DNA of 64,000 bases, taken from contig NZ_AQXI01000003.1 in assembly GCF_000376445.1 (NCBI RefSeq), positions 62,001 through 126,000 on the forward strand, given 5' to 3'. Made by a program: the position numbers and the translations under genes. Source of the DNA: Haladaptatus paucihalophilus DX253 (GTDB lineage: Archaea > Halobacteriota > Halobacteria > Halobacteriales > Haladaptataceae). Positions 1 to 64,000 of the stretch are shown in pieces. Numbering within the stretch: the first letter of the stretch is position 1; each line of letters starts with the position of its first letter. The notes under the pieces were generated by a model. That model was not told where the DNA came from. It worked only from the letters and a program-made list of their open reading frames with translations, and ran no database searches.

Positions 1-707
1 CCGGCCAGCCGGTTTCGACGCTGGTCTCGCAGGCCGCACCGAAGACCCTCTCCATCGCGATTCTCGCCATCATCATCGGCCTCGGTGTCGCCATCCCGAC
101 CGGAATCATCAGCGCCACGCGCAAGGGCGAACCGGTCGATTACGCGGCGACGGTGACGGCGTTCCTCGGCGTTTCCATGCCCGCGTTCTTCGTCGGCATC
201 CTGCTCGCGCTGGTGTTCGGCGTCTGGCTGAACCTGCTTCCCGTCTTCGGCTACACGCCGCCGAGCGAGGGACTCGTCCCGTGGCTGGAGAGCGTCCTAC
301 TCCCCGGCATCGCGGTCGGCCTGCCGTACGCCGCCGTCGTCATGCGGATGATGCGCTCGTCGTTACTGGAAGTGCTGAACGAACCGTACATGCGAACCGC
401 CCGAGCGAAGGGCGTCAACGGTCGCGTGATGCTGTTCAAACACGCGCTCCAGAACGCGCTCATCCCCGTCATCACCGTCGCCGGGATTCAACTCGCGCTG
501 GTGTTAGTCGGCAGCGTCACGGTCGAACTCGTCTTCGGGATTCAGGGACTCGGCAGACTGCTCGTGGATTCGATGCTCGACCGTAACTACCCGGTGACGC
601 AAGCGGTCATCCTCATCGTCGCCGCGGTGATGGTGTTCACGAACCTCGCGGTGGACCTCGTGTACACCGTCATCGACCCGCGCATCGGCTACGGAGGGAA
701 CCAATGA
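1..707 (+). CDS. dppB: Dipeptide/oligopeptide ABC transporter permease, DppB-like (5' end outside window)
   Basis: Inner permease subunit of a peptide-type ABC importer. The reading frame is open from base 3 with no start, so the N-terminus lies upstream; 234 residues are visible. It has several hydrophobic segments and the binding-protein-dependent permease signature region with the EAA-like loop (around RTARAKGVNGRVMLFKHALQNALIPV), which contacts the ATPases. The stop overlaps the start of the next permease (ATGA), as expected for a translationally coupled dppBCDF-type operon. The binding protein gene is presumably upstream, outside the window. Peptide specificity is inferred from family membership only; nickel or other substrates are possible in this family. 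Confidence 0.93.
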   Translation, partial: GQPVSTLVSQAAPKTLSIAILAIIIGLGVAIPTGIISATRKGEPVDYAATVTAFLGVSMPAFFVGILLALVFGVWLNLLPVFGYTPPSEGLVPWLESVLLPGIAVGLPYAAVVMRMMRSSLLEVLNEPYMRTARAKGVNGRVMLFKHALQNALIPVITVAGIQLALVLVGSVTVELVFGIQGLGRLLVDSMLDRNYPVTQAVILIVAAVMVFTNLAVDLVYTVIDPRIGYGGNQ

Positions 708-1720
708 CGGAACACACCGATTCGAACGTCGGCCACAATGCGACCACCGAGTCCGGCGCTCCTGTTGAATCGGGACCCATCGACGTCCCGCCAGAATATC
801 GGGAGGAAGAACACTACGAGGAACACAAATCGACGCGCCAACGCCTCGTCGAGGGGCTACTGGCCGACAAGATGGCGTTGTTCGGTGCCGTGGTCGTCTT
901 GTTGTTCGTCTTCGTCGCAATCTTCGCGCCGGTCGTCGCACCCCACGACCCCGAGGCCACGTTCGGCTTCATGAAAGCGCCGAACTCCCACTCCGTGGGC
1001 AACTACGACGGCGCGCCCGGAACCGAATCCGTGTGGCATCCGCTCGGGACGGACTCGTTCGGGCACGACATCCTCTCGCGCATGATCTACGGTGCGCGGG
1101 TTTCGCTGCTCGTGGCCCTCTCGACGGTCGCCGTGGCGTTCACGCTCGGCACGTCCATCGGCCTCCTCGCCGGATTCTACGGCGGCTGGGTCGATAGCGT
1201 GCTGATGCGCTACGTCGACTTTCAGTGGGCGTTCCCCGAACTCATCCTCGGGGTCGGTATCATCGCCATCTCCGGCGGGTTGGGCATCACGAACGTCGTC
1301 ATCGCCATCGGTATCGCGTATATCGACGACTTCGCCCGCCTCGTTCGGGGCGAGGTGCTGTCGCTCCGCGAGGAGGAGTACGTCATGGCGGCCCGCGCCA
1401 TCGGCATGACCGACAAGCGGATCATGACGCGGGAAATCCTGCCGAACGCGGTCGCGCCGCTCATCGTGCAGGCGACGCTCATGATTCCGCTCGCCATCCT
1501 CGCCGAGGCGGGCCTCTCGTTCCTCGGTCTGGGCGTCAAACCGACGACGCCCACGTGGGGGCTGTTGCTCTCGGACGGGCGGCAGTTCATCGGCGAGGCG
1601 TGGTGGATAAGCGTCATGCCCGGCCTCGCCATCATGCTGGTAGTCCTCGCGTTCAACATGCTCGGCGACGGTCTCCGCGACATCTTCGACGTGAGCGACG
1701 GGGAGGTCGAGAGCCGATGA
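704..1720 (+). CDS. dppC: Dipeptide/oligopeptide ABC transporter permease, DppC-like
   Basis: Second membrane subunit of the importer, 338 residues. The N-terminus is an acidic cytoplasmic extension of about 50 residues, then a TM helix (residues 63-83), an external loop, and the permease core from about residue 125 with the EAA-type loop (EEEYVMAARAIGMTDKRI) and the typical ending LGDGLRDIFD. It overlaps both neighbours by 4 nt (ATGA), indicating one polycistronic message with coupled translation. The long polar N-terminus before the first TM is common in haloarchaeal DppC proteins. Confidence 0.94.
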   Translation: MTEHTDSNVGHNATTESGAPVESGPIDVPPEYREEEHYEEHKSTRQRLVEGLLADKMALFGAVVVLLFVFVAIFAPVVAPHDPEATFGFMKAPNSHSVGNYDGAPGTESVWHPLGTDSFGHDILSRMIYGARVSLLVALSTVAVAFTLGTSIGLLAGFYGGWVDSVLMRYVDFQWAFPELILGVGIIAISGGLGITNVVIAIGIAYIDDFARLVRGEVLSLREEEYVMAARAIGMTDKRIMTREILPNAVAPLIVQATLMIPLAILAEAGLSFLGLGVKPTTPTWGLLLSDGRQFIGEAWWISVMPGLAIMLVVLAFNMLGDGLRDIFDVSDGEVESR

Positions 1721-2769
1721 CCGTCCTCGAAGTCGACGGGCTTCACACCCGATTCCCGACCCCCAGAGGGACGGTGGACGCGGTGAACGAGGTGGACTTG
1801 CGCATCGAACCCGGCGAAATCGTCGGTCTCGTCGGGGAAAGCGGGTCGGGAAAGAGCGTCCTCGCGGAGAGCATCATGGGCATCGTCGAGGAACCGGGCG
1901 AAATCGCGTCGGGCGACATTCGACTCCACGGGGAGTCGCTGCTCGACCTGCCCGAATCGAAGCGCCGTGAAATCCGCGGCGGGACGATTTCGATGGTGTT
2001 CCAAGACCCGATGAACAGCCTCAACCCGACGCTGACCGTCGGCGAGCAGATCGCCGAGATGGTCCGACTCCACCAACCCGTCGGCGAGTCGGTGAGCCTT
2101 CCGGCGGAACTCAAGCGAAAGCTCGTCGGGTCCTCGAAGAACGGTCAGGCGTGGCGGCGGGCCATCGAGATGCTCGAAAGCGTCGAGATTCCCGAGCCGG
2201 AGACGCGGGCGAGCGACTACCCCCACGAGTTCTCCGGCGGCATGCGCCAGCGGGCGATGATAGCCATGGCGCTGGCGGCCGAACCGGACCTGCTCATCGC
2301 AGACGAGCCGACGACGGCGCTCGACGTGACGATTCAGGCCCAAATCCTCGACGAACTCAGGGAGTTGAAGGACGCCTTCGACACGTCAATTCTGCTCATC
2401 ACGCACGACCTCGCGGTCGTGTCCGAGGTGTGCGACCGGGTGAACGTGATGTACGCCGGGGAAATCGTCGAACGCGCCGACGCGACCGAGCTGTTCAGCG
2501 ACCCGCAACACCCCTACACGCAGGGTCTCATCGCCAGTACGCCGCGTCTCGACGCGCCGATGGACAGCCTCGAACCGATAGACGGGAACGTTCCCGACCT
2601 CATCGACATCCCCTTCGCGTGCCACTTCGCGCCGCGCTGTCCCGAAGCCACGCGGGAGTGTTACGAAATCGACCCGAACTTCCGACCGGTCGATGCTGAC
2701 ACGGACGGCGAATCGAACGACCACGTTGCGGCGTGTCTGCGCCGCGGACCCACGGAGGAACGACTATGA
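1717..2769 (+). CDS. dppD: Peptide ABC transporter ATP-binding protein, DppD-like
   Basis: ATPase subunit, 350 residues. The start at 1717 gives the usual MTVLEVDGL opening and a 4-nt overlap with the permease gene; the open frame extends further upstream but that part is a shadow of dppC. Walker A is GESGSGKS, the signature is FSGGMRQR and Walker B is [12 protein letters not shown]. The C-terminal oligopeptide-transporter domain carries the paired cysteines CHFAPRCP and a terminal cysteine near VAACLRR, typical of the DppD/OppD group. It works as a heterodimer with the next gene. Confidence 0.95.
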
Positions 2770-4082
2770 GCATGCAGCTAACGAGCGCCGACGAGACGTC
2801 CGACACCGAACCGTTGCTCGCCGTTCGCGGCCTGAAAAAGCACTTCGACCAGTCGGGGGGCGTCCTCGACAGACTGGTCGGCGACACGGCGAGCGTCCGC
2901 GCCGTCGATGGCGTCGATCTGACGGTCACCGAGGGCGAGACGCTCGCCATCGTGGGAGAGTCCGGCTGTGGCAAATCGACGCTCGGTCGGACGATTCTCA
3001 ACCTGCACGACGCGACCGACGGGTCGGTCGAATATCGCGGGACGAACCTCTCCGAGCTCTCACAGCAGGAGATGCGACCGTACCGGCGCGACCTGCAGAT
3101 GATATTCCAGGACCCCCTGGCGTCGCTGAATCCGCGCCAGACAGTCGGCGAAATCATCACCGCGCCGATGGAGGTCCACGGCATCGGCGACAGCGACGAG
3201 GGCCGACTGGAGCGGACGAAAGACCTCCTCCGGCGCGTCGGATTGAAGGCCGGACACATCGAACGCTACCCGAACCAGTTCTCGGGGGGACAACAGCAGC
3301 GCGTCGGTATCGCCCGCGCGCTCGCACTCGAGCCCGAACTGATAATCGCGGACGAACCCGTTTCGGCGCTGGACGTGTCCGTGCAGGCCCAGATTCTCAA
3401 CCTCCTGGACGAACTTCAGGACGACCTCGGCCTGTCGCTCGTGTTCATCGCGCACAACCTCTCGGTCGTGCGCCACGTCGCCGACCGGGTGGCCGTGATG
3501 TACCTCGGTCGAATCGTGGAGACCGCACCCGTCGCGGAACTCTACGAGAATCCACAGCATCCGTACACGAAATCGCTGCTGTCGGCGGTGCCCCGCATCG
3601 ACCCGGCGGACCGCGACGAGCGAATCATCCTCGAAGGGTCGGTTCCGTCGCCGTTGGACCCGCCGTCCGGCTGTCGGTTCCACACGCGCTGTCCGATGGT
3701 GATTCCGCCCGAGGACTGGGCGGGCACCGACGAGGCGTTCCGCGCGGCCTTCGCGTTCAGGAACCACGTGCTGTCGGGCGAACTCGACCCGGACGCCGCG
3801 CGGACCCGTCTCGAAGCCGAGGGGCGCGAGACGGACGATTCGAGCGTGGCGTCGTACCTCGTGGCGCAACTGCTTCCGGGCGACCCGGAGGCCTTGCCGT
3901 CGGACGCGGGCGAGGCCGTTCGCTCGGCGGCGGACGCGTTGGCCGCCGCCGACCACGAACGCGCGAACGAAATCGTCGAAAACGCGTTTCCGTCGCCGTG
4001 CGAACGCGAGACGCCACAGCCGACCGACGCGGGAGACGGACACGCCGCGGCGTGCCACCGCGTTACTTCGCAGGGTTCCTGA
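2766..4082 (+). CDS. dppF: Peptide ABC transporter ATP-binding protein, DppF-like
   Basis: Second ATPase, 438 residues from the ATG at 2766, chosen because it overlaps the dppD stop and is preceded by GGAGG. Walker A is GESGCGKS, the signature FSGGQQQR, Walker B LIIADEPVSALD. The C-terminal oligopeptide domain is unusual. The cysteine pair CRFHTRCP is separated from the closing motif (CERETPQP, HAAACHR) by about 100 extra, mostly acidic residues, making the protein about 100 residues longer than bacterial DppF. This is an insertion, not a frameshift, because the domain end is intact. It is the last gene of the operon; the next gene is on the opposite strand. Confidence 0.94.
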   Translation: MSMQLTSADETSDTEPLLAVRGLKKHFDQSGGVLDRLVGDTASVRAVDGVDLTVTEGETLAIVGESGCGKSTLGRTILNLHDATDGSVEYRGTNLSELSQQEMRPYRRDLQMIFQDPLASLNPRQTVGEIITAPMEVHGIGDSDEGRLERTKDLLRRVGLKAGHIERYPNQFSGGQQQRVGIARALALEPELIIADEPVSALDVSVQAQILNLLDELQDDLGLSLVFIAHNLSVVRHVADRVAVMYLGRIVETAPVAELYENPQHPYTKSLLSAVPRIDPADRDERIILEGSVPSPLDPPSGCRFHTRCPMVIPPEDWAGTDEAFRAAFAFRNHVLSGELDPDAARTRLEAEGRETDDSSVASYLVAQLLPGDPEALPSDAGEAVRSAADALAAADHERANEIVENAFPSPCERETPQPTDAGDGHAAACHRVTSQGS

Positions 4083-4212
4083 CGAAATCGCGGATTCTCT
4101 TCGTCGTTCGTCCCTCGGCCGGACGTATCTGTCATCCACCGTCCGGCGTCCGGTCATCACGCCGGACCGGGGACGACGAAAACTCGGTGCTGAAGCGCTT
4201 CGTGGCGATTCC

Positions 4213-4617
4213 TCATGGCCGCTGTCTGATGAGGGAGATGAGTTCCCTCGCATCCTTGAGTTTCTTCAGTCGCACCTCCTCCTCGATGTTCGGGGAGTCC
4301 AACCCCTCCAGTGCGGTCAGGGCGCGGTCGATGCCGTGGATGCTCCGAACGAGTCGCTCTCCCTCCTCGACCGCTATCTCTCCACGGTCGATTCGCTGTT
4401 TTCGGGCGAGACGCTCGCGTTTGAGTTTCGTCTTCATCTCCTCGATGGCATCGCGTTCGCTCTCGGGAATCGCTTCGAGGCGCTTGCACTCGAAGACGAA
4501 CTCTTGGACGTCTATCGTCGTTCCCTGTATCGTGAGTTCGTCGACCATCTGCTTTCCGACGGTCGCCGATGGACGCTGAATCCGGTCGAGGAGCCGCTGT
4601 CGTTGTCGTTCGTTCAT
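4213..4617 (-). CDS. DUF5788-like haloarchaeal protein
   Basis: Acidic helical protein of 134 residues starting at MNERQRQRLL. The frame is open 21 codons further (to 4680), but that upstream part is not conserved-looking and the internal ATG gives the form I recall for this haloarchaeal family. The middle (residues 55-85) is a lysine/arginine/glutamate-rich coiled-coil-like stretch. Function is unknown. It is convergent with the peptide transporter operon and divergent from the regulator gene that follows. Family name is from memory of the sequence pattern and should be treated as likely, not certain. Confidence 0.8.
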   Translation of the reverse strand: MNERQRQRLLDRIQRPSATVGKQMVDELTIQGTTIDVQEFVFECKRLEAIPESERDAIEEMKTKLKRERLARKQRIDRGEIAVEEGERLVRSIHGIDRALTALEGLDSPNIEEEVRLKKLKDARELISLIRQRP

Positions 4618-4740
4618 GGGTTGTGGTGGTTCGACTTCATCTGTCAGTTCGACTGACGACGAAATATTCGTTCGGAGCAACGAATTCCTCCGACAGAACT
4701 GACACTAACGTTTTCCTTTCGAGGGACGAAGCTGCGAACG

Positions 4741-5634
4741 ATGACCGACGGCGAACCGAACACGACCGGGGTCTTCGACTCGGTGAGCAACTCGACTCGG
4801 GTCGAAATCCTGCGAGCGCTGGCGGACGCACACGGCGATTCGCCGACCGACCCGTGGCTCGCGTACAGCGAACTTCGGGAGGTCGTCGGAATCCGTGACA
4901 ACGGAAACTTCAACTACCACCTCGACCAACTCGGGGGCCTCGTCGTGAAGGGTTCGCCGGGGTACAGACTCTCGCGTATCGGGATGTCGGTCGTCTCGGC
5001 CATCTCTTCCGGCGTCTTCGACACCGAGTGGGCGTGGGGACCGATAGACGCACCCGGCCACTGTCGTCGCTGTGACGACCCACTGCAACTCCGCTACGAG
5101 GGCGGCATCCTGTGGCTCTCGTGTGGAATCGACGAGCATTCCGTTCCGCTTTCGATACCGCCGAGTCTTCTCGAATCGCATCCGGAGGGAAGCGAGACGG
5201 AAATCGTCGAACGAATCGCATTTCTCGAAAACCAGTGGGGGTCGCTCACCCGTCGCGGAATCTGTTCGGAGTGTCAGGGGTACGTCGAGGGGAGAATCGA
5301 GACCGTTCCCGAAGAACCCGAACACTACCATTACCACGGCCGCTGTCGTCGGTGCGGGTTCCACCACGGGATTCCGGTCGGGATGTTCCTCGCCAGCCAT
5401 CCCGCCGTGACGAGTTTCTACTACGAGCGCGGCGTCGATGTCCTGACCACTCCGTTCTGGACGCTGGAGTTTTGCGCGCCCGGCCGCGAGACGGTGCTGT
5501 CCACGGACCCGCTCCGACTGGGTGTGGGCGCGAATCTGGACGGTGAAACCCTCTCCCTCACGCTGGACCGGGACGGAACCGTCGTCTCGACTGCGATAGC
5601 AGGGGCGTCCGCTGAAGAACCGTACAACGGCTGA
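4741..5634 (+). CDS. Winged-helix (ArsR-like) transcriptional regulator with zinc-ribbon domain
   Basis: Protein of 297 residues. Residues 10-90 form an ArsR-type winged helix (STRVEILRALADA, recognition part NFNYHLDQLGGLVVK, wing GYRLSRIGM). Residues 105-125 carry CRRCDD with a later SCGID, and residues 177-205 carry CSEC and CRRCG, so one or two zinc ribbons follow the DNA-binding domain. This domain order is common in haloarchaeal one-component regulators of unknown ligand. It is monocistronic and divergent from the DUF5788-like gene, so it may regulate itself or that gene. Confidence 0.85.
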   Translation: MTDGEPNTTGVFDSVSNSTRVEILRALADAHGDSPTDPWLAYSELREVVGIRDNGNFNYHLDQLGGLVVKGSPGYRLSRIGMSVVSAISSGVFDTEWAWGPIDAPGHCRRCDDPLQLRYEGGILWLSCGIDEHSVPLSIPPSLLESHPEGSETEIVERIAFLENQWGSLTRRGICSECQGYVEGRIETVPEEPEHYHYHGRCRRCGFHHGIPVGMFLASHPAVTSFYYERGVDVLTTPFWTLEFCAPGRETVLSTDPLRLGVGANLDGETLSLTLDRDGTVVSTAIAGASAEEPYNG

Positions 5635-5673
5635 CGCCGCGTCCGGTCCTTCCGGACCGACTGCTGACCGTCC

Positions 5674-5913
5674 CTACTCGTCGGTCGGTTTCGATTCGCT
5701 CTCGTCGGTCGGTTTCGATTCGCTCTCGTCTGTCGTTTCTGATTCCTCTGCCACCGGAACCACGGTTCCGCCGCACTCCGGGCAGCCGTCGTGGCTCGTG
5801 TAGAGGCGCTTTCCGCAGTCCGTACACTCGTAACTCGCCTCTTCGGCCGCGACCGCCTCGGAGGTTTGTTTGAACTCCTCGACTTTCCGGCCGATGTTCT
5901 TGAACAGTCCCAT
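5674..5913 (-). CDS. Small zinc-ribbon protein with repeated acidic tail
   Basis: Protein of 79 residues beginning MGLFKNIGRKVEEFK; the upstream in-frame codons (MPIT) are less likely. Residues 1-27 are an amphipathic helix, then a single zinc ribbon with CTDCGKR and CPECGG. The tail is a duplicated ESESKPTDE unit produced by a 24-nt tandem DNA repeat. Such short zinc ribbons are abundant in haloarchaea and mostly uncharacterised. It converges on the regulator gene with a 39-nt gap. Confidence 0.8.
   Translation of the reverse strand: MGLFKNIGRKVEEFKQTSEAVAAEEASYECTDCGKRLYTSHDGCPECGGTVVPVAEESETTDESESKPTDESESKPTDE
5677..5724. repeat. Two perfect 24-nt tandem copies, third degenerate
   Basis: The 24-nt unit beginning CTCGTCGGTCGG occurs twice in tandem, and a third diverged copy follows to about 5749. 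The unit is a multiple of three, so it adds eight residues per copy to the acidic tail of the zinc-ribbon protein without breaking the frame. Copy number is likely to vary between strains. Confidence 0.9.
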
Positions 5914-6014
5914 CGTTATCGGCACAGAGGGGGATGGGAAGGATAAGTCTTGGTGAGCTGAGAACTCCGATACCGTGCGAACGGCGACCCGAATCGACCC
6001 GCTTTCCGCCCGAT

Positions 6015-6683
6015 TCAGTCGAAAATCCGTTCCTTCGAGGACTCGCTGAAGCCGTCGCTCGCCGCTTTCGTCGTCTCGTAGACGCGCCGGAGTTCCGCTA
6101 TCGGCTCCTTGTGTGCATCGACTCGCAAGTCGTGATAGGCCGTCGTTCGCGGCGCTTTGACCATCACCGCCGCCGAGGTGTGGCCGCGCTTGTCGCCCCC
6201 TGCCTCCTTCCCCGCGGCGAGGGCGTCGATGAGTCGGGAAACGAGGCCCTCTTCCTCGTTCTCCTCCTCGTTGCCCGCGGCGAACGTTTCGGCCAGCGCG
6301 TCCAGCGTCTCCTCGCCGACGAGCATGTTTCCGGCGACCGTGAGGTCTTTCTCATCGTGAACCCGATGCCCGAACCAGCCGTCACAGCCGTCGCCGGAGT
6401 GCGCGAAGGCGTTTCCCCGCGCGTCGAGTCCGTGCACCTGTCGGAGGTGGCTGTGGTCGTCCTGTTCGAGCAGTCCGGCCAGCGCGTCGTCCACGCCGAG
6501 GTCCGGCAGGAGCGCGACGCCCCGCCTGCCGAGGCGGACGTTGACGAAACTCTGCGTGCTGATAACGCCGTCGTGGGTGACGTACGGTGCGAGCGCGCCG
6601 ACCGCGGGCGCGTCGGTGGCGACGGCGACGCCGAAACTGGTCCCTTCGTCGGTTTCCTCCCGGACGCAGATCGAGAAAGTCAT
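6015..6683 (-). CDS. DUF1028 family protein
   Basis: Protein of 222 residues with the DUF1028 pattern: MTFSICVREE opening, then FGVAVATDAPAVGALAPYV, STQSFVNVRLG and a middle GNMLVGEETLDALAETF. DUF1028 is related to Ntn hydrolases and is often next to peptidases or fused to peptidoglycan-binding domains. Here it is divergent from a gamma-glutamyltransferase, itself an Ntn hydrolase, across an 87-nt gap, so the two may be co-regulated. Reaction unknown. A TATA-like element (complement of GATAAGG near 6704-6710) lies about 25 nt before the start. Confidence 0.9.
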   Translation of the reverse strand: MTFSICVREETDEGTSFGVAVATDAPAVGALAPYVTHDGVISTQSFVNVRLGRRGVALLPDLGVDDALAGLLEQDDHSHLRQVHGLDARGNAFAHSGDGCDGWFGHRVHDEKDLTVAGNMLVGEETLDALAETFAAGNEEENEEEGLVSRLIDALAAGKEAGGDKRGHTSAAVMVKAPRTTAYHDLRVDAHKEPIAELRRVYETTKAASDGFSESSKERIFD

Positions 6684-6770
6684 ATGCGTGTGGTTATCTC
6701 ACACTCCGATAAGGGCCACCCCGGACCTATTTGGGGGGTACTTTAGGGTTGCATCCGAGTATGTCATGGT

Positions 6771-8441
6771 ATGACGCAACCCGATTTGGATAGGTTTACT
6801 TCGCGGCGTTCGACCGTTTACGCGCCGAACGGTGTCGTCGCTACCAGTCAACCGCTCGCTTCGCAAGCGGGTGTCTCGATTCTGCAGCAGGGGGGGAACG
6901 CGTTCGACGCCGCCGTCGCCACTGCCGCGGCGCTCAACGTCGTCGAACCGACGAGTACCGGACTCGGCGGCGACGTGTTCGCGCTGTATCGCACCGCGGA
7001 CGGCGACGTCGGCGCGATGCGAAGCTGTGGCGGAGCGCCCGCCGAGGCGACCATCGAAAACGTCCGCGCCTCGTTAAAAGCGCAGGATGACCCGTCGGAG
7101 TGGTACCCCGAGAACCGTGGGTACGCCGTGGACGGCACCGAGGACACGGACGACCTCGGCATGCCGTTCCTCGGCCCGCACGCCGTCACCGTCCCCGGAA
7201 CCGCCCGCGGGTGGGAAGCGACGGTGGAGCGCTTCGGGAAGCTATCGCTCGAAGACGCGCTCCAACCCGCCATCGACTACGCCATCGGCGGCTATCCCGT
7301 CTCGGAAGTCATCGCCTCCCACTGGGTCGGCGCGGAGACTCTCTTCAAAACGGACCACGCCCGCGAGGCGTACCTGAAGGACGGAAAGGCACCGGAAGCG
7401 GGCGAGACGATGACGCTTCCCCGCCTCGGCGAGAGCCTCCGTCGAATCGCGGAGGAGGGCGCGGACGTGCTGTACGAGGGGGACATCGCCGAGAAAATCG
7501 CCGAGGAAGTACAATCGCAGGGCGGCTTCCTCACCGTGGAGGACCTCGCGGCGTTCGAACCCGAGTTTCCCGACCCGGTTTCGACGACGTACAACGGCGC
7601 TGAAATTTACGAACTGCCGCCGAACAATCAGGGCCTCATAGCGCTGGAGGCGCTCAACATCGCCGACGAACTCGGCGCGAGCGACCACCCCATCGACTCG
7701 CCCGAACGGGTTCACTACTTCGCAGAGGCGATGAAACTCGCGTTCCACGACGGCCACCGCTACATCACGGACCCCGAGTACGAGGAGGTTCCACCGCTGG
7801 CGTCCGACTCGTGGGCGAAGAAACGAGCAGAACACGTCGGCGAGAGCGCGAACCACGACGTTTCGTTCGGCGTGCCCGACGCGAACGCGGAGGACGCGGA
7901 TACCGTCCTCCTCTGTGTCGCCGACGACGAGGGCAACGTCGTCTCGTTCATCAACTCCCGATTCGCCGGGTTCGGCTCCGGGCTGGTCGCCGGGGATACC
8001 GGCATCGCGCTCCAGAACCGCGGCGCGTCCTTCTCGCTGGACCCCGACCACCCGAACCACCTCGAACCCGGAAAGCGCCCGTTCCACACCCTGATTCCCG
8101 CGCTCGCCAAGTTCGACGACGACGACTGGGCCGCCTTCGGCGTGATGGGCGGCTACATGCAACCGCAAGGCCACGTCCAAGTCGTTTCCAATATCGTGGA
8201 CTACGACCTGCCATTACAGGCCGCGCTCGACCTACCGCGCTGGCGCTATCGGGAGGACGGCACCCTCGCCATCGAGGGGAGAATGGACGGCAACCTCGCC
8301 ACGAAACTCACGCGGAAGGGCCACGACGTGCGCGTCCTCGCGCCGGTGCTCTTCGGCGGCGCACAGATAGTGAGAAACGACAACGGCGTCCTCTCCGGTG
8401 CGACCGAACCGCGAAAGGACGGCAACGCCTCCGGGTACTGA
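6771..8441 (+). CDS. ggt: Gamma-glutamyltransferase (gamma-glutamyltranspeptidase family)
   Basis: Protein of 556 residues, the usual family length. The N-terminal large-subunit region has ATSQPLASQAGVSIL, GGNAFDAAVATA and STGLGGDVF. The autoprocessing/catalytic threonine is most likely Thr378 in the context DADTVLLCV, followed by DEGNVVSFINS, GFGSG and GKRPFHTLIP. The family hydrolyses or transfers gamma-glutamyl groups, for example from gamma-glutamylcysteine, the main thiol of haloarchaea, or acts as an acylase. There is no signal peptide, so it is probably cytoplasmic, unlike many bacterial homologues. TATA-like TACTTTA sits about 28 nt before the ATG. The stop is one base from the stop of the convergent gene. 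Confidence 0.94.
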   Translation: MTQPDLDRFTSRRSTVYAPNGVVATSQPLASQAGVSILQQGGNAFDAAVATAAALNVVEPTSTGLGGDVFALYRTADGDVGAMRSCGGAPAEATIENVRASLKAQDDPSEWYPENRGYAVDGTEDTDDLGMPFLGPHAVTVPGTARGWEATVERFGKLSLEDALQPAIDYAIGGYPVSEVIASHWVGAETLFKTDHAREAYLKDGKAPEAGETMTLPRLGESLRRIAEEGADVLYEGDIAEKIAEEVQSQGGFLTVEDLAAFEPEFPDPVSTTYNGAEIYELPPNNQGLIALEALNIADELGASDHPIDSPERVHYFAEAMKLAFHDGHRYITDPEYEEVPPLASDSWAKKRAEHVGESANHDVSFGVPDANAEDADTVLLCVADDEGNVVSFINSRFAGFGSGLVAGDTGIALQNRGASFSLDPDHPNHLEPGKRPFHTLIPALAKFDDDDWAAFGVMGGYMQPQGHVQVVSNIVDYDLPLQAALDLPRWRYREDGTLAIEGRMDGNLATKLTRKGHDVRVLAPVLFGGAQIVRNDNGVLSGATEPRKDGNASGY

Positions 8442-8442
8442 A

Positions 8443-8832
8443 CTACTCTTCCTCTTCCTCTTCCTCTTCCTCTTCCTCTTCCTCTTCCTCTTCTTCGTGG
8501 TCCGATTCCGTCTCGTCGTCCGCTTCTTCGTCTTCGTTCTCTCCGTCCGCTTCTTCGCTTTCCGCGGATTCCTCCGCTTCCTCTTCTTCGTCGTCCGATT
8601 CCGCCGTGGCACCCACGTCGGTATCGTGAATCTCGATTTCCATCGGGCCGCTTTCGGACCCGCTGAACTCACCCAACTCCTCGTCGAGGCTCGATTCGTT
8701 TCGGCTCTTTCCGACGAGATAGCCAGCGATAAAGGAAATCCCGAGGAGGACCAGCGTTTTGAGTCCCGAACCGGACCGCTCCGCGCTCTCGGGTTCGGTT
8801 TCCGATTCCTCGTCTGTCGCGTTCTCGGACAT
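8443..8832 (-). CDS. Small single-TM protein with poly-glutamate tail
   Basis: Protein of 129 residues starting at MSENATDEES. A single TM helix (TLVLLGISFIAGYLVG, residues 26-41) separates a short acidic N-terminus from a long acidic tail that ends in 17 consecutive glutamates. The poly-E run is encoded by a CTCTTC hexamer microsatellite. Function unknown; the short TM plus charged tail resembles haloarchaeal YtxH-like or other small membrane proteins. It is convergent with ggt with a single base between the stop codons. Confidence 0.75.
   Translation of the reverse strand: MSENATDEESETEPESAERSGSGLKTLVLLGISFIAGYLVGKSRNESSLDEELGEFSGSESGPMEIEIHDTDVGATAESDDEEEEAEESAESEEADGENEDEEADDETESDHEEEEEEEEEEEEEEEEE
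8446..8496. repeat. CTCTTC hexanucleotide microsatellite
   Basis: About eight perfect hexamers encode the 17-glutamate C-terminal run of the overlapping gene. The hexamer keeps the reading frame on expansion or contraction, so slippage changes only the tail length. Confidence 0.93.
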
Positions 8833-9041
8833 ACCGTTCGCTTTGCGGGTGAGTGACTTTTCCGTTGTGGTCGGGGACTGACACGGCGGTTGTCGCCGTC
8901 GGAGTGGACAGTTTACGGCGTCACCGTGGCCTAACGGGTCGAACGAGTTCGGCACGCCGACGGACGATGCTGTCTCTCGTCGGTGACGTCAGAAAAATCC
9001 GGTTCGGGCCGGGTGTTCCCCCAGACCCCCAAAATCCGCGG

Positions 9042-9287
9042 TTACGCGTCCGCTTCGGTTTCGACCGTCGGGTTCTGCTCGGTGTCGCTGCCGGAGTCGC
9101 GCATCTCGCGGAGCTCCGTCTCGACTTCCTCGCGGCCTTTCTTGAACTCTCCCATCGCCTCACCGGTCGAACGGGCGAGTTTCGGAATCTTGTTTGCACC
9201 GAACAGGAGGACCGCGATGAGCAGAATCACCGCGAGTTCCATCCCACCGGGAACCGGCCCGAACAGCGGAATCATTTCGACTACCAT
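9042..9287 (-). CDS. tatA: Twin-arginine translocase subunit TatA/TatE family
   Basis: Protein of 81 residues: short N-terminus with FGPVPGG, one TM helix (MELAVILLIAVLLFGANKIP), the diagnostic FG motif and hinge, then an amphipathic helix (KLARSTGEAMGEFKKG) and a charged tail. It forms the pore component of the Tat pathway, the main export route in haloarchaea. The ATG at 9287 is preferred because a TATA box lies 25-32 nt upstream; a second in-frame ATG is at 9275. No tatC is adjacent, which is normal in this group. Confidence 0.95.
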   Translation of the reverse strand: MVVEMIPLFGPVPGGMELAVILLIAVLLFGANKIPKLARSTGEAMGEFKKGREEVETELREMRDSGSDTEQNPTVETEADA

Positions 9288-9311
9288 CTGTGTAAAACGA
9301 TACCGTTCGGT

Positions 9312-9319
9312 TATTTATA
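9312..9319 (-). promoter_or_regulatory. TATA box of tatA
   Basis: TATAAATA on the minus strand, centred about 28 nt before the tatA ATG at 9287. This predicts a leaderless transcript, typical of haloarchaea. Confidence 0.7.
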
Positions 9320-9332
9320 GGCTTTTTGCCTC

Positions 9333-9349
9333 GTGGTAACTGTTACCAC
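9333..9349. promoter_or_regulatory. Perfect 17-nt palindrome upstream of tatA
   Basis: GTGGTAACTGTTACCAC is a perfect inverted repeat (8 nt arms, 1 nt centre). It lies immediately upstream of the tatA TATA box, in the position of an archaeal activator or repressor site. No regulator can be assigned. Confidence 0.55.
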
Positions 9350-9524
9350 AACTCTGCTCGTCTCTCCTCCTTCTTTATCGTGTGCTAATTGTCGTTTTCT
9401 CCCCTCCGTTTTTCAGCACCTTACTGATATTGCTATTTGTCGGCCGCAAGAGACGGTATGTCGCTTGAATCGGTTGCGCATGCTGTCTACTAGAATCAGG
9501 TACGAATACAGACAAATAAAAACA

Positions 9525-9532
9525 TTTATATA
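9525..9532 (+). promoter_or_regulatory. TATA box of the 9556 membrane protein gene
   Basis: TTTATATA preceded by an A-rich BRE-like stretch (AAAAAC), 24-31 nt before the ATG at 9556. A leaderless transcript is expected. The surrounding 9350-9555 region is clearly more A+T-rich than the rest of the window and holds no gene I can support. Confidence 0.75.
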
Positions 9533-9555
9533 ATTGCTCCCGGGCGAAACTGGAT

Positions 9556-10122
9556 ATGGAGTCAACAGCAACGTCGGATGCCGAACCGCAGTCGATGCGG
9601 TCGAAACGACTCGCGTCGTTCTGCACTCGCGGGTTCACGTTCGGTCTTCTCTCGTATCTCGTCGGCTATCTCCTCGTCGCGGCACTGTTCGTCGTCGGTC
9701 CCGCGAACGTCGAGGGGCCCCTCGATGTCAAACTCAAGTGGTTCGGATTCGCGTTCTACAACGCCCACTTCATTCCCATCGCCATCGGGAGCCAATCGTA
9801 CAACTACATCAGTCAGGCGTCCGACCCGGCGGTTCCGCCCATCGTGTACTACGCGATTCCGGTCGTCTCGCTCCTCGCGACGAGCGCCGTGTTCTCCGCA
9901 CGCAACCGTCTGGGTGAGACGGTCGAAACCGTCGTCTACTCCGGCGCGAGCATCACCGTCGGATACGCGGCGATGGCAATCGTCGGCGCGTTCACCTTCA
10001 CGCTCCCTATCCTCGGGATGACGGCGCAACCGGACCTTCAAAAGGCGGCCGCCATCGGTGCCGCGTATCCCATCGTGCTGGCGACCGTGACCACCTTCGC
10101 GGTCGTTTTCCTCCGGCGATAA
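9556..10122 (+). CDS. Four- or five-TM haloarchaeal membrane protein, unknown function
   Basis: Protein of 188 residues with an N-terminal polar stretch and hydrophobic segments at about residues 27-48, 62-78, 95-112, 128-152 and 168-186. No catalytic motif is visible. The last helix ends at the C-terminus (VVFLRR). Similar uncharacterised membrane proteins are common in haloarchaea. It is convergent with the thioredoxin gene. The start is well supported by the TATA box about 28 nt upstream. Confidence 0.8.
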   Translation: MESTATSDAEPQSMRSKRLASFCTRGFTFGLLSYLVGYLLVAALFVVGPANVEGPLDVKLKWFGFAFYNAHFIPIAIGSQSYNYISQASDPAVPPIVYYAIPVVSLLATSAVFSARNRLGETVETVVYSGASITVGYAAMAIVGAFTFTLPILGMTAQPDLQKAAAIGAAYPIVLATVTTFAVVFLRR

Positions 10123-10155
10123 CAGATAACAGCTTCGCGGTATCGATCGCTTCGA

Positions 10156-10503
10156 TTACGCACCGCTCGATGTTTCGACGAATTCGACGACCGCCTCCGT
10201 TCCCCGAAAGCCGTCGGCCATTCGGTCGACGAGTTCGCCATCCTCGAACAGCAGGAGGGTCGGCACGCTCCGGATGTCGTATCGCTCGACCAGCGAGAGG
10301 TCCTCTCCGAGGTTGACCATCGCAACCGCGACGTCCGTCGCGCGGGCGACGTTCCCGACGACGGGTTCGATGGCCTGACAGAGGGCACAGCCGTTCGTGT
10401 AGCAATCGACCAGCAGTCGGTCGTGTTTCTCGATACAGCGGTCGAGTTCGTCGGCGTCTTCGACCCGTAGCGGCTTCGTATCATCCTCGCTCACGTCGTT
10501 CAC
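10156..10503 (-). CDS. Thioredoxin family protein
   Basis: Thioredoxin fold of 115 residues: beta strand RLLVDCYTNG, redox motif CALC (instead of the classical CGPC), cis-proline loop RSVPTLLLFEDGELVDRMADGF. The CALC active site changes the expected redox potential compared with CGPC but keeps both cysteines, so it should be active as a disulfide oxidoreductase or a thiol-dependent partner protein. It stands alone, with no reductase gene adjacent. Confidence 0.92.
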   Translation of the reverse strand: MNDVSEDDTKPLRVEDADELDRCIEKHDRLLVDCYTNGCALCQAIEPVVGNVARATDVAVAMVNLGEDLSLVERYDIRSVPTLLLFEDGELVDRMADGFRGTEAVVEFVETSSGA

Positions 10504-10569
10504 GAGCGGAGTACGTGCGCAGCGTACTTGGGAAACTCGTTTTCGGAACTCTTCGTTTCGACGGGTCGC

Positions 10570-11301
10570 TTACGCGTGCCGTTCGATTTCCGAGCGGAGT
10601 GCCGATTCCATCTCCCGTGCATCCTCGTTCGTGAACGACAGTTTCGACCACCGCTCGTCGATGTCGGCCATCTCCGAGAGCAGACCGCCGCGGCGGTCGA
10701 TTTCGAGCTTCACGTCGAGTCCCGTTCCGGTCTCCGTGGGGACGACTTCGAGTTCGTCGAGCGCACCGGCGAACGGACCAGCGTGCGGGACGAACTCCAA
10801 CTCCTGTACGAACCGTCCGGGGAAGATGGACCCCGGTGCCTGCTCGCACTCGGCCGACCTGAGCCTGAATCCGAGCGAGTCGAGCGCGTCCATGAACGCA
10901 CCGAGCCGCGGGCCGGGTTCGACCTGCACCGGGTCCTCGTCCTCGGGGTCCATCGACCAGTCGATATCGAGGCCGGTTTCGAGCCACACGTTCGTCCGCC
11001 CGGCCGTGATGGGCGCATCGAGTGGGACGTCGATGGTGACGGGGAACGTCCGCTCCTCGTCCGGGCCGATGGTGAACGGGTCGGCGACCTGAAACTTGTC
11101 GATGACGCCGGTTCGAACGCTGTCGTCGGTTTTGTATCGGGTCAACAGCGCGAAGTAGATGGCGTCAATTTCCTGTTCGGAAGAGCCGCCTTCGACGCGG
11201 ACTTCGACATCGACCGACTCTCCGGCCGAGAGCGTGGTTTTCGGGAGGACGGTATCGACGCGAGCGGAACCAATACCAACGCGGGAAAGGATTTGTTTCA
11301 T
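10570..11301 (-). CDS. Spo0M-like (sporulation-control/arrestin-fold) protein
   Basis: Protein of 243 residues starting MKQILSRVGIGSARVDTVLP, the characteristic Spo0M opening. It is two beta-sandwich arrestin-like halves with LSAGESVDVEVRVEGG and later EFVPHAGPF. The frame is open for 54 more codons, but a TATA box at 11328-11334 lies 27-33 nt before the ATG at 11301 and rules out the longer forms. Bacillus Spo0M modulates sporulation; haloarchaea do not sporulate, so its role here is unknown, possibly scaffold or trafficking. Confidence 0.9.
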   Translation of the reverse strand: MKQILSRVGIGSARVDTVLPKTTLSAGESVDVEVRVEGGSSEQEIDAIYFALLTRYKTDDSVRTGVIDKFQVADPFTIGPDEERTFPVTIDVPLDAPITAGRTNVWLETGLDIDWSMDPEDEDPVQVEPGPRLGAFMDALDSLGFRLRSAECEQAPGSIFPGRFVQELEFVPHAGPFAGALDELEVVPTETGTGLDVKLEIDRRGGLLSEMADIDERWSKLSFTNEDAREMESALRSEIERHA

Positions 11302-11327
11302 TCCACCGGTCACTTGCTCCATTTCCG

Positions 11328-11334
11328 ATATAAG
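11328..11334 (-). promoter_or_regulatory. TATA box of the Spo0M-like gene
   Basis: CTTATAT on the minus strand, 27-33 nt upstream of ATG 11301. It decides the start codon, because the longer candidate start at 11322 would lie upstream of the expected transcription start. Confidence 0.7.
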
Positions 11335-11398
11335 CTTTGTTGGTGCAGGTCGGTAGCGTTCGACACGGCTTTGTGTCCCGCCATCGCCCCTTCGAGCG

Positions 11399-11896
11399 AT
11401 GACCGAGCCGGAACGCGCCGCCCGTGAATTTCTCCTCGCCGACCGCCGAGAAACCGTCCGCACCCTTCTGCAGTGTGCGAAGCGAGTCGCCGAGGGGTGG
11501 GACGACGGTTCGACGGACGGCCCCGATTCAACGGACGCCCCCGATCCAACTGGCGGCCGGAACTCGACGACCGACCGAGATTCCGTCGTCCGACCGCTCT
11601 CGCGCGAGCTTCGGAAGACGGGGTTGTTGGAGCGACTCCCCGACCTCCTCTCGGAGACGGTAACCGCCGCCGGATTCTCGCTTCAGGCGCGACCGGTTCC
11701 CGCGCCGCCGTACGTGGCCGTGACCAGTCGCGGGCCGGTCCTTCGCGCCACCCTCCCGGCGGGTCGCCTCGTCGTTTCGTTTCGCCTGTTCGACGTGGTT
11801 CGAGACGAGAATGCCACCCGAGAGGACGGGATTCGGGTTCGGTACGTTCTCGGCGCGCGCGACCCCGAGAAGGTCGTCTCGGTCGAATTGCGGTGA
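11399..11896 (+). CDS. Conserved-looking haloarchaeal protein, unknown function
   Basis: Protein of 165 residues. Residues 1-35 form a helical region (EPERAAREFLLADRRETVRTLLQCAKRVAEGW), residues 36-62 are a low-complexity Asp/Ser/Pro linker, and residues 65-165 form a compact alpha/beta domain (LRKTGLLERLPDLLSE, PYVAVTSRGPVLRATLP, RLVVSFRLFDV). No known motif. It is divergent from the Spo0M-like gene and overlaps nothing; codon use is typical of the neighbours. Confidence 0.75.
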   Translation: MTEPERAAREFLLADRRETVRTLLQCAKRVAEGWDDGSTDGPDSTDAPDPTGGRNSTTDRDSVVRPLSRELRKTGLLERLPDLLSETVTAAGFSLQARPVPAPPYVAVTSRGPVLRATLPAGRLVVSFRLFDVVRDENATREDGIRVRYVLGARDPEKVVSVELR

Positions 11897-11918
11897 CTCC
11901 TCCCGCCGTCGAGCGGCG

Positions 11919-12365
11919 TCAGGTCGCTGGCGGTTCGACGCTCACGGTTCCCGCCGCGCCGCCCGCGATTGCGCCCTCCAGCGCGACGATTATCCCCGCG
12001 AGGAGCGGCAGGGCGATGCCGAGTTGCGCGTCGTACGCGGCCAGCCAAAGCGGGATGCCGCCCGTCGCTATCAGGTAGTTCATGCCCCAGAGCGCGCCCA
12101 CCTCGCTTCCGGGCGTCGCCATGGTGTAGCCGAGGACGGCGGCGAGGGCGATGCCGCCTATCGCGCCCGCCAGCAGGCCGTGCCGGAATCCGTCGCGCCA
12201 GTTGCCGCCCGCGAACCATCCGGCGACGTACCCGCCCGCGAGGCCGACGGCGAGGAGGGCCAGCGCCGCCGAGACGCGGACGCTTCGGGGGAGCGGAATC
12301 GTCGCGCCGACGGCGACCGCGAGCAATTCGACCAGCGCGCCCGCACCGACCGCTTCGAATCGCAT
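11919..12365 (-). CDS. DUF5518-like multi-TM membrane protein
   Basis: Protein of 148 residues, glycine- and alanine-rich, with about four TM helices. The alternating pattern of GxxxG-type helices (AGGYVAGWFAGGNWRDGFRHGLLAGAIGGIALAAVLG) resembles the DUF5518 group of haloarchaeal membrane proteins. The ATG at 12365 is preferred over the GTG at 12374. Function unknown. The family assignment is tentative. Confidence 0.7.
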   Translation of the reverse strand: MRFEAVGAGALVELLAVAVGATIPLPRSVRVSAALALLAVGLAGGYVAGWFAGGNWRDGFRHGLLAGAIGGIALAAVLGYTMATPGSEVGALWGMNYLIATGGIPLWLAAYDAQLGIALPLLAGIIVALEGAIAGGAAGTVSVEPPAT

Positions 12366-12440
12366 GCCCCACACTGGGCGCTTCGTGCGGGAAGGCGTTT
12401 CGGCCTCCCCTGCCCCGATTCGAACGCTCGATGGGGTTCG

Positions 12441-12448
12441 AATATTAA
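12441..12448 (+). promoter_or_regulatory. TATA-like element of the MBL hydrolase gene
   Basis: AATATTAA lies 25-32 nt before the ATG at 12473. It supports that ATG over the in-frame start at 12449, which would be in the promoter. Confidence 0.55.
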
Positions 12449-12472
12449 GTGTCCGCGACCCGTCGCCCCGAT

Positions 12473-13153
12473 ATGGCCCGGCAACTCGCTCCCGGCGTGT
12501 GGATGCTCGAACTCGCGGTTCCCGTCGTTGGCGCGAACGCCTTCCTCGTGGACGACGGCGAGGTGACGCTCGTGGACGCGGGCTTGCCGCGATTCGGGTT
12601 GCGCCGCGAACTCCACGAAGCGGGTTACGACGCCGCCGATATCGACCGCGTGCTGCTCACGCACTACGACATCGACCACGTTGGCGGCCTCCGCGACCTC
12701 CCCTCCCTCGACGCGCCGGTGTTCGTCGGCGAACGCGACGCCGACCTGCTCGCCGGGCGGTACGACCCGCCGCTTTTCCACCACAAGGGAGCGTTTCACC
12801 GATTCGCGCGCCGACTCGTTTCGATTCCCTCCCGGTTCGACGTCCGCCCCGTCGGCCACGGCGCGCGAATCGGCGAATTCACGGCCTACCACACGCCCGG
12901 CCACAATCCGGGGCACACGGCCTACGTTCACGACGGACTCGGCGTCGGCTTCCTCGGCGACCTCGTGTGGGAGCGCGACGGGACGCTGACGCCGCCCGAG
13001 TGGTGGGACTCCTACGACACCGGCGAAATCCGACGGAGCATCCGGGCGTTCGCCGGGTCCATCCCGCCGCTCGACCTCCTCTGTATGGGTCACGGCACGC
13101 CGATTCTCCGCGGCGGGTCCGACGCGCTCGCGTCGCTGGCTCGACAACTGTGA
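12473..13153 (+). CDS. MBL-fold metallo-hydrolase
   Basis: Protein of 226 residues starting MARQLAPGVWMLEL. The metallo-beta-lactamase core is clear: VTLVDAG, the metal motif LTHYDIDHVGG, the downstream HTPGHNPGH and the terminal CMGHGTPIL. The usual HxHxDH has Asp in place of the second histidine (HYDIDH), a known variation within the superfamily. The substrate cannot be told; glyoxalase II-like or lactonase-like hydrolases share this architecture. It is monocistronic. Confidence 0.88.
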   Translation: MARQLAPGVWMLELAVPVVGANAFLVDDGEVTLVDAGLPRFGLRRELHEAGYDAADIDRVLLTHYDIDHVGGLRDLPSLDAPVFVGERDADLLAGRYDPPLFHHKGAFHRFARRLVSIPSRFDVRPVGHGARIGEFTAYHTPGHNPGHTAYVHDGLGVGFLGDLVWERDGTLTPPEWWDSYDTGEIRRSIRAFAGSIPPLDLLCMGHGTPILRGGSDALASLARQL

Positions 13154-13605
13154 CGCGTTTCGGTGATTCCTGTTGTTGCACCTCTCCCCGCCTCTAGCGT
13201 TCGTTCTCCCGTTCGAAACTCCTCGGTCCTTTCAGCCGTGATTTCAACCGCTAAGGTTCATCCACCCCGATTTCGGCTTCGCCTCTTTTTCCACCCGAAT
13301 CGACCGGACGAGCGGCCGCTGGAAATCGGAAGCCGACCGTTCGACGGCGTGGGGTGGCCAAGTGAGCGGACCGAGCGGACGCTTTGCGTTCGCTCGGGGA
13401 GCGGGCGGTGGGGTTGGGTGCGGTGGAGTGGGTAGTCCCTAGCGACTGCAATCACCATCGCTGTTCTCCCCATCGTCGTTCTCCTCACCGATGTCGCCGT
13501 CGAGGCTATCGAATTCACGTGTTTCCCGGCCTCATTCCTTCTTCACGCATTTCTCCACACGTTCCCCAGTCACGCGGTTCTCCAATCACGCCGTTCCGTT
13601 CGATT
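13154..13605. other. 452-nt convergent intergenic region with strong hairpin
   Basis: Lies between two convergent genes. I find no supported ORF. It holds a 27-nt hairpin (13371-13397) and, at 13450-13600, a pyrimidine-rich stretch with degenerate returns of TCACG and TTCTCC. Confidence 0.6.
13371..13397. terminator. 12-bp stem hairpin with TTT loop, possible 3' processing or termination structure
   Basis: The arms CCGAGCGGACGC and GCGTTCGCTCGG pair over 12 bp with one G-U type mismatch around a TTT loop. It sits between convergent genes. Haloarchaeal genomes often carry related GAGCGAACG palindromes, so this may be a dispersed palindromic element rather than a true terminator; no T-run follows it. 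Confidence 0.4.
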
Positions 13606-14289
13606 TCATACGCCGAGTTCGTCGGCGAACTCGGACAGCGACTCGACGGTCAGGTCGGGGTCGCCGTCGAACGGTTCCCACGGCATATCCTTTCGATTCA
13701 GCCACACGCCCTGCAGTCCGGCGTGTCTCGCACCCATCACGTCGAACCACCCGGCCGTAACGTGGGCGAGTTCCTCGACCGGCACGTCGATTCGGTCGGC
13801 GGCGTGGCGGTACAGTTCCGCGTCGGGTTTGAACGTCCTCACCTCGTCGGCGCTGATGGTGTCCGAAAGCAGGTCGCCGATGTCGGCGTGTTCGACCATC
13901 GAATCGAGCATTTCGGGGTTGCCGTTCGAGACGACGTAACAGTCGTAGCCGCCGTCCCGCAACCGCTCGATGCCGCTCCGAACGTCGTCGAACACGTCGA
14001 GTTCGTGGTAGACCGCGAGGATTTCGTCGCGCTCGTCCGCGGACACGTCCGCGTCGTGGACCGACAGGGCGTATTCGAGCGCGTCGCGGTTCATCTCGTA
14101 GAACGTTTGATACGCGTCGATGTGATTGGCCACGAAGGTGTATTCGAGCGACCGAGCGCGCCAGAGTTTCGAGACGGGTTCCGGGTCGGCGACGCGCTCC
14201 GCGAGCGCCTTCTCGGCGGCGTCCACGTCCACCAGCGTGCTGTACGAGTCGAACGTCACCGTCGAAACGCGGTCGGAATCGAAGGCCAT
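13606..14289 (-). CDS. HAD-superfamily hydrolase, haloacid dehalogenase type II-like
   Basis: Protein of 227 residues. Motif I is TVTFDSYSTLVDV with the nucleophile Asp14, motif II is VVSNGNPEM, motif III lysine is in RTFKPDAELY and motif IV is AGWFDVMGARHAGL. The cap domain lies between residues 20 and 100. Type II 2-haloacid dehalogenases share this pattern, but many such archaeal proteins are phosphatases, so dehalogenation is only one possibility. Monocistronic. Confidence 0.9.
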   Translation of the reverse strand: MAFDSDRVSTVTFDSYSTLVDVDAAEKALAERVADPEPVSKLWRARSLEYTFVANHIDAYQTFYEMNRDALEYALSVHDADVSADERDEILAVYHELDVFDDVRSGIERLRDGGYDCYVVSNGNPEMLDSMVEHADIGDLLSDTISADEVRTFKPDAELYRHAADRIDVPVEELAHVTAGWFDVMGARHAGLQGVWLNRKDMPWEPFDGDPDLTVESLSEFADELGV

Positions 14290-14373
14290 GCGTCGAACCG
14301 ACGGAGCGGGGCAGGTTAATCCCTGGGGCGCGGCGGCACCACGACTATTTCCCTCCCCGTCCTATATCCGAAT

Positions 14374-14727
14374 ATGACCACGGCAAACGACGGTAACTCG
14401 TTCCTCCGACTGCTCGTCGTCATCGTTATCGCCCTCCTGGTGTTCCCGATGGCGATGATGCTGTTCGCGTTCCCCATGATGGGCGGGTGGATGATGGGCG
14501 GTCAATACGGCCCGGGATACGGGGCGATGCCCGTGTGGGGCTGGCTCGTCATGCTCGTCCCGCTCGGTCTCCTCGTCGCGCTGGGCTATCTCGCTTACCG
14601 AGTTCTCCGCTCCGGCGAGCACGGGACCGACCCGGCGCTCGCCGAACTGCGGATGGCGTACGCCCGCGGCGACATCTCGGAGGAGGAGTTCGAAAATCGA
14701 CGCGAGCGACTCCGCGGCGAGCGCTGA
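14374..14727 (+). CDS. SHOCT-domain membrane protein with Met/Gly-rich segment
   Basis: Protein of 117 residues. Two TM helices (residues 12-34 and about 52-75) flank a methionine- and glycine-rich loop (MMGGWMMGGQYGPGYGAM). The C-terminus is a canonical SHOCT domain (DPALAELRMAYARGDISEEEFENRRERL). SHOCT proteins are small, often oligomerising membrane-associated proteins of unknown role. The Met-rich loop is reminiscent of copper-handling proteins, which is an inference. It is convergent with the DUF4396 gene, 6 nt apart. Confidence 0.87.
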   Translation: MTTANDGNSFLRLLVVIVIALLVFPMAMMLFAFPMMGGWMMGGQYGPGYGAMPVWGWLVMLVPLGLLVALGYLAYRVLRSGEHGTDPALAELRMAYARGDISEEEFENRRERLRGER

Positions 14728-14733
14728 CCGCGT

Positions 14734-15465
14734 TCAGTCGGCGGAGTGCGCGCTTCCCTCGCCCATCTTTTTCGGGTTCATCATCCCCTCCTTGACGCCG
14801 AAGCGGACGAGCGCGGCGTTCACCGGGTAGGCGAACAGGAACCCCACCGAGAGCGAGAAGGCGAGCGACCCCCAGAACAGGGGACTCCCGAACTTCGCGC
14901 CCCCGGCGAGCAGGAGGTCCGTGCCGATGGCCGTGATTTCCATGATGGTTATCGACGGCGTTTCGCTGTAGAAGGCGTCGGCGAACGCCGTCCGGAAGCC
15001 TTCTCCCTCCTGCATCAGCGGCCCGACCGTCAGCGCGTAGCCGAAGACGTACGCGAGTGAGAACGTCCCCGCGGCCTGGACGAGCGTGCTCCCGATTGCG
15101 AGCATGCCCGCGATGGCGACCAAGCCGACCACTTCCCCGGCACCGCAGCCGGAGTAACAGTGTGCGGTCGAGCGAAAGCCGCGACGCCACAGCGAATCGT
15201 GGGAAATCTGGGTTCGTCCGGAGTACCAGTAGATGGCCAGTCCGAACGGTCCGGAGTACAGCGCGACGAGCGTCCAGACGAACTTCATCAGCGAGGGGAG
15301 CGCCCCGTTTCGCTCCCGGATGTCCCACCACAGGACGCCGACACAAACGAGGACGAGAAGCGCCCACGCACCGAGTAACGTCGGATTCGACAGTATCGGC
15401 TTCAGTAGTTCCCGCGCTGGCTCGAACGCGTGTTCGACCTGCGTGACGACGTGTGTGAGTTGCAT
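14734..15465 (-). CDS. DUF4396 family membrane protein
   Basis: Protein of 243 residues with about six TM helices. The first half is a polar N-terminus plus TM helices ending in GPFGLAIYWYSGR; the DUF4396 core carries the diagnostic HCYSGCGAGEVVG, where His and two Cys could bind a metal. The C-terminus is MNPKKMGEGSAHSAD. DUF4396 genes are frequently near copper or heavy-metal genes in other organisms; here the neighbour is a Met-rich SHOCT protein. Function is not known. Confidence 0.87.
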   Translation of the reverse strand: MQLTHVVTQVEHAFEPARELLKPILSNPTLLGAWALLVLVCVGVLWWDIRERNGALPSLMKFVWTLVALYSGPFGLAIYWYSGRTQISHDSLWRRGFRSTAHCYSGCGAGEVVGLVAIAGMLAIGSTLVQAAGTFSLAYVFGYALTVGPLMQEGEGFRTAFADAFYSETPSITIMEITAIGTDLLLAGGAKFGSPLFWGSLAFSLSVGFLFAYPVNAALVRFGVKEGMMNPKKMGEGSAHSAD

Positions 15466-15610
15466 GCGATGGTCACCTCGGAGTCCGCGTTCGGACCCGG
15501 ATGTATGTGACCGCGCTTTTATACCGTTCTGGCTAATGACGACGAAAAATCACCGTCGGAAATGCACGGAAGACAAAAATCAGAGGCGCTTTCGTGTGCT
15601 CTATTTCAAT

Positions 15611-16585
15611 TCACTGGTGGCCGGACACGCGAACTGGTTCGTACGGTTCTTCGAGATACGCCATGTCGCCCGAGGAGAGGTCGATGTCGAGCGCCTCGAC
15701 GGCCTCCTCCAGGTGTTCGATGCTGGTCGTTCCGACGATGGGGGCGTCCACGGCGTCCTTGTGGAAGAGCCACGACAGCGCGATTTGCGCCATCGTAACG
15801 CCCTTCTCGGCGGCCAACTCCTGCACTCGTTCGTTGATTTCCTCGCCGCCACCCTCGGCGTAGGGGTGCTCGTGAGCGTAGTCGTCCGTCTTGCCGCGAG
15901 TAGTGTCCTCGAACGCCTCGTAGGGACGGGTGAGGAAGCCGCGGGCCAGCGGACTCCACGGGATGACACCCATGCCCTCCTTTTCACAGAGGGGGAGCAT
16001 CTCACGCTCTTCCTCCCGGTACGCGAGGTTGTAGTGGTTCTGCATCGTGACGAACCGGTCCAGTCCGATTCGCTCGCTGGTGTAGAGCGCCTCGGCGAGT
16101 TGGTGTGCCCACATCGAACTGGCGCCGAGATAGCGGACCTTCTCGCGTCGAACCGCGTCGTCCAGCGCCCGCATGGTGGTTTCGATGGGCGTGTCGGGGT
16201 CCCAGCGGTGAATCTGGTAGAGGTCGATGGTGTCCATGCCCAATCGCTCGCGGGAGTTGTCGAGTTCCTGCTCGATGGCCTTCCGCGACAGGCCCCCGGA
16301 GTTGGGGTCGTTTTCGTCCATCTGGAAGTAGCCCTTCGTGGCGACGACCATCTCGTCGCGTCGGCCCTCCAGCGCCTTCCCGAGGATTCGCTCGCTTTCG
16401 CCCTTCGAGTACATGTTCGCCGTGTCGAAGAAGTTGATACCGAGGTCGATGGCCCGCTCGATGATGGGCATGCTCTCGTCCTCGTCCAACACCCATTCGC
16501 GCCAGTCGCTCGACCCGAAGCTCATACAGCCGAGACAGATTCGACTGACTTCCATTCCGGTGTCCCCGAGCGTCGTATACTCCAT
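15611..16585 (-). CDS. Aldo/keto reductase
   Basis: (beta/alpha)8 NAD(P)H-dependent oxidoreductase of 324 residues. The catalytic tetrad is complete: Asp54 and Tyr59 in FFDTANMY, Lys84 in VATKG, His126 in YQIHRW. The C-terminal cofactor part is APIVGTTSIEHLEEAV. Overall it belongs to the YhdN/AKR11-like group. Substrate unknown; aldehyde or ketone reduction is expected. Monocistronic. Confidence 0.92.
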   Translation of the reverse strand: MEYTTLGDTGMEVSRICLGCMSFGSSDWREWVLDEDESMPIIERAIDLGINFFDTANMYSKGESERILGKALEGRRDEMVVATKGYFQMDENDPNSGGLSRKAIEQELDNSRERLGMDTIDLYQIHRWDPDTPIETTMRALDDAVRREKVRYLGASSMWAHQLAEALYTSERIGLDRFVTMQNHYNLAYREEEREMLPLCEKEGMGVIPWSPLARGFLTRPYEAFEDTTRGKTDDYAHEHPYAEGGGEEINERVQELAAEKGVTMAQIALSWLFHKDAVDAPIVGTTSIEHLEEAVEALDIDLSSGDMAYLEEPYEPVRVSGHQ

Positions 16586-16706
16586 GCGCGTTCGCTCGTC
16601 GCCCGCGAGGAAAAAGGTACGGGCAACGGAGATTCCCTCGGTCGAACGAACGGCCTCTCCCGCGAAGTACGGTATCGGGAGGAGAACCCCACGGATTTCG
16701 ATACTA

Positions 16707-16717
16707 CTAATTATTAG
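16707..16717. promoter_or_regulatory. AT-rich palindrome/promoter element before the sensor kinase
   Basis: CTAATTATTAG is a perfect 11-nt palindrome 37-47 nt before the kinase ATG. It may act as TATA/BRE or as an operator. Confidence 0.4.
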
Positions 16718-16753
16718 GCAACGAATACGATAGTTGATAGAGAAGTTGAAACG

Positions 16754-18973
16754 ATGATGGACGACATCCGTGTGCTATTCGTTGACCCCCTCTCTGACGC
16801 GGGTGTTTTTCCGGACCGTCTCGCCGATGCCATCGACTATCTCTCCGTCGTGGAGGCGCGGACCACGGACGAAGCACTCGATGTCCTGTCGGAGCGTCGT
16901 ATCGACTGCGTTATCAGCGCCTACGCGCTTCCCGATTCCGACGGTATCGAGTTGTTGCACGCGGTCAGGCAAACGAGATTGAACCTTCCGTACATCCTCT
17001 GTACCGAATCCGGGAGCGAAAAAATCGCAAGCAGAGCCATCTCCGCCGGTGTGACCGAGTACCTCCGGGCCGGGGACACCGACCCGGAAACGCTGGCGAA
17101 GCGCGTCGAACGAATCGTCTCTCCATCCGAAACGAGCGGCACCGACCGGCGATTTAATCACTACCGTTCCATCGTGCAGGCGATGGGCGACGGTGTGTAC
17201 ACGCTGGACACGAACGGCCGTATGACCGCCGTCAACGATACCCTCGTCGATATCTCGGGCTACGAACGTGACGAACTCGTCGGCGAGCACATCTCGATGC
17301 TGTTGGACGACGAGGACGTCGAGCGCGGGGACGAACTCATCAGAGGCCTCATCCGTGATAACGACGCCGTCGGTCAGTTACAGGCGACGCTTCATACGGT
17401 GGATGGGAGGACCGTCCCGTGCGAGGCCCGCATCGGGTTGCTCACGCACAACGACGTGTTTCGCGGAACCGTGGGAGTGTTCCGAAGTATCGAGGAGCAC
17501 GAACACGTCAAGAAGGAGCTTCGTGACGAAAAACGACGAATCGAGGAACTCCACGAAGTGGCATCGGAGATGGAGTCGTGCCAAACGGCGGACGAAATCT
17601 GTGACCTGACCGTCGATGCGGCGGAAAGTATCCTCCAGTTCGACATCTGCGGCGTCGACCTCATCGAGGACGACCACTTCGTTCCGACGGCGATTTCCAC
17701 CGGTATGACGAACGACGGGTACTCCAAACTCCGGACCAACGAGGGTATCGCCGGGAAGACGCATCAAAACAACGAGACGTACGTCATCGACGACGTGCGC
17801 GAGGAATCGGATGCGGTCCCGGCACAGGCCGAATACCGGTCGCTCCTCAGCGTTCCCGTCGGTGACGAGGGCATCTTTCAGGCGGGGTCGCGCGACGTCG
17901 CGTCCTTCGACCACGACGACGCCGAACTGGCCGAACTGCTGGTTTCACACACCGCCGAGGCGCTTCGGCGAATCAGCTCGCAAACGGCCCTTCGGGAGAG
18001 CGAGGAGAAGTACCGAACGCTGGTCGAACAGAGCCATGACGCGATCTATATCTACCGAAACGACTCGTTCGAGTTCATCAACCAGCGCGTGTGTGACTTG
18101 ACCGGGTACACGCGAGACGAACTCATGGAGATGGAAATCTGGGACCTGATACATCCCGACGACCGCGAGGAGGTAAAGCACATCGCAAGCGGTCGAAGCC
18201 GCGGCGAGCACTCGCCGCACTACGAGGCCCGCGTCGAGACGAAACACGGCGACATCAGGCATATCGAATTCAGCGTGCGCATCATCACGTACGAGGGCAA
18301 ACACGCGCACCTCGGCTCCGCCCGTGACGTGACCGGCCGAAAGAAGCGAAAGCAGGAGCTCAAGCGACAGAACGAGCGCTTGGAGGAGTTCGCCAGCGTC
18401 ATCTCCCACGACCTTCGCAATCCCTTGAACGTCGCACAGGGCCATCTCGAACTCGCTAAAGAACGCGGAGAGGACCGCCACTTCGAGAAGTCGGAGAGCG
18501 CCCTCGACCGAATGGAGAGCCTCATCGCCGACCTCCTAACGCTAGCGCGACAGGGGCAGGTCGTCAGCGAAACGGAACCGGTCGAACTTCCGACCATCGT
18601 TCGACAGGCGTGGTCGAACGTCGAGACGGGGGACCGAACGCTCATCGTGGATACCCTCGGAACCGTCGATGCCGACCCCGGACGACTGCAGGAACTGTTC
18701 GAGAACCTGTTTCGAAACGCGGTCGAACACGCCGGTGACGAGACGACCGTTCGCGTCGGGGAACTCGCGGACGGCTTCTACGTCGAGGACGACGGTCCCG
18801 GAATCCCCCCCGAGGAACGCGACGCCGTGTTCGAACACGGCCACACGACCGCAAAGAGCGGGTCCGGACTCGGACTGTCCATCGTGAAGGGCATCGCAAA
18901 CGCACACGGCTGGTCCATCTCCGTGTCCGACGGATCGGACGGCGGCGCACGCTTTCGGATTCGACGGAGCTAG
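16754..18973 (+). CDS. Multidomain sensor histidine kinase: degenerate receiver-PAS-GAF-PAS-HisKA-HATPase
   Basis: Soluble kinase of 739 residues with no TM helix. Residues 1-120 are a receiver-like domain in which the phospho-acceptor aspartate is replaced (VISAYALP, Ala56). PAS1 is at about 130-250, GAF at 264-405 and PAS2 at 414-540 (GYTRDELMEMEIWDLIHPDD). The HisKA H-box is FASVISHDLRNPLN with His552. The ATPase has N-box Asn655 (RNAVEH), DDGPGIPPEE and GSGLGLSIVKGIANAHGW. Haloarchaea have many such cytoplasmic kinases, with light, redox or small-molecule sensing suggested for some. No response regulator is adjacent. The pseudo-receiver is probably a protein-interaction module. Confidence 0.93.
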   Translation: MMDDIRVLFVDPLSDAGVFPDRLADAIDYLSVVEARTTDEALDVLSERRIDCVISAYALPDSDGIELLHAVRQTRLNLPYILCTESGSEKIASRAISAGVTEYLRAGDTDPETLAKRVERIVSPSETSGTDRRFNHYRSIVQAMGDGVYTLDTNGRMTAVNDTLVDISGYERDELVGEHISMLLDDEDVERGDELIRGLIRDNDAVGQLQATLHTVDGRTVPCEARIGLLTHNDVFRGTVGVFRSIEEHEHVKKELRDEKRRIEELHEVASEMESCQTADEICDLTVDAAESILQFDICGVDLIEDDHFVPTAISTGMTNDGYSKLRTNEGIAGKTHQNNETYVIDDVREESDAVPAQAEYRSLLSVPVGDEGIFQAGSRDVASFDHDDAELAELLVSHTAEALRRISSQTALRESEEKYRTLVEQSHDAIYIYRNDSFEFINQRVCDLTGYTRDELMEMEIWDLIHPDDREEVKHIASGRSRGEHSPHYEARVETKHGDIRHIEFSVRIITYEGKHAHLGSARDVTGRKKRKQELKRQNERLEEFASVISHDLRNPLNVAQGHLELAKERGEDRHFEKSESALDRMESLIADLLTLARQGQVVSETEPVELPTIVRQAWSNVETGDRTLIVDTLGTVDADPGRLQELFENLFRNAVEHAGDETTVRVGELADGFYVEDDGPGIPPEERDAVFEHGHTTAKSGSGLGLSIVKGIANAHGWSISVSDGSDGGARFRIRRS

Positions 18974-19059
18974 GTGCCCCCCGCCCTCGCCGCCGCACGT
19001 TTCGTTCTCCGCTCGCTCGACATCGACGCGAAACGGTTCTTCCTCCGCTACTTATCGAG

Positions 19060-20100
19060 CTACTCCCACCGAAACCCTTCGACGGTCAGCGCTGGCAGCG
19101 GACTCGACTGTAACCCGGCGGTCGGTTCGGGGTCGTTGTACGACCGCGGAGCCACGTCGTTCGGTCCGTCCGGGTAGAACAGCGACGCCAGCAGTTGAAT
19201 CTGTCCGCGGCCGACGCCGAGTTCGAACTGCCCGCCGCCGTACAGCCGAATCCCGTGCTCGGCACAGTATTCCAGCGCGTCGAACAGCGACTCGACGGTT
19301 CCGAAGCGCGAGGGCTTGATGTTCAACCACTCGGGTTCGAACGGGCGCGATTCGACGCTCTCGACGCCCGTAATCGGCGCGTCCCACGATACCCGCTCGC
19401 GCACCGAATCGAGCACGGTCGCCGTCTCGTCGGTGTACGCCGGGTCCTCGATGACGACTTCGGGCATCGCGTCCGCCACGCGCCGGTACAGCTCGGGATT
19501 CGGAGACTGGCCCACCTCCGCCTCGCCGTACTCCGCTTTCATGTCCACGATTCGAACCCGTTCCGTCTCGGCCAGTTCCGAGACGAGTTCGTCGTCCCAC
19601 TCCGGCGTGGCGTCGAGTTTGAACCCCAACTCGGGGTTGATGTCGAGCCACTCACGCACCCGGTCGGCGCTCGGCGGGTCACCCAGCCGCGTGCTCACGA
19701 CGAATCGCACCGGTTCCGGCGTGCGGTCCAGGACGGCCGCGAGGTCCGTCCCCGCCTGCCGAAGGGCGAGGTCGAGCGCAGCGCTCTCGAACGCCCACTG
19801 TCGGTAGTGCCGGAAATCCTCGCGCGACGGTCCGACCGGGAACAGGTCGAGGTCCGAGAGCGCTTCCGAGAACGAATCGAGGGTGTAGGTTCCGGTCAGG
19901 CCGAACTCCAACTCCGCCAACCCGTGCTGGTCCTCCGCGTCGTAGGTCACGTCCTCGCCCTTGCCGACCTCGCCACCGCCGCGAAGCGATATTTCGGTCG
20001 TGACGCGCGTGAAATCGCTCGACGTCTCGCGTTCGTGCGGCTCGAACGAACAGGACTCGATTTCGAGCGGCAGGTCCGCGACTGACTCGTAGAGTGTCAT
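19060..20100 (-). CDS. Enolase-superfamily protein (mandelate racemase/muconate lactonizing-like)
   Basis: Protein of 346 residues starting MTLYESVADL; the upstream extension of the open frame is a shadow of the photolyase gene. The barrel half shows RFVVSTRLGDPPS, GFKLDATPEWDDELVSEL, RIVDMKAEYG, EVVIEDPAYTDE and LNIKPSRFGTVESLF, the ladder expected of the enolase superfamily (beta strands ending in K/D/E/K). The lysine of KxK and the acidic metal ligands are therefore plausible, but I cannot fix the reaction. It lies tail to head with the photolyase and they may share a transcript. Confidence 0.82.
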   Translation of the reverse strand: MTLYESVADLPLEIESCSFEPHERETSSDFTRVTTEISLRGGGEVGKGEDVTYDAEDQHGLAELEFGLTGTYTLDSFSEALSDLDLFPVGPSREDFRHYRQWAFESAALDLALRQAGTDLAAVLDRTPEPVRFVVSTRLGDPPSADRVREWLDINPELGFKLDATPEWDDELVSELAETERVRIVDMKAEYGEAEVGQSPNPELYRRVADAMPEVVIEDPAYTDETATVLDSVRERVSWDAPITGVESVESRPFEPEWLNIKPSRFGTVESLFDALEYCAEHGIRLYGGGQFELGVGRGQIQLLASLFYPDGPNDVAPRSYNDPEPTAGLQSSPLPALTVEGFRWE

Positions 20101-20222
20101 CGAATGATGAAACAGCAGGGAGAGTGAAAACTGTCGGGTCGGATTCCGTCGATTCCCAATACTCATTTCCTTGGTCGGCGAAGACGAGAGACGGTCAAAA
20201 GCGCGGCCGAAAACGGCGACCG

Positions 20223-21785
20223 CTAATCGTTCGACGCCAGCCATCGAGCCAGCGGTTCGGGATACTCCTCGCCGAGCGTAACGCCGTATCGGTCCCGTTC
20301 CTCGGCGGTGAGCCGCCACGGTTCGTGCGCTTTCTCGTCGGGCACGTCGCGGAGTTCGGGGAGCCAGTACTTGACGTACGCCGCGTCCGGGTCGTAGTGC
20401 TCGGCCTGCCACAGCACGTCGAACGAGCGGTTTCGGGAATCGTTGCCGACGCCCGCGACGTACGCCCAGTTGCCGTAGTTGCTCGCCGGGTCGTAATCGA
20501 CGAGTTTGGTTTCGAAGTACGCCGCACCCTTCCGCCAGTCGATGCGGAGGTCGTTCGCCAGCACGCTGGCGACGTTCTGCCGCCCGCGATTCGACATGTA
20601 CCCCGTCTCGTTCAACTCCCGCATGTTGGCGTCTACGAACGGGATGCCGGTCTCCCCGCGCTTCCACCGTTCGAACTCGCATTCTCCGTCGCCGTCGTCT
20701 CCGCTACCTTCGTCTCCTCCGTCGTGTCCGCTATCTCCATCACCCTCTCCGTTCCGCCAGTCGATGGTTCGCCGACGGATTCCCCGCCGTTTGAACGGTT
20801 GACTCCCGTGCTTTGCGAATTGGAACTGGAAGAAATCCCGCCACAACAGTTCGAACACGAGCCAGTAGGTCGATTCGTTTTCGACCCGCTCGCGCTCGTA
20901 CCGCTGGACGGTTTCGAACACCGTTCGAGGGGAGAGGCACCCCGCGTTGAGCCACGGCGAGAGTTTCGAGGAGTAATCCGACCCCAACAGCCCGTTTCGC
21001 GTCTCCTTGTACTCGCGGAGACGGTCGCGCGTCCAGACGTAGCGCTCCAACCGCTCCAGTCCGGCGGGTTCGCCGCCCTCGAAATCGAGGACGCGTCGCT
21101 CGTCTCGGGTCGGCGGTTCGACCCCTAAATCGGCGAACGACGGAATCGTTCCGGGGTCGATTTCGTCGCCGTCCTCTCCTTCCCCCTCTCGTTTTCCCGC
21201 CTCCGTCACCTCCTCCGGCACCGGCGGAAGCGTCGTCGGCGTATCGACGGTGGGACGGACGTCCGCGTCCGAACGCTCGACCGTCTGTCGAAACGTCGTG
21301 AACGTATCGTCGATTTCGGCGACCGGGACGGGCACGTCGTCGGGATGATAGAGCGTGTGCCCCCAAATCGACTCGACGTCGGCATCGACATCCGTTTCCG
21401 GGTCGGCGAGTCGCTCGGTGACCGCCCGTTCGACGGCGCGCTCCTCCGGGGTGGGGAGGGCGTGAAAGCATACGAGGTCGGCGTCGATGTCGGCGGCGAG
21501 CGACGGGACGACTTCCTCAGGGCGTCCGTGTCGAACGACCAGTTCGTTTCCCCTCTCTCGGAGCGAGATTCTGAGGGCTTCGACGCTCTCCCGGAGGAAT
21601 CGCGTCCGGTGGCTTCCCGTCTTCTCGTATCGGAACGAATCTTTTCCGCCGTACTCCCGCGACCCGAACTCCCGCGGGTCGAAGCAGTACACACAGCGGA
21701 GTCGCTCGGCCTCGCTCGCGACGGCGAGGGCGCGGTTATCCCGAACGCGGAGGTCGGTTCGAAACCAGACGAGCGCGGTTTTCAT
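20223..21785 (-). CDS. DASH-type cryptochrome/photolyase
   Basis: Protein of 520 residues. The N-terminal alpha/beta antenna domain begins TALVWFRTDLRVRDN; the FAD domain has SSKLSPWLNAGCLSPRTVF, YWLVFELLWRDFFQF, NMRELNETGYMSNRGRQNVAS, and DYDPASNYGNWAYVAGVGND, the set typical of CRY-DASH. These proteins repair UV-induced pyrimidine dimers, preferentially in single-stranded DNA, using blue light. Near residues 350-380 there is an Asp/Gly/Ser low-complexity insertion within the FAD domain before CEFERW. Fits a sunlight-exposed halophile. Confidence 0.94.
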   Translation of the reverse strand: MKTALVWFRTDLRVRDNRALAVASEAERLRCVYCFDPREFGSREYGGKDSFRYEKTGSHRTRFLRESVEALRISLRERGNELVVRHGRPEEVVPSLAADIDADLVCFHALPTPEERAVERAVTERLADPETDVDADVESIWGHTLYHPDDVPVPVAEIDDTFTTFRQTVERSDADVRPTVDTPTTLPPVPEEVTEAGKREGEGEDGDEIDPGTIPSFADLGVEPPTRDERRVLDFEGGEPAGLERLERYVWTRDRLREYKETRNGLLGSDYSSKLSPWLNAGCLSPRTVFETVQRYERERVENESTYWLVFELLWRDFFQFQFAKHGSQPFKRRGIRRRTIDWRNGEGDGDSGHDGGDEGSGDDGDGECEFERWKRGETGIPFVDANMRELNETGYMSNRGRQNVASVLANDLRIDWRKGAAYFETKLVDYDPASNYGNWAYVAGVGNDSRNRSFDVLWQAEHYDPDAAYVKYWLPELRDVPDEKAHEPWRLTAEERDRYGVTLGEEYPEPLARWLASND

Positions 21786-21794
21786 ACCGACCGT

Positions 21795-22580
21795 TCAGTC
21801 CGCGAGCACTTCCCCTATCTCCCTAACTGAGTCGAGTACGTAGTCCGGCGTCACGTCGGATTCGGCGAGTTCACCCCGCGTCGTCACCCCGGAGCGAACC
21901 AACACCGTCGTCGCACCGATCCGCTCGCCGAGGGCGACGTCCGTATCGAGTCGGTCGCCGACGACGAGACACTCTTCGGGCGACACGTCGAGGTGCGACA
22001 AGGCGGCCCGTCCCGCGTCCGCGGAGGGCTTTCCGAGGACGTGGTTCGGGTCCCGTCCCGCCACGCCGGCGATGGCGTTGATGATGGCTCCCGACCCCGG
22101 CACCAGTCGCTCGTGGACCGGAATCGTCACGTCCGGGTCGGTACCGACGAAGGACGCGCCACTTTCGAGCGCCCAGAACGCCTCGGTGAGCGTCTCGTAA
22201 TCGAACTCGCGGTCGATGGACGCGACGAGGACGTCGGCGGCGTCGGGGTCGTCCCGAACCGCGAACCCGCGCCGTTCGAGCAACTCGCGGAGATACGTCT
22301 CCCCGACGACGAACACGTTGCGTCCGGCGTGCTCGTCTTCGAGGAATTCCGCGGTGACGAGCGCCGAGGTGAGCACTTCCGCAGCGTCGATGTCGATGTC
22401 GTGCGCCGCGAGTCGCTCGACGTAGTGTTCGGGCGGCTGCGTCGGATTGTTCGAGAAAAAGAGCGGTGTGATTCCCGTCTCTCGCAACGTCCTCACGGCG
22501 TCGGCCGCACCGGACAGGCCGTTGTCGCCGCGAACGAGCGTTCCATCCACGTCCACTATCGCGCCGCGATAGGTCGCCAT
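21795..22580 (-). CDS. HAD-IIA family hydrolase (NagD-like)
   Basis: Protein of 261 residues. Motif I AIVDVDGTLVRGD, motif II LFFSNNPTQ, motif III lysine in HVLGKPSADAG, and motif IV VVGDRLDTDVALGERIGATTVLVRSG. The large C2B cap between residues 70 and 180 is typical of HAD-IIA sugar-phosphate or nucleotide phosphatases. It lies 9 nt downstream, in transcription order upstream, of the photolyase gene and may be co-transcribed with it. Confidence 0.92.
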   Translation of the reverse strand: MATYRGAIVDVDGTLVRGDNGLSGAADAVRTLRETGITPLFFSNNPTQPPEHYVERLAAHDIDIDAAEVLTSALVTAEFLEDEHAGRNVFVVGETYLRELLERRGFAVRDDPDAADVLVASIDREFDYETLTEAFWALESGASFVGTDPDVTIPVHERLVPGSGAIINAIAGVAGRDPNHVLGKPSADAGRAALSHLDVSPEECLVVGDRLDTDVALGERIGATTVLVRSGVTTRGELAESDVTPDYVLDSVREIGEVLAD

Positions 22581-22720
22581 TGGCGTGGTAGACGAACCAC
22601 GGGATGTTGAGTCGTCCGGTGACCGGCGGCGTTCCGCTACCCTCCGCCTCGACAGCGATTCACACAGAACCTCTCCGTCGGACGGCAGAATGAAGTCCTC
22701 CGGCTTACAGTCATACGATA

Positions 22721-24403
22721 ATGGCCGACCGACCCCGGCGCGTTCCGTTTACCGTCTTCTCGTCAGTCACGCGGCAGCGACGCCGGGTGTTTCTCTATAT
22801 CGCGTCGTTCGTCGGCGTCATCGTCCTGTACACCGTCGCGTACATGTGGGGGATGGCGACGTTCCAAGGCGAAACCCGGACCGTCCTGCAGGCGTTTTCC
22901 ATCGTCGTCGAGACGTTCACGACGACCGGATACGGGGTGGATGCGGGCCAGTGGACGACGCCGCAGATGCGCCTGCTGATGGTGTTGATGCAGATGTCCG
23001 GGGTGATACTCATCTTCATGGCCCTCCCGGTGTTCGTCGCGCCGTGGGTACAGGAGGCACTTCGCGTGAGTCCCCCGACGACCATCGACGACGACGTGGA
23101 AAACCACGTCGTCATCTGTGGCTACTCGCCGCGCGCCGAGACGCTCATCGACGAGTTTCACTCGTGGGACCACGAGTACGTCGTCGTCGTCAGGGACCGG
23201 GACGCCGCGCTCGATTTGTACGAACAGGACATCACCGTCGTCCACGGCGACCCCGAGTCGGCCGACGCGCTCCGAAACGTCCACGTCGAGGACGCGGACG
23301 CCGTCATCGCCGACGCGACCGACGAGCAGAACGCGAGCATCGCGCTTGCCGTCCGCGAGGTGTCCGAGACGGTTCGCGTCATCAGTCTCGTGGAGAATCC
23401 CGACCTGACGAACTACCTCCAGTACGCCGGTGCGGACCAAGTGTTCTCGCCGCGCCACCTGCTCGGTCACAGTCTGGCGGAGAAGGTCACGGCGTCCGTG
23501 ACGACCGACCTCGGCGAGACCGTCACCATCGGCGAAGATTTCGAAATCCTGGAACTGTCGATTCAAGCCGGGTCGGATATCGACGGGACGAGGCTCGACG
23601 AGAGCGGCGTTCGGGAGCGCACCGGCGCGAACATCATCGGCCTGTGGCGGCGCGGGGAGTTCCAGAGTTCGCCCTCCCCGACGACCGAGTTGGACGGCGA
23701 CACGATTTTGCTCGCGGCCGGACGGGAGACGCAGCTCGAACGGCTGAAGGAGATGACCATCTCGGACGGTCGCGGACCCGTTCGGAGTTCGATACTCGTC
23801 GCCGGATACGGGGAAGTCGGTTCGACGGTGGAAGAGACGATGCAGTCGAAATCGGTGCGAACCACGGTCGTGGACAGGGAGGAGAAACCCGGCGTGGACG
23901 TGCTCGGCGACGTGACCGACGAGGACGTGTTGCGGGAGGCGGGCATCGAGTACGCCAACGCGCTCATCCTCGCGCTCGCGGACGACACGACGACGATTTT
24001 CGCCACGCTCATCGCGCGCGAACTCGCGCCGGGCGTCGAAATCGTCGCCCGGGCGAACGAGACGGACAACATCGGAAAGCTGTACAGCGCGGGCGCGGAT
24101 TACGTCCTCGCCCTCGAAACCGTGAGCGGTCGGATGCTCGCCTCGACCATCCTCGAAGGTGAGGAGATAATCTCGCCCGACAAGCAGATAGAAATCCTCA
24201 GGACGACCGCGCCGCGACTCACCGGCCAGACGTTGCGGGATGCGGCGGTCAGAACCCGGACGGGCTGTACCGTCATCGCCGTCGAGCGAAACGGCGAGGT
24301 CATCACCGACCTCGGGCCGGATTTCGTGGTTCGCGGCGGCGACCAACTCATCATCGCCGGAACGGACGAGGACACGAACGAGTTCGCCGAAATCGCGCAG
24401 TGA
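22721..24403 (+). CDS. Potassium channel family protein with two TrkA-N/TrkA-C (RCK) units
   Basis: Protein of 560 residues. Residues 1-115 are a two-TM channel module with a pore helix and filter-like TTTGYG. Residues 128-250 are a first Rossmann RCK (HVVICGYSPRAETLIDEF), followed by a TrkA-C domain; residues about 350-470 are a second RCK (ILVAGYGEVGSTVEE) with another TrkA-C domain to the end. Such proteins gate or form K+ channels; K+ balance is central for salt-in halophiles. The filter TTTGYG differs from the standard TVGYG by Thr for Val, seen in some related channels. Divergent from HAD-IIA; monocistronic. Confidence 0.92.
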   Translation: MADRPRRVPFTVFSSVTRQRRRVFLYIASFVGVIVLYTVAYMWGMATFQGETRTVLQAFSIVVETFTTTGYGVDAGQWTTPQMRLLMVLMQMSGVILIFMALPVFVAPWVQEALRVSPPTTIDDDVENHVVICGYSPRAETLIDEFHSWDHEYVVVVRDRDAALDLYEQDITVVHGDPESADALRNVHVEDADAVIADATDEQNASIALAVREVSETVRVISLVENPDLTNYLQYAGADQVFSPRHLLGHSLAEKVTASVTTDLGETVTIGEDFEILELSIQAGSDIDGTRLDESGVRERTGANIIGLWRRGEFQSSPSPTTELDGDTILLAAGRETQLERLKEMTISDGRGPVRSSILVAGYGEVGSTVEETMQSKSVRTTVVDREEKPGVDVLGDVTDEDVLREAGIEYANALILALADDTTTIFATLIARELAPGVEIVARANETDNIGKLYSAGADYVLALETVSGRMLASTILEGEEIISPDKQIEILRTTAPRLTGQTLRDAAVRTRTGCTVIAVERNGEVITDLGPDFVVRGGDQLIIAGTDEDTNEFAEIAQ

Positions 24404-24412
24404 GTCTTCCGC

Positions 24413-25951
24413 TCACACGACCGCCGAGGCGACCCACCACGTCACGAACGCCTCGATGAACGCCGCGACGACGAAGACCGGGAGCAAGCCGAGCAGGACG
24501 TAGTAGGCGCGGACGAGTTCGCTCGCAACGGCGTCGGCCGACGACCGACCGCGAACGTAGGACCACGCGACCCCGCCGAGATGTAAGCCGAGCGCACCCG
24601 CGACGGACAGGCCGGGGATTTCGATGATTCCGTGCGGGAGGATGAGCGCGAGGGCGAACGTGGGGTCGGGAAGGAGGCCGATGACGGCACCGACCACCGC
24701 ACCGTTGAACAGCAGCGCGACGAGCGTCGGGACGCCGAACCCGAGCCCTGCGAACGCCGCCGCGATGGAGACGAACCAGTTGTTCGCGGCCAGCTTGACG
24801 AACACGTCTATCGGGAACGACCCGAAGACGTTGCTCGTCACGTCCGGGCGAACGCTTTCGAGCGTGAACGGTTGGACCGCGAGCCAGCCGCCGACGCCGC
24901 CGACCGCGAAGAGCGAGAGCGCGCCGAGAACGAGAAGCGGTCTCCGGACGAGGAACGTCCGCAGTTCGTGAATCCCACGACCGAATGCGCCGCGGACCGA
25001 CCCCCGACCGTTGGACACCGCGGATTCAGAATCGATATACAGCGCCGTCTTCAGCACGCCGAGCGCCGGAAGCACCCCGAAGAAGAGGAGGAGTGCGGCG
25101 ACTCGACTGACGCCGAGGAAACTCAATCCGGCCGTCACGACGCCGAACACGCCGAACGACGCGACAACGACGACGATGTAGCCCGCGACGCGGGCCTTGT
25201 GGTGACGGACGAAACTCCCGCTCCGTCGCAGTCCACCGCGAACGCCAACGTCGTCGATGACGATGGCCTGCGGGACGAACAGGAAGAGCAGGTAAACCGC
25301 GAGGAGGACGACGAAGAGCACGAGAGCCAGCACGAGCGACCCGAGGACCGCCGTGACGGTACCCCCACTCGTCACCGCGACCTCCGCGACGCCGAACGCG
25401 ACGAAGACGAGGAAGTACGTGAACAGACGGGCGAGCGACAGCAGGATGAACCTCGTTCCGTCCCTGCTCGCACCGGCGACGCCGGCCCCAATCGCTCGTT
25501 CGGTTCGAAGCGGCGTCGGGAGGGGAACGGTGGCCACGTCGCCGTCGGTCGCACTCGCGCGCTCGTTCCGCAGGGTCCTCATCACGGCGTGTACTTGTCC
25601 CGCCCCGACGAGCGCGCGGGCGACGAACACGACGACGAGACTGCACAGAACGGACGCGACGAGGATGACGATGACCTCGGGCGTAAACGCGCCCATAATC
25701 GCGTCCCGCAGTCGCTCCACGGCGGCGGGATTCGTTTCGATTCCGTTCAAATCGCTCCGTCGAAACGCGGCGAATACGGCGTCGAGTCGCCCGGTTCCCG
25801 CGAGGAGCAAAAAGGCCAGCACGAGTCCCACTATCGGGAACGTCTGTGCCATGAGGTTGATGCTCGCCCCCGCGAGGAACAGCGGGAGGACCGAGGCCGG
25901 GCGGCTAAGGAGGACCGTTCGAACCGACGCGCTCGCGTCGCTGAACTTCAT
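24413..25951 (-). CDS. Membrane protein: N-terminal poly-TM domain fused to SpoIIM domain
   Basis: Protein of 512 residues with about 12 TM helices. Residues 1-310 are a haloarchaeal-type membrane domain with repeated long hydrophobic helices and a loop (VRGGLRRSGSFVRHHK) resembling the DUF7847-type group. Residues 335-512 are a SpoIIM (stage II sporulation protein M) domain: NNWFVSIAAAFAGLGFGVPTLVALLFNG, LPHGIIEIPGLSVAGALGLHLG. SpoIIM remodels membranes with SpoIID/P in Bacillus; the archaeal function is unknown. It converges on the K+ channel gene with a 9-nt gap. Confidence 0.88.
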   Translation of the reverse strand: MKFSDASASVRTVLLSRPASVLPLFLAGASINLMAQTFPIVGLVLAFLLLAGTGRLDAVFAAFRRSDLNGIETNPAAVERLRDAIMGAFTPEVIVILVASVLCSLVVVFVARALVGAGQVHAVMRTLRNERASATDGDVATVPLPTPLRTERAIGAGVAGASRDGTRFILLSLARLFTYFLVFVAFGVAEVAVTSGGTVTAVLGSLVLALVLFVVLLAVYLLFLFVPQAIVIDDVGVRGGLRRSGSFVRHHKARVAGYIVVVVASFGVFGVVTAGLSFLGVSRVAALLLFFGVLPALGVLKTALYIDSESAVSNGRGSVRGAFGRGIHELRTFLVRRPLLVLGALSLFAVGGVGGWLAVQPFTLESVRPDVTSNVFGSFPIDVFVKLAANNWFVSIAAAFAGLGFGVPTLVALLFNGAVVGAVIGLLPDPTFALALILPHGIIEIPGLSVAGALGLHLGGVAWSYVRGRSSADAVASELVRAYYVLLGLLPVFVVAAFIEAFVTWWVASAVV

Positions 25952-25974
25952 ACGGGAAACCTCTCACTCGAATT

Positions 25975-26300
25975 AGATATGTGTGATGGTGAAGAAGGTT
26001 GTGCGGTGATGTCTGGTTGGTAGTTGTGATGGTTGGGATGGTGGTGATAGTGGTTTTGTTGCGGTAGTGGTGACGGTGGGGACGGTGGAAATGGTGATTC
26101 CGTCGTGGTAGTTCTGATAGTGGGGCTTGTAGTGATGGTGATGTTGGTAGTAATAGTGATGCTGTCGCGGCAGTTGTGATGGTTGAGATTGTAGAGATGG
26201 TGGTATTGTCGCGGTAGTCGTGAGAGTGAGAACGGTAGTAACAGTGGCACCGTCGCGGTAGTCCTGAGGGTGGGAAGTATCGCGATGGTTGCGAGCGTCG
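25975..26300. repeat. Degenerate 44-nt tandem repeat (minisatellite), about seven copies
   Basis: A G/T-rich unit beginning GGTAGTYGTGAT returns at 26019, 26063, 26107, 26169, 26213 and 26257, spaced 44, 44, 62, 44 and 44 nt, with a more diverged copy at 25975. The third unit has an 18-nt internal insertion. Units commonly end in GTCGC. Because 44 is not a multiple of three and all frames give low-complexity Thr/His/Tyr peptides unlike haloarchaeal proteins, I treat it as non-coding. It lies between two minus-strand genes and upstream of the SpoIIM-domain gene. The rest of the gap (26301-26414) is related, more diverged sequence. Confidence 0.8.
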
Positions 26301-26414
26301 GGATTCTTTCGAGGGTACCGAACGTACCGTTGGAACGAATCGTACCGTGAGTGCTGACTACCGTGATGGTTTCGATGGTAGCGATAGTACGAATAGTAAC
26401 TGAGTGTACGTCGG

Positions 26415-27269
26415 TTACCGGTCCGCGTCGTATTCGATGGTGAGGAACCGTCGACCGAACACCCACATCGCGTGTTCGGCGTGGATGCCGTCACCCTTCG
26501 GAGCCACGCGGAACCGCTGTTCCATCGGGAGCGCGACCGGACCGAGCGGCGTGCGGAGATACAACCCCTCGTCGCCCGTCTCGCTTCGGGTCGTCAGTTC
26601 GATGCCGGTCCCCTCGCCGTCTTCGTCACCGACCGACCCGTCGAGCGTTCGCACGTGCAGGACGGTGCTCAGGTTCGACCACGGGAGCGGGACGGCGATG
26701 TTGACGTAGCGGATTCCGTCCCGAACGTGGCTGGCGTAGATGGCGACGAAGACGGCGGTTCCCGTCCCGTCCGTTCGAATCCACGCTCGCGCCCCGTCTC
26801 GGTGGTCCTCGTCCGGGTCGATGGCGACGAGTTCGCTGGTGAGGGGGCCGCCGGACGACTGCCACGGGCCGGGGAGGTTGAGCTGTTCGATGCGGCTCGT
26901 GAGTCGGGCGGCGAGCGCCGCGCCGACCCGGAAGCCGCGGTGCCAGTGCACCCGATACGCCATGTCGTAGTCCGCGGTGCGCTCGTAGAACCGTCTGACC
27001 TCCGGGTGCACCTCGTCGGGGTCGAAGTCGGGACGGGCGAACGCCGCCATGTCGTCCATCTCGCCCGACAGTTGCACGCTGGTCGTAACGTCGTTCCGTT
27101 GAAGATAGTCCGAACCTACCCGGGTGCTGGCGACGAGCGGACTCAACGGAACGTCCCGTGTTTGGCGGAATGCCGAACGAGCGCGGCGACCGACCGCGAC
27201 GACGGAGACGAGAAGTGCGAGAAAGAATCCGACGGCGCGTCGGCGCGGATGGGCGGGCCACACGGTCAT
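26415..27269 (-). CDS. Membrane-anchored haloarchaeal protein, unknown function
   Basis: Protein of 284 residues with an N-terminal anchor (residues 10-30, RRAVGFFLALLVSVVAVG) and then a large soluble part. The visible blocks are DPDEVHPEVRRFYERTADYDMAYRVHWHRGFR, EQLNLPG and a C-terminal domain ending MWVFGRRFLTIEYD. I do not recognise a characterised family. An outside-in topology is not certain. It is divergent from the small GTG-start gene at 27368. Confidence 0.75.
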   Translation of the reverse strand: MTVWPAHPRRRAVGFFLALLVSVVAVGRRARSAFRQTRDVPLSPLVASTRVGSDYLQRNDVTTSVQLSGEMDDMAAFARPDFDPDEVHPEVRRFYERTADYDMAYRVHWHRGFRVGAALAARLTSRIEQLNLPGPWQSSGGPLTSELVAIDPDEDHRDGARAWIRTDGTGTAVFVAIYASHVRDGIRYVNIAVPLPWSNLSTVLHVRTLDGSVGDEDGEGTGIELTTRSETGDEGLYLRTPLGPVALPMEQRFRVAPKGDGIHAEHAMWVFGRRFLTIEYDADR

Positions 27270-27332
27270 GCTATACGATTAGTCATCTCCGTATTTCAAT
27301 TCATTCCCGCCCTGTCACGCGGTTATCGGGCG

Positions 27333-27340
27333 TATAATAA
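27333..27340 (+). promoter_or_regulatory. TATA box of the small 27368 gene
   Basis: TATAATAA, 28-35 nt before the GTG at 27368. It is the main evidence that the short reading frame downstream is expressed. Confidence 0.6.
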
Positions 27341-27367
27341 AGACGCGTGAAGTGTTTTCTCGGTGGT

Positions 27368-27526
27368 GTGAGCACCTTCGGAATCAACTGGCGGAAAACG
27401 TCCGACCGTGAAACGGACCGACCGGACGCGGAGACCGGACAGTCGGACGACGAGAACGCGGCTCGTCGGTCGTACTCGATTCGCGCCCTCCTTCCCGGAC
27501 CGTACGTTCGCTACCCAAAGGAGTGA
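27368..27526 (+). CDS. Small protein of 52 residues, unknown function (GTG start)
   Basis: Reading frame GTG...TGA encoding an N-terminus STFGINWRKTSDRET, a polar middle (PDAETGQSDDENAARR) and a C-terminus YSIRALLPGPYVRYPKE. A good TATA box lies 28-35 nt upstream. The composition is acidic and codon use is G+C-rich at third positions, as in its neighbours. It converges on the KAS III-like gene (13 nt apart). Too short to assign a function; it may also be an unused frame. Confidence 0.55.
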   Translation: MSTFGINWRKTSDRETDRPDAETGQSDDENAARRSYSIRALLPGPYVRYPKE

Positions 27527-27539
27527 CGAGTCGGTCCCG

Positions 27540-28544
27540 CTACTCGCCGTGCCAGTCTAACACGGTCGCCGCCCACGTGTAGCCCGTCCCGGCGGCGAGG
27601 AAGCAAACGACGTCGCCCGATTCGACCAGTCCGTTCTCGAGTCCCGCGTCCAGCGCGAGTATCTGGTCCACGCTCTGGACGTGCCCGAACTCGTCCAGAT
27701 AGTAGTTCGCCGTGTCGAGCGTCGAACAGAGGTAGTCGTGGAACGACCGTTTCATGTGCGTCAGCGCGACGAATCCGAGGTCGTCCCGGTCGTAGTCCGA
27801 CCGCGAGAGCGCGGTGTCGGCCACGTCGAGGAAGTTATCGAGGCTGACCTCGCCCAATCGTTCCTTCATGCCGTCCGGGTCGGGCACGTCCAAGGTGTGG
27901 AGGTCCGCCGCCACGGTCGCCTCGCTGGGCGGGTTGCGCGACCCGCCAGCGGGCATCACCACGTCCTCCGAGAAGCGGCCGTCCGTTATCGCGGCGCTCT
28001 CCCGGACCGTGGCGACGGGGTCGTCCGGCGCTTCTTCGAGCACCATCGCGCACGCCCCGCTGCCGAAGTTGAACATGAACGAAGAGTCCTCGTTCTCGTA
28101 GTTCACGAGGTCCTCCTCCCGACTCGCCGAGACGAGCAGGATTCGCTCCGGGGCGTCCGCGACGAGGGTGGCTTTCGCTTGCCGGAGCGCGATGGGCGCA
28201 CCGGCACAGAGCGCGTAACTCTCGCTGGCGAACGCGTTTTCCGCGCCGATGCGCTCGGCGACGTTCGCCGCGGCGCTCCAGACGACGAAATCCTTGAACT
28301 CGCTGCCGTGATACAGCACCGCGTCGAGGTCAGTGGCTTCGATTCCGGCGTGGGAAAGCGCCCGCTCTGCGGCTTTCACGCACATGTCCGCCGCGTGGTC
28401 GCCGTCCGGCGGGCAAACGTGCTTTTCGCGGATGCCCATCTTCTCGACGACGACTTCCTCGGGAATCGCGCTCCGGCGAGCGATTTCTTCGCCCGTTACC
28501 GTCGCTTCGGGAACGTACAGTCCGTAGCCCGTGAGTCCGACCAT
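27540..28544 (-). CDS. KAS III/HMG-CoA-synthase-like condensing enzyme (3-oxoacyl-ACP synthase III family)
   Basis: Thiolase-fold protein of 334 residues. The nucleophile Cys113 is in SYALCAGAP and the catalytic histidine is His263 in LTHMKRSF. The third FabH residue, Asn274, is His288 here (FGHVQSVDQ), so the reaction likely differs from FabH. It is the last gene of the livKGFHM operon; its ATG shares a base with the livM stop (TAATG). Haloarchaea make no bacterial-type fatty acids, so a role in CoA-thioester catabolism or in an unusual C-C bond reaction of the transported substrate is more plausible. Inference. Confidence 0.88.
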   Translation of the reverse strand: MVGLTGYGLYVPEATVTGEEIARRSAIPEEVVVEKMGIREKHVCPPDGDHAADMCVKAAERALSHAGIEATDLDAVLYHGSEFKDFVVWSAAANVAERIGAENAFASESYALCAGAPIALRQAKATLVADAPERILLVSASREEDLVNYENEDSSFMFNFGSGACAMVLEEAPDDPVATVRESAAITDGRFSEDVVMPAGGSRNPPSEATVAADLHTLDVPDPDGMKERLGEVSLDNFLDVADTALSRSDYDRDDLGFVALTHMKRSFHDYLCSTLDTANYYLDEFGHVQSVDQILALDAGLENGLVESGDVVCFLAAGTGYTWAATVLDWHGE

Positions 28545-29827
28545 TATCTGAACCTCCGGAGCCGTGCGGGAATCTCTTTTGAGACGGGACCGCCGAGGCG
28601 GTCGCGGAGCGTGCCGAGCAACCCGTTCGGGACGAACAACACGAACAGCACGAACAGCGTGCCGACGTAGAGGCTCGCGTGGCCGTTCAGGAACGTCTCG
28701 ATGGCTCCCTGTACCGTCAGGCCGTTGTAAATCGTCGTTCCCATGACGCCCGACCCGAGGTGTGTTCTGAGGTACGGCAGGAGTCCGCCGCCCTCGCCCG
28801 CCTTCGACAGGAACTCGCGGAACGTCTCGTTGAACAGTTGGCCGTACAGCGGTCCGGCGAGGGTGCCGAACCCGCCGATGATGGAGGCCAACAGTGCGTC
28901 ACCCGCGACGAGGAAGTTGAACGACTCGTCCGGGGAGACGGTTCGTTCGTAGCCCGCCAGCAGGCCCCCCGCCACGGCGGCGAAGAAGGCGCTGATGGCG
29001 AACGCGCCGAGTTTGTAGCGGAAGGTGTCGTACCCCACCGCGATGGCGCGTTCCTCGTTTTCGCGGATGGCGACCATCACTTTGCCGAACGGCGAGTGGA
29101 TGATTCGCTGCATGGCGAAGTAGCAGACGAGCACCACGAGACCGATCATGTAGTAGGACACCTCCGTCTGACCGAGGTGGACGAATCCGAGCGATACCTC
29201 GTCACCGGTCAGCGCCCCGATGGAGAGGTTCAGCGCATCGACGCCGGGGACGCCGATATTGAGGCCGTTGGCCCCGTTCAGGAAGATGCCGTCGCGCGGG
29301 TTCGACCCGACGTAATCCCAGCCGCGGACGAAGACGTACAACACCTGCGCGAAGCCGAGGGTTATCATGGCGAAGTAGACCCCCGTCAGGCGGAACGATA
29401 CGGCTCCAATCGCCAGCGCGAGCGCGACGGCGACCAGTCCCGCGACGACGAGCGACACCATGAACGGCGTTCCCGGCGGGAGGAGCGGAATCTTGTCGTT
29501 CGCCGTGAGGATGACGAAGTACGCGCCGGTCCCGTAGAACGCGGCGTGGCCGAACGAGAGGTACCCCGTGTAGCCGCTGATGAAGTCGAACGACATGGCG
29601 AACAGGCCGAAGTAGAGGACGGGTATCATCGTCTCCACGCGCGGGAGGAGCGTCGCCGCCTCCGTCCCGAACGGCGAGTTCACCAGCAGGTGATACAGGC
29701 CGGGATAGGCCGCGAGGAAGGTGATAACCGCGAGGTGGACGATGTGGTCGCGGGTGTACTCTTCGACCCACGAGGCGTCCGTCTCCGAAATCGACCGCTC
29801 CGCGTCCGTTCCGGTTTCGGTGCTAAT
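28544..29827 (-). CDS. livM: Branched-chain-type ABC transporter permease LivM, apparent ATT start
   Basis: Permease with about ten TM helices; core motifs GYTGYLSFGHAAFYG, FVRGWDYVGSNPRDG, FGKVMVAIRENEERAIAVG. A GTG at 29683 starts an ORF of 379 residues, but that would cut off a hydrophobic helix (HLAVITFLAAYPGLYHLLV) that the family has. In frame upstream there is no ATG, GTG or TTG. The reading frame continues to an ATT at 29827 that overlaps the livH TAG by one base and is preceded, 7 nt away, by GGAGGTG. I therefore propose ATT initiation (427 residues), while the shorter GTG form remains possible. Confidence 0.88.
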   Translation of the reverse strand: MSTETGTDAERSISETDASWVEEYTRDHIVHLAVITFLAAYPGLYHLLVNSPFGTEAATLLPRVETMIPVLYFGLFAMSFDFISGYTGYLSFGHAAFYGTGAYFVILTANDKIPLLPPGTPFMVSLVVAGLVAVALALAIGAVSFRLTGVYFAMITLGFAQVLYVFVRGWDYVGSNPRDGIFLNGANGLNIGVPGVDALNLSIGALTGDEVSLGFVHLGQTEVSYYMIGLVVLVCYFAMQRIIHSPFGKVMVAIRENEERAIAVGYDTFRYKLGAFAISAFFAAVAGGLLAGYERTVSPDESFNFLVAGDALLASIIGGFGTLAGPLYGQLFNETFREFLSKAGEGGGLLPYLRTHLGSGVMGTTIYNGLTVQGAIETFLNGHASLYVGTLFVLFVLFVPNGLLGTLRDRLGGPVSKEIPARLRRFR

Positions 29828-30836
29828 GGCCCCCCACCTCCTCGACGCCGAACAGGCCCTGCGGCCGGAGGATGAGGACGACCACGAGGATGAGGAAGAT
29901 GGTCATCTCGGGCAGTCCCGCGAAGTCGATGGCGTTGACGAACCACCACGACATCGCCGCGTCCACCATGCCGACGAGGAGCGCCGCGACGACGGTCCCT
30001 CGGAACGTCCCGAGGCCGCCGACGATGACGACGACGAACGCCGGGAGGAGCGCTTCCGAGGCGACCGGGACGCTGGCACCCCACTTCGGGTCCCACATGA
30101 GCAACACCCCGGCGATTCCGGCCAATCCGGTGCCGAGCGCAAAGACGACGGTGAACACGCGGCGAACGTCGATGCCGAGCGCTTCGGTCATCTCCGCGTC
30201 CTCGCTTCCCGCGCGGATGACGAGTCCGTAGCGGGTCCGGGTCAGGAAGGCCCAGATTCCCGCGACGGTGAGCACGCCGAACGCGATTTCGAAGAGCGCG
30301 AGGCCGTTCACCGAGACGGAGCCGAGTCCGATCTGGTTCGTCAGGAAGCCGGGTTTCGTCCCGAAGGCGTCCTGCCAGTCGGTCTGGGGTTGCATGCCGT
30401 AGAACAGCACTGCGATTCGGACCAGTTCGTTCAGCACGAGCGTCAGCCCGAAGGTGAGCAGAATCTGGTACACCGGCGGGCGGTCGTACAGTTTGCGGAT
30501 GAGGCCGACTTCGACCGCGGTTCCGAGTCCGGCGAGCAGGGCGAAGACGACCACGACGGCCACGAAAAACAGGGCCAACCGCGTGATAGAACTGCCTCCG
30601 GCGGCGACGAACGCGACCATCACCAACCCGCCGAGGTACGCGCCCAACATGGTCAGCGACCCGTGGGCGAAATTCAACACACCCATCAGGCCGAAGATGA
30701 GCGTCAAGCCGCTCGCAATCATCACGTACAGCGCGGCCTTCGCCAACCCCTGAATGAACACCGACGCGAGCGTCGATGGCCGGAGGAAATCCCCCAGCGC
30801 GCTTCCGACCCCCGCGAGCGGAACGAGTTCCATCAT
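29823..30836 (-). CDS. livH: Branched-chain-type ABC transporter permease LivH
   Basis: Integral membrane subunit of 337 residues with about eight TM helices. Family motifs: LTLIFGLMGVLNFAHGSL near the N-terminus, GLVIRAGSEDAEMTEALGID, and FRGTVVAALLVGMVDA. It overlaps livF by 4 nt (ATGA) and livM by up to 5 nt. Members transport branched-chain amino acids, amides, urea or aromatic and other carboxylates, so the substrate is not decided by this gene. Confidence 0.94.
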   Translation of the reverse strand: MMELVPLAGVGSALGDFLRPSTLASVFIQGLAKAALYVMIASGLTLIFGLMGVLNFAHGSLTMLGAYLGGLVMVAFVAAGGSSITRLALFFVAVVVVFALLAGLGTAVEVGLIRKLYDRPPVYQILLTFGLTLVLNELVRIAVLFYGMQPQTDWQDAFGTKPGFLTNQIGLGSVSVNGLALFEIAFGVLTVAGIWAFLTRTRYGLVIRAGSEDAEMTEALGIDVRRVFTVVFALGTGLAGIAGVLLMWDPKWGASVPVASEALLPAFVVVIVGGLGTFRGTVVAALLVGMVDAAMSWWFVNAIDFAGLPEMTIFLILVVVLILRPQGLFGVEEVGGH

Positions 30837-31531
30837 GCCGAGAGATACCTCCGGAGTCGCTCGTCGTCCATCGACACCTCGTTCGCGTCGCCCTGTTCGA
30901 CGACGCGTCCGTTGTCGAGCACGTAGAACCGATCAGCGAGGTCGAGCGCCAGCGGGAGGTTCTGCTCGACCAGCAACAGCGTGGTATCCGTCGCCGCCTC
31001 TGCGAGCGCCTCGGCGACGGCCTCGACGATGAGCGGGGCCAGTCCCTCGCTCGGTTCGTCCACCAGCAGGAGTTCGTTCTCCCCGACGAGACCGCGGACG
31101 AGGGCCAACATCTGCTGTTGACCGCCGCTGAGATTTCCGGCCTCGCGGTCGCGGTGCTCTTCGAGGTCGGGGAACGTCTCGTAGGCGAGCGAGAGGGCCT
31201 CGTGCACGTCCTCCCCGCTCGGCACCGCCACCCGGATGTTCTCCTCGACGGAAAGTTGCGTGAACACCCGCCGCTCCTCGGGAATCCATCCGATTCCCAT
31301 CTCCGCGACTTCGTGGGTGCTCTTGCCGATCAGTTCCGTGCCGCGGAACCGGACGCTCCCCCGCCGCGGCGGGGTCAGTTGGAGGATGGTGCGGAGCGTC
31401 GTCGTTTTCCCGACGCCGTTTCTGCCGACGAGGGCGACGACTTCGCCCGCTTCGACTTCCATCGAGACGCCCTCCAAGACGTGACTCTCGCCGTAGTACG
31501 TGTGGGCGTCCTCGACGGTCAGCAGGCTCAC
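30833..31531 (-). CDS. livF: Branched-chain-type ABC transporter ATPase LivF
   Basis: ATPase of 232 residues. The start is a GTG at 31531 that overlaps the livG stop (GTGA); the open frame extends upstream but is a shadow of livG. Walker A GRNGVGKT, signature LSGGQQQM, Walker B LLLVDEPSEGL, switch His in LLVEQN region. It pairs with LivG. The LivF group lacks the C-terminal extension of LivG. Confidence 0.95.
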   Translation of the reverse strand: MSLLTVEDAHTYYGESHVLEGVSMEVEAGEVVALVGRNGVGKTTTLRTILQLTPPRRGSVRFRGTELIGKSTHEVAEMGIGWIPEERRVFTQLSVEENIRVAVPSGEDVHEALSLAYETFPDLEEHRDREAGNLSGGQQQMLALVRGLVGENELLLVDEPSEGLAPLIVEAVAEALAEAATDTTLLLVEQNLPLALDLADRFYVLDNGRVVEQGDANEVSMDDERLRRYLSA

Positions 31532-32295
31532 GCGATACCCTCCTCGACCTCGTAGCCGCCAAGGTACGCCTTTTGCACGTTCGGGTCGTCCCGCACCGAC
31601 TCCGGCGTGTCGTCGGCGATGACAGACCCCTGATTCAACACGACGATGCGGTCGCTGACGCGCATCACGATGTCCATGTTGTGTTCGACCAGCAGCACCG
31701 CGTGGTCCTCGGCCACGTCCTCGATGAGGTCGATTATCGTCCCCACGCTCTCGGAAGAGACGCCCGCGTTCGGTTCGTCGAGCAGGAGTACGTCCGGGTC
31801 GCCCGCGAGCGCGATGGCGACCTCCAACTGGCGCGTCTGGCCGTGGCTCAGGTTCCCCGCCGTCGTCTCGGCGAAGTCGTCGAGTTCCACGCGCTCCAGA
31901 ATCGCGTGGGCCTCTTCGGTGTGCTCCGGGAACGCCCTCGCGTTTCGAATCGGATTGGCCGACCCGTCCCCGTGTGCCTGCACCGCGACGCGGACGTTTT
32001 CGAGGACGGTACTCGTCGGGAAAACGTTCGTTATCTGGTAGGACCGGTGGAGTCCTAACCGCGCCGTCTCGTGGGGCTCCGTCCCCGTGATGTCCCGCCA
32101 CGACCCGTTCGTTCGGAATTCGATGCTGCCCTCGCTCGGCGCGAGCACGCCGGTCAACAGGTTGAAAAACGTCGTCTTGCCCGCCCCGTTCGGCCCGATG
32201 AGCGAACACAGTTCGTCCGCTTCGAGCGTAAAATCCACGTCATCGACGGCGACCAAGCCGCCGAACCGTCTCGTCAGCCCCGTAGTTCGGAGCAT
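31528..32295 (-). CDS. livG: Branched-chain-type ABC transporter ATPase LivG
   Basis: ATPase of 255 residues. Walker A GPNGAGKT, signature LSHGQTRQLE (a common LivG variant of LSGG), Walker B VLLLDEPNAGVS. It ends VQKAYLGGYEVEEG, the typical LivG tail. Only 1 nt separates it from the end of the binding-protein gene upstream. It begins right after livK in the operon. Confidence 0.95.
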   Translation of the reverse strand: MLRTTGLTRRFGGLVAVDDVDFTLEADELCSLIGPNGAGKTTFFNLLTGVLAPSEGSIEFRTNGSWRDITGTEPHETARLGLHRSYQITNVFPTSTVLENVRVAVQAHGDGSANPIRNARAFPEHTEEAHAILERVELDDFAETTAGNLSHGQTRQLEVAIALAGDPDVLLLDEPNAGVSSESVGTIIDLIEDVAEDHAVLLVEHNMDIVMRVSDRIVVLNQGSVIADDTPESVRDDPNVQKAYLGGYEVEEGIA

Positions 32296-32296
32296 G

Positions 32297-33712
32297 TTAG
32301 AGCGAGCAGGACATTCCGGCCGCGTCCTTCGGGATGGTCGCCTCCTCTCCCTCGATGGTGGCGAGCGGCTCGCCGGGCATGACGGCGGCGTCCCAGTTGT
32401 CTGCCCACTCGTCCGTGGTCGGGACTGGGTTGGCGACGGTCATCGAAGAGCGGGCCTGATTGTTGTACTTCTGGAAGACGTAGCCGCCCTCTCCCTTCGG
32501 CGTGTCTTTCACGGTCATACCGCGCATGGCCTCCGCGATGTCGGTCCCTTTGGTGGAACCGCTCTGGTGGACGCCCTGCACGATGGCCGATGCGGCGGTG
32601 AAGGTGCCCGAAGTGAACAGGTCCGGAACGACGCCGTAGGCCTTGGTGTACGAATCGACGAACGAGGTGTTGATATCGTTGTCGTACTGGTTCCAGTGAT
32701 AGCGGGTCGTGAACGGGCCGAGTTTCGTCTTCTCTATCTTCTCTTTCGTCAGCGGTTTGCCGATGACTTTCTGCATCGTCTGGCCGACCACCTTGTTCGT
32801 GATTTGGGTCGCAAAGCCGCCGAAGACGCGGTAGTCGTAGCTTCCGGAGAGGTATTCGGTGAACAGGTTCGGGAGCGTGGCGACGGTGAATCCGCCGACG
32901 ATTCCCTGTGCGCCCGCATCCTGTGCCTTGTCGAGCAGGCCCTTCCACTCCGAGTGCTCCTGCGGGACGAACTTCTTGCCGACGATTTCGACGCCTTCGT
33001 CCTCGAGTACCTGCTCGTAGTTGTTCACGACGGCCTTGCCGAAACTGTAGTCGGCCCCGAACAGGTACACCTTCTTCACGTCGGTTTCCTTGGCGACGTA
33101 CTTCCCGCCGCTTCGGGCGTCCATCGCGGTGTTCTCGCTCGCGCGGAAGACGAGGTTGTTGCACGTCTCGCCGTCCGAGGTGATGGATGCAGACGCGGCC
33201 GGTCCGGCGACGTACGGCACGCCGCTCGCCTTGGCCACCGTCTTGATGACCGTCGTCGCCGAGGACGACGACGCACAGCCGAAGAGCATATCGACCTTCT
33301 GGTCCGTCACGAGGTTCGTCGCCAGTTTCTTGGCCTTGCTCTGGGAGAACCCGGTGTCGCGGACGTACAGTTCGAAATCGGTGTCGCCGACCGACACGAC
33401 CGTTTTCCCGCTCTTGACGCCCGTCTTCGGGTCGGCGTCGGCTTTGTAGGCCAGTCCCGAAAGGAAGCCCCACAGGCTCTGTTGTCCGTAGTATTTGAGG
33501 CTCCCCGAAATCGGTTGGAGAACGCCGATTTTCACCGTCCCCGATACGTTCTTGGTCGTCGTCATGCCACCCGTTCCATTGTCGTTCCCCGATTTGTCGT
33601 CGTTCGTCGTATCGTTTGTGTCATCGTTTCCAGTGCACCCTGCCAATCCGGCAATCCCGACCGCACCCGCCGACGTGAGGACGTTGCGCCGTGTCAGTCT
33701 CCGCCTTGTCAT
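32297..33712 (-). CDS. livK: Substrate-binding lipoprotein of the Liv-type ABC transporter (LivK-like)
   Basis: Receptor of 471 residues. The ATG at 33712 gives a Tat signal with lipobox (RRRLTRRNVLTSAG, then LAGC), followed by a Asp/Asn/Thr-rich linker and a periplasmic-binding-protein type I fold: VKIGVLQPISGSLKYYGQQSLWG, DTGFSQSKAKKLATNLV, VDMLFGCASSSSATTV. The N-terminal cysteine is expected to be lipid-modified after Tat export. First gene of the operon livKGFHM-KAS III; a shared palindromic motif lies 39-54 nt upstream. Amide or short-chain carboxylate receptors share the same fold, so specificity is open. Confidence 0.94.
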   Translation of the reverse strand: MTRRRLTRRNVLTSAGAVGIAGLAGCTGNDDTNDTTNDDKSGNDNGTGGMTTTKNVSGTVKIGVLQPISGSLKYYGQQSLWGFLSGLAYKADADPKTGVKSGKTVVSVGDTDFELYVRDTGFSQSKAKKLATNLVTDQKVDMLFGCASSSSATTVIKTVAKASGVPYVAGPAASASITSDGETCNNLVFRASENTAMDARSGGKYVAKETDVKKVYLFGADYSFGKAVVNNYEQVLEDEGVEIVGKKFVPQEHSEWKGLLDKAQDAGAQGIVGGFTVATLPNLFTEYLSGSYDYRVFGGFATQITNKVVGQTMQKVIGKPLTKEKIEKTKLGPFTTRYHWNQYDNDINTSFVDSYTKAYGVVPDLFTSGTFTAASAIVQGVHQSGSTKGTDIAEAMRGMTVKDTPKGEGGYVFQKYNNQARSSMTVANPVPTTDEWADNWDAAVMPGEPLATIEGEEATIPKDAAGMSCSL

Positions 33713-33750
33713 ACCACCTATACCGGGAGTTACGAGCGGCAAATACTGCA

Positions 33751-33791
33751 GGGTTAACATGTGAACAGAACGGAATCGGGCCGGTTCACAT
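33751..33791. promoter_or_regulatory. Divergent livK/SDR promoter with candidate operator A
   Basis: GGGTTAACATGTGAAC (33751-33766) is an imperfect palindrome. Its right half ATGTGAAC is repeated inverted at 33784-33791 (GTTCACAT), giving an 8-17-8 inverted repeat. It lies 39 nt from the livK start and 44 nt from the dehydrogenase start. A near-identical 16-mer occurs at 38839-38854. Confidence 0.6.
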
Positions 33792-33834
33792 ATCAACCGT
33801 GGATTTTTCCTCGCTATCGCTCGGAGTTTGAAAT

Positions 33835-34692
33835 ATGGCAGACGACGCGGTAACGCCGCCGACGTTCGACCCCGACGAGGTACTGCACGTCGAAGACGAC
33901 CACTTCACGCCCGAGAACGTGGCTATCGTGACGGGCGCGGCCTCCGGAATCGGTCGTGCGACGACGCTCGCGCTCGCCGCGAACGACCTCACGGTGGTCG
34001 GGACGGACGTGGACGAGGACGGCCTGGCCGAGACGACCGACCGCGCCGAGGAGTTGGAACTCGGACGAAACGTCGAAACGGTAGTTGCCGACCTCACCGA
34101 CGAGGACGAGATAGACCGCATCGTCTCCCACGCGGCGGACGCGGGCGCGGTGAAATATCTGGTCAACGTCGCCGGACTCCAGCACATCGACCCCATCGAC
34201 GAGTTCCCGGCCGAGCGGTTCGACCTGCTCCACGACGTGATGGTCCGCGCGCCGTTCCTGCTGGCGAAGGCCTGCCTGCCCCACATGCGCGAGAGCGGCG
34301 ATGGAACGGGCTGTATCGGCAACATGGCGTCGGTTCACGGCCACTACACCACCTCCGATAAGGTGGCCTACAACGTCTCGAAGTTCGGCCTCCGCGGCCT
34401 CACGCAGTCCCTCGCCGCCGAGGGCGACGGCGACGTTCGCGCCTTCTCGGTCAGCACGGGCTACGTGAAGACGCCGCTCGTGACGGACCAGATACCGGAC
34501 ACCGCCGAACAGCGCGGTATCAGCGTGGACGAGGTGGTCGAGGACGTGATGCTGGGCCAAGCGCGGACGAAGGACATGATGACGCCGCAGGACGTGGCGA
34601 ACCTGTTCGTCTTCGGCTTCTCCAAACACGCGGACCACCTGAACGGCGGCGACCTGCTGTTCGACGGTGGCATGACGTTGACCTACGAGTGA
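33835..34692 (+). CDS. Short-chain dehydrogenase, 3-hydroxybutyrate dehydrogenase-like
   Basis: SDR of 285 residues with an acidic N-terminal extension of about 25 residues. Cofactor motif VTGAASGIGRA, NVAGLQH (NNAG variant), Ser in NMASVHG, and YNVSK (YxxxK). The block GLQHIDPIDEFPAERFD followed by ASVHGHYTTSDKVAYNVSKFGLRGLT is close to 3-hydroxybutyrate dehydrogenases. Its divergent orientation from livK across the operator suggests a joint role in breakdown of the transported acid. Other 3-hydroxyacyl substrates are possible. Confidence 0.88.
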   Translation: MADDAVTPPTFDPDEVLHVEDDHFTPENVAIVTGAASGIGRATTLALAANDLTVVGTDVDEDGLAETTDRAEELELGRNVETVVADLTDEDEIDRIVSHAADAGAVKYLVNVAGLQHIDPIDEFPAERFDLLHDVMVRAPFLLAKACLPHMRESGDGTGCIGNMASVHGHYTTSDKVAYNVSKFGLRGLTQSLAAEGDGDVRAFSVSTGYVKTPLVTDQIPDTAEQRGISVDEVVEDVMLGQARTKDMMTPQDVANLFVFGFSKHADHLNGGDLLFDGGMTLTYE

Positions 34693-34862
34693 GAACCGTC
34701 GTGACGTCCGACCGACTCGCGGAGGACGGCGTGTCCGTCGAACACCGGGACTACGAGGCGATGGTACACGGCTTTGCCAACATGCTCGGCGTCGTGGACA
34801 CGACGGACGAGTTTTTCGCCTACGCTGGCGAGCGACTACGGAGTACGTTCGAGGGAGAATAA
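34689..34862 (+). pseudogene. C-terminal fragment of an alpha/beta hydrolase (esterase)
   Basis: An open frame overlaps the SDR stop and encodes 57 residues: SDRLAEDGVSVEHRDYEAMVHGFANML, VVDTTDEFFAYAGERL. This is the end of an HSL-type carboxylesterase including the catalytic-triad histidine in the MVHGF motif; the nucleophile and acid domains are absent. It is therefore most likely a remnant of a gene deleted or replaced next to the dehydrogenase. If translated it could not be a hydrolase. Confidence 0.72.
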
Positions 34863-34865
34863 CGT

Positions 34866-35567
34866 TCAGTCGAGCAGTTCTAGCGCGTCCACGACGCGCT
34901 GTATCATCTTTCGCTGTCCGCGGCGGAGGTTCTTCGAGACGGCGGGTTTCGAGACGCCGAACTCGTCGGCCAGCGTGCCGAGGGTGGCCGACCGCGGACT
35001 CTGGAAGTAGCCGTCCCTGACGGCGTGTTCGAGCGTCTCGCGCTCCACGTCCGAGAGGTCCCGACAGCCGTCGATGAGCGTCATCGCGGCCCCCGCGTTC
35101 TGCACGAGGTTCTGTAGGTCCGGCAGGTCGGGCGTTTCGCGCGATACGACCTCGAACTCGTTGTTCCATTCGAGTTCCGAGAGCGCGCCCTCCGCGACGT
35201 CCTCGTGATCGAAGCCGACGTGCCACAGTTCGTGGCCGTCCTCGATGTAGAACGGGCCGGTGATGTAGCCGTCGTGGTTGCGGATGGACTCCATCGCCTC
35301 CGTCTGCCCGATGGTGGTTCGGATGTGCGCGACGTTCTCCCGCTTCGACAGCAGGGAACAGTCGTGCATGTTGTCGTGTTCGCGGAGCGCCCGTAGACCG
35401 TGTTCGAGTTCGGTTCGGTCGTCACCCTCGACCACCAACCGCGTCTCCAACTCCTCCCGCGCTCGATCGAAATCCCAGTGAACGGCCGAGTACGCCACGC
35501 CGTAATCGTCGGAGGAGTCGATGAACGGGCAGTCGTACTGCTCCATGTCCATCGTGAGGTCTATCAT
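34866..35567 (-). CDS. HTH-10 (bacterio-opsin activator-like) transcriptional regulator
   Basis: Protein of 233 residues. The N-terminal half is the haloarchaeal input domain; residues 175-225 are the HTH-10 domain: SDVERETLEHAVRDGYFQSPRSATLGTLADEFGVSKPAVSKNLRRG. Regulators of this type are usually pathway-specific. Situated between the transporter/SDR unit and the ligase/hydrolase unit, it is the natural candidate to bind the shared palindrome. That link is an inference. A TATA box is expected near 35595-35605. Confidence 0.88.
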   Translation of the reverse strand: MIDLTMDMEQYDCPFIDSSDDYGVAYSAVHWDFDRAREELETRLVVEGDDRTELEHGLRALREHDNMHDCSLLSKRENVAHIRTTIGQTEAMESIRNHDGYITGPFYIEDGHELWHVGFDHEDVAEGALSELEWNNEFEVVSRETPDLPDLQNLVQNAGAAMTLIDGCRDLSDVERETLEHAVRDGYFQSPRSATLGTLADEFGVSKPAVSKNLRRGQRKMIQRVVDALELLD

Positions 35568-35683
35568 TATCGTTCGCTCTGTTACCGCGGAACATACGTA
35601 AGACGAGTTAAAATAGTTTCCTTATCGCTCGTTGCTGGCTGATTTCTCCTGTCGATAGTGAAAAAAGGCGGTGACGTCGATAT

Positions 35684-35887
35684 TCACGGACCGGTTGCAT
35701 TCTCCTCGTTGCGTCGCAGATACTGAAAGACGAGTGCGAACGCCAGCCCACCGGCGGCACCCGTAATCACGGGGGCAACCAGTGCCCCGTCGAAGACGAA
35801 CACACTGAGCACACCCCATATCCCCGCCCACAGCACGACTATGATGGTCGAGTAGACCCATGGATTTTCGAGGCTGAAGACATCCAT
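35684..35887 (-). CDS. Small two-TM membrane protein, paralogue of the 36012 gene
   Basis: Protein of 67 residues starting MDVFSLENPWVYSTI. The open frame extends 78 codons upstream, but that part is basic, glycine-rich and unlike coding sequence. Two TM helices (about residues 12-32 and 38-57) and a charged tail LRRNEENATGP. It is similar in order of residues to its neighbour at 36012 (E-P-V, IxVLxxxxWxxxxVxxF, GA-GG/CG-FxLxxxF), so the pair looks like a tandem duplication. Lower G+C than surrounding genes. Function unknown. Confidence 0.6.
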   Translation of the reverse strand: MDVFSLENPWVYSTIIVVLWAGIWGVLSVFVFDGALVAPVITGAAGGLAFALVFQYLRRNEENATGP

Positions 35888-36011
35888 AGCTGAAATTGGT
35901 TTTACACTACCATATCTGTGTTGGAAATATATGCCGTTCAGTATCTCTCTCGTAGCTATCGAACCGTCCGTTCGAAAGGGTACGACGACGCTCGACGGAA
36001 ACTGACTCGAA

Positions 36012-36218
36012 TCACGCGTCGCCCCCCCCCCGCCGTTTCCGCCATCGGTCGAAGACGTAGATGAGGGACAGAAAGAATCCGCACCTCGCACCGGACACCG
36101 CTTGGTTAACCGGACGTTCACCGAAGAAGAGAACTCCTATAGTCACCCACGCCACTGCACTGAGGATGATCATTCCGGGTACGAAGACCGACGGTTTTTC
36201 CGGGCGCATTTTCTTCAT
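36012..36218 (-). CDS. Small two-TM membrane protein, paralogue of the 35684 gene
   Basis: Protein of 68 residues: MKKMRPEKPSVFVPGMIILSAVAWVTIGVLFFGERPV and NQAVSGARCGFFLSLIYVFDRWRKRRGGGDA. Two TM helices with a positive cytoplasmic tail. The C-terminal GGG is encoded by a run of ten C on the plus strand, which is a possible slippage site affecting only the last residues. It is a paralogue of the next gene downstream on the same strand. Function unknown. Confidence 0.62.
   Translation of the reverse strand: MKKMRPEKPSVFVPGMIILSAVAWVTIGVLFFGERPVNQAVSGARCGFFLSLIYVFDRWRKRRGGGDA
36022..36031. repeat. Homopolymer of ten C
   Basis: A run of ten C (G on the coding strand) near the 3' end of the 36012 gene. 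Length changes here would shift the last four or five codons. It is the longest single-base run noticed in the window. Confidence 0.85.
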
Positions 36219-36304
36219 TACGACACCATTGTTCCGGACATCAGATCAGAATTAGCTCCCTAAATCCAAACTCCTTTTCTAGCCCGACGAATCGGATTCG
36301 ACGG

Positions 36305-38005
36305 CTATTTCGCCTCCCCGAACTCCGACTTCACCGCTTCCCTATCTATCTTCGACGGCCCGGACATCGGCATCCCGTCCACGAACGCGAGGTGGCGCGG
36401 GCGCTTGAACCGCGCGAGTTTGCCGTCGAGAAACGCCTCCAAATCGGATAGCGTGAGCGACTCGTCACCCTCGACGACCGCTTTTCCGACCTGTCCCCAC
36501 TTCTCGTGGGGGACGCCGACTACGACGACTTCCTCGACCTTCGGGTGGTCGGCGATGACGTCCTCGACTTCGGCGGGGTAGACGTTCTCGCCGCCGCTGA
36601 CGTACATGTTCTTCTTTCGGCCCTCGATGTAGACGTAGCCGTCCTCGTCCACGCGCGCGAGGTCGCCCGTGGACACCCACTCGCCGGTAGATTCGCGCCC
36701 CTCGTCTTCCGGGCTTCCATTCGCCTCGCTCACGGGTATCCCGAACGTCTCCGCGCTCTCCTCCGGATTCTTCCAGTAGCGGTCGGCGGCGTGGGGCGAG
36801 GCGAGTTCGAGTTCGCCGATGGTCCCTGACGGGAGCGGTTCGCCGTCGTCGTCCACGACGCGGGCATCGACGTGCATTGCGGGAACGCCCACGCTGTCGG
36901 ATTTCTCGTGGGACCAGCCGTCCGGCAGGGTGAAGTTGTTCGGTCCGCACTCGGTGAGCCCGTAGCCCTGCGAGAGTTCGATGCCGCGGTCCCACCACGC
37001 CTCCATCACCGAGTTGCGGCACGGGCCGCCGCCGCTCTTGGCGAAGCGGAGCGTCGAGAGGTCGGTGTCGTCCCACTCGTCGTGGTGACACATCATCCGC
37101 AGGACGGCGGGGACCGCGACGAGGACGGTCGCCCCTTCCGACTCCACCAGTCGGAGCACGGACTCGGGGTCGAACTCGCGGGCGATGACCACCCGCGCGC
37201 CGAGGTGGAAGAGGGGGACCGTGAGGACGTTCCACCCGCCGGTGTGGAACAGCGGGAACACCATCGGCGTCACGTCCTCCGGGCGCAACCCCCACGCAGT
37301 GATGGTGTTGAAGGAGTTCCAGAGGACGGAGCCGTGGGTGATGACCGTCTCCTTCGGGACGCCCGTGGAACCGCCCGTGTGCAGGAAGAGGTGCGGGTCG
37401 TCCATCGACACGTCGGCGGTTTCGACCGGCGAACCGTCCACCGGACGGACCGAATTCCACGACCGCCATTCGTCCTCTCTCCATTCGTCCCCCCGCCATT
37501 CGCCCTCTCGTGATTCGGCCGCGTGCGATGCGGACCCGTCCGACGGGTCCGAATCGCTTTCCGACGAATCCTCGTCCGCCGGGAGCGTGACGACCGTCGT
37601 TTCGAACTCGCGGGCGTCGTGGGACAGCACGTCGGCGGCGAGCTCGGCGAAGGGCGCTTCCACGACGAGCAGTTCCGGTTCGACGTCGTTCAGCATCTGC
37701 ACCAGTTCGCGCGGTGCGAGGCGGTGTGAGAGCGGTGCGAGCACGCCGCCGGTCTTCCCGGTGGCGAAAAAGCAGTCGATGAGTTCCGGACGGTTGCGCG
37801 AGAGGACGGCGACGCGCTCGCCGTCGGCAACCCCGTGTTCGCGGAGCAGTCGGGCGGTGCGGTTCGCCCGTCGGTCGAGTTCGCGGTAGGTGTAGCGCTC
37901 GCCCGTGGTGGCGTCTACCAGCCCCACCGCGTCGGGAGAGAGTTGCGCCCGCTTTTCGCTCCACGCGCCGACCCATTCGTACGGCCGCGTCGAGTGCTCA
38001 GGCAT
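36305..38005 (-). CDS. Acyl-CoA ligase/synthetase (AMP-forming)
   Basis: ANL-superfamily enzyme of 566 residues. It activates a carboxylic acid with ATP and CoA. Phosphate-binding loop HTGGSTGVPKE, A5 QGYGLTECGP, A7 STGDLARVDEDGYVYIEGRKKNMYVSGGENV, catalytic lysine near GPSKID. Residues 145-190 are a polar insertion with four degenerate EWR-type repeats made by a 15-nt tandem DNA repeat. It overlaps the hydrolase gene by 8 nt and so forms one transcript with it. The natural acid is unknown. Confidence 0.93.
   Translation of the reverse strand: MPEHSTRPYEWVGAWSEKRAQLSPDAVGLVDATTGERYTYRELDRRANRTARLLREHGVADGERVAVLSRNRPELIDCFFATGKTGGVLAPLSHRLAPRELVQMLNDVEPELLVVEAPFAELAADVLSHDAREFETTVVTLPADEDSSESDSDPSDGSASHAAESREGEWRGDEWREDEWRSWNSVRPVDGSPVETADVSMDDPHLFLHTGGSTGVPKETVITHGSVLWNSFNTITAWGLRPEDVTPMVFPLFHTGGWNVLTVPLFHLGARVVIAREFDPESVLRLVESEGATVLVAVPAVLRMMCHHDEWDDTDLSTLRFAKSGGGPCRNSVMEAWWDRGIELSQGYGLTECGPNNFTLPDGWSHEKSDSVGVPAMHVDARVVDDDGEPLPSGTIGELELASPHAADRYWKNPEESAETFGIPVSEANGSPEDEGRESTGEWVSTGDLARVDEDGYVYIEGRKKNMYVSGGENVYPAEVEDVIADHPKVEEVVVVGVPHEKWGQVGKAVVEGDESLTLSDLEAFLDGKLARFKRPRHLAFVDGMPMSGPSKIDREAVKSEFGEAK
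37464..37523. repeat. Four degenerate 15-nt tandem repeats inside the acyl-CoA ligase gene
   Basis: Units CGCCATTCGTCCTCT, CTCCATTCGTCCCCC, CGCCATTCGCCCTCT and CGTGATTCGGCCGCG follow each other without gaps. They encode the repeated EWR/EDEWR-like insertion and keep the frame. Confidence 0.8.
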
Positions 38006-38801
38006 CGTCGAGGAAGGTTCGGAGTCGTTCGTTTACCGCCCCGGACTGCTCGATGAAGAAGAGATGTGGTCCGCCCTCGAAGGGTTCGAGTTCCGCGTGC
38101 GGGATGCGGTCGGCGAGCAGTTCGGCGTTCTCGAAAGGTAGTACGCTGTCCGCGGTTCCGTGCGCGATGAGGGTCGGGAGCGAGAGTTCACCGAGACGGT
38201 CGCTGGCGTCGAAGTTCGTGACGCCCATCGCCTGTGCTCCCCTCGCTTCGTCGGACGCGTCACCCGCCAGTCGCCAGTCCACGATGTCCGAGAGGAGGTC
38301 GTCGTGCTCCGCGGCGAACTCCTCGGTCATCGCGGGGGCCATCTTGTAGCGAATCGCCTCGCGTTCGTCGCACCCCTCGGGCACGTCGAACATCCGTTCC
38401 TGCGTCTCCGGCGGCGTCGGCACCCCCTCGTCGCCGCCCGGCGTGGTGCAGAGGAGAGAAAGCGTCTGCGCCCGGTTGTAGTCGAGCGCGTACTGCTGGG
38501 CTATCATCCCGCCCATGCTCGCACCGACGACGTGTACCGATTCGACGCCGACGGCCGCGAGTACCGCTTCGAGGTCGCCCGCCATCTCCTCGATGCTGTA
38601 GGGACCGTCCGGCGCGTCGGAATCCCCCGTCCCGCGGTTGTCCCACACGATGACGCGATAGTCGTCCGCGAACGCCTCGCGTTGCCAGCGCCACATCCAC
38701 CGCCCGTAGCCGAGTCCTTCCACGAAAACGATGGGGTCGGCGTCCGTCGGTCCGTGCTCCTCGTAGTAGAGCGAAACGCCGTCGTTGTCGGTAAATGGCA
38801 T
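37998..38801 (-). CDS. Alpha/beta hydrolase, 3-oxoadipate enol-lactonase/haloperoxidase-like
   Basis: Protein of 267 residues. Oxyanion region VFVEGLGYGRWMWRWQ, nucleophile Ser in VGASMGGMIAQ, acid Asp in HGTADSVLP, and His in EGGPHLFFIEQ. The start at 38801 (MPFTDNDGVSLYYEE) is preferred over the longer frame. Ester or lactone hydrolysis is expected. It is the first gene of a two-gene unit with the ligase; a palindromic operator lies 38-53 nt upstream. Confidence 0.9.
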   Translation of the reverse strand: MPFTDNDGVSLYYEEHGPTDADPIVFVEGLGYGRWMWRWQREAFADDYRVIVWDNRGTGDSDAPDGPYSIEEMAGDLEAVLAAVGVESVHVVGASMGGMIAQQYALDYNRAQTLSLLCTTPGGDEGVPTPPETQERMFDVPEGCDEREAIRYKMAPAMTEEFAAEHDDLLSDIVDWRLAGDASDEARGAQAMGVTNFDASDRLGELSLPTLIAHGTADSVLPFENAELLADRIPHAELEPFEGGPHLFFIEQSGAVNERLRTFLDDA

Positions 38802-38838
38802 GCGTATTGCGACGTATGAGCGTGTAATCAACCCCCTG

Positions 38839-38854
38839 TTTTACATGTTAACCC
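38839..38854. promoter_or_regulatory. Candidate operator B, divergent hydrolase/MaoC promoter
   Basis: TTTTACATGTTAACCC on the plus strand. Its complement GGGTTAACATGTAAAA matches operator A at 33751 in 14 of 16 positions, including 12 consecutive. The site is 38-53 nt from the hydrolase ATG, nearly the same spacing as operator A from livK, and 35-50 nt from the MaoC ATG. Confidence 0.6.
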
Positions 38855-38888
38855 GGAGATTCATTCCGGCCGGGGACCGAGTTCGGGT

Positions 38889-39281
38889 ATGCCAGTCGCA
38901 TCCGTCGGGGACTCCGAAACGGCAACGTTGGAACTGACGCAGGAACGAATCGACCGGTTCGCGGCGCTCACCGGCGACGAGAACCCGCTCCACGTGGACG
39001 CCGACTACGCCGAGGACGGACTGTTCGGGGGTCGCGTCGCCCACGGTGCGCTCACGGCCAGCGTCGTCAGCGCCGCGCTCGCGGCGCTCCCCGGCGACAT
39101 CGTGTATCTCTCCCAGAACATCGACTTCGAGAATCCCGTCCGGCCGGGGGAAACCGTCAGCGCGACGGCGACCGTGACCGAGGATTTGGGCACGGACCGC
39201 CTCGCGGTGGAAATCAGCGCGGAAACCGACCGGGAAGTCCTCTCCGGCGAGGCGACAGTCATGTCGCTTCCGCACGAATAG
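38889..39281 (+). CDS. MaoC-family (R)-enoyl-CoA hydratase-like protein
   Basis: Hot-dog fold of 130 residues with the hydratase 2 motif FAALTGDENPLHVDADYAED, including the catalytic Asp and His, then LFGGRVAHGALTAS and VRPGETVSATATV. It should hydrate a 2-enoyl-CoA to (R)-3-hydroxyacyl-CoA. It is divergent from the hydrolase-ligase pair across operator B, consistent with CoA-ester catabolism. Confidence 0.92.
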   Translation: MPVASVGDSETATLELTQERIDRFAALTGDENPLHVDADYAEDGLFGGRVAHGALTASVVSAALAALPGDIVYLSQNIDFENPVRPGETVSATATVTEDLGTDRLAVEISAETDREVLSGEATVMSLPHE

Positions 39282-39283
39282 GG

Positions 39284-39742
39284 TCACCAACCGTATCGCC
39301 CTGTTTCTGCGCCACAAACTTCGCAGTAGAACACGACTTCGCCGTCCGACTCTTCGGGGACTGCTGGCGTTCGCTCCTCACACGACGGGCACGTTCGGCG
39401 GAGGTCCATCGGTTCGTCGCTACGCGGCGCACCGAGTGCGAGGACGACGAGTCGGTCGCCCCCGTCGTTCCTCCCCTGTTGCCACTCGCCCGGTGCGAAC
39501 CGTATCAGTTCCCCGGCGTCTACTTCGACATCTCCGTCCTCGGTTTCGAACGTCGCCGTGCCCGAGAGGACGTAGAACACTTCCTCCTGCTTGTGATGGC
39601 GGTGATAGCAATCGCCGATGTGTTCGCCGGAAGCGCGTTCGTAGTAGTTGAGTGCGAGGCCGGTAGCCCCGAGCGCTTCGGTGAGCGGTTGGAATGCGCG
39701 GGACGCGTGGCCGTTCGTATCCTCTATTGCGACTTTCTTCAT
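39284..39742 (-). CDS. Cupin-domain protein with C-terminal zinc ribbon
   Basis: Protein of 152 residues. Cupin motif 1 is HRHHKQEEVFYVLSGTATFET and motif 2 EWQQGRNDGGDRLVVLALG, with metal-binding His/Glu. The C-terminus has CPSCEE and CEVCG, a zinc ribbon. The start at 39742 (MKKVAIEDTN) is chosen over the longer frame by comparison to the conserved beginning. It converges on the MaoC gene with two bases between the stops. Function unknown; often a sensor or small-molecule enzyme. Confidence 0.88.
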   Translation of the reverse strand: MKKVAIEDTNGHASRAFQPLTEALGATGLALNYYERASGEHIGDCYHRHHKQEEVFYVLSGTATFETEDGDVEVDAGELIRFAPGEWQQGRNDGGDRLVVLALGAPRSDEPMDLRRTCPSCEERTPAVPEESDGEVVFYCEVCGAETGRYGW

Positions 39743-39858
39743 CTCGTGTGGATTCACGTGGATGTCGATAATGGTTTTCCACACCCCGAAAGTGCCGCCG
39801 AACTACCGACTCGTATCGCCCGCTGTACTTTTACCTGTGCCCGTTGCTCACATGAGCC

Positions 39859-41205
39859 ATGACGACGACAGCAGAACTCGCGGATTTCGTCGCGGAAACG
39901 ACCTACGATGATCTTTCGGAGGACACGGTGGACGAACTCAAAAAGCGGGTGCTCGACTCGGTGGGAATCGCCGTGGGAGCGATGGGCGAAAAACCCGTCG
40001 AGGCGGTTCGCGCGACCGTCGAGGAGATGGGTGACGGCGGGGACTGTACGCTCTGGGGTGGCGGAAGCGCGTCCCCGCCGGACGCGACCATGCTGAACAC
40101 GGCGTACGTCCGGTATCTCGACTACATGGACTCGTTTCTCGCACCCGGCGAGACGCCGCATCCGAGCGACAACATCGCCGCCGCAATCGTGTGCGGGGAG
40201 TACGAGGGGTGTACGGGGGAAGACCTCATCACCGCCATCGCCGTCGCGTACGAGGTGCAGGCCGAACTGGCGTGGAACGCGCCAGTTCGGGACAGAGGAT
40301 GGGACCACGTTACCCACACCGTCATCTCGGCGACGGCGGGCGCGTCGAAACTGCTCGGGTTGGACCGCGAGGAAACCCGGTCCGCCATCGGCATCGCCGG
40401 AACCGCGCACAACGCCCTCCGGGTGACGCGGACCGAGGGCATTTCGGAGTGGAAGGGTCTCGCCTCAGCGAACGCCGCGCGAAACGCCGTCTACTCGGCG
40501 ATGCTGGCGAAAAACGGCGTCGAGGGGCCGACGAACCTCTTCGAGGGGCAAAAGGGATGGAAGCATATCGTCTCCGGCGAGTTCGACGTCGACCTGTCGC
40601 CGGGCGAGCGCGTCCACGACGTGATGACGAAGCGGTACGTCGCCGAGACGTACGCCCAGTCGGCCGTCGAGGGAATCATCGAGTTGGCGAAGCGCGAGGA
40701 CATCGACCCCGACGACGTGGAATCGATTCACCTCGATACGTTCGCGGGTGCGAAACTCATCATCGGCGGCGGCGAGGGGTCGCGCTACGAGGTGGAGACG
40801 AAGGCGCAAGCCGACCACTCCCTGCCATACATGCTCGCCGTGTCGCTCATCGACCGCGAGATGACGAACGCGCAGTACGACCCGGACCGAATCCGACGGG
40901 ACGACGTACAGGAACTCCTTCGAACCGTCGAAGTGGAGGAGGACGGGGACCTCACGGACCGCTTCGAGGCGGGCGAGATGCCCGCGAACATCGACGTGGT
41001 GATGGACGACGGCACGACGTACCACGTCGAGAAGGACGACTTCGCGGGCCATCCGAACAACTCGATGTCGTGGGAACAGGTTGAATCGAAGTTCGAGCGG
41101 ATGACCGAATCCCGATACGACGAAGCGCACCGGGGGGACATCATCGAGACGGTACGCGGACTCGAAGACCGGGATGCCGACGACATCGTGCGGTTACTCG
41201 ACTAA
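39859..41205 (+). CDS. MmgE/PrpD family protein (2-methylcitrate dehydratase-like)
   Basis: Protein of 448 residues covering the whole family: LKKRVLDSVGIAVGAMG, DATMLNTAYVRYLDYMDSF (the DxxD region), GWDHVTHTVISATAGASKLLGL, and GYKHI-like GWKHIV. Members include 2-methylcitrate dehydratase (propionate catabolism) and cis-aconitate decarboxylase. No prpB, prpC or acn gene is adjacent, so the substrate is uncertain. It is divergent from the cupin gene. A role in degrading a short-chain or branched acid fits the neighbouring cluster. Confidence 0.92.
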   Translation: MTTTAELADFVAETTYDDLSEDTVDELKKRVLDSVGIAVGAMGEKPVEAVRATVEEMGDGGDCTLWGGGSASPPDATMLNTAYVRYLDYMDSFLAPGETPHPSDNIAAAIVCGEYEGCTGEDLITAIAVAYEVQAELAWNAPVRDRGWDHVTHTVISATAGASKLLGLDREETRSAIGIAGTAHNALRVTRTEGISEWKGLASANAARNAVYSAMLAKNGVEGPTNLFEGQKGWKHIVSGEFDVDLSPGERVHDVMTKRYVAETYAQSAVEGIIELAKREDIDPDDVESIHLDTFAGAKLIIGGGEGSRYEVETKAQADHSLPYMLAVSLIDREMTNAQYDPDRIRRDDVQELLRTVEVEEDGDLTDRFEAGEMPANIDVVMDDGTTYHVEKDDFAGHPNNSMSWEQVESKFERMTESRYDEAHRGDIIETVRGLEDRDADDIVRLLD

Positions 41206-41544
41206 CGGCGGCGCGTCAGCCCTCGGTTAACTCCCGGATATGCTGACAATGGATAGCATATAACTTGACTGGAAGCTCGAACATATTATATGTTTTATGA
41301 TATTTATCGTCCGGTCGGCTGCGCTTTATCGGATAAGTTAGCCGAACTGTGTTGGACCGAAAGACCTGAATTCGGCTGTATCGTCCGGCTTATCCTGCTT
41401 ACCTCACCTCGATGAAGGTAGCCATCAGGTACCGACCCGCCGCGTCGAAAAAACGGTCCTCTCCATTGAAATACAGTTGCGACGACACGAGAAAGTGGAC
41501 GATGAACACACGACGACGTGTCGGTGTCGTCCAAGGTGAATACA
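41206..41544. other. A+T-rich intergenic region with palindrome and hairpin
   Basis: 339 nt without a supported gene. It contains the 13-nt palindrome ACATATTATATGT (41281-41293) and a 31-nt stem-loop (41315-41345) with outer arms TCGGCT/AGCCGA and inner TTATC/GATAA. Near the 3' end, GACGACAC (41481) and GTGTCGTC (41524) could pair in the leader of the secreted-protein mRNA. The shared ATCGTCCGG occurs twice (41306 and 41378 area). Confidence 0.55.
41281..41293. promoter_or_regulatory. Perfect 13-nt AT-rich palindrome
   Basis: ACATATTATATGT, followed by TTTTATGATATTTATC. It may be a TATA region or operator for a transcript running toward the secreted-protein gene; the distance to its ATG is about 250 nt, so the link is weak. 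Confidence 0.35.
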
Positions 41545-41874
41545 ATGAAAAAAGGAACTAGAATGCTCCTCGCTATGACCGTCGTTGCCAGCCTCTTCGC
41601 GGTTGGCTTCGTCGGAAACGCGGCCGCATTCGCGGACGACAATCAGGCACAGTACAGTGAACAGCACGCGTGGTCCGGTGTGAGCCAGGACCAGTACGTC
41701 GCACAGGGCAACGCCAACCACCAAGAGGACAACTACGCGGTCTCGGCTGCGGTCGGCTGGGACAGTGATTCCGGCAACGCGTACGCGGTCCAGTACAGCG
41801 AGCAGGAGAACGAGAACGCGCAGGGTGCCTGGTCCAGCGCAGAAAACTACAACTGGCAGAACCAGGACGACTAA
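41545..41874 (+). CDS. Secreted Gln/Asn-rich small protein
   Basis: Protein of 109 residues. The N-terminal signal (MKKGTRMLLAMTVVASLFAVGFVGNAAAFA) is Sec-type without a Tat RR motif. The mature 79 residues are Q-, N-, S- and acid-rich with repeated short motifs (QYSEQ occurs twice; Q-D-Q-Y, Q-G-N-A-N, AVQYSEQ). AAGGTGA precedes the ATG. The start at 41545 gives a proper signal peptide. Similar QN-rich repetitive secreted proteins can form surface fibres or matrix in other microbes, but that is speculation. Confidence 0.78.
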   Translation: MKKGTRMLLAMTVVASLFAVGFVGNAAAFADDNQAQYSEQHAWSGVSQDQYVAQGNANHQEDNYAVSAAVGWDSDSGNAYAVQYSEQENENAQGAWSSAENYNWQNQDD

Positions 41875-42028
41875 ACCAGCGGATTACTGAACTCGGCGAA
41901 TCGAGTTCCAAACGCTTTACAGCACGACTATTTTTCGGCCCGTCGGCGCGACGACGACCGGTAATCGAGATTGCGCGACGGATGGGTTCCCAATAACAAA
42001 GCACGAGAGCGCCGTTCTCCGTTTCGAT

Positions 42029-42361
42029 ATGACCGACGCAGACCGTCCGTCCAGAACTCCGGTCGATTCCGGTTCTGACACCGACGACCAGCGTTTACGA
42101 CCGACCGACGCGACGACGCGCGGCATCGTCCTGCTCGTCGTCCTGTCGTTCGGAATCGTACCCGGCGTCCTCTCGGGAGCACCGTCGTCGCCGTCACCCC
42201 CGACCGAGACGGTGGCGGACTCCTGTTCGGCACCGTCCGACAACGGCGTCCTGTGGCACCTCCAGCGCTACGGCGCTGGCTGTGAGCGGAACGACTTCGT
42301 TCGCTTTCCGGCGGGTGAGCAGATAGACCGCATCGGCGAACCGCCGTGGGTGCCGCTGTAG
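42029..42361 (+). CDS. Single-TM small protein, unknown function
   Basis: Protein of 110 residues with a polar N-terminus (residues 1-30), a TM helix GIVLLVVLSFGIVPGVLSG (residues 31-50) and a C-terminal part with two Cys (CSAPS, GAGCER). It could be membrane-anchored with the Cys side outside. No family recognised. Its promoter region is unclear; codon use fits the neighbours. Confidence 0.6.
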   Translation: MTDADRPSRTPVDSGSDTDDQRLRPTDATTRGIVLLVVLSFGIVPGVLSGAPSSPSPPTETVADSCSAPSDNGVLWHLQRYGAGCERNDFVRFPAGEQIDRIGEPPWVPL

Positions 42362-42410
42362 CGGGTCGTCGCGCCGACTACCGAGCGCGATTCCGAGACT
42401 GCACTCCCAG

Positions 42411-42599
42411 CTAGCCAAAGAGCAGTCGAATGTCGTCCAGTCTGTCCTCGCCGTCGGCGTCGTCCCGTTCGACGTCGATTCCCGGAGACCCCGTGATCGT
42501 TCCGTCCTCGGCCACCGACGCGCGGAAGCCGACCTGATACCTCGTCGTTCGTCGTTCGCTTCCCTTCAGTCGAAACAGGCCGTCTCTGTCGCGCTTCAA
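42411..42599 (-). CDS. Acidic short hypothetical protein or gene remnant
   Basis: Open frame of 62 residues from a TTG at 42599, beginning LKRDRDGLFRLKGSERRTTRYQVGFRAS and ending acidic (DVERDDADGEDRLDDIRLLFG). The same frame continues upstream without a stop for at least 34 more codons (ETRTRISIGGSFDAET, CGNPAFLAGSER) and into the end of the next gene, but has no ATG, GTG or TTG there. This suggests either a 5'-truncated gene or an unusual start, not a simple small gene. Confidence 0.4.
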   Translation of the reverse strand: MKRDRDGLFRLKGSERRTTRYQVGFRASVAEDGTITGSPGIDVERDDADGEDRLDDIRLLFG

Positions 42600-42658
42600 A
42601 CGCTCGCTACCGGCGAGAAATGCCGGGTTTCCGCACGTCTCGGCGTCGAACGACCCGC

Positions 42659-43096
42659 CTATCGATATCCGTGTTCGAGTCTCAGTGAACGCTTTTTGTC
42701 CGCTATCGGTTCCGTTCCGGGTTCGGCGTCGGATTCAGGCGACGGACAGTCCCGACAGTAGACGTTTTCGCCCCAGTCGAGCGTTCTGAGCGGGATGCCG
42801 AAGGCGACCTGCTGTTTGGCGTACCGCCGCCGCTCGCCGTCCTCGGTTCGACCTCCACAGCAGTCACAGCGGACCCGTCCGTCGGTTTCGATGGGTCGGA
42901 TGTCGGTGCGGTGTTTCACCCCGAAGCTCGTCGGCGAGTATGCCACACGTCCTCGGGAGAACGCCCACGTCATCCCCAACAGGGTCAATCCCCACGCGAG
43001 CGTCCCGTCGTCGATTCCGAAGTACGAGTCCGGGCCGATGAACGAGACGGCGAACACCGCCATCGTGGTGAGCAAAAAAATATCGTCGAAGCTCAT
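42659..43096 (-). CDS. Two-TM protein with zinc ribbon, haloarchaeal
   Basis: Protein of 145 residues starting MSFDDIFLLTTMAVFAV. Two TM helices (about 5-25 and 30-50) precede a soluble domain with VRCDCCGGRTEDG and ENVYCRDCPS, a four-cysteine zinc ribbon. The two-TM plus ribbon layout recurs in haloarchaeal uncharacterised proteins. The start at 43096 is preferred over 43135 (MGSPPS...). Divergent from the ComA gene. Confidence 0.72.
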   Translation of the reverse strand: MSFDDIFLLTTMAVFAVSFIGPDSYFGIDDGTLAWGLTLLGMTWAFSRGRVAYSPTSFGVKHRTDIRPIETDGRVRCDCCGGRTEDGERRRYAKQQVAFGIPLRTLDWGENVYCRDCPSPESDAEPGTEPIADKKRSLRLEHGYR

Positions 43097-43260
43097 CGAC
43101 CGAATCTCCGACGCGAGTGATGGTGGAGAGCCCATACCTGTAAAATTTCGAACCGCGTTCCTTCAGCGTTTGGCGAACGAATATTCTATTGAGTTATTGT
43201 CATTTACTGCGACGCCCAACGCCTTTAGTATCTGTTCGTCGTACCCCGTCCGGGGGTTTC

Positions 43261-44085
43261 ATGACCGACAGAGCATTCGACTTTCTGCACGTCAACGAGC
43301 GCGAATCGAAACCGCGGGAGAAGGGAATCACCGAGATGCGCGGGCCGTACTACGACCCGATGGGGCCGCGCGAACTGCAGGACATCCTCGACACGATGGG
43401 CGAGTACGTGGACATCTACAAGTTCTCGGGCGGGTCGTTCGCACTGATGCCCGAGGACGTGGTGGAGGAACTCATCACCGTCTGCCACGAGTACGACGTT
43501 CAGGTTTCGACCGGGGGATTCATCGAGAACGTCCTCGTCCGCGACAACGACAAGGTAGAACGGTACATCGAGGAGGCCGGAAACCTCGGTTTCGACATCG
43601 TGGAAATCTCCTCGGGATTCATCGCCATCGACACCGACGACCTCGTGGAACTGACCCGACTCGTTCAGGACCACGGCCTGAAGGCCAAGCCCGAAATCAA
43701 CGTCCAATTCGGCGCTGGCGGGGCCTCTTCGGTCGAGGAACTGGAGAGCGAGGCGGCCATCGACCCCGCGAGCGCCATCGAGGAGGCTCACCGCCATCTC
43801 GAAGCAGGCGCGTACAAAATCATGGTCGAATCCGAAGGAATCACCGAGCGCGTCCGCGACTGGCGGACCGACGTGGCCTTCGAGATAGCGAACGAGGTCG
43901 GCATCGAGAACTGCGTGTTCGAGGCCGCCGACCCGCAAGTCTTCGAGTGGTACATCAAGAACTTCGGGCCGGAGGTGAACCTGTTCGTGGACAACTCCCA
44001 AATCGTCGAGTTGGAGTGTATGCGTTCGGGACTGTGGGGGAAGAAGAGTTCGTGGGGACGCGTGGTGTCGTACGACGAGGAATAG
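43261..44085 (+). CDS. Phosphosulfolactate synthase/ComA family protein
   Basis: (beta/alpha)8-type protein of 274 residues starting MTDRAFDFLHVNERESKPREKGITEMRGPYY. The family core is clear: VDIYKFSGGSFALMPED, VSTGGFIENVL, GFDIVEISSGFIAID, KPEINVQFGAGG. In methanogens ComA makes phosphosulfolactate from PEP and sulfite in coenzyme M synthesis. Haloarchaea do not make methane, and the plant homologue HSA32 has no such role, so the true substrate here is open. Sulfolactate or sulfonate metabolism is possible. The start at 43261 is preceded by TTTAGTA at 31-37 nt. Confidence 0.9.
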   Translation: MTDRAFDFLHVNERESKPREKGITEMRGPYYDPMGPRELQDILDTMGEYVDIYKFSGGSFALMPEDVVEELITVCHEYDVQVSTGGFIENVLVRDNDKVERYIEEAGNLGFDIVEISSGFIAIDTDDLVELTRLVQDHGLKAKPEINVQFGAGGASSVEELESEAAIDPASAIEEAHRHLEAGAYKIMVESEGITERVRDWRTDVAFEIANEVGIENCVFEAADPQVFEWYIKNFGPEVNLFVDNSQIVELECMRSGLWGKKSSWGRVVSYDEE

Positions 44086-44164
44086 CGGCGGCGTATCGGG
44101 AACGCCGCTCGACCCTCACCAGTCCGCCAGTCGATATTTACCGTCCCGCACGCATACGAACGAT

Positions 44165-44983
44165 ATGGAGTACGAGACGATTCACGGGGAGGAGATTCCG
44201 AAGGTCGGCCTCGGAACGTGGCGGATGGAGGGCGCGACGTGCCGCGATGCGGTCGGAACCGCGCTCGACCTCGGCTATCGACACATCGACACCGCGCAAG
44301 CCTACGGCAACGAGCGGCAGGTCGGGCAAGCCATCGAGCACTCCGACGTCGACCGCGACGACATCTTTCTGACGACGAAGGTGTGGCCGATGCACCGCAA
44401 ACGTCCCGACATCGTCAACTCCGTCCACGAGAGTTTGGCGCAGTTGGGGACCGAGTACGTGGACTTGCTCCTCATCCACTGGCCGAACCCGCTCGCCTCG
44501 ACGGGCGAGGTGATGCGGACGCTCTCGGACCTACAGAGCGACGGGGTGGCCCGCCACATCGGCGTGAGCAACTTCGACACGGGGCAGTTGGAGACGGCGC
44601 GGGAGGAGGCGACGGTGGACGTGTTCACCGACCAGGTGCAGTTTCACCCGTTCAACCCGCAGGCGGAGTTGCTCGACTACTGCCAGCGAAACGACGTGCT
44701 GCTGACGGCCTACAGTCCGCTGGCCCACGGCGGCGCCATGCACGACCACGTTCTCACGGAACTCGGGACGAAGTACGACAAGTCCCCGGCACAGGTCGCA
44801 CTCCGGTGGGTGACACAGCAGGACGGCGTGGTGACGATTCCGAAATCGACGAGCGAGGCGCACCTGAAACAGAACCTCGAAATCTTCGACTTCGAACTGA
44901 CCGAGACGGAGATGGCGCTCGTAGCGCGCCCCTCGCGCCTTCGCACGGGAATGTCGATGCTTCGCGGCCGGTTGGGACGGTAA
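44165..44983 (+). CDS. Aldo/keto reductase (AKR5-like)
   Basis: Protein of 272 residues with the complete tetrad: Asp42 and Tyr47 in HIDTAQAY, Lys72 in TTKVW, His105 in LIHWPN. The C-terminal cofactor-binding part is VVTIPKSTSEAHLKQN. The sequence is like 2,5-diketo-D-gluconate reductases and morphine-type AKRs. It is convergent with the purine nucleoside permease-like gene, the stops being separated by one base. Substrate unknown. Confidence 0.92.
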   Translation: MEYETIHGEEIPKVGLGTWRMEGATCRDAVGTALDLGYRHIDTAQAYGNERQVGQAIEHSDVDRDDIFLTTKVWPMHRKRPDIVNSVHESLAQLGTEYVDLLLIHWPNPLASTGEVMRTLSDLQSDGVARHIGVSNFDTGQLETAREEATVDVFTDQVQFHPFNPQAELLDYCQRNDVLLTAYSPLAHGGAMHDHVLTELGTKYDKSPAQVALRWVTQQDGVVTIPKSTSEAHLKQNLEIFDFELTETEMALVARPSRLRTGMSMLRGRLGR

Positions 44984-44984
44984 C

Positions 44985-45926
44985 TCAGCCTGTTTCCCCG
45001 TTCACATCTCCACCGTCGCGGAGTTCCTCCACGATGGCCGACCCGACGCGGCGAACGTTCTCAAGCGTGACGTCGAAGGTTTCCGCCTGCACGCCGTCGT
45101 GCAGGCTCTCCCGAATCGACTGTCCGTCGTGGGGTCTGTCGAAGTTGGCGACCCCGCGCACGCTCAGATACCGGTCCAGCAGTCCGAACCGGTCGAGGGC
45201 GGTCGCCGTTCCCATCTCTTCCATCTCGGTCGTCGCGTAGGTTCCGGCACCGTACTGCTCCGTGAGCCACTGGGCGTGCTCGGAAATCGTCGCTCCGTGC
45301 CAGAACTCGTCGCCACAGAGCGTCGTTCCGACATCGACGCCGGGCTTCGACCGCGCAGCTTGCTGTTCGTAGCGGTTTCGGTACGCTTCCGTACCCGACG
45401 AATCGAGGAGTTCGACCGACTTTGCGACCCGGACGGCTTCGGTCACGAGGTCGTCGTTCAGGTGGTAGACGTAATCGTGCGGCCGATAGGAGAGGAGTTC
45501 GAGCGGCCGCTCCCGCTCGTCCGTTGTCTCGCCGTCGCGCGCCGCCCAGCGATGTTTCCGGTCCCAATCGACGATGCTGTCCGCGACGAACACGGACCCG
45601 AGCGTTCCGACCGTCGGCGGCGCTCCGGCGATGCCGACCGTTAGAAAGTACGTCTCCGAGCAGTCGAACCGCTCTCCGGCGAGGATGGCGGTCACGGTCG
45701 CCGCCGCATCCGCTTTTCCCATCCCCGTCGAGGTGATTCCGATGCCGTCGTCCGTGTAGTAGACGGGCATGTTCGCGCCCGATACCGACACCGAATTCTC
45801 GAACTCGTAGCTCTCGCGCCAGCGTTCGAACTCGTCGGGGAGGTCTTTCTCCACGTCGAAGTCGTCCGCCGCGAAGGCTGGAAGCAGGAGCACGTCGAGG
45901 GCGATCGGTTCCGTCGTACCAGTCAT
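44985..45926 (-). CDS. Purine nucleoside permease (NUP) family protein
   Basis: Protein of 313 residues from the ATG at 45926 (MTGTTEPIALDVLLLP). NUP family signatures: LLLPAFAADDFDVEKDL, ITSTGMGKADAAATVTAIL, SETYFLTVGIAGAPPTVGTLGSVFVAD, and TTEMEEMGTATAL. The fold is that of nucleoside phosphorylases and no TM helix is present, so a phosphorylase-like or nucleosidase role is more likely than transport in spite of the family name. It is divergent from nothing close; the ALS-like gene is in tandem upstream on the same strand. Confidence 0.88.
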   Translation of the reverse strand: MTGTTEPIALDVLLLPAFAADDFDVEKDLPDEFERWRESYEFENSVSVSGANMPVYYTDDGIGITSTGMGKADAAATVTAILAGERFDCSETYFLTVGIAGAPPTVGTLGSVFVADSIVDWDRKHRWAARDGETTDERERPLELLSYRPHDYVYHLNDDLVTEAVRVAKSVELLDSSGTEAYRNRYEQQAARSKPGVDVGTTLCGDEFWHGATISEHAQWLTEQYGAGTYATTEMEEMGTATALDRFGLLDRYLSVRGVANFDRPHDGQSIRESLHDGVQAETFDVTLENVRRVGSAIVEELRDGGDVNGETG

Positions 45927-46006
45927 TCGAGAACTCGTTCGTCGGCGTTCGTATAGGTGATTTCGGTCGGGGTACCCGCCGACTCGATTCCGGCGCGGGT
46001 TCGTGC

Positions 46007-47584
46007 TTACCGCACCGGTATCTCGACCAACGTCATGTCCTCGCTCTCGACCGCTTCGGTCAGCGCCGCGTCGATTTCGTCCCACGTCTCGGCCCGCGTG
46101 GCGTCGATGCCGAAGCTTTCGGCGAATTTCACGAAGTCGGGATTCGTCAGGCCGGTCCCGAAGTGTTCGCCGAACTCCTCCTCCTGTTCCTCGGTGATGA
46201 GTCCGTACTCGGAGTCGTTGAAGACGATGATGGTGTACGCACAGCCGAGTCTGGTCGCCGTCTCTATCTCCGCCGCGTTCATCATGAACCCGCCGTCCCC
46301 CGTGGCGACGACGACGTTCGAATCGGACGCGAGGTCGGCCGCCAGACCGCCCGGAACGCCGATTCCCATGCTGGCGAGCCCGTTCGAGACGATGACCGTG
46401 TTCGGTTCGTAGGTCGGGAAGTTCTGCGCGATGGCCATCTTGTGGCTGCCCACGTCGGAGACGAGCACGTCCTCGTCGGCCATCGCCTCCCGGAGGAATG
46501 GGAGGACGTTCTTCACCGTCACCGGGTCGTCGGACTCGGGGTGCCGGGTCGTCTGCTCGGCGATGGCCTCGCGCTTGTCGCGGTACCATTCGGCGGGGCA
46601 GGCCACGTCGAGTCGCTCCCGGAGCGCGTCGAGTCCGGCGGAGATGTCACAGACGAGTTCAACGTTCGGGTTGTAGTGTTCGTACACCTCGGCGGGTTCG
46701 GAGTCGAGGTGAACGATGTCCTTGTCGCGGTCGGGATTCCAACTTTCGGGGTCGTGTTCGGCGATGTCGTAGCCGAGCGTGAGCACGCAGTCGGCCCGCG
46801 CGATGGCGTCCGCGGCCTCGCCGTTTTCGCCCGAGTCGAGCGTGAACAGGGAGTGCTCGTCGGCGTCCGAGAGCGCCCCCTTACCCATGTAGGTTCCGAC
46901 GACGGGAACGTCGGTTTCGGAGACGAACTCGCGGAGGCTCTCTGCCGCCCGCTCCCGCACCGCACCGTTGCCGGCGATGACGAGCGGTCTATCGGCCCGT
47001 TGGAGCAGTTCGGCGGCGTGCTCGACGGACCGCTCGTCCGGGTCGGGTCGCCGCACCCGACGGGTGAATTCGAGCGGTTCCGCGCTCGTTTCCTCGGCCG
47101 CGACGTCCTCCGGGAATTCGAGGTGCGTCGCGCCGGGTTTCTCGTATTCGGCGAGTTTGAACGCCTTGCGAACCGACTCGTTGATGGTTTCCGGGTCGGT
47201 CATCTGCGTGTTCCACTTCGTCACCGACCGGTAGGTGTGGAGCACGTCGAGCAGTTGATGGCTCTCCTTGTGCTGGCGCTCGAGTCCGGCCTGTCCGGTG
47301 ATGGCGACGACGGGACTCTTGTCCAGATGTGCGTCCGCGACCCCCGTCAGGAGGTTCGTCGCGCCCGGCCCGAGCGTCGAGAGGCAGACGCCAGCACGTC
47401 CGGTCACCCGCCCGTGCACGTCGGCCATGAACGCCGCACCCTGTTCGTGTCGAACGGGGATGAACTCGATGTCGGAGTCGCGGAGCGAGAAGAGGACGTC
47501 GCCGAGTTCCTCGCCCGGCAACCCGAACACGTACTCGACGCCCTCCTGCTCCAGACAGTCCACCAGCAAGTCGGATGCTTTCAT
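46007..47584 (-). CDS. Acetolactate synthase large subunit-like ThDP enzyme
   Basis: Protein of 525 residues. Catalytic Glu47 in PVRHEQGAAFMADVHGR, the ThDP motif GDGGFMMNAAEIETATRLGCAYTIIVFND, and STLGPGATNLLTGVADA. It resembles catabolic acetolactate synthase/AlsS or other ThDP-dependent decarboxylases; no FAD-type ALS small subunit is adjacent and no ilv genes surround it. The most likely reaction is acetolactate formation from pyruvate; benzoylformate-type substrates are possible. Confidence 0.9.
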   Translation of the reverse strand: MKASDLLVDCLEQEGVEYVFGLPGEELGDVLFSLRDSDIEFIPVRHEQGAAFMADVHGRVTGRAGVCLSTLGPGATNLLTGVADAHLDKSPVVAITGQAGLERQHKESHQLLDVLHTYRSVTKWNTQMTDPETINESVRKAFKLAEYEKPGATHLEFPEDVAAEETSAEPLEFTRRVRRPDPDERSVEHAAELLQRADRPLVIAGNGAVRERAAESLREFVSETDVPVVGTYMGKGALSDADEHSLFTLDSGENGEAADAIARADCVLTLGYDIAEHDPESWNPDRDKDIVHLDSEPAEVYEHYNPNVELVCDISAGLDALRERLDVACPAEWYRDKREAIAEQTTRHPESDDPVTVKNVLPFLREAMADEDVLVSDVGSHKMAIAQNFPTYEPNTVIVSNGLASMGIGVPGGLAADLASDSNVVVATGDGGFMMNAAEIETATRLGCAYTIIVFNDSEYGLITEEQEEEFGEHFGTGLTNPDFVKFAESFGIDATRAETWDEIDAALTEAVESEDMTLVEIPVR

Positions 47585-47626
47585 CGCCCGAAATACGAGG
47601 AAGAAGGATTAGTGCTTGGTGGCGGG

Positions 47627-48187
47627 TCAGCAGTTGACCGGCTTCACGCTATCGACGGCGAGCAGGCGACAGCCGCTTCCCGTCTCGGCTTCGAGGAGCA
47701 GGCTCCGGTCGCTCGAACACAGTTCGAGGTCACAGCTACAGAAGGTCAGTACTGTGTCGCCGTCGGCGTCGCCGTCCACGTTCTCGTTTTTCACGCGACA
47801 CGCCGGTGCGGACCGCCCGTCGGTCTCCGAGAGCAGACCGTCGATGTCCGCACAGGAGATGTCTCGCCACTTCGGATTTCGGTACTTCTGACAGCGCCGC
47901 GATTCGAACGGTGCCCGGTCCGACGACGGAACCAGACGAACGCTCTCGGGTTTCACGTTCGGCCAGCCGATGTAGACCGTGACGGGTTCGTCCGCCCGCG
48001 CGTTCACCGTGTTCGGACAACAGCCGGGTTTCACGTCCATCCAACAGGTCTTACAGCAGTCCTCCGTCTCGTCTTGCGCACTCGCCTGCCCGACGAGCGA
48101 GGGGACGCCGAAAGCCACCCCGGCGGTGGCGAGGGCACCCCGTTTGAGGACGCGTCGTCTGCTCTGTGCGTGTCGTTTGGATTCCAT
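47627..48187 (-). CDS. Cysteine-rich Tat-exported protein
   Basis: Protein of 186 residues. A Tat signal RRRVLKRGALATAGVAFGVPSLVGQASA precedes a mature part with 13 cysteines (CCKTC, PGCCPN, RRCQ, ISCAD, PACRV, TFCSC, ELCSS, SGCR, terminal VNC). With so many cysteines and a folded-export route, disulfides or a metal centre are likely. It has no lipobox and is expected to be released or loosely bound. Family not recognised. Divergent from the SdhB-like gene. Confidence 0.8.
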   Translation of the reverse strand: MESKRHAQSRRRVLKRGALATAGVAFGVPSLVGQASAQDETEDCCKTCWMDVKPGCCPNTVNARADEPVTVYIGWPNVKPESVRLVPSSDRAPFESRRCQKYRNPKWRDISCADIDGLLSETDGRSAPACRVKNENVDGDADGDTVLTFCSCDLELCSSDRSLLLEAETGSGCRLLAVDSVKPVNC

Positions 48188-48350
48188 GCGAATCGTTCCT
48201 GCATGGTCGCCCAACATGTTACCGTTTTTGTCCGTTTCAGAGAGGTGTTCGTCGAACCGTCGTTCCGTCGCTCGCCATCCGACCGAAATGGCATATCGAC
48301 GACGGGGTTTATCCTCGTTCGGCCCGTGATACCCGTGCGAGGGGGTTTCG

Positions 48351-49241
48351 ATGAGCCAACAGGAAGGGGAAATGGAGCGACAGGAGTCCGAAGAGGAAGT
48401 GGAACAGGCTGGAAGAGCGACCGAATCGTCGCCACAACAGCGCCGACTGGAGCGCAAGGCGCGGCGGCGACGGGAGCGCGAAGCCGAGGCGGAACGGGCC
48501 GCCGAATCGCGGGACGAGTCGGTTCACCTCAAGGTGTTCCGGTACGACCCCGACGTGCCCGAGAAGCAAAAGCCGCGGTTCGACCACTTCTACGTCCCGG
48601 ACAAACGGGGGCTGACGGTCCTCGACGCGCTCATCTACGCCCGCGACCACTTCGATTCCACGCTGACGGTGCGCCACTCGTGTCGGCAAGCCATCTGCGG
48701 GAGCGACGCCGTGTTCATCAACGGGTCACAACGGCTGGCCTGCCAGACGCAGGTGTCCGACCTCGACAGCCCGGTGCAGGTCGAACCGTTGCCGCATCAG
48801 GAGGTCATCAAAGACCTCGTGGTGGAGATGGAGCACTTCTACGACCAGATGCACGCGGTCGAACCCTACTTCCAGACGGACGAGAAGCCGGACGACGACC
48901 TCGAAGAACAGCGCCAGTCCCGCGAGAACCGCGAGGAGATAAAGACGGCAACCCGGTGTATCTGGTGCGGTGCGTGCATGTCCTCGTGTAACATCGCGGC
49001 GGGCGACAACCGGTACCTCGGCCCGGCGGCCATCAACGCGGCGTACCGGTTCGCCATGGACGAACGCGAGGGCGAGTCCGTGACGGAACATCGACTGAAC
49101 CTGATGGACCAAGAACACGGCGTCTGGCGCTGTCAGACGCAGTTCTCCTGTACCAACGTCTGCCCGAAGGACATCCCGCTGACACAGCACATTCAGGAAC
49201 TGAAGCGGGAAGCGGTGAAGAAAAACCTCACGTTCTGGTAA
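48351..49241 (+). CDS. sdhB: Succinate dehydrogenase/fumarate reductase iron-sulfur subunit-like (SdhB-like)
   Basis: Protein of 296 residues. After an acidic, arginine-rich N-terminal extension of about 55 residues, the [2Fe-2S] motif is CRQAICGSDAVFINGSQRLAC with Asp at the third ligand as in E. coli SdhB. The C-terminal part carries CIWCGACMSSCNI and CQTQFSCTNVCPKD for the [4Fe-4S] and [3Fe-4S]-type clusters. No sdhA, sdhC or sdhD is adjacent on either side. It might work with subunits encoded elsewhere, or with a partner of a different kind. TTTATCC is 37-43 nt before the ATG. Confidence 0.9.
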   Translation: MSQQEGEMERQESEEEVEQAGRATESSPQQRRLERKARRRREREAEAERAAESRDESVHLKVFRYDPDVPEKQKPRFDHFYVPDKRGLTVLDALIYARDHFDSTLTVRHSCRQAICGSDAVFINGSQRLACQTQVSDLDSPVQVEPLPHQEVIKDLVVEMEHFYDQMHAVEPYFQTDEKPDDDLEEQRQSRENREEIKTATRCIWCGACMSSCNIAAGDNRYLGPAAINAAYRFAMDEREGESVTEHRLNLMDQEHGVWRCQTQFSCTNVCPKDIPLTQHIQELKREAVKKNLTFW

Positions 49242-49428
49242 CGCCCGGTTCGGCGCGTCGTCCGTGCGTTCCGCGTTGCCGTCCGCCACTTGAGTTGTCG
49301 TGCTACGTCCCTTCTCGCGGAACGCTTCACATCGAATACAATTCAGGTCATAGATGGGACCCGTGTGTCCACGCAATAAATGACAAACGACCGAAACGAA
49401 TTACTCCTTGCCTCCCGACCATTGTGTG

Positions 49429-51207
49429 ATGGCAGCGCTTACCACATCATTGGCGCTCTCCATCCTGATGGGTGGGTTCCTTCTCGTCGTCCTCTACTTC
49501 ATCCTCCAAGTCGAGGACTGGCGGTCGTACACACCCACCGGTGGGGGGTTCGGTCGCGGCGAAGAGCAGGGGGTCGGCTACGCGCAAAAGCCCTCGGGGA
49601 TACTCCGTTGGCTGACGACTGTCGACCACAAGGATATCGGCATCCTGTACGGCGTCTACGGGTTGATAACGTTCGCTTGGGGCGGAATCGGCGCCCTGCT
49701 GATGCGAACCGAACTACTCTCGCCTGACACGATGTTCCTCCAGGCGCAGTCGTACAACGCGCTGATGACGACCCATGGCCTCACGATGTTGCTCCTGTTC
49801 GGGACGCCGATGATTGCGGCGTTTGCGAACTACTTCATCCCGCTCCTCATCGGGGCGGACGACATGGCGTTCCCGCGCATCAACGCCATCGCCTTCTGGT
49901 TGCTACCGCCCGCGGCGATACTCATCTGGATCGGCTTCCCACTCGGGGCAATCGGGTCGGGCATCCAACCGGCACAGACGAGTTGGACGATGTACACGCC
50001 GCTTTCCGTTCAGCAACCGAGTCCGGCGACGGATCTGATGCTTCTCGGTCTGCACCTCTCGGGCATCAGCACCACGATGGGGGCGATAAATTTCATCGCC
50101 ACCATCTTCACCGAACGCGGTTCGAACATCGGGTGGGAGAACCTCGATTTGTTCTCGTGGACGATGGTCACGCAGTCGGGGCTCATCCTGTTCGCGTTCC
50201 CGCTGCTCGGCAGCGCCATCATCATGCTCCTGCTCGACCGCAACTTCGGGACCACGTTCTTCTCCCCACAAGGCGGCGGCGGTCCGATTCTGTGGCAACA
50301 CCTCTTCTGGTTCTTCGGGCACCCGGAGGTGTACATCCTCGTCCTCCCGCCGATGGGGTTGGTCAGTCTCATTCTACCGCGCTTCGCGGGCCGGAAGCTG
50401 TTCGGATTCAAGTTCGTCGTCTACTCGACGTTGGCCATCGGCGTCCTCTCGTTCGGCGTTTGGGCCCACCACATGTTCGCAACGGGTATCGACCCACGTA
50501 TCCGTCTCAGTTTCATGGCGGTGTCGCTGGCCATCGCGGTGCCCAGCGCCGTCAAGGTCTTCAACTGGATTACGACGATGTGGAACGGGAACATCCGCCT
50601 GACGGCACCGATGCTGTTCTCCATCGGGTTCATCCAGAACTTCATCATCGGGGGCGTGACGGGCATCTTCCTCGCGGCGATTCCGGTCGACCTCGTGCTC
50701 CACGACACCTACTACGTCGTCGGCCACTTCCACTTCATCGTGATGGGTGCCATCGGGGTCGCCCTGTTCGCGGCGTTCTACTACTGGTTCCCGATTTACA
50801 GCGGCAAGATGTACCAGAAGTCGCTCGCCCACTGGCACTTCTGGCTGACGATGATCGGAACGAACGTGACGTTCTTCGCCATGCTGTTCCTCGGCTACGG
50901 CGGCATGCCCCGCCGGTACGCGACCTATCTCCCGCAGTTCACGACGTGGCACCAGGTCGCCACGCTCGGTGCGTTCATCCTCGGTATCGGCCAGTTCATC
51001 TTCGTCTGGAACATCGTCCAGTCGTGGCTCGAAGGCCCGGCGGTCGAAAGCGGCGACCCGTGGGCGCTGGAGGAGGAAGGCATGCTTTCGCCCGAGTGGG
51101 TGTGGTTCGAGAACCGACGCGAAACCGCGCTCGCCGACGGTGGCGACGGCGATGGCGACGGACTGACGGACGGCGGTTCGGACGAGGCCACGGGAGGTGA
51201 CGACTGA
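49429..51207 (+). CDS. Cytochrome c/quinol oxidase subunit I (CoxA/CtaD-like)
   Basis: Integral membrane protein of 592 residues with about 12-14 TM helices. Heme and CuB ligands are present: MTTHGLTM region (His), FGHPEVYILVLPP with the His-Tyr cross-link pair, and YYVVGHFHFIVMG. The start at 49429 (MAALTTSLAL) is preferred over the TTG at 49408. The C-terminus is an acidic, repetitive tail (DGGDGDGDGLTDGG). There is no coxB or coxC nearby; the next gene (DUF6684) is co-translated. It should be a heme-copper terminal oxidase. Confidence 0.94.
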   Translation: MAALTTSLALSILMGGFLLVVLYFILQVEDWRSYTPTGGGFGRGEEQGVGYAQKPSGILRWLTTVDHKDIGILYGVYGLITFAWGGIGALLMRTELLSPDTMFLQAQSYNALMTTHGLTMLLLFGTPMIAAFANYFIPLLIGADDMAFPRINAIAFWLLPPAAILIWIGFPLGAIGSGIQPAQTSWTMYTPLSVQQPSPATDLMLLGLHLSGISTTMGAINFIATIFTERGSNIGWENLDLFSWTMVTQSGLILFAFPLLGSAIIMLLLDRNFGTTFFSPQGGGGPILWQHLFWFFGHPEVYILVLPPMGLVSLILPRFAGRKLFGFKFVVYSTLAIGVLSFGVWAHHMFATGIDPRIRLSFMAVSLAIAVPSAVKVFNWITTMWNGNIRLTAPMLFSIGFIQNFIIGGVTGIFLAAIPVDLVLHDTYYVVGHFHFIVMGAIGVALFAAFYYWFPIYSGKMYQKSLAHWHFWLTMIGTNVTFFAMLFLGYGGMPRRYATYLPQFTTWHQVATLGAFILGIGQFIFVWNIVQSWLEGPAVESGDPWALEEEGMLSPEWVWFENRRETALADGGDGDGDGLTDGGSDEATGGDD

Positions 51208-51422
51208 TGGCCACCTACTCCGTCTTCGACCGCGAGACGCTGCTCGACATCGTGGTGAACATCGTTCCCCTCATCATCCTCGGGTTCTTCTTCGTCCTCT
51301 TCTTCGTAACGTCGCCGTATCCGCCGAACGAACTCTACCGCGTCCTCGGTCTGCTGTTGCTCGTCGTTCCGTTCGTCCTGCTCGGGCTGCTGACGTGGGT
51401 CGCCGCCCACTACGTCGGCTGA
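51207..51422 (+). CDS. DUF6684 small membrane protein, oxidase-associated
   Basis: Protein of 71 residues with two TM helices (about 16-36 and 45-68). Its ATG overlaps the last base of the oxidase stop (TGATG), so it is translationally coupled with subunit I. Small proteins of this type are found beside haloarchaeal oxidases and may be accessory subunits. Role is not shown. Confidence 0.82.
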   Translation: MATYSVFDRETLLDIVVNIVPLIILGFFFVLFFVTSPYPPNELYRVLGLLLLVVPFVLLGLLTWVAAHYVG

Positions 51423-51492
51423 TCGGTCGAGCGGTCCGCGGATGACCGCGACCGCCCGCCCCGCTCGTCGGTTTCACTTCCCGATAAGGGTT

Positions 51493-52719
51493 TCACGTCC
51501 CGATAAGTGCGGTGAGAACTGCCAAGAGCGCCGCACACGACATCACGACCGCGAGCAGGCCGAACGCGGCCGCGAACCCGGTCGTGTCGGAGACGACGCC
51601 GACGACGGCGGGCGCGAGCGCGCCGACGCCCATCAGCAGGGTACGGACCAACCCGAGGCCACCTCCGGCAACGTCGTCGGGAATCGTCGCCGCGAGGTAC
51701 GCGCCGCGAATCGGACGGAATCCGTGACTGCCGATGCCGAGCGCGACGACGATACCGCCGAAGACGACGGCGCTCGCCGTCCCCGCGAGGGAAAGCGCCC
51801 CGAGCGCGCCCGCCGCGACGGCGAGGACGGCGACGGCGAGCGGAAGCCGCCCGATTCTGTCCGAGAGGTCGCCGGTGACGACCTGCACCAGACTCACGGC
51901 GAACAGGGCGCTGTAGACGAGCGACGCCGCCGACTCGGACAACCCGTGGTCGGTGAGATAGAGCGGGAGGAACGCGACGACGCCGTTGTACGCGAAGCTG
52001 AAACAGACGGTCACGCCGACGAATACCGTGAACCGACGGCTTCGAAAGAGGTCGAGATACCGCCGGAACGCGAGCGGGTTCGCGGAATCGTCTCCACCGG
52101 CGGAGTCACCATTCTCACCATCGTCCTCGGCGTCCGATGACCGCCGTGGGACGTACGCGAGGACGCCGCCGCCGAGCGCGAACCCCTCCACGGCACCCGC
52201 GAGAAAGAGCGCGTGCCAGTTTCCGGCGTCGGTCACGAGGACGACGGCCGCGGGTGCGGCCACGCCGCCGAACGCTCCGAGCGTGTCGAACAGGCCGAGC
52301 GCCCGGCCGGTTCTCGTCGGGTACTCCCGCGAGAGCAACCGAATCGAGACCGTCTTGTGGATGCCCGTCCCCACCCCGACGAGGAGCATACCGCCGACGA
52401 GCACCGCGAGCGGCGCGGCGACCCCGAGCACCAGCGCCCCTCCGGCGGCGACCGCGGCACCCGCCGCGATGACCCGCACCGCGCCGAACCGGTCGGCGAG
52501 GACGCCGCTGGGAAACTGCATGAGCGAGTAGCCGAGCATCGTGGCCGTGAACACCGTTCCGAGAAACGCGTTCGAGACGCCGAACTGGGTTCGAAAGGTG
52601 GGAAACAGCGCCGGAAGTGCGTACCGCAGGAACTTGGCGAGAAACCAGAGTCCGGCCGTCAACAGGAGCGTGTCGTAGTCGGCGACGCGCGAAAACCGAC
52701 CGAACACTCGGGTTCCCAT
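51493..52719 (-). CDS. MFS transporter
   Basis: Protein of 408 residues with 12 TM helices and the loop 2-3 motif A-like GVLADRFGAVRV and, in the second half, GDLSDRIGRLPLAV. It begins DYDTLLLTAGLWFLAKFLRYALPALFP and has the shape of a major-facilitator sugar/nitrate or drug type transporter. Substrate cannot be told. Convergent with the DUF6684 gene; the tail has a small, alanine-rich end. No partner gene is adjacent. Confidence 0.92.
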   Translation of the reverse strand: MGTRVFGRFSRVADYDTLLLTAGLWFLAKFLRYALPALFPTFRTQFGVSNAFLGTVFTATMLGYSLMQFPSGVLADRFGAVRVIAAGAAVAAGGALVLGVAAPLAVLVGGMLLVGVGTGIHKTVSIRLLSREYPTRTGRALGLFDTLGAFGGVAAPAAVVLVTDAGNWHALFLAGAVEGFALGGGVLAYVPRRSSDAEDDGENGDSAGGDDSANPLAFRRYLDLFRSRRFTVFVGVTVCFSFAYNGVVAFLPLYLTDHGLSESAASLVYSALFAVSLVQVVTGDLSDRIGRLPLAVAVLAVAAGALGALSLAGTASAVVFGGIVVALGIGSHGFRPIRGAYLAATIPDDVAGGGLGLVRTLLMGVGALAPAVVGVVSDTTGFAAAFGLLAVVMSCAALLAVLTALIGT

Positions 52720-52824
52720 TCGCTCGTTGGTCGGTAGCGAACCGTCAAAAAGCGGACGGAAGCGGCGATGTGCGCCAACGGCTCGTGCGTAAAAACTATC
52801 ATCTTTTGGTTGTCACGTCCCGTC

Positions 52825-53331
52825 GTGTCCCCAGATTCGAAACTCTCCAACGCGTTGAACACGTTCGACCGTACCCATCTCGGGGCGTTACTGCTGGTCG
52901 TCGGCATCGCCGTCGCGGGCTACGGCGTCTACGACTACACGCAACAATCCGACGCCGTGGCCGATGCAGTGACGGTGAACGCCACCATCACCGATACGGG
53001 CGTCGAACGCATCTCCAGGCGTCGTAGTTCCCCGGACTACAAGCCGACGGTCGCGTTCGACTATCGCTACCGCGGCGAGTCCTACACGGCACACAACATC
53101 TACCCCGCCACTATCACGCCGAGCTACGATACGAAATCGAAGGCTCGGTCTATCATCGATGGGTACGAGACGGGCGACTCGGTGACGGCATACGTATCCC
53201 CGGGGTCCCCGAGCGATGGATTTCTCGAAGCCGAAACGACGAACGAACCGCTGAAATTCGTGCTCCTCGCCGGCGGCGCGCTCATCCTCATCGGCGGCAA
53301 GCACGTCGTGGACGGCCTCGGGTGGACCTGA
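52825..53331 (+). CDS. DUF3592-like membrane protein
   Basis: Protein of 168 residues with a GTG start at 52825 (MSPDSKLSNALNTF) and two TM helices at about residues 20-38 and 140-160. The extracellular domain between them includes NATITDTGVERISRR and YRGESYTAHNIYP, and ends YVSPGSPSDGFLEAE, a DUF3592 pattern. A TAAAAACTATC element is 26-36 nt before the GTG. Function unknown. Confidence 0.78.
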   Translation: MSPDSKLSNALNTFDRTHLGALLLVVGIAVAGYGVYDYTQQSDAVADAVTVNATITDTGVERISRRRSSPDYKPTVAFDYRYRGESYTAHNIYPATITPSYDTKSKARSIIDGYETGDSVTAYVSPGSPSDGFLEAETTNEPLKFVLLAGGALILIGGKHVVDGLGWT

Positions 53332-53389
53332 CCCGGACGGGACCACCGAGAGTGGCTACGAACGCTTCTTCCGGTAACCGCTTCGACGA

Positions 53390-54409
53390 TCAGTCGAGCG
53401 AAACCGTCACGCGCTCGCCGTTTCGCGCGGACTCGTAGGCCGCTTCGGTGAGCGCGGTCACGGCGAACGCGTCGCGGGCCGTCGCGGGCGGCGTCTTCCC
53501 GCTCTCGATGCAGTCGATGAACACGGCCGCCTTGTCCTCGCCCCGTTGCTGGTCGATGTAGGGCGAGACCGTCGTGCTGTCCTCCCGAATCTCGGTCAGC
53601 TGCCGCGGTTCCCACTGTCGTCCTTCGAGGTACACGGCCCCTTCGTCGTCCCAGACGTGGATGTGTTCGCGGACGCACGGCGCGTCGCTGAACACCGAGA
53701 TGCTGGCCGAGGCACCGTTCTCGAACGCGACCGTGAGCTGTGCGCGCTCGTCCACGCGGTCGTCCTCGTCGGCGAACTTCATCTCCGCCTGCACCGACGT
53801 CGGCGTCAGCCCCGTCGTCCAGAGAACGGCGTCCACGAGGTGGCTTCCGGTGTCGTAGAGGTTGCCGCCGCCCGAGAGGTCGGGGTCGGTCCGCCACGTG
53901 TCCTCGAACCGGGAAATCCAGTCCTGCGTGATTTCGGCGCTGATAAACCGCGGCGTCAGTTCCGAGTCGGCCCACCGCTCGCGCGCCTCGACGAACGCCT
54001 CGTTCAAGTGGCGTTGATAGCCGACCATCAGCACCTGGTCGCTCGTCTCCGCTCGCTCCGCGAGTTCGCGCGCTTTCTCGCGGTCGGTCGTGAGCGGCTT
54101 GTCACAGAGCACGTGCAACCCGCGGTCGAGCGCGGCCGTTACCTGCTCGTAGTGGAAGGCGTGCGGCGTCCCGATGAGCACCGCGTCCAACTCCTCGGCG
54201 TCCAGCATCGCCTCGTACCGCTCGTACTGGGACCCCTGTCCGACGTAGAGCGCGTTTCCGGCCTCCGCTCGTGCCACCTCGCTCACGTCGGCGAGGGCGA
54301 CGACCGTCGAGCGGGGGTCCTCCTCGAAGGCGCGTCCGACGGTCGTTCCGATGAATCCGCCGCCGATGACGCCGACGCGAAGTTTTTCCGGTGGTGATTG
54401 TCCTGACAT
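53390..54409 (-). CDS. Gfo/Idh/MocA family oxidoreductase
   Basis: Protein of 339 residues with an N-terminal NAD(P)-binding fold GVIGGGFIGTTVGRAFEED and the family DKP motif (HVLCDKPLTTD) with the usual EKP replaced by DKP. The C-terminal half includes YDTGSHLVDAVLWTTG, the pseudo-catalytic DxGxHxxD. The start is the ATG at 54409 (MSGQSPPEKLRV), not the longer frame. The substrate is likely a sugar or inositol derivative. Possible transcript with the downstream-encoded GT-C protein is unclear. Confidence 0.92.
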   Translation of the reverse strand: MSGQSPPEKLRVGVIGGGFIGTTVGRAFEEDPRSTVVALADVSEVARAEAGNALYVGQGSQYERYEAMLDAEELDAVLIGTPHAFHYEQVTAALDRGLHVLCDKPLTTDREKARELAERAETSDQVLMVGYQRHLNEAFVEARERWADSELTPRFISAEITQDWISRFEDTWRTDPDLSGGGNLYDTGSHLVDAVLWTTGLTPTSVQAEMKFADEDDRVDERAQLTVAFENGASASISVFSDAPCVREHIHVWDDEGAVYLEGRQWEPRQLTEIREDSTTVSPYIDQQRGEDKAAVFIDCIESGKTPPATARDAFAVTALTEAAYESARNGERVTVSLD

Positions 54410-54523
54410 AAGTAACTCTCTCGTGAATAAATTCGTCCGAATGGACGATACACGCGGCCGTGACTTATCTCTCACGGCTGTTTTCGGGCCGAATTCGGGG
54501 GTCGCGTTCGGACTCACTCACCC

Positions 54524-56149
54524 TCAGACGGGCATCGGTCCGCTCGTCTCCGGTCCCGACGGATACCACCCCTCGGACATCGCGAATATCGCCACCTCGT
54601 CGTTCTCGAACGCGAGGTGATACTGCGGCGACGAGAGCATCGTCGACATCATCTCCGGCGGTTGGTAGTGGCGCATCCCGCGAATCGTGTAGGTTTCCTT
54701 CGGGACGTAGATGTACTGCGGGTGTACCTGCATCCGCATCAGTTCCGTCGTCAGACAGTTGGCACTGTGACACCGAGATAGCTCGCGGAACTGATGGAGT
54801 TGATACTGGTACTGCTCGTGACCCTTCCACTCGACGCCCCACGGCCCGATGGCGATGGTCCTGTCCGTCTGCTGTGGGAACCACTCCGCGGCGTCGCCGA
54901 GCACCAGAAACTGTGCGGACGGGTCGGTGTGCTCGCCCGCCCACGTCATCGCCTCGACGTCGTTGTCGTTGACGAACTGCGGGAGGGACGGACTCCCGGC
55001 GTGGGCGTTCATCCCGCCCATCGCGTACAACATCCCGCCGCTGAGGCCGATGGTCGCCAGCAACACCACGGAAAACGTGACGATTTCGTTCCGTTCGGCG
55101 GACGAAGAGGTTTCCTTGACCCACCGGAAGATGCCGTCGAAGACGAATCGCGCGGTGATGAGCGCGCCGATGAGGAACACGAAACGCGCCTCGTCCATCG
55201 CCGCCGTGATGACGACTAACCACGCGGGGAGGAAGTACTCGCGTCGTCGAACGAGCCAGAGACATCCGATTGCCGGAAGCAGGTGCCACGCCGACAGGAA
55301 CGGCGGTTCGTTGAGCTGCTGGCGTAGTAATCCCCGTAGCGCCGGAATGGCACCGCCGAGCCCGCCGTGGGTACCCGCGGCCCCGCTGAACACGGCGGTT
55401 CCGTGCATTGAGACGATCGACAGCCACCACGGGGCTGTGAGCACTATCCCGCCGAGACCGACGACCAACCCGTAGGCGAGCCCGCGTACGGACCGGTCGA
55501 ACCGGACGTAGAGCACGAGAAAGCTGATGACGAAGAAGATGGTGTACATCGGATGCGTCAGCACCGTCAGCGCGAAGGTGACGAGCGCGGGGACGAGCCA
55601 CCGGCGGTCGTGGTTCCGAAAGAGGTGCAACCCGGCGTAGATTCCGGTCAGCGAGAACAACATCGCGGGAGCGCGGACGATGCCCCCGGCCGAGATGTGC
55701 CACTGGAGCACCGGCGGGCTGACGGCGACGATGAGCGTGGCGAGCGAGGCTTGTGGCCGCGACCCGAACAGGTCCCGCGCGAGGAAGTACAGCGGGACGA
55801 GGTATGCGACCGAGACGAGGCCGGGAAGGTATCTGGCGATGGTGAACGCGCCGACTCGCGTCACGTCGAGGATGACGGCCAGGATGTAGAACATGAACGG
55901 CGGATACGCGAAAGGCACGCCGTCGGGCGTGTAGCCCGGAATCGTCTTCGGAAGGACGTAGCCGTTTTTCTGTATCTCCTCGGCGATGTGGAGGTACAGC
56001 CCCGCGCCGAAGGACGGATAGGGATGACTTCCGACGTAGAGATAGAGGACGCACACTCCGGCGATGAGCGCGGGGACGAGCCATGGCAGTTCGTAACTCA
56101 GTCCTCTCGATTCCTGCGCCGTTTTCGAATCCGTCTGATGACTAGCCAT
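54524..56149 (-). CDS. Multi-TM GT-C-like glycosyltransferase family membrane protein
   Basis: Protein of 541 residues with about 10-11 TM helices. The first loop has the acidic GT-C-like PYPSFGAGLYLHIAEEIQKNGYVLP with GVPFAYPPFMFY, similar to dolichol-sugar dependent glycosyltransferases such as ArnT/PMT-like proteins. The C-terminal 130 residues are soluble and may bind acceptor or lipid (FLVLGDAAEWFPQQTDRTIAIG). Protein glycosylation is common in haloarchaea. The exact substrate cannot be told and no agl cluster is adjacent. Confidence 0.8.
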   Translation of the reverse strand: MASHQTDSKTAQESRGLSYELPWLVPALIAGVCVLYLYVGSHPYPSFGAGLYLHIAEEIQKNGYVLPKTIPGYTPDGVPFAYPPFMFYILAVILDVTRVGAFTIARYLPGLVSVAYLVPLYFLARDLFGSRPQASLATLIVAVSPPVLQWHISAGGIVRAPAMLFSLTGIYAGLHLFRNHDRRWLVPALVTFALTVLTHPMYTIFFVISFLVLYVRFDRSVRGLAYGLVVGLGGIVLTAPWWLSIVSMHGTAVFSGAAGTHGGLGGAIPALRGLLRQQLNEPPFLSAWHLLPAIGCLWLVRRREYFLPAWLVVITAAMDEARFVFLIGALITARFVFDGIFRWVKETSSSAERNEIVTFSVVLLATIGLSGGMLYAMGGMNAHAGSPSLPQFVNDNDVEAMTWAGEHTDPSAQFLVLGDAAEWFPQQTDRTIAIGPWGVEWKGHEQYQYQLHQFRELSRCHSANCLTTELMRMQVHPQYIYVPKETYTIRGMRHYQPPEMMSTMLSSPQYHLAFENDEVAIFAMSEGWYPSGPETSGPMPV

Positions 56150-56437
56150 GGTTGTGTTGGGGGAAGCGGCCGCTCCGAGGCTGGCAGCGGCACTGGTCTC
56201 GTTCGGACGGAACTATCGCAGGATTCACTCTTTGTTATCCAGTGGCTATCGGCGGGATAGCAACGAATACTGACCGCGGAGTGAGGGTAGGTGCGAATTC
56301 CACCGACAGTAACACGAGGTTGTGAGTGCGTCGATTTCGGGACGGACGGTCCAAACGAGTTCGCTCCGTCGTCCCCGATTTGAAACGGTCGAAACAGTTC
56401 ACGGAACCGTTCTCTCGTCCGAGAGGTTCCGCGACCG

Positions 56438-57700
56438 TCACTCGTAGCGGAGCGCGTCGATGGGGTTCGTGTGGGACGCGTCCCACGCCGGATAGAGTCC
56501 CGCGAGCACCCCGACGATGACGCCGACCACGACGGCGATACCGAACCACTCCGCCCTGAACGCGAGGGGGAGTCCGATGAGCTGGGCCGCGACGTAGCCG
56601 CCGCCGAAGCCGACGAGCGCGCCCAGCGCCGACCCGAACAGGCCGAGCAACACCGCCTCGAACAGGAACAACTGGAGGACATCGGTGTTCTGCGCGCCGA
56701 CGGCTTTCATGATGCCGATTTCGCGGGTCCGTTCGGTCACGCTCACCAGCATGATGTTGGCGATGCCGATTGCTCCGACGATGAGCGAGATGAGGGCGAT
56801 GCCGGAGATGTACGCCGTGAACGTGTCGCTGACCCGTTTGACCTGGCTGACCAGTTCCTCCTGCGTCGTCACCTTGAACTTGTAGTTCTCCGATTTCAGT
56901 TCGCTCGCGTCAGAGCCCTCGCCCAGGTACGTGTAGACGCGCCCCTGCACCGCGTCCACTTGGCCGGGATTGCCCGCGAGGACGAGTATCCGCCCGTACA
57001 CGCGCTGGTTGCGGTCCGCCGACGGACTGTACACCGTCCGCTGGTAGAAGGGGTCCGTCGGTGCGAAGATTCGCGGGGTCGGGCCGCTGCTGATGCCAAG
57101 CGTGGTCTCGTCGGACGGTTCGACGATGCCCGTCACCGTCGCGTTGATCTCTTCCCCGTTGACGGCGCGCGTGACGGTGATGTTGTCCCCGACGGAGACG
57201 TTTCCGCCGCTGAACATCCGCGCGGCGGGGCGGTTCAGGACCACTTCGCGTTTCCCGCTCCGGAACGACCCGCCCGAGACGAATTGCTGGTTTTTCACGT
57301 CGAAGTAGGGCGGAGACGTGACGACGACCCACTGCCGACCGACCGTCGAGTTGTTGAACGCCACCGTGGAGGCGGCGATACCGCTCTCCGGAACGGCCGC
57401 TTCGACGCCTTCGAGCGACCGAATCCCGCCGAGGTCGTGCTCGGTGAAAATCGTTTGTCCGCCGCTACTCCCGAAGTTCGGAATCCCGCTCTGACTCGGC
57501 GACTCCGCCGAGACGTACATGGTCGCCGCGTTGCCGCCGGCGACCGTGTTGACGATATCCGCCTGCAAACTCGCGCCGAGCGTGACGAAGGTGATGACCG
57601 CCGCCACGCCGATGATGACGCCGAGCGTCGTCAGCGTCGAGCGCAGTTTGTGTTCGCGGATGTTTCGCCAACTGATTCGAACGCTTTCGAGAACGTTCAT
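56438..57700 (-). CDS. MacB/FtsX-type ABC transporter permease
   Basis: Protein of 420 residues. N-terminal TM, a large extracellular MacB_PCD domain (residues about 45-275), and a C-terminal FtsX domain with TM helices (ISLIVGAIGIANIMLVSVTERTREIGIMKAVGAQ). There is no ATPase (MacB-like) gene next to it, so the partner is encoded elsewhere. It may export a hydrophobic compound or take part in lipoprotein-like transport. The following 288 nt up to the membrane protein gene hold no supported gene. Confidence 0.9.
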   Translation of the reverse strand: MNVLESVRISWRNIREHKLRSTLTTLGVIIGVAAVITFVTLGASLQADIVNTVAGGNAATMYVSAESPSQSGIPNFGSSGGQTIFTEHDLGGIRSLEGVEAAVPESGIAASTVAFNNSTVGRQWVVVTSPPYFDVKNQQFVSGGSFRSGKREVVLNRPAARMFSGGNVSVGDNITVTRAVNGEEINATVTGIVEPSDETTLGISSGPTPRIFAPTDPFYQRTVYSPSADRNQRVYGRILVLAGNPGQVDAVQGRVYTYLGEGSDASELKSENYKFKVTTQEELVSQVKRVSDTFTAYISGIALISLIVGAIGIANIMLVSVTERTREIGIMKAVGAQNTDVLQLFLFEAVLLGLFGSALGALVGFGGGYVAAQLIGLPLAFRAEWFGIAVVVGVIVGVLAGLYPAWDASHTNPIDALRYE

Positions 57701-57862
57701 CCGCCCGTGTCTGTTAGCGTGTCAATCATTTTCTCATCTACCCGCACACGTCTACGGCGTCATCCGACAAAAGTCTATGACGGGAAATCCGGTCTTAACT
57801 GCCTGAAACGCCAAATTATACCGTATCCGGGGATTTTCACCGTTCGGCTTCGACCCCTCGTT

Positions 57863-58294
57863 TCACTCCTCCTCGTTCATCCGAACCGTCAGGACGGGGA
57901 CCTCCGACAGGCGGACGACCTTTTCGGTGACGCTGCCGAGGAGGTACCGGTCGAGACCGCGGCGGCCGTGCGTTCCCATCACGATGCAGTCGATGTCGTT
58001 CTTGTCGGCGTAGTCCAGAATCACGCGGTGTGGCGTCCCGCGGAGTACCGTCGTTTCCACGTCCACACCCGCCTCGTTCGCCGCGGCTTCGACGTCCGAA
58101 ACCGCGTCGGCGCACTCGTCTTCGAGTTCGTCGTAGAGGATGTCGGACCGAACGTCCGGCGGGACGATGGTTCGGTCGACGACCGATAGGACGTGTAGGC
58201 TCGCGCCGTAGGCGTCCGCGAGGTTGAGCGCCTGTTCGACCGCCTTGTCCGTGGACACGCTCCCGTCCGTTGGGAGCAGGATTCGCTCGTACAT
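57863..58294 (-). CDS. Universal stress protein (UspA family)
   Basis: Protein of 143 residues. Opening MYERILLPTDGSVSTDKAV, and the ATP-binding motif GTHGRRGLDRYLLGSVTEKVV, the G-2x-G-9x-G(S/T) type. It is a cytoplasmic adenine-nucleotide-binding stress protein. Stands alone, divergent from cydA. Confidence 0.94.
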   Translation of the reverse strand: MYERILLPTDGSVSTDKAVEQALNLADAYGASLHVLSVVDRTIVPPDVRSDILYDELEDECADAVSDVEAAANEAGVDVETTVLRGTPHRVILDYADKNDIDCIVMGTHGRRGLDRYLLGSVTEKVVRLSEVPVLTVRMNEEE

Positions 58295-58400
58295 TTACCC
58301 TAGAATGGACGCTATCGACGCTCAAAATCATACTGGTCCGAACAGTTCGTCGGCCGTAACAGTTCTAATTCTCGGCATCTGATTATCGTGGGGTGGGAAT

Positions 58401-58422
58401 CATCCGCGTTCTAATGCGGATG
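58401..58422. promoter_or_regulatory. Inverted repeat upstream of cydAB
   Basis: CATCCGC and GCGGATG (7 nt arms, 8 nt loop) form a perfect inverted repeat 29-50 nt before the cydA ATG. It may be an operator for oxygen or redox regulation, or a stem in the leader. The core promoter is likely the AT-rich GATTATC at 58381-58387. Confidence 0.5.
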
Positions 58423-58450
58423 TCACACTTAGCTCGGATTAGGAGTGAGT

Positions 58451-59845
58451 ATGCTCGACCCAACAACCGCAAGCCGTCTCCAGTTCGCACTGACGACTAT
58501 CGTACATATCGTGTTTCCAGTGGTGAGTATGGGTCTCGCGCCGTTCCTCGTCTATTTCACGTGGAAGGAGGTACGGACGGGTGAGGCCATTTACGAGCAG
58601 CTACGGCGGTTCTGGGTTCGGATATTCGCGGTCAGCTTCGTCGTCGGCACCGTCACCGGACTGGTGTTGGAGTTCGAGTTCGGGACGAACTTCGCGGCGT
58701 TCGCGGCGACGACGGGGGAACTGTTCGGGGGACCGCTGGCCGTCGAGGGGATGATGGCGTTCTTCCTCGAAGCGACGTTCCTCGGAATCTTCGTCTTCGG
58801 CCGCGAGCGGGTTTCTGACAGGTTGTATCTCCTCTCGTCTATTTTGGTCGGATTGGGAACGTGGCTTTCCGCGGTATGGATTCTGGTGGCGAACTCGTGG
58901 ATGCAGACGCCGCGCGGGTTCGAGGTCGTCATGAGGAACGGCAATCCCATCGTCACCCTCGTGGACCCCATCGCCGCCTACGCCAACCCGCGGTTCCCGT
59001 GGATGTTCGTGCACATGCAAAACGCGGCCGTGCTCTCCGTCGCGCTGCTCATGGCGGGAATCGCGGCCTATCACATTCGAAGCGCGCGAACCGACGACGA
59101 CCGCTTTTGGCGCGCGACGCTCAAAATCGCGCTCGTCGCGCTCATCATCACCGCCCCGCTGCAGGTGCTTCACGGCGACGCGTACGCCCGCCACATCTCG
59201 GTGACGCAACCCCAGAAGTTCGCCGCGATGGAGGCGGTTTGGGACACCGCAACCTACGTCCCCGAGTACATCGTCGCCTTCCCGACGTCGTTGAACGACA
59301 TCCTCAATCCCCGCGCGAAGGACATCTTCGGCATCGGGATTCCGGGCGGAGCGTCGTGGCTCGCCAGCGGCGGCGACGCGCAGGCCGAAATCGTCGGCCT
59401 GAACGAGTTCGAAGGGTCGCCCCCGGTGGCAATCGTCTTCTGGTCGTTCCGGTTGATGGTCGCCATGGGCTTCTGGTTCATGCTCCTCGCGTTCTGGGGC
59501 GGCTACCGCTGGCGGACGGGCGAACTGTTCGAGGACGGACTCCTCCACAGGGCGTTCGTCTGGACGTCGCTGCTCGGGTTCTTCGCCGTCGAAACCGGCT
59601 GGGTCGTCACCGAGGTCGGTCGCCAACCGTGGGTCGTACAGGGCGTGATGAAGACGAGCGCGGGCGTTTCACCGGGGCTTTCGAGCACCGAAGCGACCCT
59701 GACGCTGCTCGGATTCGTCGCGGTGTACACCGCTCTGCTGGTCGTGTACGTGTACGTCATCCGTCGGATAATCCGCGGCGGCGCGCCCAAAATCGAACGC
59801 GCGCAGCGGGAGGCTCCCGGAAGCGAGGTGGCCGCGGATGATTGA
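58451..59845 (+). CDS. cydA: Cytochrome bd ubiquinol oxidase subunit I (CydA)
   Basis: Protein of 464 residues from the ATG at 58451, preceded by AGGAG at 5 nt. This start puts the heme b595 ligand at His19 (LTTIVHIVFP), the E. coli position, and so supports it over the GTG at 58445. Further family blocks are GTVTGLVLEFEFGTNF, GGPLAVEGMMAFFLEATFLGIF, FVHMQNAAVLSVAL and FWSFRLMVAMGF. Forms with CydB a high-affinity oxygen reductase, active at low oxygen. Two-gene operon with cydB, overlap 8 nt. Confidence 0.95.
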   Translation: MLDPTTASRLQFALTTIVHIVFPVVSMGLAPFLVYFTWKEVRTGEAIYEQLRRFWVRIFAVSFVVGTVTGLVLEFEFGTNFAAFAATTGELFGGPLAVEGMMAFFLEATFLGIFVFGRERVSDRLYLLSSILVGLGTWLSAVWILVANSWMQTPRGFEVVMRNGNPIVTLVDPIAAYANPRFPWMFVHMQNAAVLSVALLMAGIAAYHIRSARTDDDRFWRATLKIALVALIITAPLQVLHGDAYARHISVTQPQKFAAMEAVWDTATYVPEYIVAFPTSLNDILNPRAKDIFGIGIPGGASWLASGGDAQAEIVGLNEFEGSPPVAIVFWSFRLMVAMGFWFMLLAFWGGYRWRTGELFEDGLLHRAFVWTSLLGFFAVETGWVVTEVGRQPWVVQGVMKTSAGVSPGLSSTEATLTLLGFVAVYTALLVVYVYVIRRIIRGGAPKIERAQREAPGSEVAADD

Positions 59846-60800
59846 TCTCGCGGTGCTCTGGTTCGCGCTCGTGTTCGTCCTGCTCGGGACGTTCCTCTTC
59901 CTGGACGGGTTCGACTTCGGCGTCGGGTTGTTGTTCGCCACCCGCGACGACGAGGAGGAGCGCGAGACGCTGCTGGCCGCTATCGGGCCGATATGGGACG
60001 GTAACGAAGTGTGGCTCGTCGTGTTCGGCGGGGCGCTGTTCGCCGTCTTCCCGGCGGCGTACGCCGGACTGTTCAGCCGCCACTACCTCCTGATGTTCGC
60101 CATCCTCGGGGCGCTCATCCTCCGCGGTATCGCGCCCGAACTGTACGAACAGCGGTCGGACGACCGCTGGAAGCGTTGGTGGGGTCGGTCGTTCATCGTC
60201 GGCAGCGCGTTGTCACCGTTCCTGCTCGGCATGTTCGCCGCCAACTGGGTGCTCGGCGCATCGACCATCGTGTCGGTTCCCTCCCTCGCGTTCGGGTTGA
60301 CGGTCGTCGCGCTCACGCTCGTTGAAGGAGCGGCGTTCCTCGGCCTGAAGACGCGCGGAACGCTCCGCGACGAGATGTCGGACTACAGCGCTCGCGCCGC
60401 GCTCGCGTACCTCGTGCTGGTCGTCGTCGTCATCGGCTACCTCGCGGCGACCCGCTCGGACCTTCACGGGGCGCTGCTGTCGCCGCTCTCGCTGGCGGCC
60501 GTCGTCGTCTCCGTCGCGCTGGTCGCGGGCGTCGTCCTCGCCAGCAGGGCGGACCGCCACCGCGCGGCGTTCGCGGCGGCCGCGTTCCTCCCGTACGCGC
60601 TGGTCGCGTTTGTCGGAAACCTCCTGTACCCCGCCATCGACCCCGCGGTCGGACTGACGGTGCAGGAGGGGGTCGTCTCGGATCTGCCGCTCACCATGCT
60701 GACCGTCGCCGCGGCGTTCATCCTGCCGATAGTCGTGGTGTACTTCGGCGTAGTGTACTCCGTCTTCAGCGGTCCCGCCGACCCCTCGGAAACCTACTGA
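59838..60800 (+). CDS. cydB: Cytochrome bd ubiquinol oxidase subunit II (CydB)
   Basis: Protein of 320 residues with about eight TM helices and the diagnostic opening FLFLDGFDFGVGLLFA, GPIWDGNEVWLVVFGGALFAVFP. It pairs with CydA. The two genes share an 8-nt overlap and so one transcript. No cydX-like gene or cydCD transporter is seen nearby. Confidence 0.96.
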   Translation: MIDLAVLWFALVFVLLGTFLFLDGFDFGVGLLFATRDDEEERETLLAAIGPIWDGNEVWLVVFGGALFAVFPAAYAGLFSRHYLLMFAILGALILRGIAPELYEQRSDDRWKRWWGRSFIVGSALSPFLLGMFAANWVLGASTIVSVPSLAFGLTVVALTLVEGAAFLGLKTRGTLRDEMSDYSARAALAYLVLVVVVIGYLAATRSDLHGALLSPLSLAAVVVSVALVAGVVLASRADRHRAAFAAAAFLPYALVAFVGNLLYPAIDPAVGLTVQEGVVSDLPLTMLTVAAAFILPIVVVYFGVVYSVFSGPADPSETY

Positions 60801-60933
60801 GGCGCGCGTCGATGGGCACGTCGCGGACGACGCCCCATTCCCGTTCTGTGCGCTATAATCACACACGAAAAACAGGTATGGATGGAGAGTCATTCAGGGG
60901 AACGTATTTCCGACCGAGGCGGGCCGTAGGAGT

Positions 60934-61728
60934 ATGGACCTCGGACTCGACGGAAAGCGGGCGTACGTGATGGCGGCGAGCAGCGGATTGGGCCGAGCGG
61001 TAGCGACGGAACTCGTCCGAGAGGGCGCGACCGTCGTCATCTCCTCGCGGGACGAAACGCGACTCCGGACGGCGGCCGAGTCGATTCGAGAGGAGGTGGA
61101 GTGCGACGATGCCATCGAATGGGTCGTTTGCGACTTGACCGACGAGGAGTCCGTTCGAACCGCGACCGAAACCGCCATCGACCGCCTCGGCGGTCTGGAC
61201 GTTTTGGTGACGAATCACGGCGGTCCTTCCACAGACCCGTTCTCGGAGACGTCGCTGTCAGCCTTCGACGAAGCGTACCGCGGAATCCTCCGGAGCACCA
61301 TTCTGACTTGCGAAATCGCACTTCCCGCGCTCAGGGATGGCGGCGGCGCGATTACCAACCTCGTCGCGGCGTCCGCGCTCGAACCGTCCGCGAGCGGCGC
61401 GCTCGGGAACGTCTTCCGACCCGGAATCTACGGCCTCTCGAAGGTGCTCGCCGAGGAGTTCGGTGCCGACGACGTGCGCGTCAATTGCGTCTCCCCGCGC
61501 GGCGTCATGTCCGACCGCATCCGGTACAAACTCTCGGAGCTCGCCGAGCGCGAGGGAACCAGCGAAACGGCGGCGAAAGAGCGGCGGACGGACGAACTGC
61601 CGCTTTCCGACCTCGGCACTCCGGAGTCGTTCGCCCGCGCCGTCGCCTACATCTCCTCGCCCGCCGCGGCGTACATCACCGGGGCGTCCCTCCCGGTCGA
61701 CGGCGGGTGGCACAGACACGCCTTCTGA
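60934..61728 (+). CDS. Short-chain dehydrogenase/reductase
   Basis: SDR of 264 residues. Rossmann motif VMAASSGLGRA (variant of TGxxxGxG, Thr replaced), VTNHGGPS, catalytic YGLSK (YxxxK with Tyr in RPGIYGLSKV) and Ser in AASALEPSASG. The VTNHGGP and NCVSPRGVMSD pattern is near 3-oxoacyl reductase-like SDRs. Substrate unknown. It follows cydB on the same strand with a 133-nt gap and is probably a separate transcript. Confidence 0.9.
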   Translation: MDLGLDGKRAYVMAASSGLGRAVATELVREGATVVISSRDETRLRTAAESIREEVECDDAIEWVVCDLTDEESVRTATETAIDRLGGLDVLVTNHGGPSTDPFSETSLSAFDEAYRGILRSTILTCEIALPALRDGGGAITNLVAASALEPSASGALGNVFRPGIYGLSKVLAEEFGADDVRVNCVSPRGVMSDRIRYKLSELAEREGTSETAAKERRTDELPLSDLGTPESFARAVAYISSPAAAYITGASLPVDGGWHRHAF

Positions 61729-61884
61729 GTCGCTGGACGGTTCGGGCGGGGTGAGCGGGCGAATCGCCTGCAACAGAACGACGGAAAGCCACGCGAAGAT
61801 TCGGTTCATCGGGGCCGAGTGGTCCCGTTCTCGTATATAATCTCCCGGGTCGATTGCGCAATCGTGACGGCGGGTCCTACTCGC

Positions 61885-63177
61885 TCAGTTGACCGGCGTC
61901 GGGGTGCCGTTTCCTTGGAACGTCGTCAGCAGGACGTAGCCGATGGGGAGCATGAGCAGGCCGCCGAGGACGAACGGGAGCCAGTAGGCGACCGCCGCGT
62001 ACAGCGCTCCCGCCGCGATGGGACCGACCGCTCTGGCGATGCTTCCGGCGCTTTGGGTCAGACCGAACGCGCCGCCTTGGGTGTCCTCCGTCGCGCTCTT
62101 CGAGACGAGCGTCGTGAGCGAGACGTTCGCAAACCCGTTACCCGCCGCGAGGGGCGTGAGGATGACCAGCAGGACGAACAGGCCACCGGAAAGCGGTCCG
62201 ATGGCGGGGAGGTGGTCGCCGAGCATCGGCGAGAACGGGAGGGCGGCGAGCGTCACGAGTTCGAGCACGACGCCGACGAGCGCGAGCGTCCGCTCGCCGT
62301 AGCGGTCCGTGAGTTTTCCCACGAGGCCGCCCTGAACGACGGCGATGACGACGCCGACGTAGGCGAGGACGTAGCCGTTCATCTCCGGCCCGAAGCCGTA
62401 CTGCTGTTCGGTGAACAGCACGAACATGCTCTCCATCGAGGAGAACGCGAGCGAAAGGAGGAAGAAGGAGGCGACGAGTCCGGCGAGCGCCGGGTCGGCG
62501 AACGCGTCCGCGAGGCGGGCGAGACGCGACTGACGCTCGTCCGTCGTCTCCTCGTCGCTGTCCCGCTTGGTGCGCGTCTCCGGGAGGACGAGCGCGGCGA
62601 CGACGAGATTGAGGCCGCAGATGGCCGCGGCGGCGAAACTCGGCAGGGAGAACTGGTTCACGGGTACCACCGCGGGGAGGACGTTCCGCGCGAGCGAGAG
62701 CGCGGCGTCGCTGGAGAAGATGCCGCCGAGCGCCGGACCGAACACGAAGCCGAGTCCGAACGCCGCGCCGATGAGGCCCAACCCCTTCGCACGGTCCTCC
62801 GGCGGCGTGATGTCGGCGATGTACGCCTGTGCGGTGGCGATGTTGCCGCCCATCGCGCCCGCGAGGATGCGAGCGACGAAGAGCACGAGGAGGCTTTCCG
62901 CGAGGCCGAACAGCGTCCACGCGACGACGCTCCCGAACAGCGAGAGGAGGAGGATGGGTCGGCGGCCGCGCTCGTCCGAGAGGCGGCCGAGGACGGGTGC
63001 GAAGAGGAACTGCATGACCGAGTAGGAGGCGAGCAGGAGTCCGACGACGAACTCGTTCGCGCCGAAGTGCTCGGCGTACAGCGGGATGATGGGAATCAGA
63101 ATCCCGAAGCCGAGGAGGTCGACGAAGACGATGGCGAACACCGTCGCCAGCGCCCGCTTGGACCCGTCCTTGGCCAT
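61885..63177 (-). CDS. MFS transporter, TetA/multidrug-like
   Basis: Protein of 430 residues starting MAKDGSKRALATV, with 12 TM helices. Motif A is GRLSDERGRRPILL and motif C-like GLIGAAFGLGFVFGPALGG marks the drug:H+ antiporter (TetA-like) group. The start at 63177 shares a base with the stop of the upstream gene (TGATG), so it is coupled to it. Substrate unknown. Confidence 0.93.
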   Translation of the reverse strand: MAKDGSKRALATVFAIVFVDLLGFGILIPIIPLYAEHFGANEFVVGLLLASYSVMQFLFAPVLGRLSDERGRRPILLLSLFGSVVAWTLFGLAESLLVLFVARILAGAMGGNIATAQAYIADITPPEDRAKGLGLIGAAFGLGFVFGPALGGIFSSDAALSLARNVLPAVVPVNQFSLPSFAAAAICGLNLVVAALVLPETRTKRDSDEETTDERQSRLARLADAFADPALAGLVASFFLLSLAFSSMESMFVLFTEQQYGFGPEMNGYVLAYVGVVIAVVQGGLVGKLTDRYGERTLALVGVVLELVTLAALPFSPMLGDHLPAIGPLSGGLFVLLVILTPLAAGNGFANVSLTTLVSKSATEDTQGGAFGLTQSAGSIARAVGPIAAGALYAAVAYWLPFVLGGLLMLPIGYVLLTTFQGNGTPTPVN

Positions 63178-63614
63178 CAGAGCCACCCGGCGACGACGAG
63201 CAGGCCGAGCGCCACGACGCCGGCGACGTAAAACAGCGTCGTGGCTCCCGCCGCGGCTTGCTTCGCACCGGCGTCGAGGTTCTTCTTCAACCGACTACCC
63301 GCCATGTGGCTCAGCCCGGAGAGCGCGAGCCAAAGGACGACCATTGTGAGGACCAGATGGCCGCTCGAGCTACCTGTGAGGGTTTCCGTGCTGTAGAGGT
63401 CTCCGGCCATGAATCCCCCCGTGAGCAACAACACGACGGACGAGAGCGACGAAAAGCGCGTGAACTGCTGGGTCATCCACCGGATTCCGTCCGCGCCGAG
63501 TTTCCCGTCCCGTGCCGCCGGGACCACGAGCGCCGCCATGAACACCGTCCACCCTGCCCACACGCCCGCGAAAAGCGTGTGTACGATTCGCATCGTCACG
63601 TCGATAAGCGTCAT
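63177..63614 (-). CDS. Four-TM CopD/DUF4149-like membrane protein
   Basis: Protein of 145 residues, four TM helices: MTLIDVTMRIVHTLFAGVWAGWTVFMAALV, then LSSVVLLLTGGFMAG, LVLTMVVLWLALSGL and LFYVAGVVALGLLVVAG. The pattern His in RIVHTLFAGVW and a conserved histidine is that of CopD-like/DUF4149 integral proteins, sometimes copper-related. It is the first gene of a two-gene unit with the MFS transporter. Confidence 0.82.
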   Translation of the reverse strand: MTLIDVTMRIVHTLFAGVWAGWTVFMAALVVPAARDGKLGADGIRWMTQQFTRFSSLSSVVLLLTGGFMAGDLYSTETLTGSSSGHLVLTMVVLWLALSGLSHMAGSRLKKNLDAGAKQAAAGATTLFYVAGVVALGLLVVAGWL

Positions 63615-63686
63615 TTGTCGGTGGTTGTTTCACACCCTTCAAATAGCTTCGGATAGAATCGGATGCTGTATAATCCTATTCCGATT

Positions 63687-64000
63687 ATGACCCCAGATAC
63701 CGACAGGGGACGCGGCATCCTCTCGCCCGCCGACCGAGCCTACCTCCTCGGCGAGGCCGACATGGAACACGAACAGTCGAAGCGCAACGCGGAGGCGCGA
63801 ATCCGCGGTCGAATCACGGACGCGATACTGGATTTCGGGATTCTCGTCCACCACCTGAAAAAGAAAGACCGACGGCAGGTGTTCGACACCGACGACGAGC
63901 GGTTCATGGACGGACTGACCGCCATGCTCTCGTTCGCTTACATTGGCATGCGCGAGAGCGGAGGCGAGTTCGGACACGCCCTCGAACCCGCGGTTCGGAA
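63687..64000 (+). CDS. Hypothetical haloarchaeal protein, truncated by the window edge
   Basis: Reading frame from ATG 63687 open to the end of the window, at least 104 residues. Opening MTPDTDRGRGILSPADRAYLLGEADMEHEQSKRNAEARI, then an acidic helical region ITDAILDFGILVHHLKKKDRRQVFD. Predicted mostly helical and soluble. I recall similar uncharacterised haloarchaeal proteins but assign no function. Confidence 0.75.
   Translation, partial: MTPDTDRGRGILSPADRAYLLGEADMEHEQSKRNAEARIRGRITDAILDFGILVHHLKKKDRRQVFDTDDERFMDGLTAMLSFAYIGMRESGGEFGHALEPAVR

Follow-up and report, generated by a model that had tools for sequence, protein, structure and literature searches.

TrmB is a local regulator of uptake and catabolic operons, and Bat from Halobacterium salinarum is a member of PF04967, for which a palindromic UAS lies upstream of the bop TATA box. 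Bat, the bacterioopsin activator, possesses GAF and PAS/PAC domains (PMC2253796). The UAS of a second haloarchaeal protein, GvpE, adjoins the BRE and overlaps between divergent promoters, and its close spacing matters (PMC4390858). For bacterial IclR, the co-evolution of regulator and motif has been studied (PMC8222616). With regard to metabolism, PHA is degraded in Haloferax mediterranei by the (R)-enoyl-CoA hydratase PhaJ1 and the depolymerase PhaZh1 (PMC4823750).

The locus compared here with these systems lies in a 64,000-nucleotide stretch of the Haladaptatus paucihalophilus DX253 genome, termed the window (contig NZ_AQXI01000003.1, positions 62,001 to 126,000). On its minus strand, a gene for a livK-like substrate-binding protein (Peripla_BP_6; 32297-33712) is followed by those for livG-like (31528-32295) and livF-like (30833-31540, start codon inferred) ATP-binding proteins, livH-like (29823-30836) and livM-like (28544-29683) permeases, and a KAS III-like enzyme (27540-28544). 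The latter scores 403.2 bits against the NCBIfam equivalog PRK06840 (cut-off 315) and 109.4 bits against the FabH profile TIGR00747, well below its cut-off of 292.1; its gene is present in 96 of the 391 genomes sampled from the class. On the plus strand, 33835-34692 encodes an SDR. Its 229.8 bits against TIGR01963 (3-hydroxybutyrate dehydrogenase) fall short of the cut-off of 307.05, yet this is its best NCBIfam model, and the label 3-hydroxybutyrate dehydrogenase-like has been kept for that reason. Further along, minus-strand genes for an alpha/beta hydrolase (37998-38801) and an AMP-forming acyl-CoA ligase (36305-38005) diverge from a plus-strand gene for a MaoC-like hydratase (38889-39281). 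The model nearest to the hydrolase is PcaD (3-oxoadipate enol-lactonase, TIGR02427), at 140 bits against a cut-off of 255.85.

The proposed regulator, an HTH-10 protein, is encoded at 34866-35567 on the minus strand. Its N-terminal HVO_2525_N domain (46.5 bits, cut-off 27) and C-terminal HTH_10 domain (PF04967; 55.6 bits, cut-off 23.1) place it in the two-domain HVO_2525_N/HTH_10 subfamily; HTH_20 also matched in the Pfam search, below its own cut-off. Bat, too, regulates transcription in haloarchaea and has its HTH at the C-terminus (PMC2253796), but in the window protein HVO_2525_N stands in place of the GAF and PAS/PAC domains, and differs from Bat in its site and in its catabolic set of targets. 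The likeness to GvpE lies in a UAS beside the BRE and its overlap between divergent promoters; GvpE, however, resembles a leucine-zipper protein, whereas the window protein is of the helix-turn-helix type and is only presumed to activate. IclR and TrmB are similar as local regulators of uptake and catabolic operons, but differ in DNA-binding family.

The initial annotation had drawn attention to two 16-mers, GGGTTAACATGTGAAC at 33751-33766 and GGGTTAACATGTAAAA, the complement of 38839-38854. Reading both coordinates confirmed 14 matching positions out of 16, of which the first 12 are consecutive, and the distances of 39 and 38 nt given for the two 16-mers are the coordinate differences to the start codons of livK (33712) and the hydrolase (38801). 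Their opposite orientations are uninformative, because the shared element is a 14-bp palindrome, GTTNACATRTNAAC. This palindrome starts 50-54 nt upstream of all four start codons (livK, SDR, hydrolase and MaoC), giving three predicted operators without strand. Operator 1, GTTAACATGTGAAC at 33753-33766, starts at -54 from the livK ATG. Operator 2, GTTCACATATCAAC at 33784-33797, was absent from the initial annotation; it starts at -51 and ends 37 nt upstream of the SDR start codon. Operator 3, TTTTACATGTTAAC at 38839-38852, is a single site common to the divergent hydrolase (-51) and MaoC (-50) genes, whose start codons are 37 and 36 nt away.

A genome-wide search for the motif and a comparison of the same promoters in relatives had been proposed as checks, and with the tight pattern each gave a positive outcome. 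Of 24 genomes, 18 contain a single exact copy of the livK-type palindrome, every time at the livK of this cluster, and its reversed control has no match in the same search; in the host genome, the sole exact copy of GTTNACATGTNAAC is the livK site. Patterns for two further classes of site, described below, are also restricted: the class B pattern is present in 16 of the 20 genomes of that class, the class C pattern in all 16 genomes searched in one genus, and each in 0 of 10 others. Within the window, seven matches to the core were counted at three or fewer mismatches, including overlapping both-strand matches of the same sites, against 0.85 expected, and none of 100 shuffles reached seven. 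Conversely, with two mismatches allowed the host genome contains 115 strand matches against 109 for the reversed control, and a looser pattern with three mismatches gives 22 window matches where 25 are expected. Loose searching is not specific, and the tight pattern alone carries information. The other one-mismatch matches in the genome (L003-L009 and L011-L013) were viewed as open frames in 3-kb stretches. Among these, L006 is the sister regulon discussed below, L005 lies 46 nt upstream of a PHA depolymerase frame and L004 lies 58 nt upstream of an LSM-domain gene; by eye, nothing comparable was seen in the remainder.

In the relatives, the site is kept across many genera. The comparison comprised 91 livK, hydrolase, MaoC and SDR promoters from the window and 42 loci, which are not independent, as one site serves both genes of a divergent hydrolase-MaoC pair; 71 of the promoters have a site starting at -60 to -47 with 0-1 mismatch to either of two patterns, and 300 Markov shuffles yielded none. 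From one locus set, 34 of 47 loci were used, L088-L100 being left out. An unbiased 6-mer count over 19 livK promoters ranked ACATGT first (16 observed, 0.47 expected). The other 20 of the 91 promoters have no good site at the expected place, partly owing to misassigned starts, and the hydrolase promoters of L158 and L164 have none nearby (best 5 mismatches).

The palindrome also varies with the regulator. The recognition helix of HTH-10 opens with K207-P208, and the varying residues sit there in the AlphaFold2 model. Inclusion in the covariation test required a livK site, a helix of class A, B or C, livM, livG and KAS III, which left 70 of 88 loci, scored on their livK sites only. In 67 of these the two residues track the palindrome (SKP with class A in 39, SDT with class B in 16, STA with class C in 12), with three ties and no contradictions; GTTNGTATATCAAC is the palindrome predicted to be favoured by the DT helix of class B. 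Class C is one fixed base apart from class A, the concordant loci L207 and L216 have two mismatches to their own class, and the hydrolase and MaoC sites of classes B and C deviate from the consensus of the livK sites, as do GTTGATACTCGAAC, GTTGAAACGTTAAC and GTTCGAGGCTGAAC among others. In four genomes with the HTH-10 gene outside the cluster, the motif was read before the gene was fetched, and all four match. In a tree test the covariation corresponds to about three evolutionary changes, three of helix and three of motif with one independent pair, events too few for a significance test.

HTH-10 was found in 95 of the 96 KAS III genomes versus 101 of 295 other genomes. It is also present in 38 of the 43 loci of the gene-cluster comparison, although this count is not independent, because the loci were partly chosen for holding it. 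Together with the covariation, this distribution bears out the initial suggestion of HTH-10 as a plausible regulator, and it is very probably the protein that reads the palindrome. The earlier interpretation as a whole is likewise strengthened by the rarity of the site, its conservation in promoters and its variation with the recognition helix. As to the regulator's own promoter, the 200 nt upstream of the gene contain no site with 0-1 mismatch in any of 40 loci, which gives no sign of autoregulation.

The predicted regulon extends beyond the region of the initial annotation, to another replicon. A gene for a secreted short-chain PHA depolymerase, outside the window on the main replicon (C1:1069069-1070058), has the palindrome upstream; its product scores 288.2 bits against NF050058 (extracellular short-chain PHA depolymerase type 1, cut-off 150). 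Among close, first-copy homologues the palindrome precedes 12 of 12, a count that omits L245 and L260 because they duplicate L244 and L259. Among more distant homologues it precedes 5 of 12, the other seven having no site within the expected range; shuffles yielded none. The depolymerase adjoins HTH-10 in G183 and G277. It is much less widespread than the cluster, 21 of 382 class genomes having it. Its palindrome and the 3-hydroxybutyrate dehydrogenase-like SDR suggest scavenging of polyhydroxybutyrate. In Haloferax mediterranei, a related SDR (61%) adjoins a patatin-like gene, a pair that we take to be bdhA and phaZh1. PHA mobilisation there acts on intracellular granules, whereas the present locus combines an extracellular-type depolymerase with an importer, and HTH-10 regulation is not described in the available part of PMC4823750.

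We consider it probable that these genes form a small regulon for the catabolism of extracellular polyhydroxybutyrate and of its monomer. HTH-10 would bind the palindrome, probably as a dimer and presumably in response to a ligand, and would control livKGFHM-KAS III, the hydrolase-ligase pair and MaoC, while the SDR and the secreted depolymerase, which carry related sites, would answer to HTH-10, to its sister HTH10b or to both regulators. The depolymerase would release 3-hydroxybutyrate or oligomers for uptake by the Liv-type transporter, and the hydrolase, ligase, SDR, MaoC and KAS III, presumably in that order, would route the imported products into acetyl-CoA. The window sites end about 7 nt upstream of a TATA-like box that is itself weak; from there a bound regulator could contact TFB or TBP, so that activation appears likelier than repression. 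The conserved site lies at a nearly fixed distance upstream of BRE/TATA, the arrangement of an archaeal activator UAS. The AT fraction is 0.80-1.00 at positions 8, 9, 11 and 12 after the site (71 promoters). A CGAAA-like BRE with TATA was found in 11 of 193 target promoters versus 26 of 79 HTH-10 promoters, and under a stricter test (5 of 6 A/T) no TATA-like box was found in 107 of the 193.

A ligand-released repressor, bound beside or over the BRE and keeping TFB off, would use the same sites and would also work from a position abutting the BRE; many uptake operons are, moreover, under repression. This is nonetheless unlikely, since the near-fixed spacing in four promoter types and the poor core promoters fit activation better, and the activator GvpE is reported to need a close UAS-BRE distance (PMC4390858). 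Somewhat doubtful, too, is a correct regulon with another substrate, for example an aromatic or branched acid. Among solved structures, those nearest to the ligase are fatty-acyl-CoA and feruloyl-CoA synthetases, and the hydrolase is nearest to PcaD, while the SDR occurs in just 13 of 43 loci and the depolymerase is scarce among the class genomes; yet the palindrome precedes the PHA depolymerase in two genome sets, and the enzymes closest to the SDR are 3-hydroxybutyrate dehydrogenases.

As for the site and its reader, the lack of enrichment at two mismatches is what a chance match or a general core-promoter element would give, but the tight sites, their position and their conservation exceed shuffles and controls so far that this explanation has next to no probability. 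Another, distant regulator might read the palindrome with HTH-10 as a mere chance neighbour: in several genomes HTH-10 lies far off or on another contig, and its binding is predicted from sequence. This is very unlikely, given that motif and helix vary jointly even in six genomes with the gene outside the cluster, that by eye no other regulator appears among gene clusters common to at least 4 of the 43 loci, and that the SDR lacks an upstream site in four genomes with no HTH-10 homologue at E 1e-40. The sister protein HTH10b (C1:1616111) is a far stronger candidate, with only a little less than an even chance of mainly controlling the SDR, and perhaps the depolymerase, leaving three units to the window regulator. 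Operator 2 fits the sister-regulator class NTTNACATATCAAC without mismatch, and the SDR adjoins HTH10b, with the same class of site, in L057, L087 and L210; the last belongs to G123, a genome of the window's genus with no KAS III match, a sole HTH-10 match of the b type and a retained depolymerase site. However, operator 2 also fits GTTNACATRTNAAC, the SDR lies inside the HTH-10 cluster in the window, L054, L055 and Halorussus loci, its site is GTTCACACGTTAAC in L061 and L067, and G174 and G124, whose sole match is of the SKP type, have depolymerase sites GTTAACACGTTAAC and GTTAACGTGTGAAC. The initial proposal of one regulator for all four units is supported in general, but may fail for the SDR, with its exact sister-class site and its place beside the sister in G123; SDR and depolymerase may be wholly or partly under HTH10b.

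More tentatively, and with the balance tipping slightly against it, HVO_2525_N/HTH_10 proteins may be haloarchaeal local activators for scavenging PHA-derived hydroxyacids, whose paralogues control alternative importers, either a Liv-type ABC transporter or a sodium symporter, share the dehydrogenase and secreted depolymerase, and read the palindrome by a code in residues 207-208 (KP, DT, TA, KM, KT). If so, for many HTH-10 proteins that are uncharacterised, operator and regulon would be predictable from the protein, and archaeal activators with known sites and targets are few. It would also tie a widespread uncharacterised module to natural polyester breakdown in brines. Regulator, operator, predicted targets, likely substrate and the two-residue specificity hypothesis were here all derived from sequence. 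In a fold search with HTH-10, the top matches were low-TM peptidases, and the best other match, 5m86, was weak (TM to query 0.41); the C-terminal part matches the ECF sigma -35-binding domain (3hug, TM to target 0.60-0.66).

Both of the 16-mers by which the initial annotation had linked the livKGFHM-KAS III, SDR, hydrolase-ligase and MaoC units at 27540-39281 were found where it had placed them in the window, itself part of contig C3 (364 kb) in a genome of 4.3 Mb. The actual element is a 14-bp palindrome, GTTNACATRTNAAC, of which a pattern search of the window gave three copies: one at 33753-33766; one at 33784-33797, previously overlooked, in the promoter of the SDR (91% identical to that of Haladaptatus sp. 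DYF46, the nearest named relative found); and one, with a single mismatch, at 38839-38852, common to the divergent hydrolase and MaoC genes. Searched for in looser versions, the palindrome showed no specificity in either the window or the genome, and later comparisons therefore rest on tight sites. The proposed restriction of the motif to these promoters thus failed for the loose versions, but held for the exact livK palindrome: GTTNACATGTNAAC occurs at a single place in 18 of 24 whole genomes, which by its coordinates is always the livK promoter of this cluster, and its reversed control is absent from all 24. The other six genomes carry one-letter variants at livK. A related site, GTTGACATCTGAAC, lies 58 nt ahead of an LSM-domain gene of the window's genome (L004, G000 C1:1027830), and may be there by chance.

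Conservation in relatives was assessed by two routes. The SDR led to 47 loci. From these the haloarchaeal ones, 34 in all (L054-L087), were taken, and 24 of them (raw count) have a 0-1 mismatch site in the 300 nt ahead of the SDR match. The 24 come from Haladaptatus, Halorussus, Halogranum, Natrialba, Natrinema, Haloarchaeobius, Haloarcula, Halorubellus and unnamed relatives. An HTH-10 homologue (E 1e-40) is encoded in 29 of the 33 searchable genomes of this set, and the SDR site is present in 24 of these 29 versus none of the four without the homologue (Fisher p 0.003, uncorrected for ancestry). The second route covered 80 regions around the cluster, picked for diversity and not randomly. Among 91 promoters, from the window and 42 loci, 71 have a site that fits GTTNAYATRTNAAC or GTTNGTATATCAAC with 0-1 mismatch and begins at -60 to -47, these patterns having been picked after such sites were seen and divergent genes having sites in common; 300 Markov shuffles gave none, which bears out the conservation expected at the same promoters. 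Hydrolase and MaoC sites mostly start at -50 or -51, those of livK at -51 to -56, and ACATGT was the top 6-mer in an unbiased count. In locus L201 (genome G234), the hydrolase and MaoC promoters are more widely separated and there is a separate palindrome for each, at the normal distance, which supports one site per promoter.

The regulator proposed for these units, HTH-10 (34866-35567, minus strand), contains HVO_2525_N and HTH_10 domains, and its AlphaFold2 model (mean pLDDT 85.5, pTM 0.61) shows helices over residues 196-203 and 207-232. Across the class, KAS III has a match in 96 of 391 genomes and HTH-10 in 196, paralogues counted in; the two occur together in 95, the sole exception being G199, where neither HTH-10, liv genes nor a site was found near KAS III. 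Among 43 loci, HTH-10 was counted in 38, livKGFHM in 26-35, the ligase in 27, KAS III in 26, the hydrolase in 25, MaoC in 14 and the SDR in 13, rough figures in that the gene caller overlooks genes and many loci were selected for HTH-10; by eye, no other regulator was common to at least four of them. In genus g48 (L235, L236, L211 and L237; genomes G302 and G180), the KAS III homologue has no liv cluster close to it, and HTH-10 shows yet another helix, SAPAFSKN.

The recognition helix varies in its first two residues, and the livK palindrome changes along with them: SKP (class A) pairs with GTTNACATGTNAAC, SDT (class B) with GTTNGTATAYCAAC and STA (class C) with GTTAACATCTTAAC, the palindromes of classes A and C differing at one fixed base. 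Of 70 loci, 67 agree with this pairing (L207 and L216 with two mismatches each to their own class), three are ties and none contradicts it. Family f4 contains both SKP and SDT, and family f5 both SKP and STA. The helix still matches the palindrome where the HTH-10 gene is distant from the cluster (G174, G124), and also in all four genomes in which the motif was read before the regulator was translated (G213, G046, G254, G139), in one of which, G254, the regulator gene lies on a different contig. Of 20 genomes of class B (the helix of G325 being unread), 16 contain the SDT-class pattern, at the cluster only; the STA-class pattern occurs once per genome, beside HTH-10, in 16 genomes of a single genus, 11 of them with the helix read. 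Each pattern is absent from 10 other genomes. Against covariation, the hydrolase and MaoC sites of classes B and C deviate from the livK consensuses. As the tree holds just three helix and three motif changes, with one independent pair, the sequences point to a consistent joint change of helix and palindrome, short of statistical proof. In the open-access literature, to which the search was confined, no report was found of a site for the HVO_2525_N/HTH_10 subfamily, nothing was found on HVO_2525, and the letters of the palindrome appeared in unrelated papers only.

Related systems pair other helices with other sites. A second HTH-10 protein (C1:1616111-1616797; helix SKTAASNN), 54% identical to that of the window, lies about 2.7 kb from an operon that encodes a sodium:solute symporter (PF00474), ahead of which stands CTTTACATATCAAC at the spacing of the window sites (regulator and operon together: C1:1616111-1616797 and C1:1619516; L239:7100-10530); an AMP-binding ligase gene (L239:241-2202) is nearby. 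Sites related to CTTTACATATCAAC precede the symporter operon in L208, L209, L210, L057 and L087, and in the last three of these the SDR adjoins the sister regulator. A further class, in Haloarcula and relatives, Halorubellus among them (L070, L072-L075, L077, L078, L064 and L165), combines helix SKMA(I/V)SKN and palindrome GTATACATGTCAAC with liv paralogues (33-42%) and an SDR.

The substrate is suggested by a site outside the cluster. The one-mismatch site ATTTACATATTAAC (C1:1069009) lies 46 nt ahead of the gene for an extracellular type 1 short-chain PHA depolymerase (C1:1069069-1070058; NF050058, 288 bits against a cut-off of 150; Pfam Esterase_PHB). The depolymerase genes stand in tandem (G000 C1:1069009-1071047; L005, L240, L253), with the palindrome ahead of the first copy and a glycosyl hydrolase family 18 gene directly upstream. 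Homologues were found in 13 of 36 chosen genomes, two of which are one and the same. The 12 distinct first copies (the window's genome and 11 close homologues) all have a 0-1 mismatch site at -55 to -60, none arising in 500 shuffles; second copies have one in 1 of 7. A class-wide search found the depolymerase in 21 of 382 genomes and added 12 homologues, of which five have a 0-1 mismatch site starting at -70 to -41, exact GTTAACATGTTAAC in G159 among them; two further sites lie at -100 and -110, and no site was found for five. Shuffles yielded none at 0-1 mismatch. The depolymerase gene lies about 570 nt from HTH-10 in G183 and about 240 nt in G277.

Depolymerase, importer, hydrolase, ligase, 3-hydroxybutyrate dehydrogenase-like SDR, MaoC and KAS III-like enzyme fit polyhydroxybutyrate scavenging, the order of the steps and the role of KAS III being inferred. 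In the KAS III-like protein (27540-28544), GHVQSVD aligns to GNTSAAS of FabH, so that the place of the catalytic Asn would be taken by His. In Haloferax mediterranei, an (R)-enoyl-CoA hydratase takes part in PHA mobilisation (PMC4823750). Taken jointly, a regulon under HTH-10 devoted to this substrate is quite probable.

Haloarchaeal mRNAs are mostly leaderless (72% in Haloferax volcanii; PMC4983044), so the position of the start codon comes close to that of the transcription start. In the four cluster promoters A/T peaks at positions 8-12 after the palindrome, where a TATA box would sit, with the BRE in the gap after the palindrome. Against the published consensus (BRE CGAAA, TATA TTWT; PMC4983044), a BRE at 4 of 5 with a TATA-like box occurs in 11 of 193 targets versus 26 of 79 HTH-10 promoters, and at 3 of 5 in 21 versus 63; 107 of the 193 targets fail a stricter A/T box test. 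The combination of weak core promoters with a site next to the BRE suits an activator, GvpE being a parallel (PMC4390858). HTH-10 is likely to act as an activator, and its ligand may be 3-hydroxybutyrate or its CoA ester.

Adjoining the regulon are divergent cupin and MmgE/PrpD genes (39284-41205), at which the pattern search of the window found no palindrome. Beyond them lie a phosphosulfolactate synthase (ComA)-like gene (43264-44085; 103.2 bits, under the NCBIfam cut-off of 280), after which comes an aldo/keto reductase gene (44165-44983), and a purine nucleoside permease-family protein adjoining a thiamine pyrophosphate enzyme (45030-47584).

Follow-up and report, generated by a model that had tools for sequence, protein, structure and literature searches.

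Haladaptatus paucihalophilus DX253 carries a FabH-like enzyme, which we call KS, whose gene is one part of a three-part unit: KS, an AMP-binding acyl-CoA ligase and the binding protein of a Liv transporter are gained and lost together across related genomes, while an SDR and a MaoC-like hydratase are optional. The active site of KS resembles those of DpsC, CerJ and ChlB3 more than the kind used in fatty-acid synthesis, and this likeness, taken with its inheritance alongside the ligase and the uptake system, makes it probable that KS processes an imported compound in an undescribed pathway. As to the reaction itself, we tentatively put forward, at a little short of an even chance, that KS is a carrier-protein-free enzyme of KASIII fold that takes CoA esters as substrates, as part of an accessory pathway of import, and forms carbon–carbon bonds of the Claisen type.

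The gene and its neighbourhood

The window, by which we mean the whole stretch of 64,000 nucleotides that was analysed, holds the following genes around KS:

27540..28544, minus strand: KS, FabH-like enzyme, NF005308/PRK06840, 334 amino acids
28206-28208, 27756-27758, 27681-27683 and 27666-27668, minus strand: KS codons for Cys113, His263, His288 and Asp293, respectively
28544..29683, minus strand: livM-type permease, its stop sharing one base with the KS start
29823..30836, minus strand: livH-type permease, an open reading frame with relatives annotated as branched-chain amino acid ABC transporter permease
30833..31531, minus strand: livF-type ATPase, GTG start, 232 amino acids, with relatives annotated as ABC transporter ATP-binding protein
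31528..32295, minus strand: livG-type ATPase, an open reading frame with relatives at other loci
32297..33712, minus strand: livK-type substrate-binding protein (Peripla_BP_6), in an open reading frame that extends to 33796, the likely start being at 33712
33835..34692, plus strand: SDR similar to 3-hydroxybutyrate dehydrogenase, an optional neighbour outside the co-inherited unit
34866..35567, minus strand: HTH_10 regulator with an HVO_2525 N-terminal domain, beside livK in most loci
36305..38005, minus strand: AMP-binding acyl-CoA ligase, co-inherited with KS
37998..38831, minus strand: alpha/beta hydrolase, as a rule immediately preceding the ligase
38889..39281, plus strand: MaoC-like hydratase, an optional neighbour

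The KS gene is real: it is present in one copy, has a GC3 of 0.86, and finds relatives at 60–89% identity across the haloarchaea, the closest (89%) in a Haladaptatus. The original prediction gave no strand for it, and had placed Cys113, His263 and His288 (in FGHVQSVDQ) correctly in the translation; the overlap with livM that it described is also there, since livM ends in ...AGATAATGG and the A at 28544 serves both as the last base of its TAA and as the first base of the KS ATG (TAATG). Further along, at 39284-41205, MaoC is followed by genes for a cupin and for a member of the MmgE/PrpD family, and a similar cupin gene lies near KS in two other loci (L011 and L034). On the other side, low-complexity reading frames rich in His, Thr, Ser, Pro and Tyr occupy 25973-26494, which may be repeat DNA instead of a gene.

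Family, fold and active site

KS has the two Pfam ACP_syn_III domains and is a full member of an existing named family, NCBIfam NF005308 (PRK06840, ‘3-oxoacyl-ACP synthase’, an equivalog), which it matches over residues 2–332 with 403 bits against a curated cut-off of 315. The family is functionally uncharacterised as far as we found; an open-access literature search brought up no functional study of it, which is of course not proof of absence. Its name implies an acyl carrier protein (ACP) and fatty-acid synthesis, and neither is supported here, where a profile search of the 99.95%-complete genome found no ACP (PF00550), the same search being positive in 11 of 14 control genomes. With the FabH models KS scores 109 and 122 bits, below half of their cut-offs (292 and 249), and with the HMG-CoA synthase (HMGS) models it stays far below (67, 55 and 22 bits against 244, 353 and 360). 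In addition, the same genome has a separate HMGS-like gene (contig C1:1140514), and this, together with the lack of a detectable ACP, leads us to conclude that KS is neither FabH nor HMGS.

It would therefore be very improbable that KS is an ordinary housekeeping FabH or HMG-CoA synthase that happens to lie beside a transporter, an idea that draws on the KASIII fold and the database name and is opposed not only by these scores, the missing ACP and the second gene but also by two active-site changes, Asn to His and Ser to Asp, and by a patchy distribution, with matches over the cut-off in only 34 of 99 related genomes. Such matches also occur in 20 of the 393 genomes of a phylum-wide draw and in one named control genome, which can only be Thermus composti or Bacteroides ihuae. 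The view that KS cannot be standard FabH thus stands, and its homologues did not prove to be the HMG-CoA synthases or housekeeping enzymes that would have spoken against an unusual role.

The AlphaFold model (mean pLDDT 83.8, pTM 0.86), made from an alignment of KS with its haloarchaeal relatives, has a KASIII fold, and its best match in the PDB is a FabH (2x3e; Z 35.5, rmsd 2.7 over 307 residues), with the top matches all being KASIII enzymes. The fold does not, however, discriminate between FabH, OleA and the other classes that share it: OleA, BioZ, PqsBC and NatS trail the best match by no more than about 2 Z units, so that it cannot choose among them. The closest full-length sequence matches are likewise FabH, not DpsC. 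Near the active site, loop 83–88 is poorly modelled, and it overlaps a segment, HGSExKD (residues 79–85), that is invariant in haloarchaea, with Glu82 giving way to Gln or Gly elsewhere. MAFFT aligns Glu82 with the catalytic Glu of HMGS, and an HMGS-like mechanism through this residue was considered and dropped because the profile comparison with the genome’s own HMGS-like protein was not significant and because of those replacements outside the haloarchaea. In OleA and PpyS a catalytic Glu reaches across the dimer (PMC4578411); in the MAFFT alignment, where the comparison runs by way of FabH, Val88 of KS falls on FabH Phe87.

Four residues, Cys113, His263, His288 and Asp293, are the same in all 60 haloarchaeal sequences compared and are also kept in L095, an Archaeoglobi-like member of the family (this group label, and methanogen-like below, are our guesses). 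The His that had been predicted at the third FabH catalytic position is present, and it turns out to be no lone oddity: against E. coli FabH, His288 lies on Asn274 and Asp293 on Ser279, and alignments with DpsC, CerJ and ChlB3 indicate that Asp293 completes a GHxxxxD signature. In a phmmer search of the PDB, FGHVQSVDQ was aligned with TGHVGAGDQ of CerJ, and a query with the CerJ segment brings up both DpsC (TGHLGGGD) and ChlB3 (LGHLGASD, that is H296/D301), the latter with a published triad of Cys113-His296-Asp301 (PMC9573744). Judged by these alignments, His288 and Asp293 are the motif common to DpsC, CerJ and ChlB3 and absent from FabH. At these two positions Asn and Ser/Thr are found in all 13 FabH-type comparison proteins, which come from bacteria and from other archaea of the phylum, and His and Asp in one Burkholderia protein. 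In a tree that is small, unrooted and without full CerJ, ChlB3 and DpsC sequences, the His/Asp and Asn groups sit on opposite sides of a supported split, for which the support is still 99 after removal of the active-site columns.

The first His needs more care. That KS keeps His263 is correct insofar as the residue is present and invariant, but in a gapless alignment it is Thr262 that lies on His244 of E. coli FabH, with His263 on Gln245. The first His of DpsC (in VVLPHMGW) comes one residue later than that of FabH in the same count, and in this column CerJ has Val and ChlB3 Asn; of three alignment settings, one places His263 of KS (in VALTHMKRS) in the column, and the other two separate it from there by a gap. 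Across the family, position 262 varies (Thr, Val, Leu, Asn), and position 263 is His in all haloarchaea and in the Archaeoglobi-like member and Gln in two methanogen-like members. Given this variation at 262, the conservation at 263 and the later column in DpsC, we infer a register in which His263 is probably a first catalytic His of the DpsC type. It is kept where the ligase and Liv adjoin KS, and the members with Gln are unlinked. Cys/Ser-His-His sites, as in DpsC and CosE, belong to condensing enzymes, and acyl transfer is associated with the first His being lost (PMC4425429). Two family members (L096 and L097, in genomes G248 and G287) have a Cys-Asn/Gln-His-Asp site that lacks a His at both 262 and 263, with neither ligase nor Liv close by, and from sequence we would predict these to be acyltransferases, not condensing enzymes.

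Co-inheritance and gene order

The same 99 related genomes were searched for KS, the ligase and LivK, which divides them into 36 with KS (34 full, 2 partial) and 63 without. The ligase is found in 36/36 of the former and 2/63 of the latter, and LivK in 36/36 and 4/63, counts for which Fisher p-values ignore relatedness and are not readable as probabilities. In nine genomes KS is separated from Liv or the arrangement has changed, and in these both ligase and LivK are still present. Within five genera some genomes have the genes and others lack them, and in each of the five KS, ligase and LivK come and go jointly; the exception is one genome, 62% complete, that has only the ligase. The SDR, counted by hand as a control, is present in 32/36 KS-positive and 34/63 KS-negative genomes, and was rejected as a core partner since it is widespread regardless of KS. 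These counts and their control define the unit as KS, ligase and LivK, and the proposed linkage to a Liv transporter is thus real and, at the level of genomes, very strong.

Two genomes deserve separate mention. In G002 (C1:488598-490337) only the C-terminal third of KS is left, beside the SDR, with ligase and LivK gone, and what remains has the look of a degraded cluster. G046 (C14:540331-548178) has orthologues of ligase and LivK together and no KS match, the one clear exception to co-inheritance.

Gene order is looser. By manual count, the Liv operon lies directly upstream of KS on the same strand in 24 of 34 loci (in one of them with a second ligase-like gene in between), and is divergent beside a ligase–KS pair in three (L014, L019, L027); the other seven have no Liv locally, one of these being at a contig edge. 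A place for KS at the end of a Liv operon, as originally described, therefore holds for those 24 loci but is not universal. MaoC, for which constant linkage had been envisaged, was ruled out as such by the survey of loci, and it is the AMP-ligase that is the constant partner besides Liv. The usual order, found on annotated plasmids too, is MaoC (opposite strand), hydrolase, ligase, HTH_10 regulator, livK-G-F-H-M and KS. Beyond the haloarchaea, one genome of the phylum (G175; KS 34–37% identical) has ligase, KS, two genes, livH and livM in a row, and livK-G-F on the opposite strand at a distance of about 6 kb, and two further genomes of the phylum have KS without ligase or Liv partners nearby.

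Among the conserved loci no further constant neighbour of KS was found, the candidates being mostly shadow reading frames and one recurrent gene similar to class I glutamine amidotransferases. In four loci without local Liv, the latter lies directly 3' of KS on the same strand:

L011:11100-11816, same strand as KS: class I glutamine amidotransferase-like gene
L015:11056-11748, same strand as KS: class I glutamine amidotransferase-like gene
L022:11057-11752, same strand as KS: class I glutamine amidotransferase-like gene
L034:10573-11298, same strand as KS: class I glutamine amidotransferase-like gene

In a plasmid locus (L069), such a gene is instead placed between the HTH gene and livK. Two genomes (G022 and G017; loci L108 and L109, respectively) have two KS copies each, both over the family cut-off.

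A candidate reaction and what it would mean

How might such a unit work? The Liv transporter would import a carboxylic acid or its ester, from which the alpha/beta hydrolase may release the acid, and the ligase would convert the acid to an acyl-CoA. Cys113 of KS would then accept the acyl group from CoA, and His263, together with the His288–Asp293 pair, would drive Claisen-type bond formation with a second CoA ester, which by analogy with DpsC might be malonyl-CoA. We think that carbon–carbon bond formation is likelier than plain acyl transfer, since the condensing His is kept where ligase and Liv adjoin KS; against this, CerJ and ChlB3, with the same His/Asp motif, are acyltransferases. Condensation or retro-condensation, as first proposed, is possible, with acyl transfer as a serious alternative.

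If KS were an acyltransferase of the CerJ/ChlB3 kind, a Cys113-His288-Asp293 triad would move the ligase-made acyl group to or from a hydroxyl, amine or thiol and there would be no carbon–carbon chemistry at all. We consider this unlikely, though by no means far-fetched, for KS matches CerJ exactly in GHVxxxDQ, where the published triad is Cys-His-Asp, the gapless alignment puts Thr262 in the FabH His244 column, and the methanogen-like members and the Burkholderia relative keep His/Asp without a His at 262 or 263. Yet His263, invariant in haloarchaea and kept in L095, would in the DpsC register take the place of the His missing from CerJ and ChlB3, the conserved neighbourhood offers no obvious acceptor gene, and a purely acyl-transferring enzyme became less attractive once DpsC was seen to combine GHxxxxD with a first His in the His263 column. 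A gene tied to an importer may serve breakdown just as well as synthesis, and KS might also run in the thiolase direction, with the ligase activating an acid, MaoC and the SDR producing a 3-oxoacyl-CoA, and KS cleaving it with CoA by a retro-Claisen reaction. The presence of importer, ligase, MaoC and a 3-hydroxyacid-dehydrogenase-like SDR in one cluster, accessory and patchy as catabolic islands are, speaks for such a route; the inconstancy of SDR (32/36 with KS, 34/63 without) and MaoC speaks against it, as does the fact that no acyl-CoA dehydrogenase was seen in the cluster, and to our knowledge KASIII enzymes lack the thiolase-type second Cys. On balance we find cleavage of this kind improbable.

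Like the starter-unit enzymes of type II polyketide synthesis, the KSIII proteins DpsC and CosE, KS combines a Cys/Ser nucleophile with a third-position His that is followed five residues later by an Asp, and one alignment setting out of three also gives it a first His in the DpsC column; unlike them, it is nearer to FabH in sequence, has no ACP and no polyketide genes among its conserved neighbours, and is linked to a transporter and a ligase. The KSIII-like acyltransferases of polyketide pathways, CerJ and ChlB3, share GHxxxxD (in CerJ and KS, GHVxxxDQ) but have lost the first His to Val and Asn, where KS has His263 in the DpsC register and Thr262 in that of FabH. With FabH, KS has in common the KASIII fold and the Cys nucleophile, and it differs in the replacement of Asn274 by His and of Ser279 by Asp, in the Thr of the His244 column, in the lack of an ACP and in scores below the FabH cut-offs. 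An ACP-independent archaeal fatty-acid synthesis has been hypothesised, with an SDR-type reductase, MaoC and chemistry at the CoA level (PMC3533463), whereas KS is an accessory gene of patchy distribution, linked to an importer and a ligase.

The NF005308 family is already known by name, and the KASIII fold is common; what appears to be new is a site of the DpsC/CerJ/ChlB3 type in an ACP-free archaeal setting, within a strict three-part unit. A more ambitious proposal, which we rate as rather unlikely at present, is that archaea have an undescribed pathway that converts an imported acid to its CoA ester, which is then extended or rearranged by a carrier-free ketosynthase with a DpsC-like Cys-His-His/Asp site; this would be polyketide-style carbon–carbon chemistry at the CoA level in organisms that have no ACP. 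Databases call the relatives of KS ‘3-oxoacyl-ACP synthase’ although the H. paucihalophilus DX253 genome has no detectable ACP, and the active-site match, with the strict co-inheritance of ligase and binding protein, replaces this vague name with a unit for which a substrate can be sought. Carbon–carbon bond formation by KS would mean that archaea have a ketosynthase that does without ACP, and acyl transfer would make KS an archaeal equivalent of the acyltransferases of antibiotic pathways.
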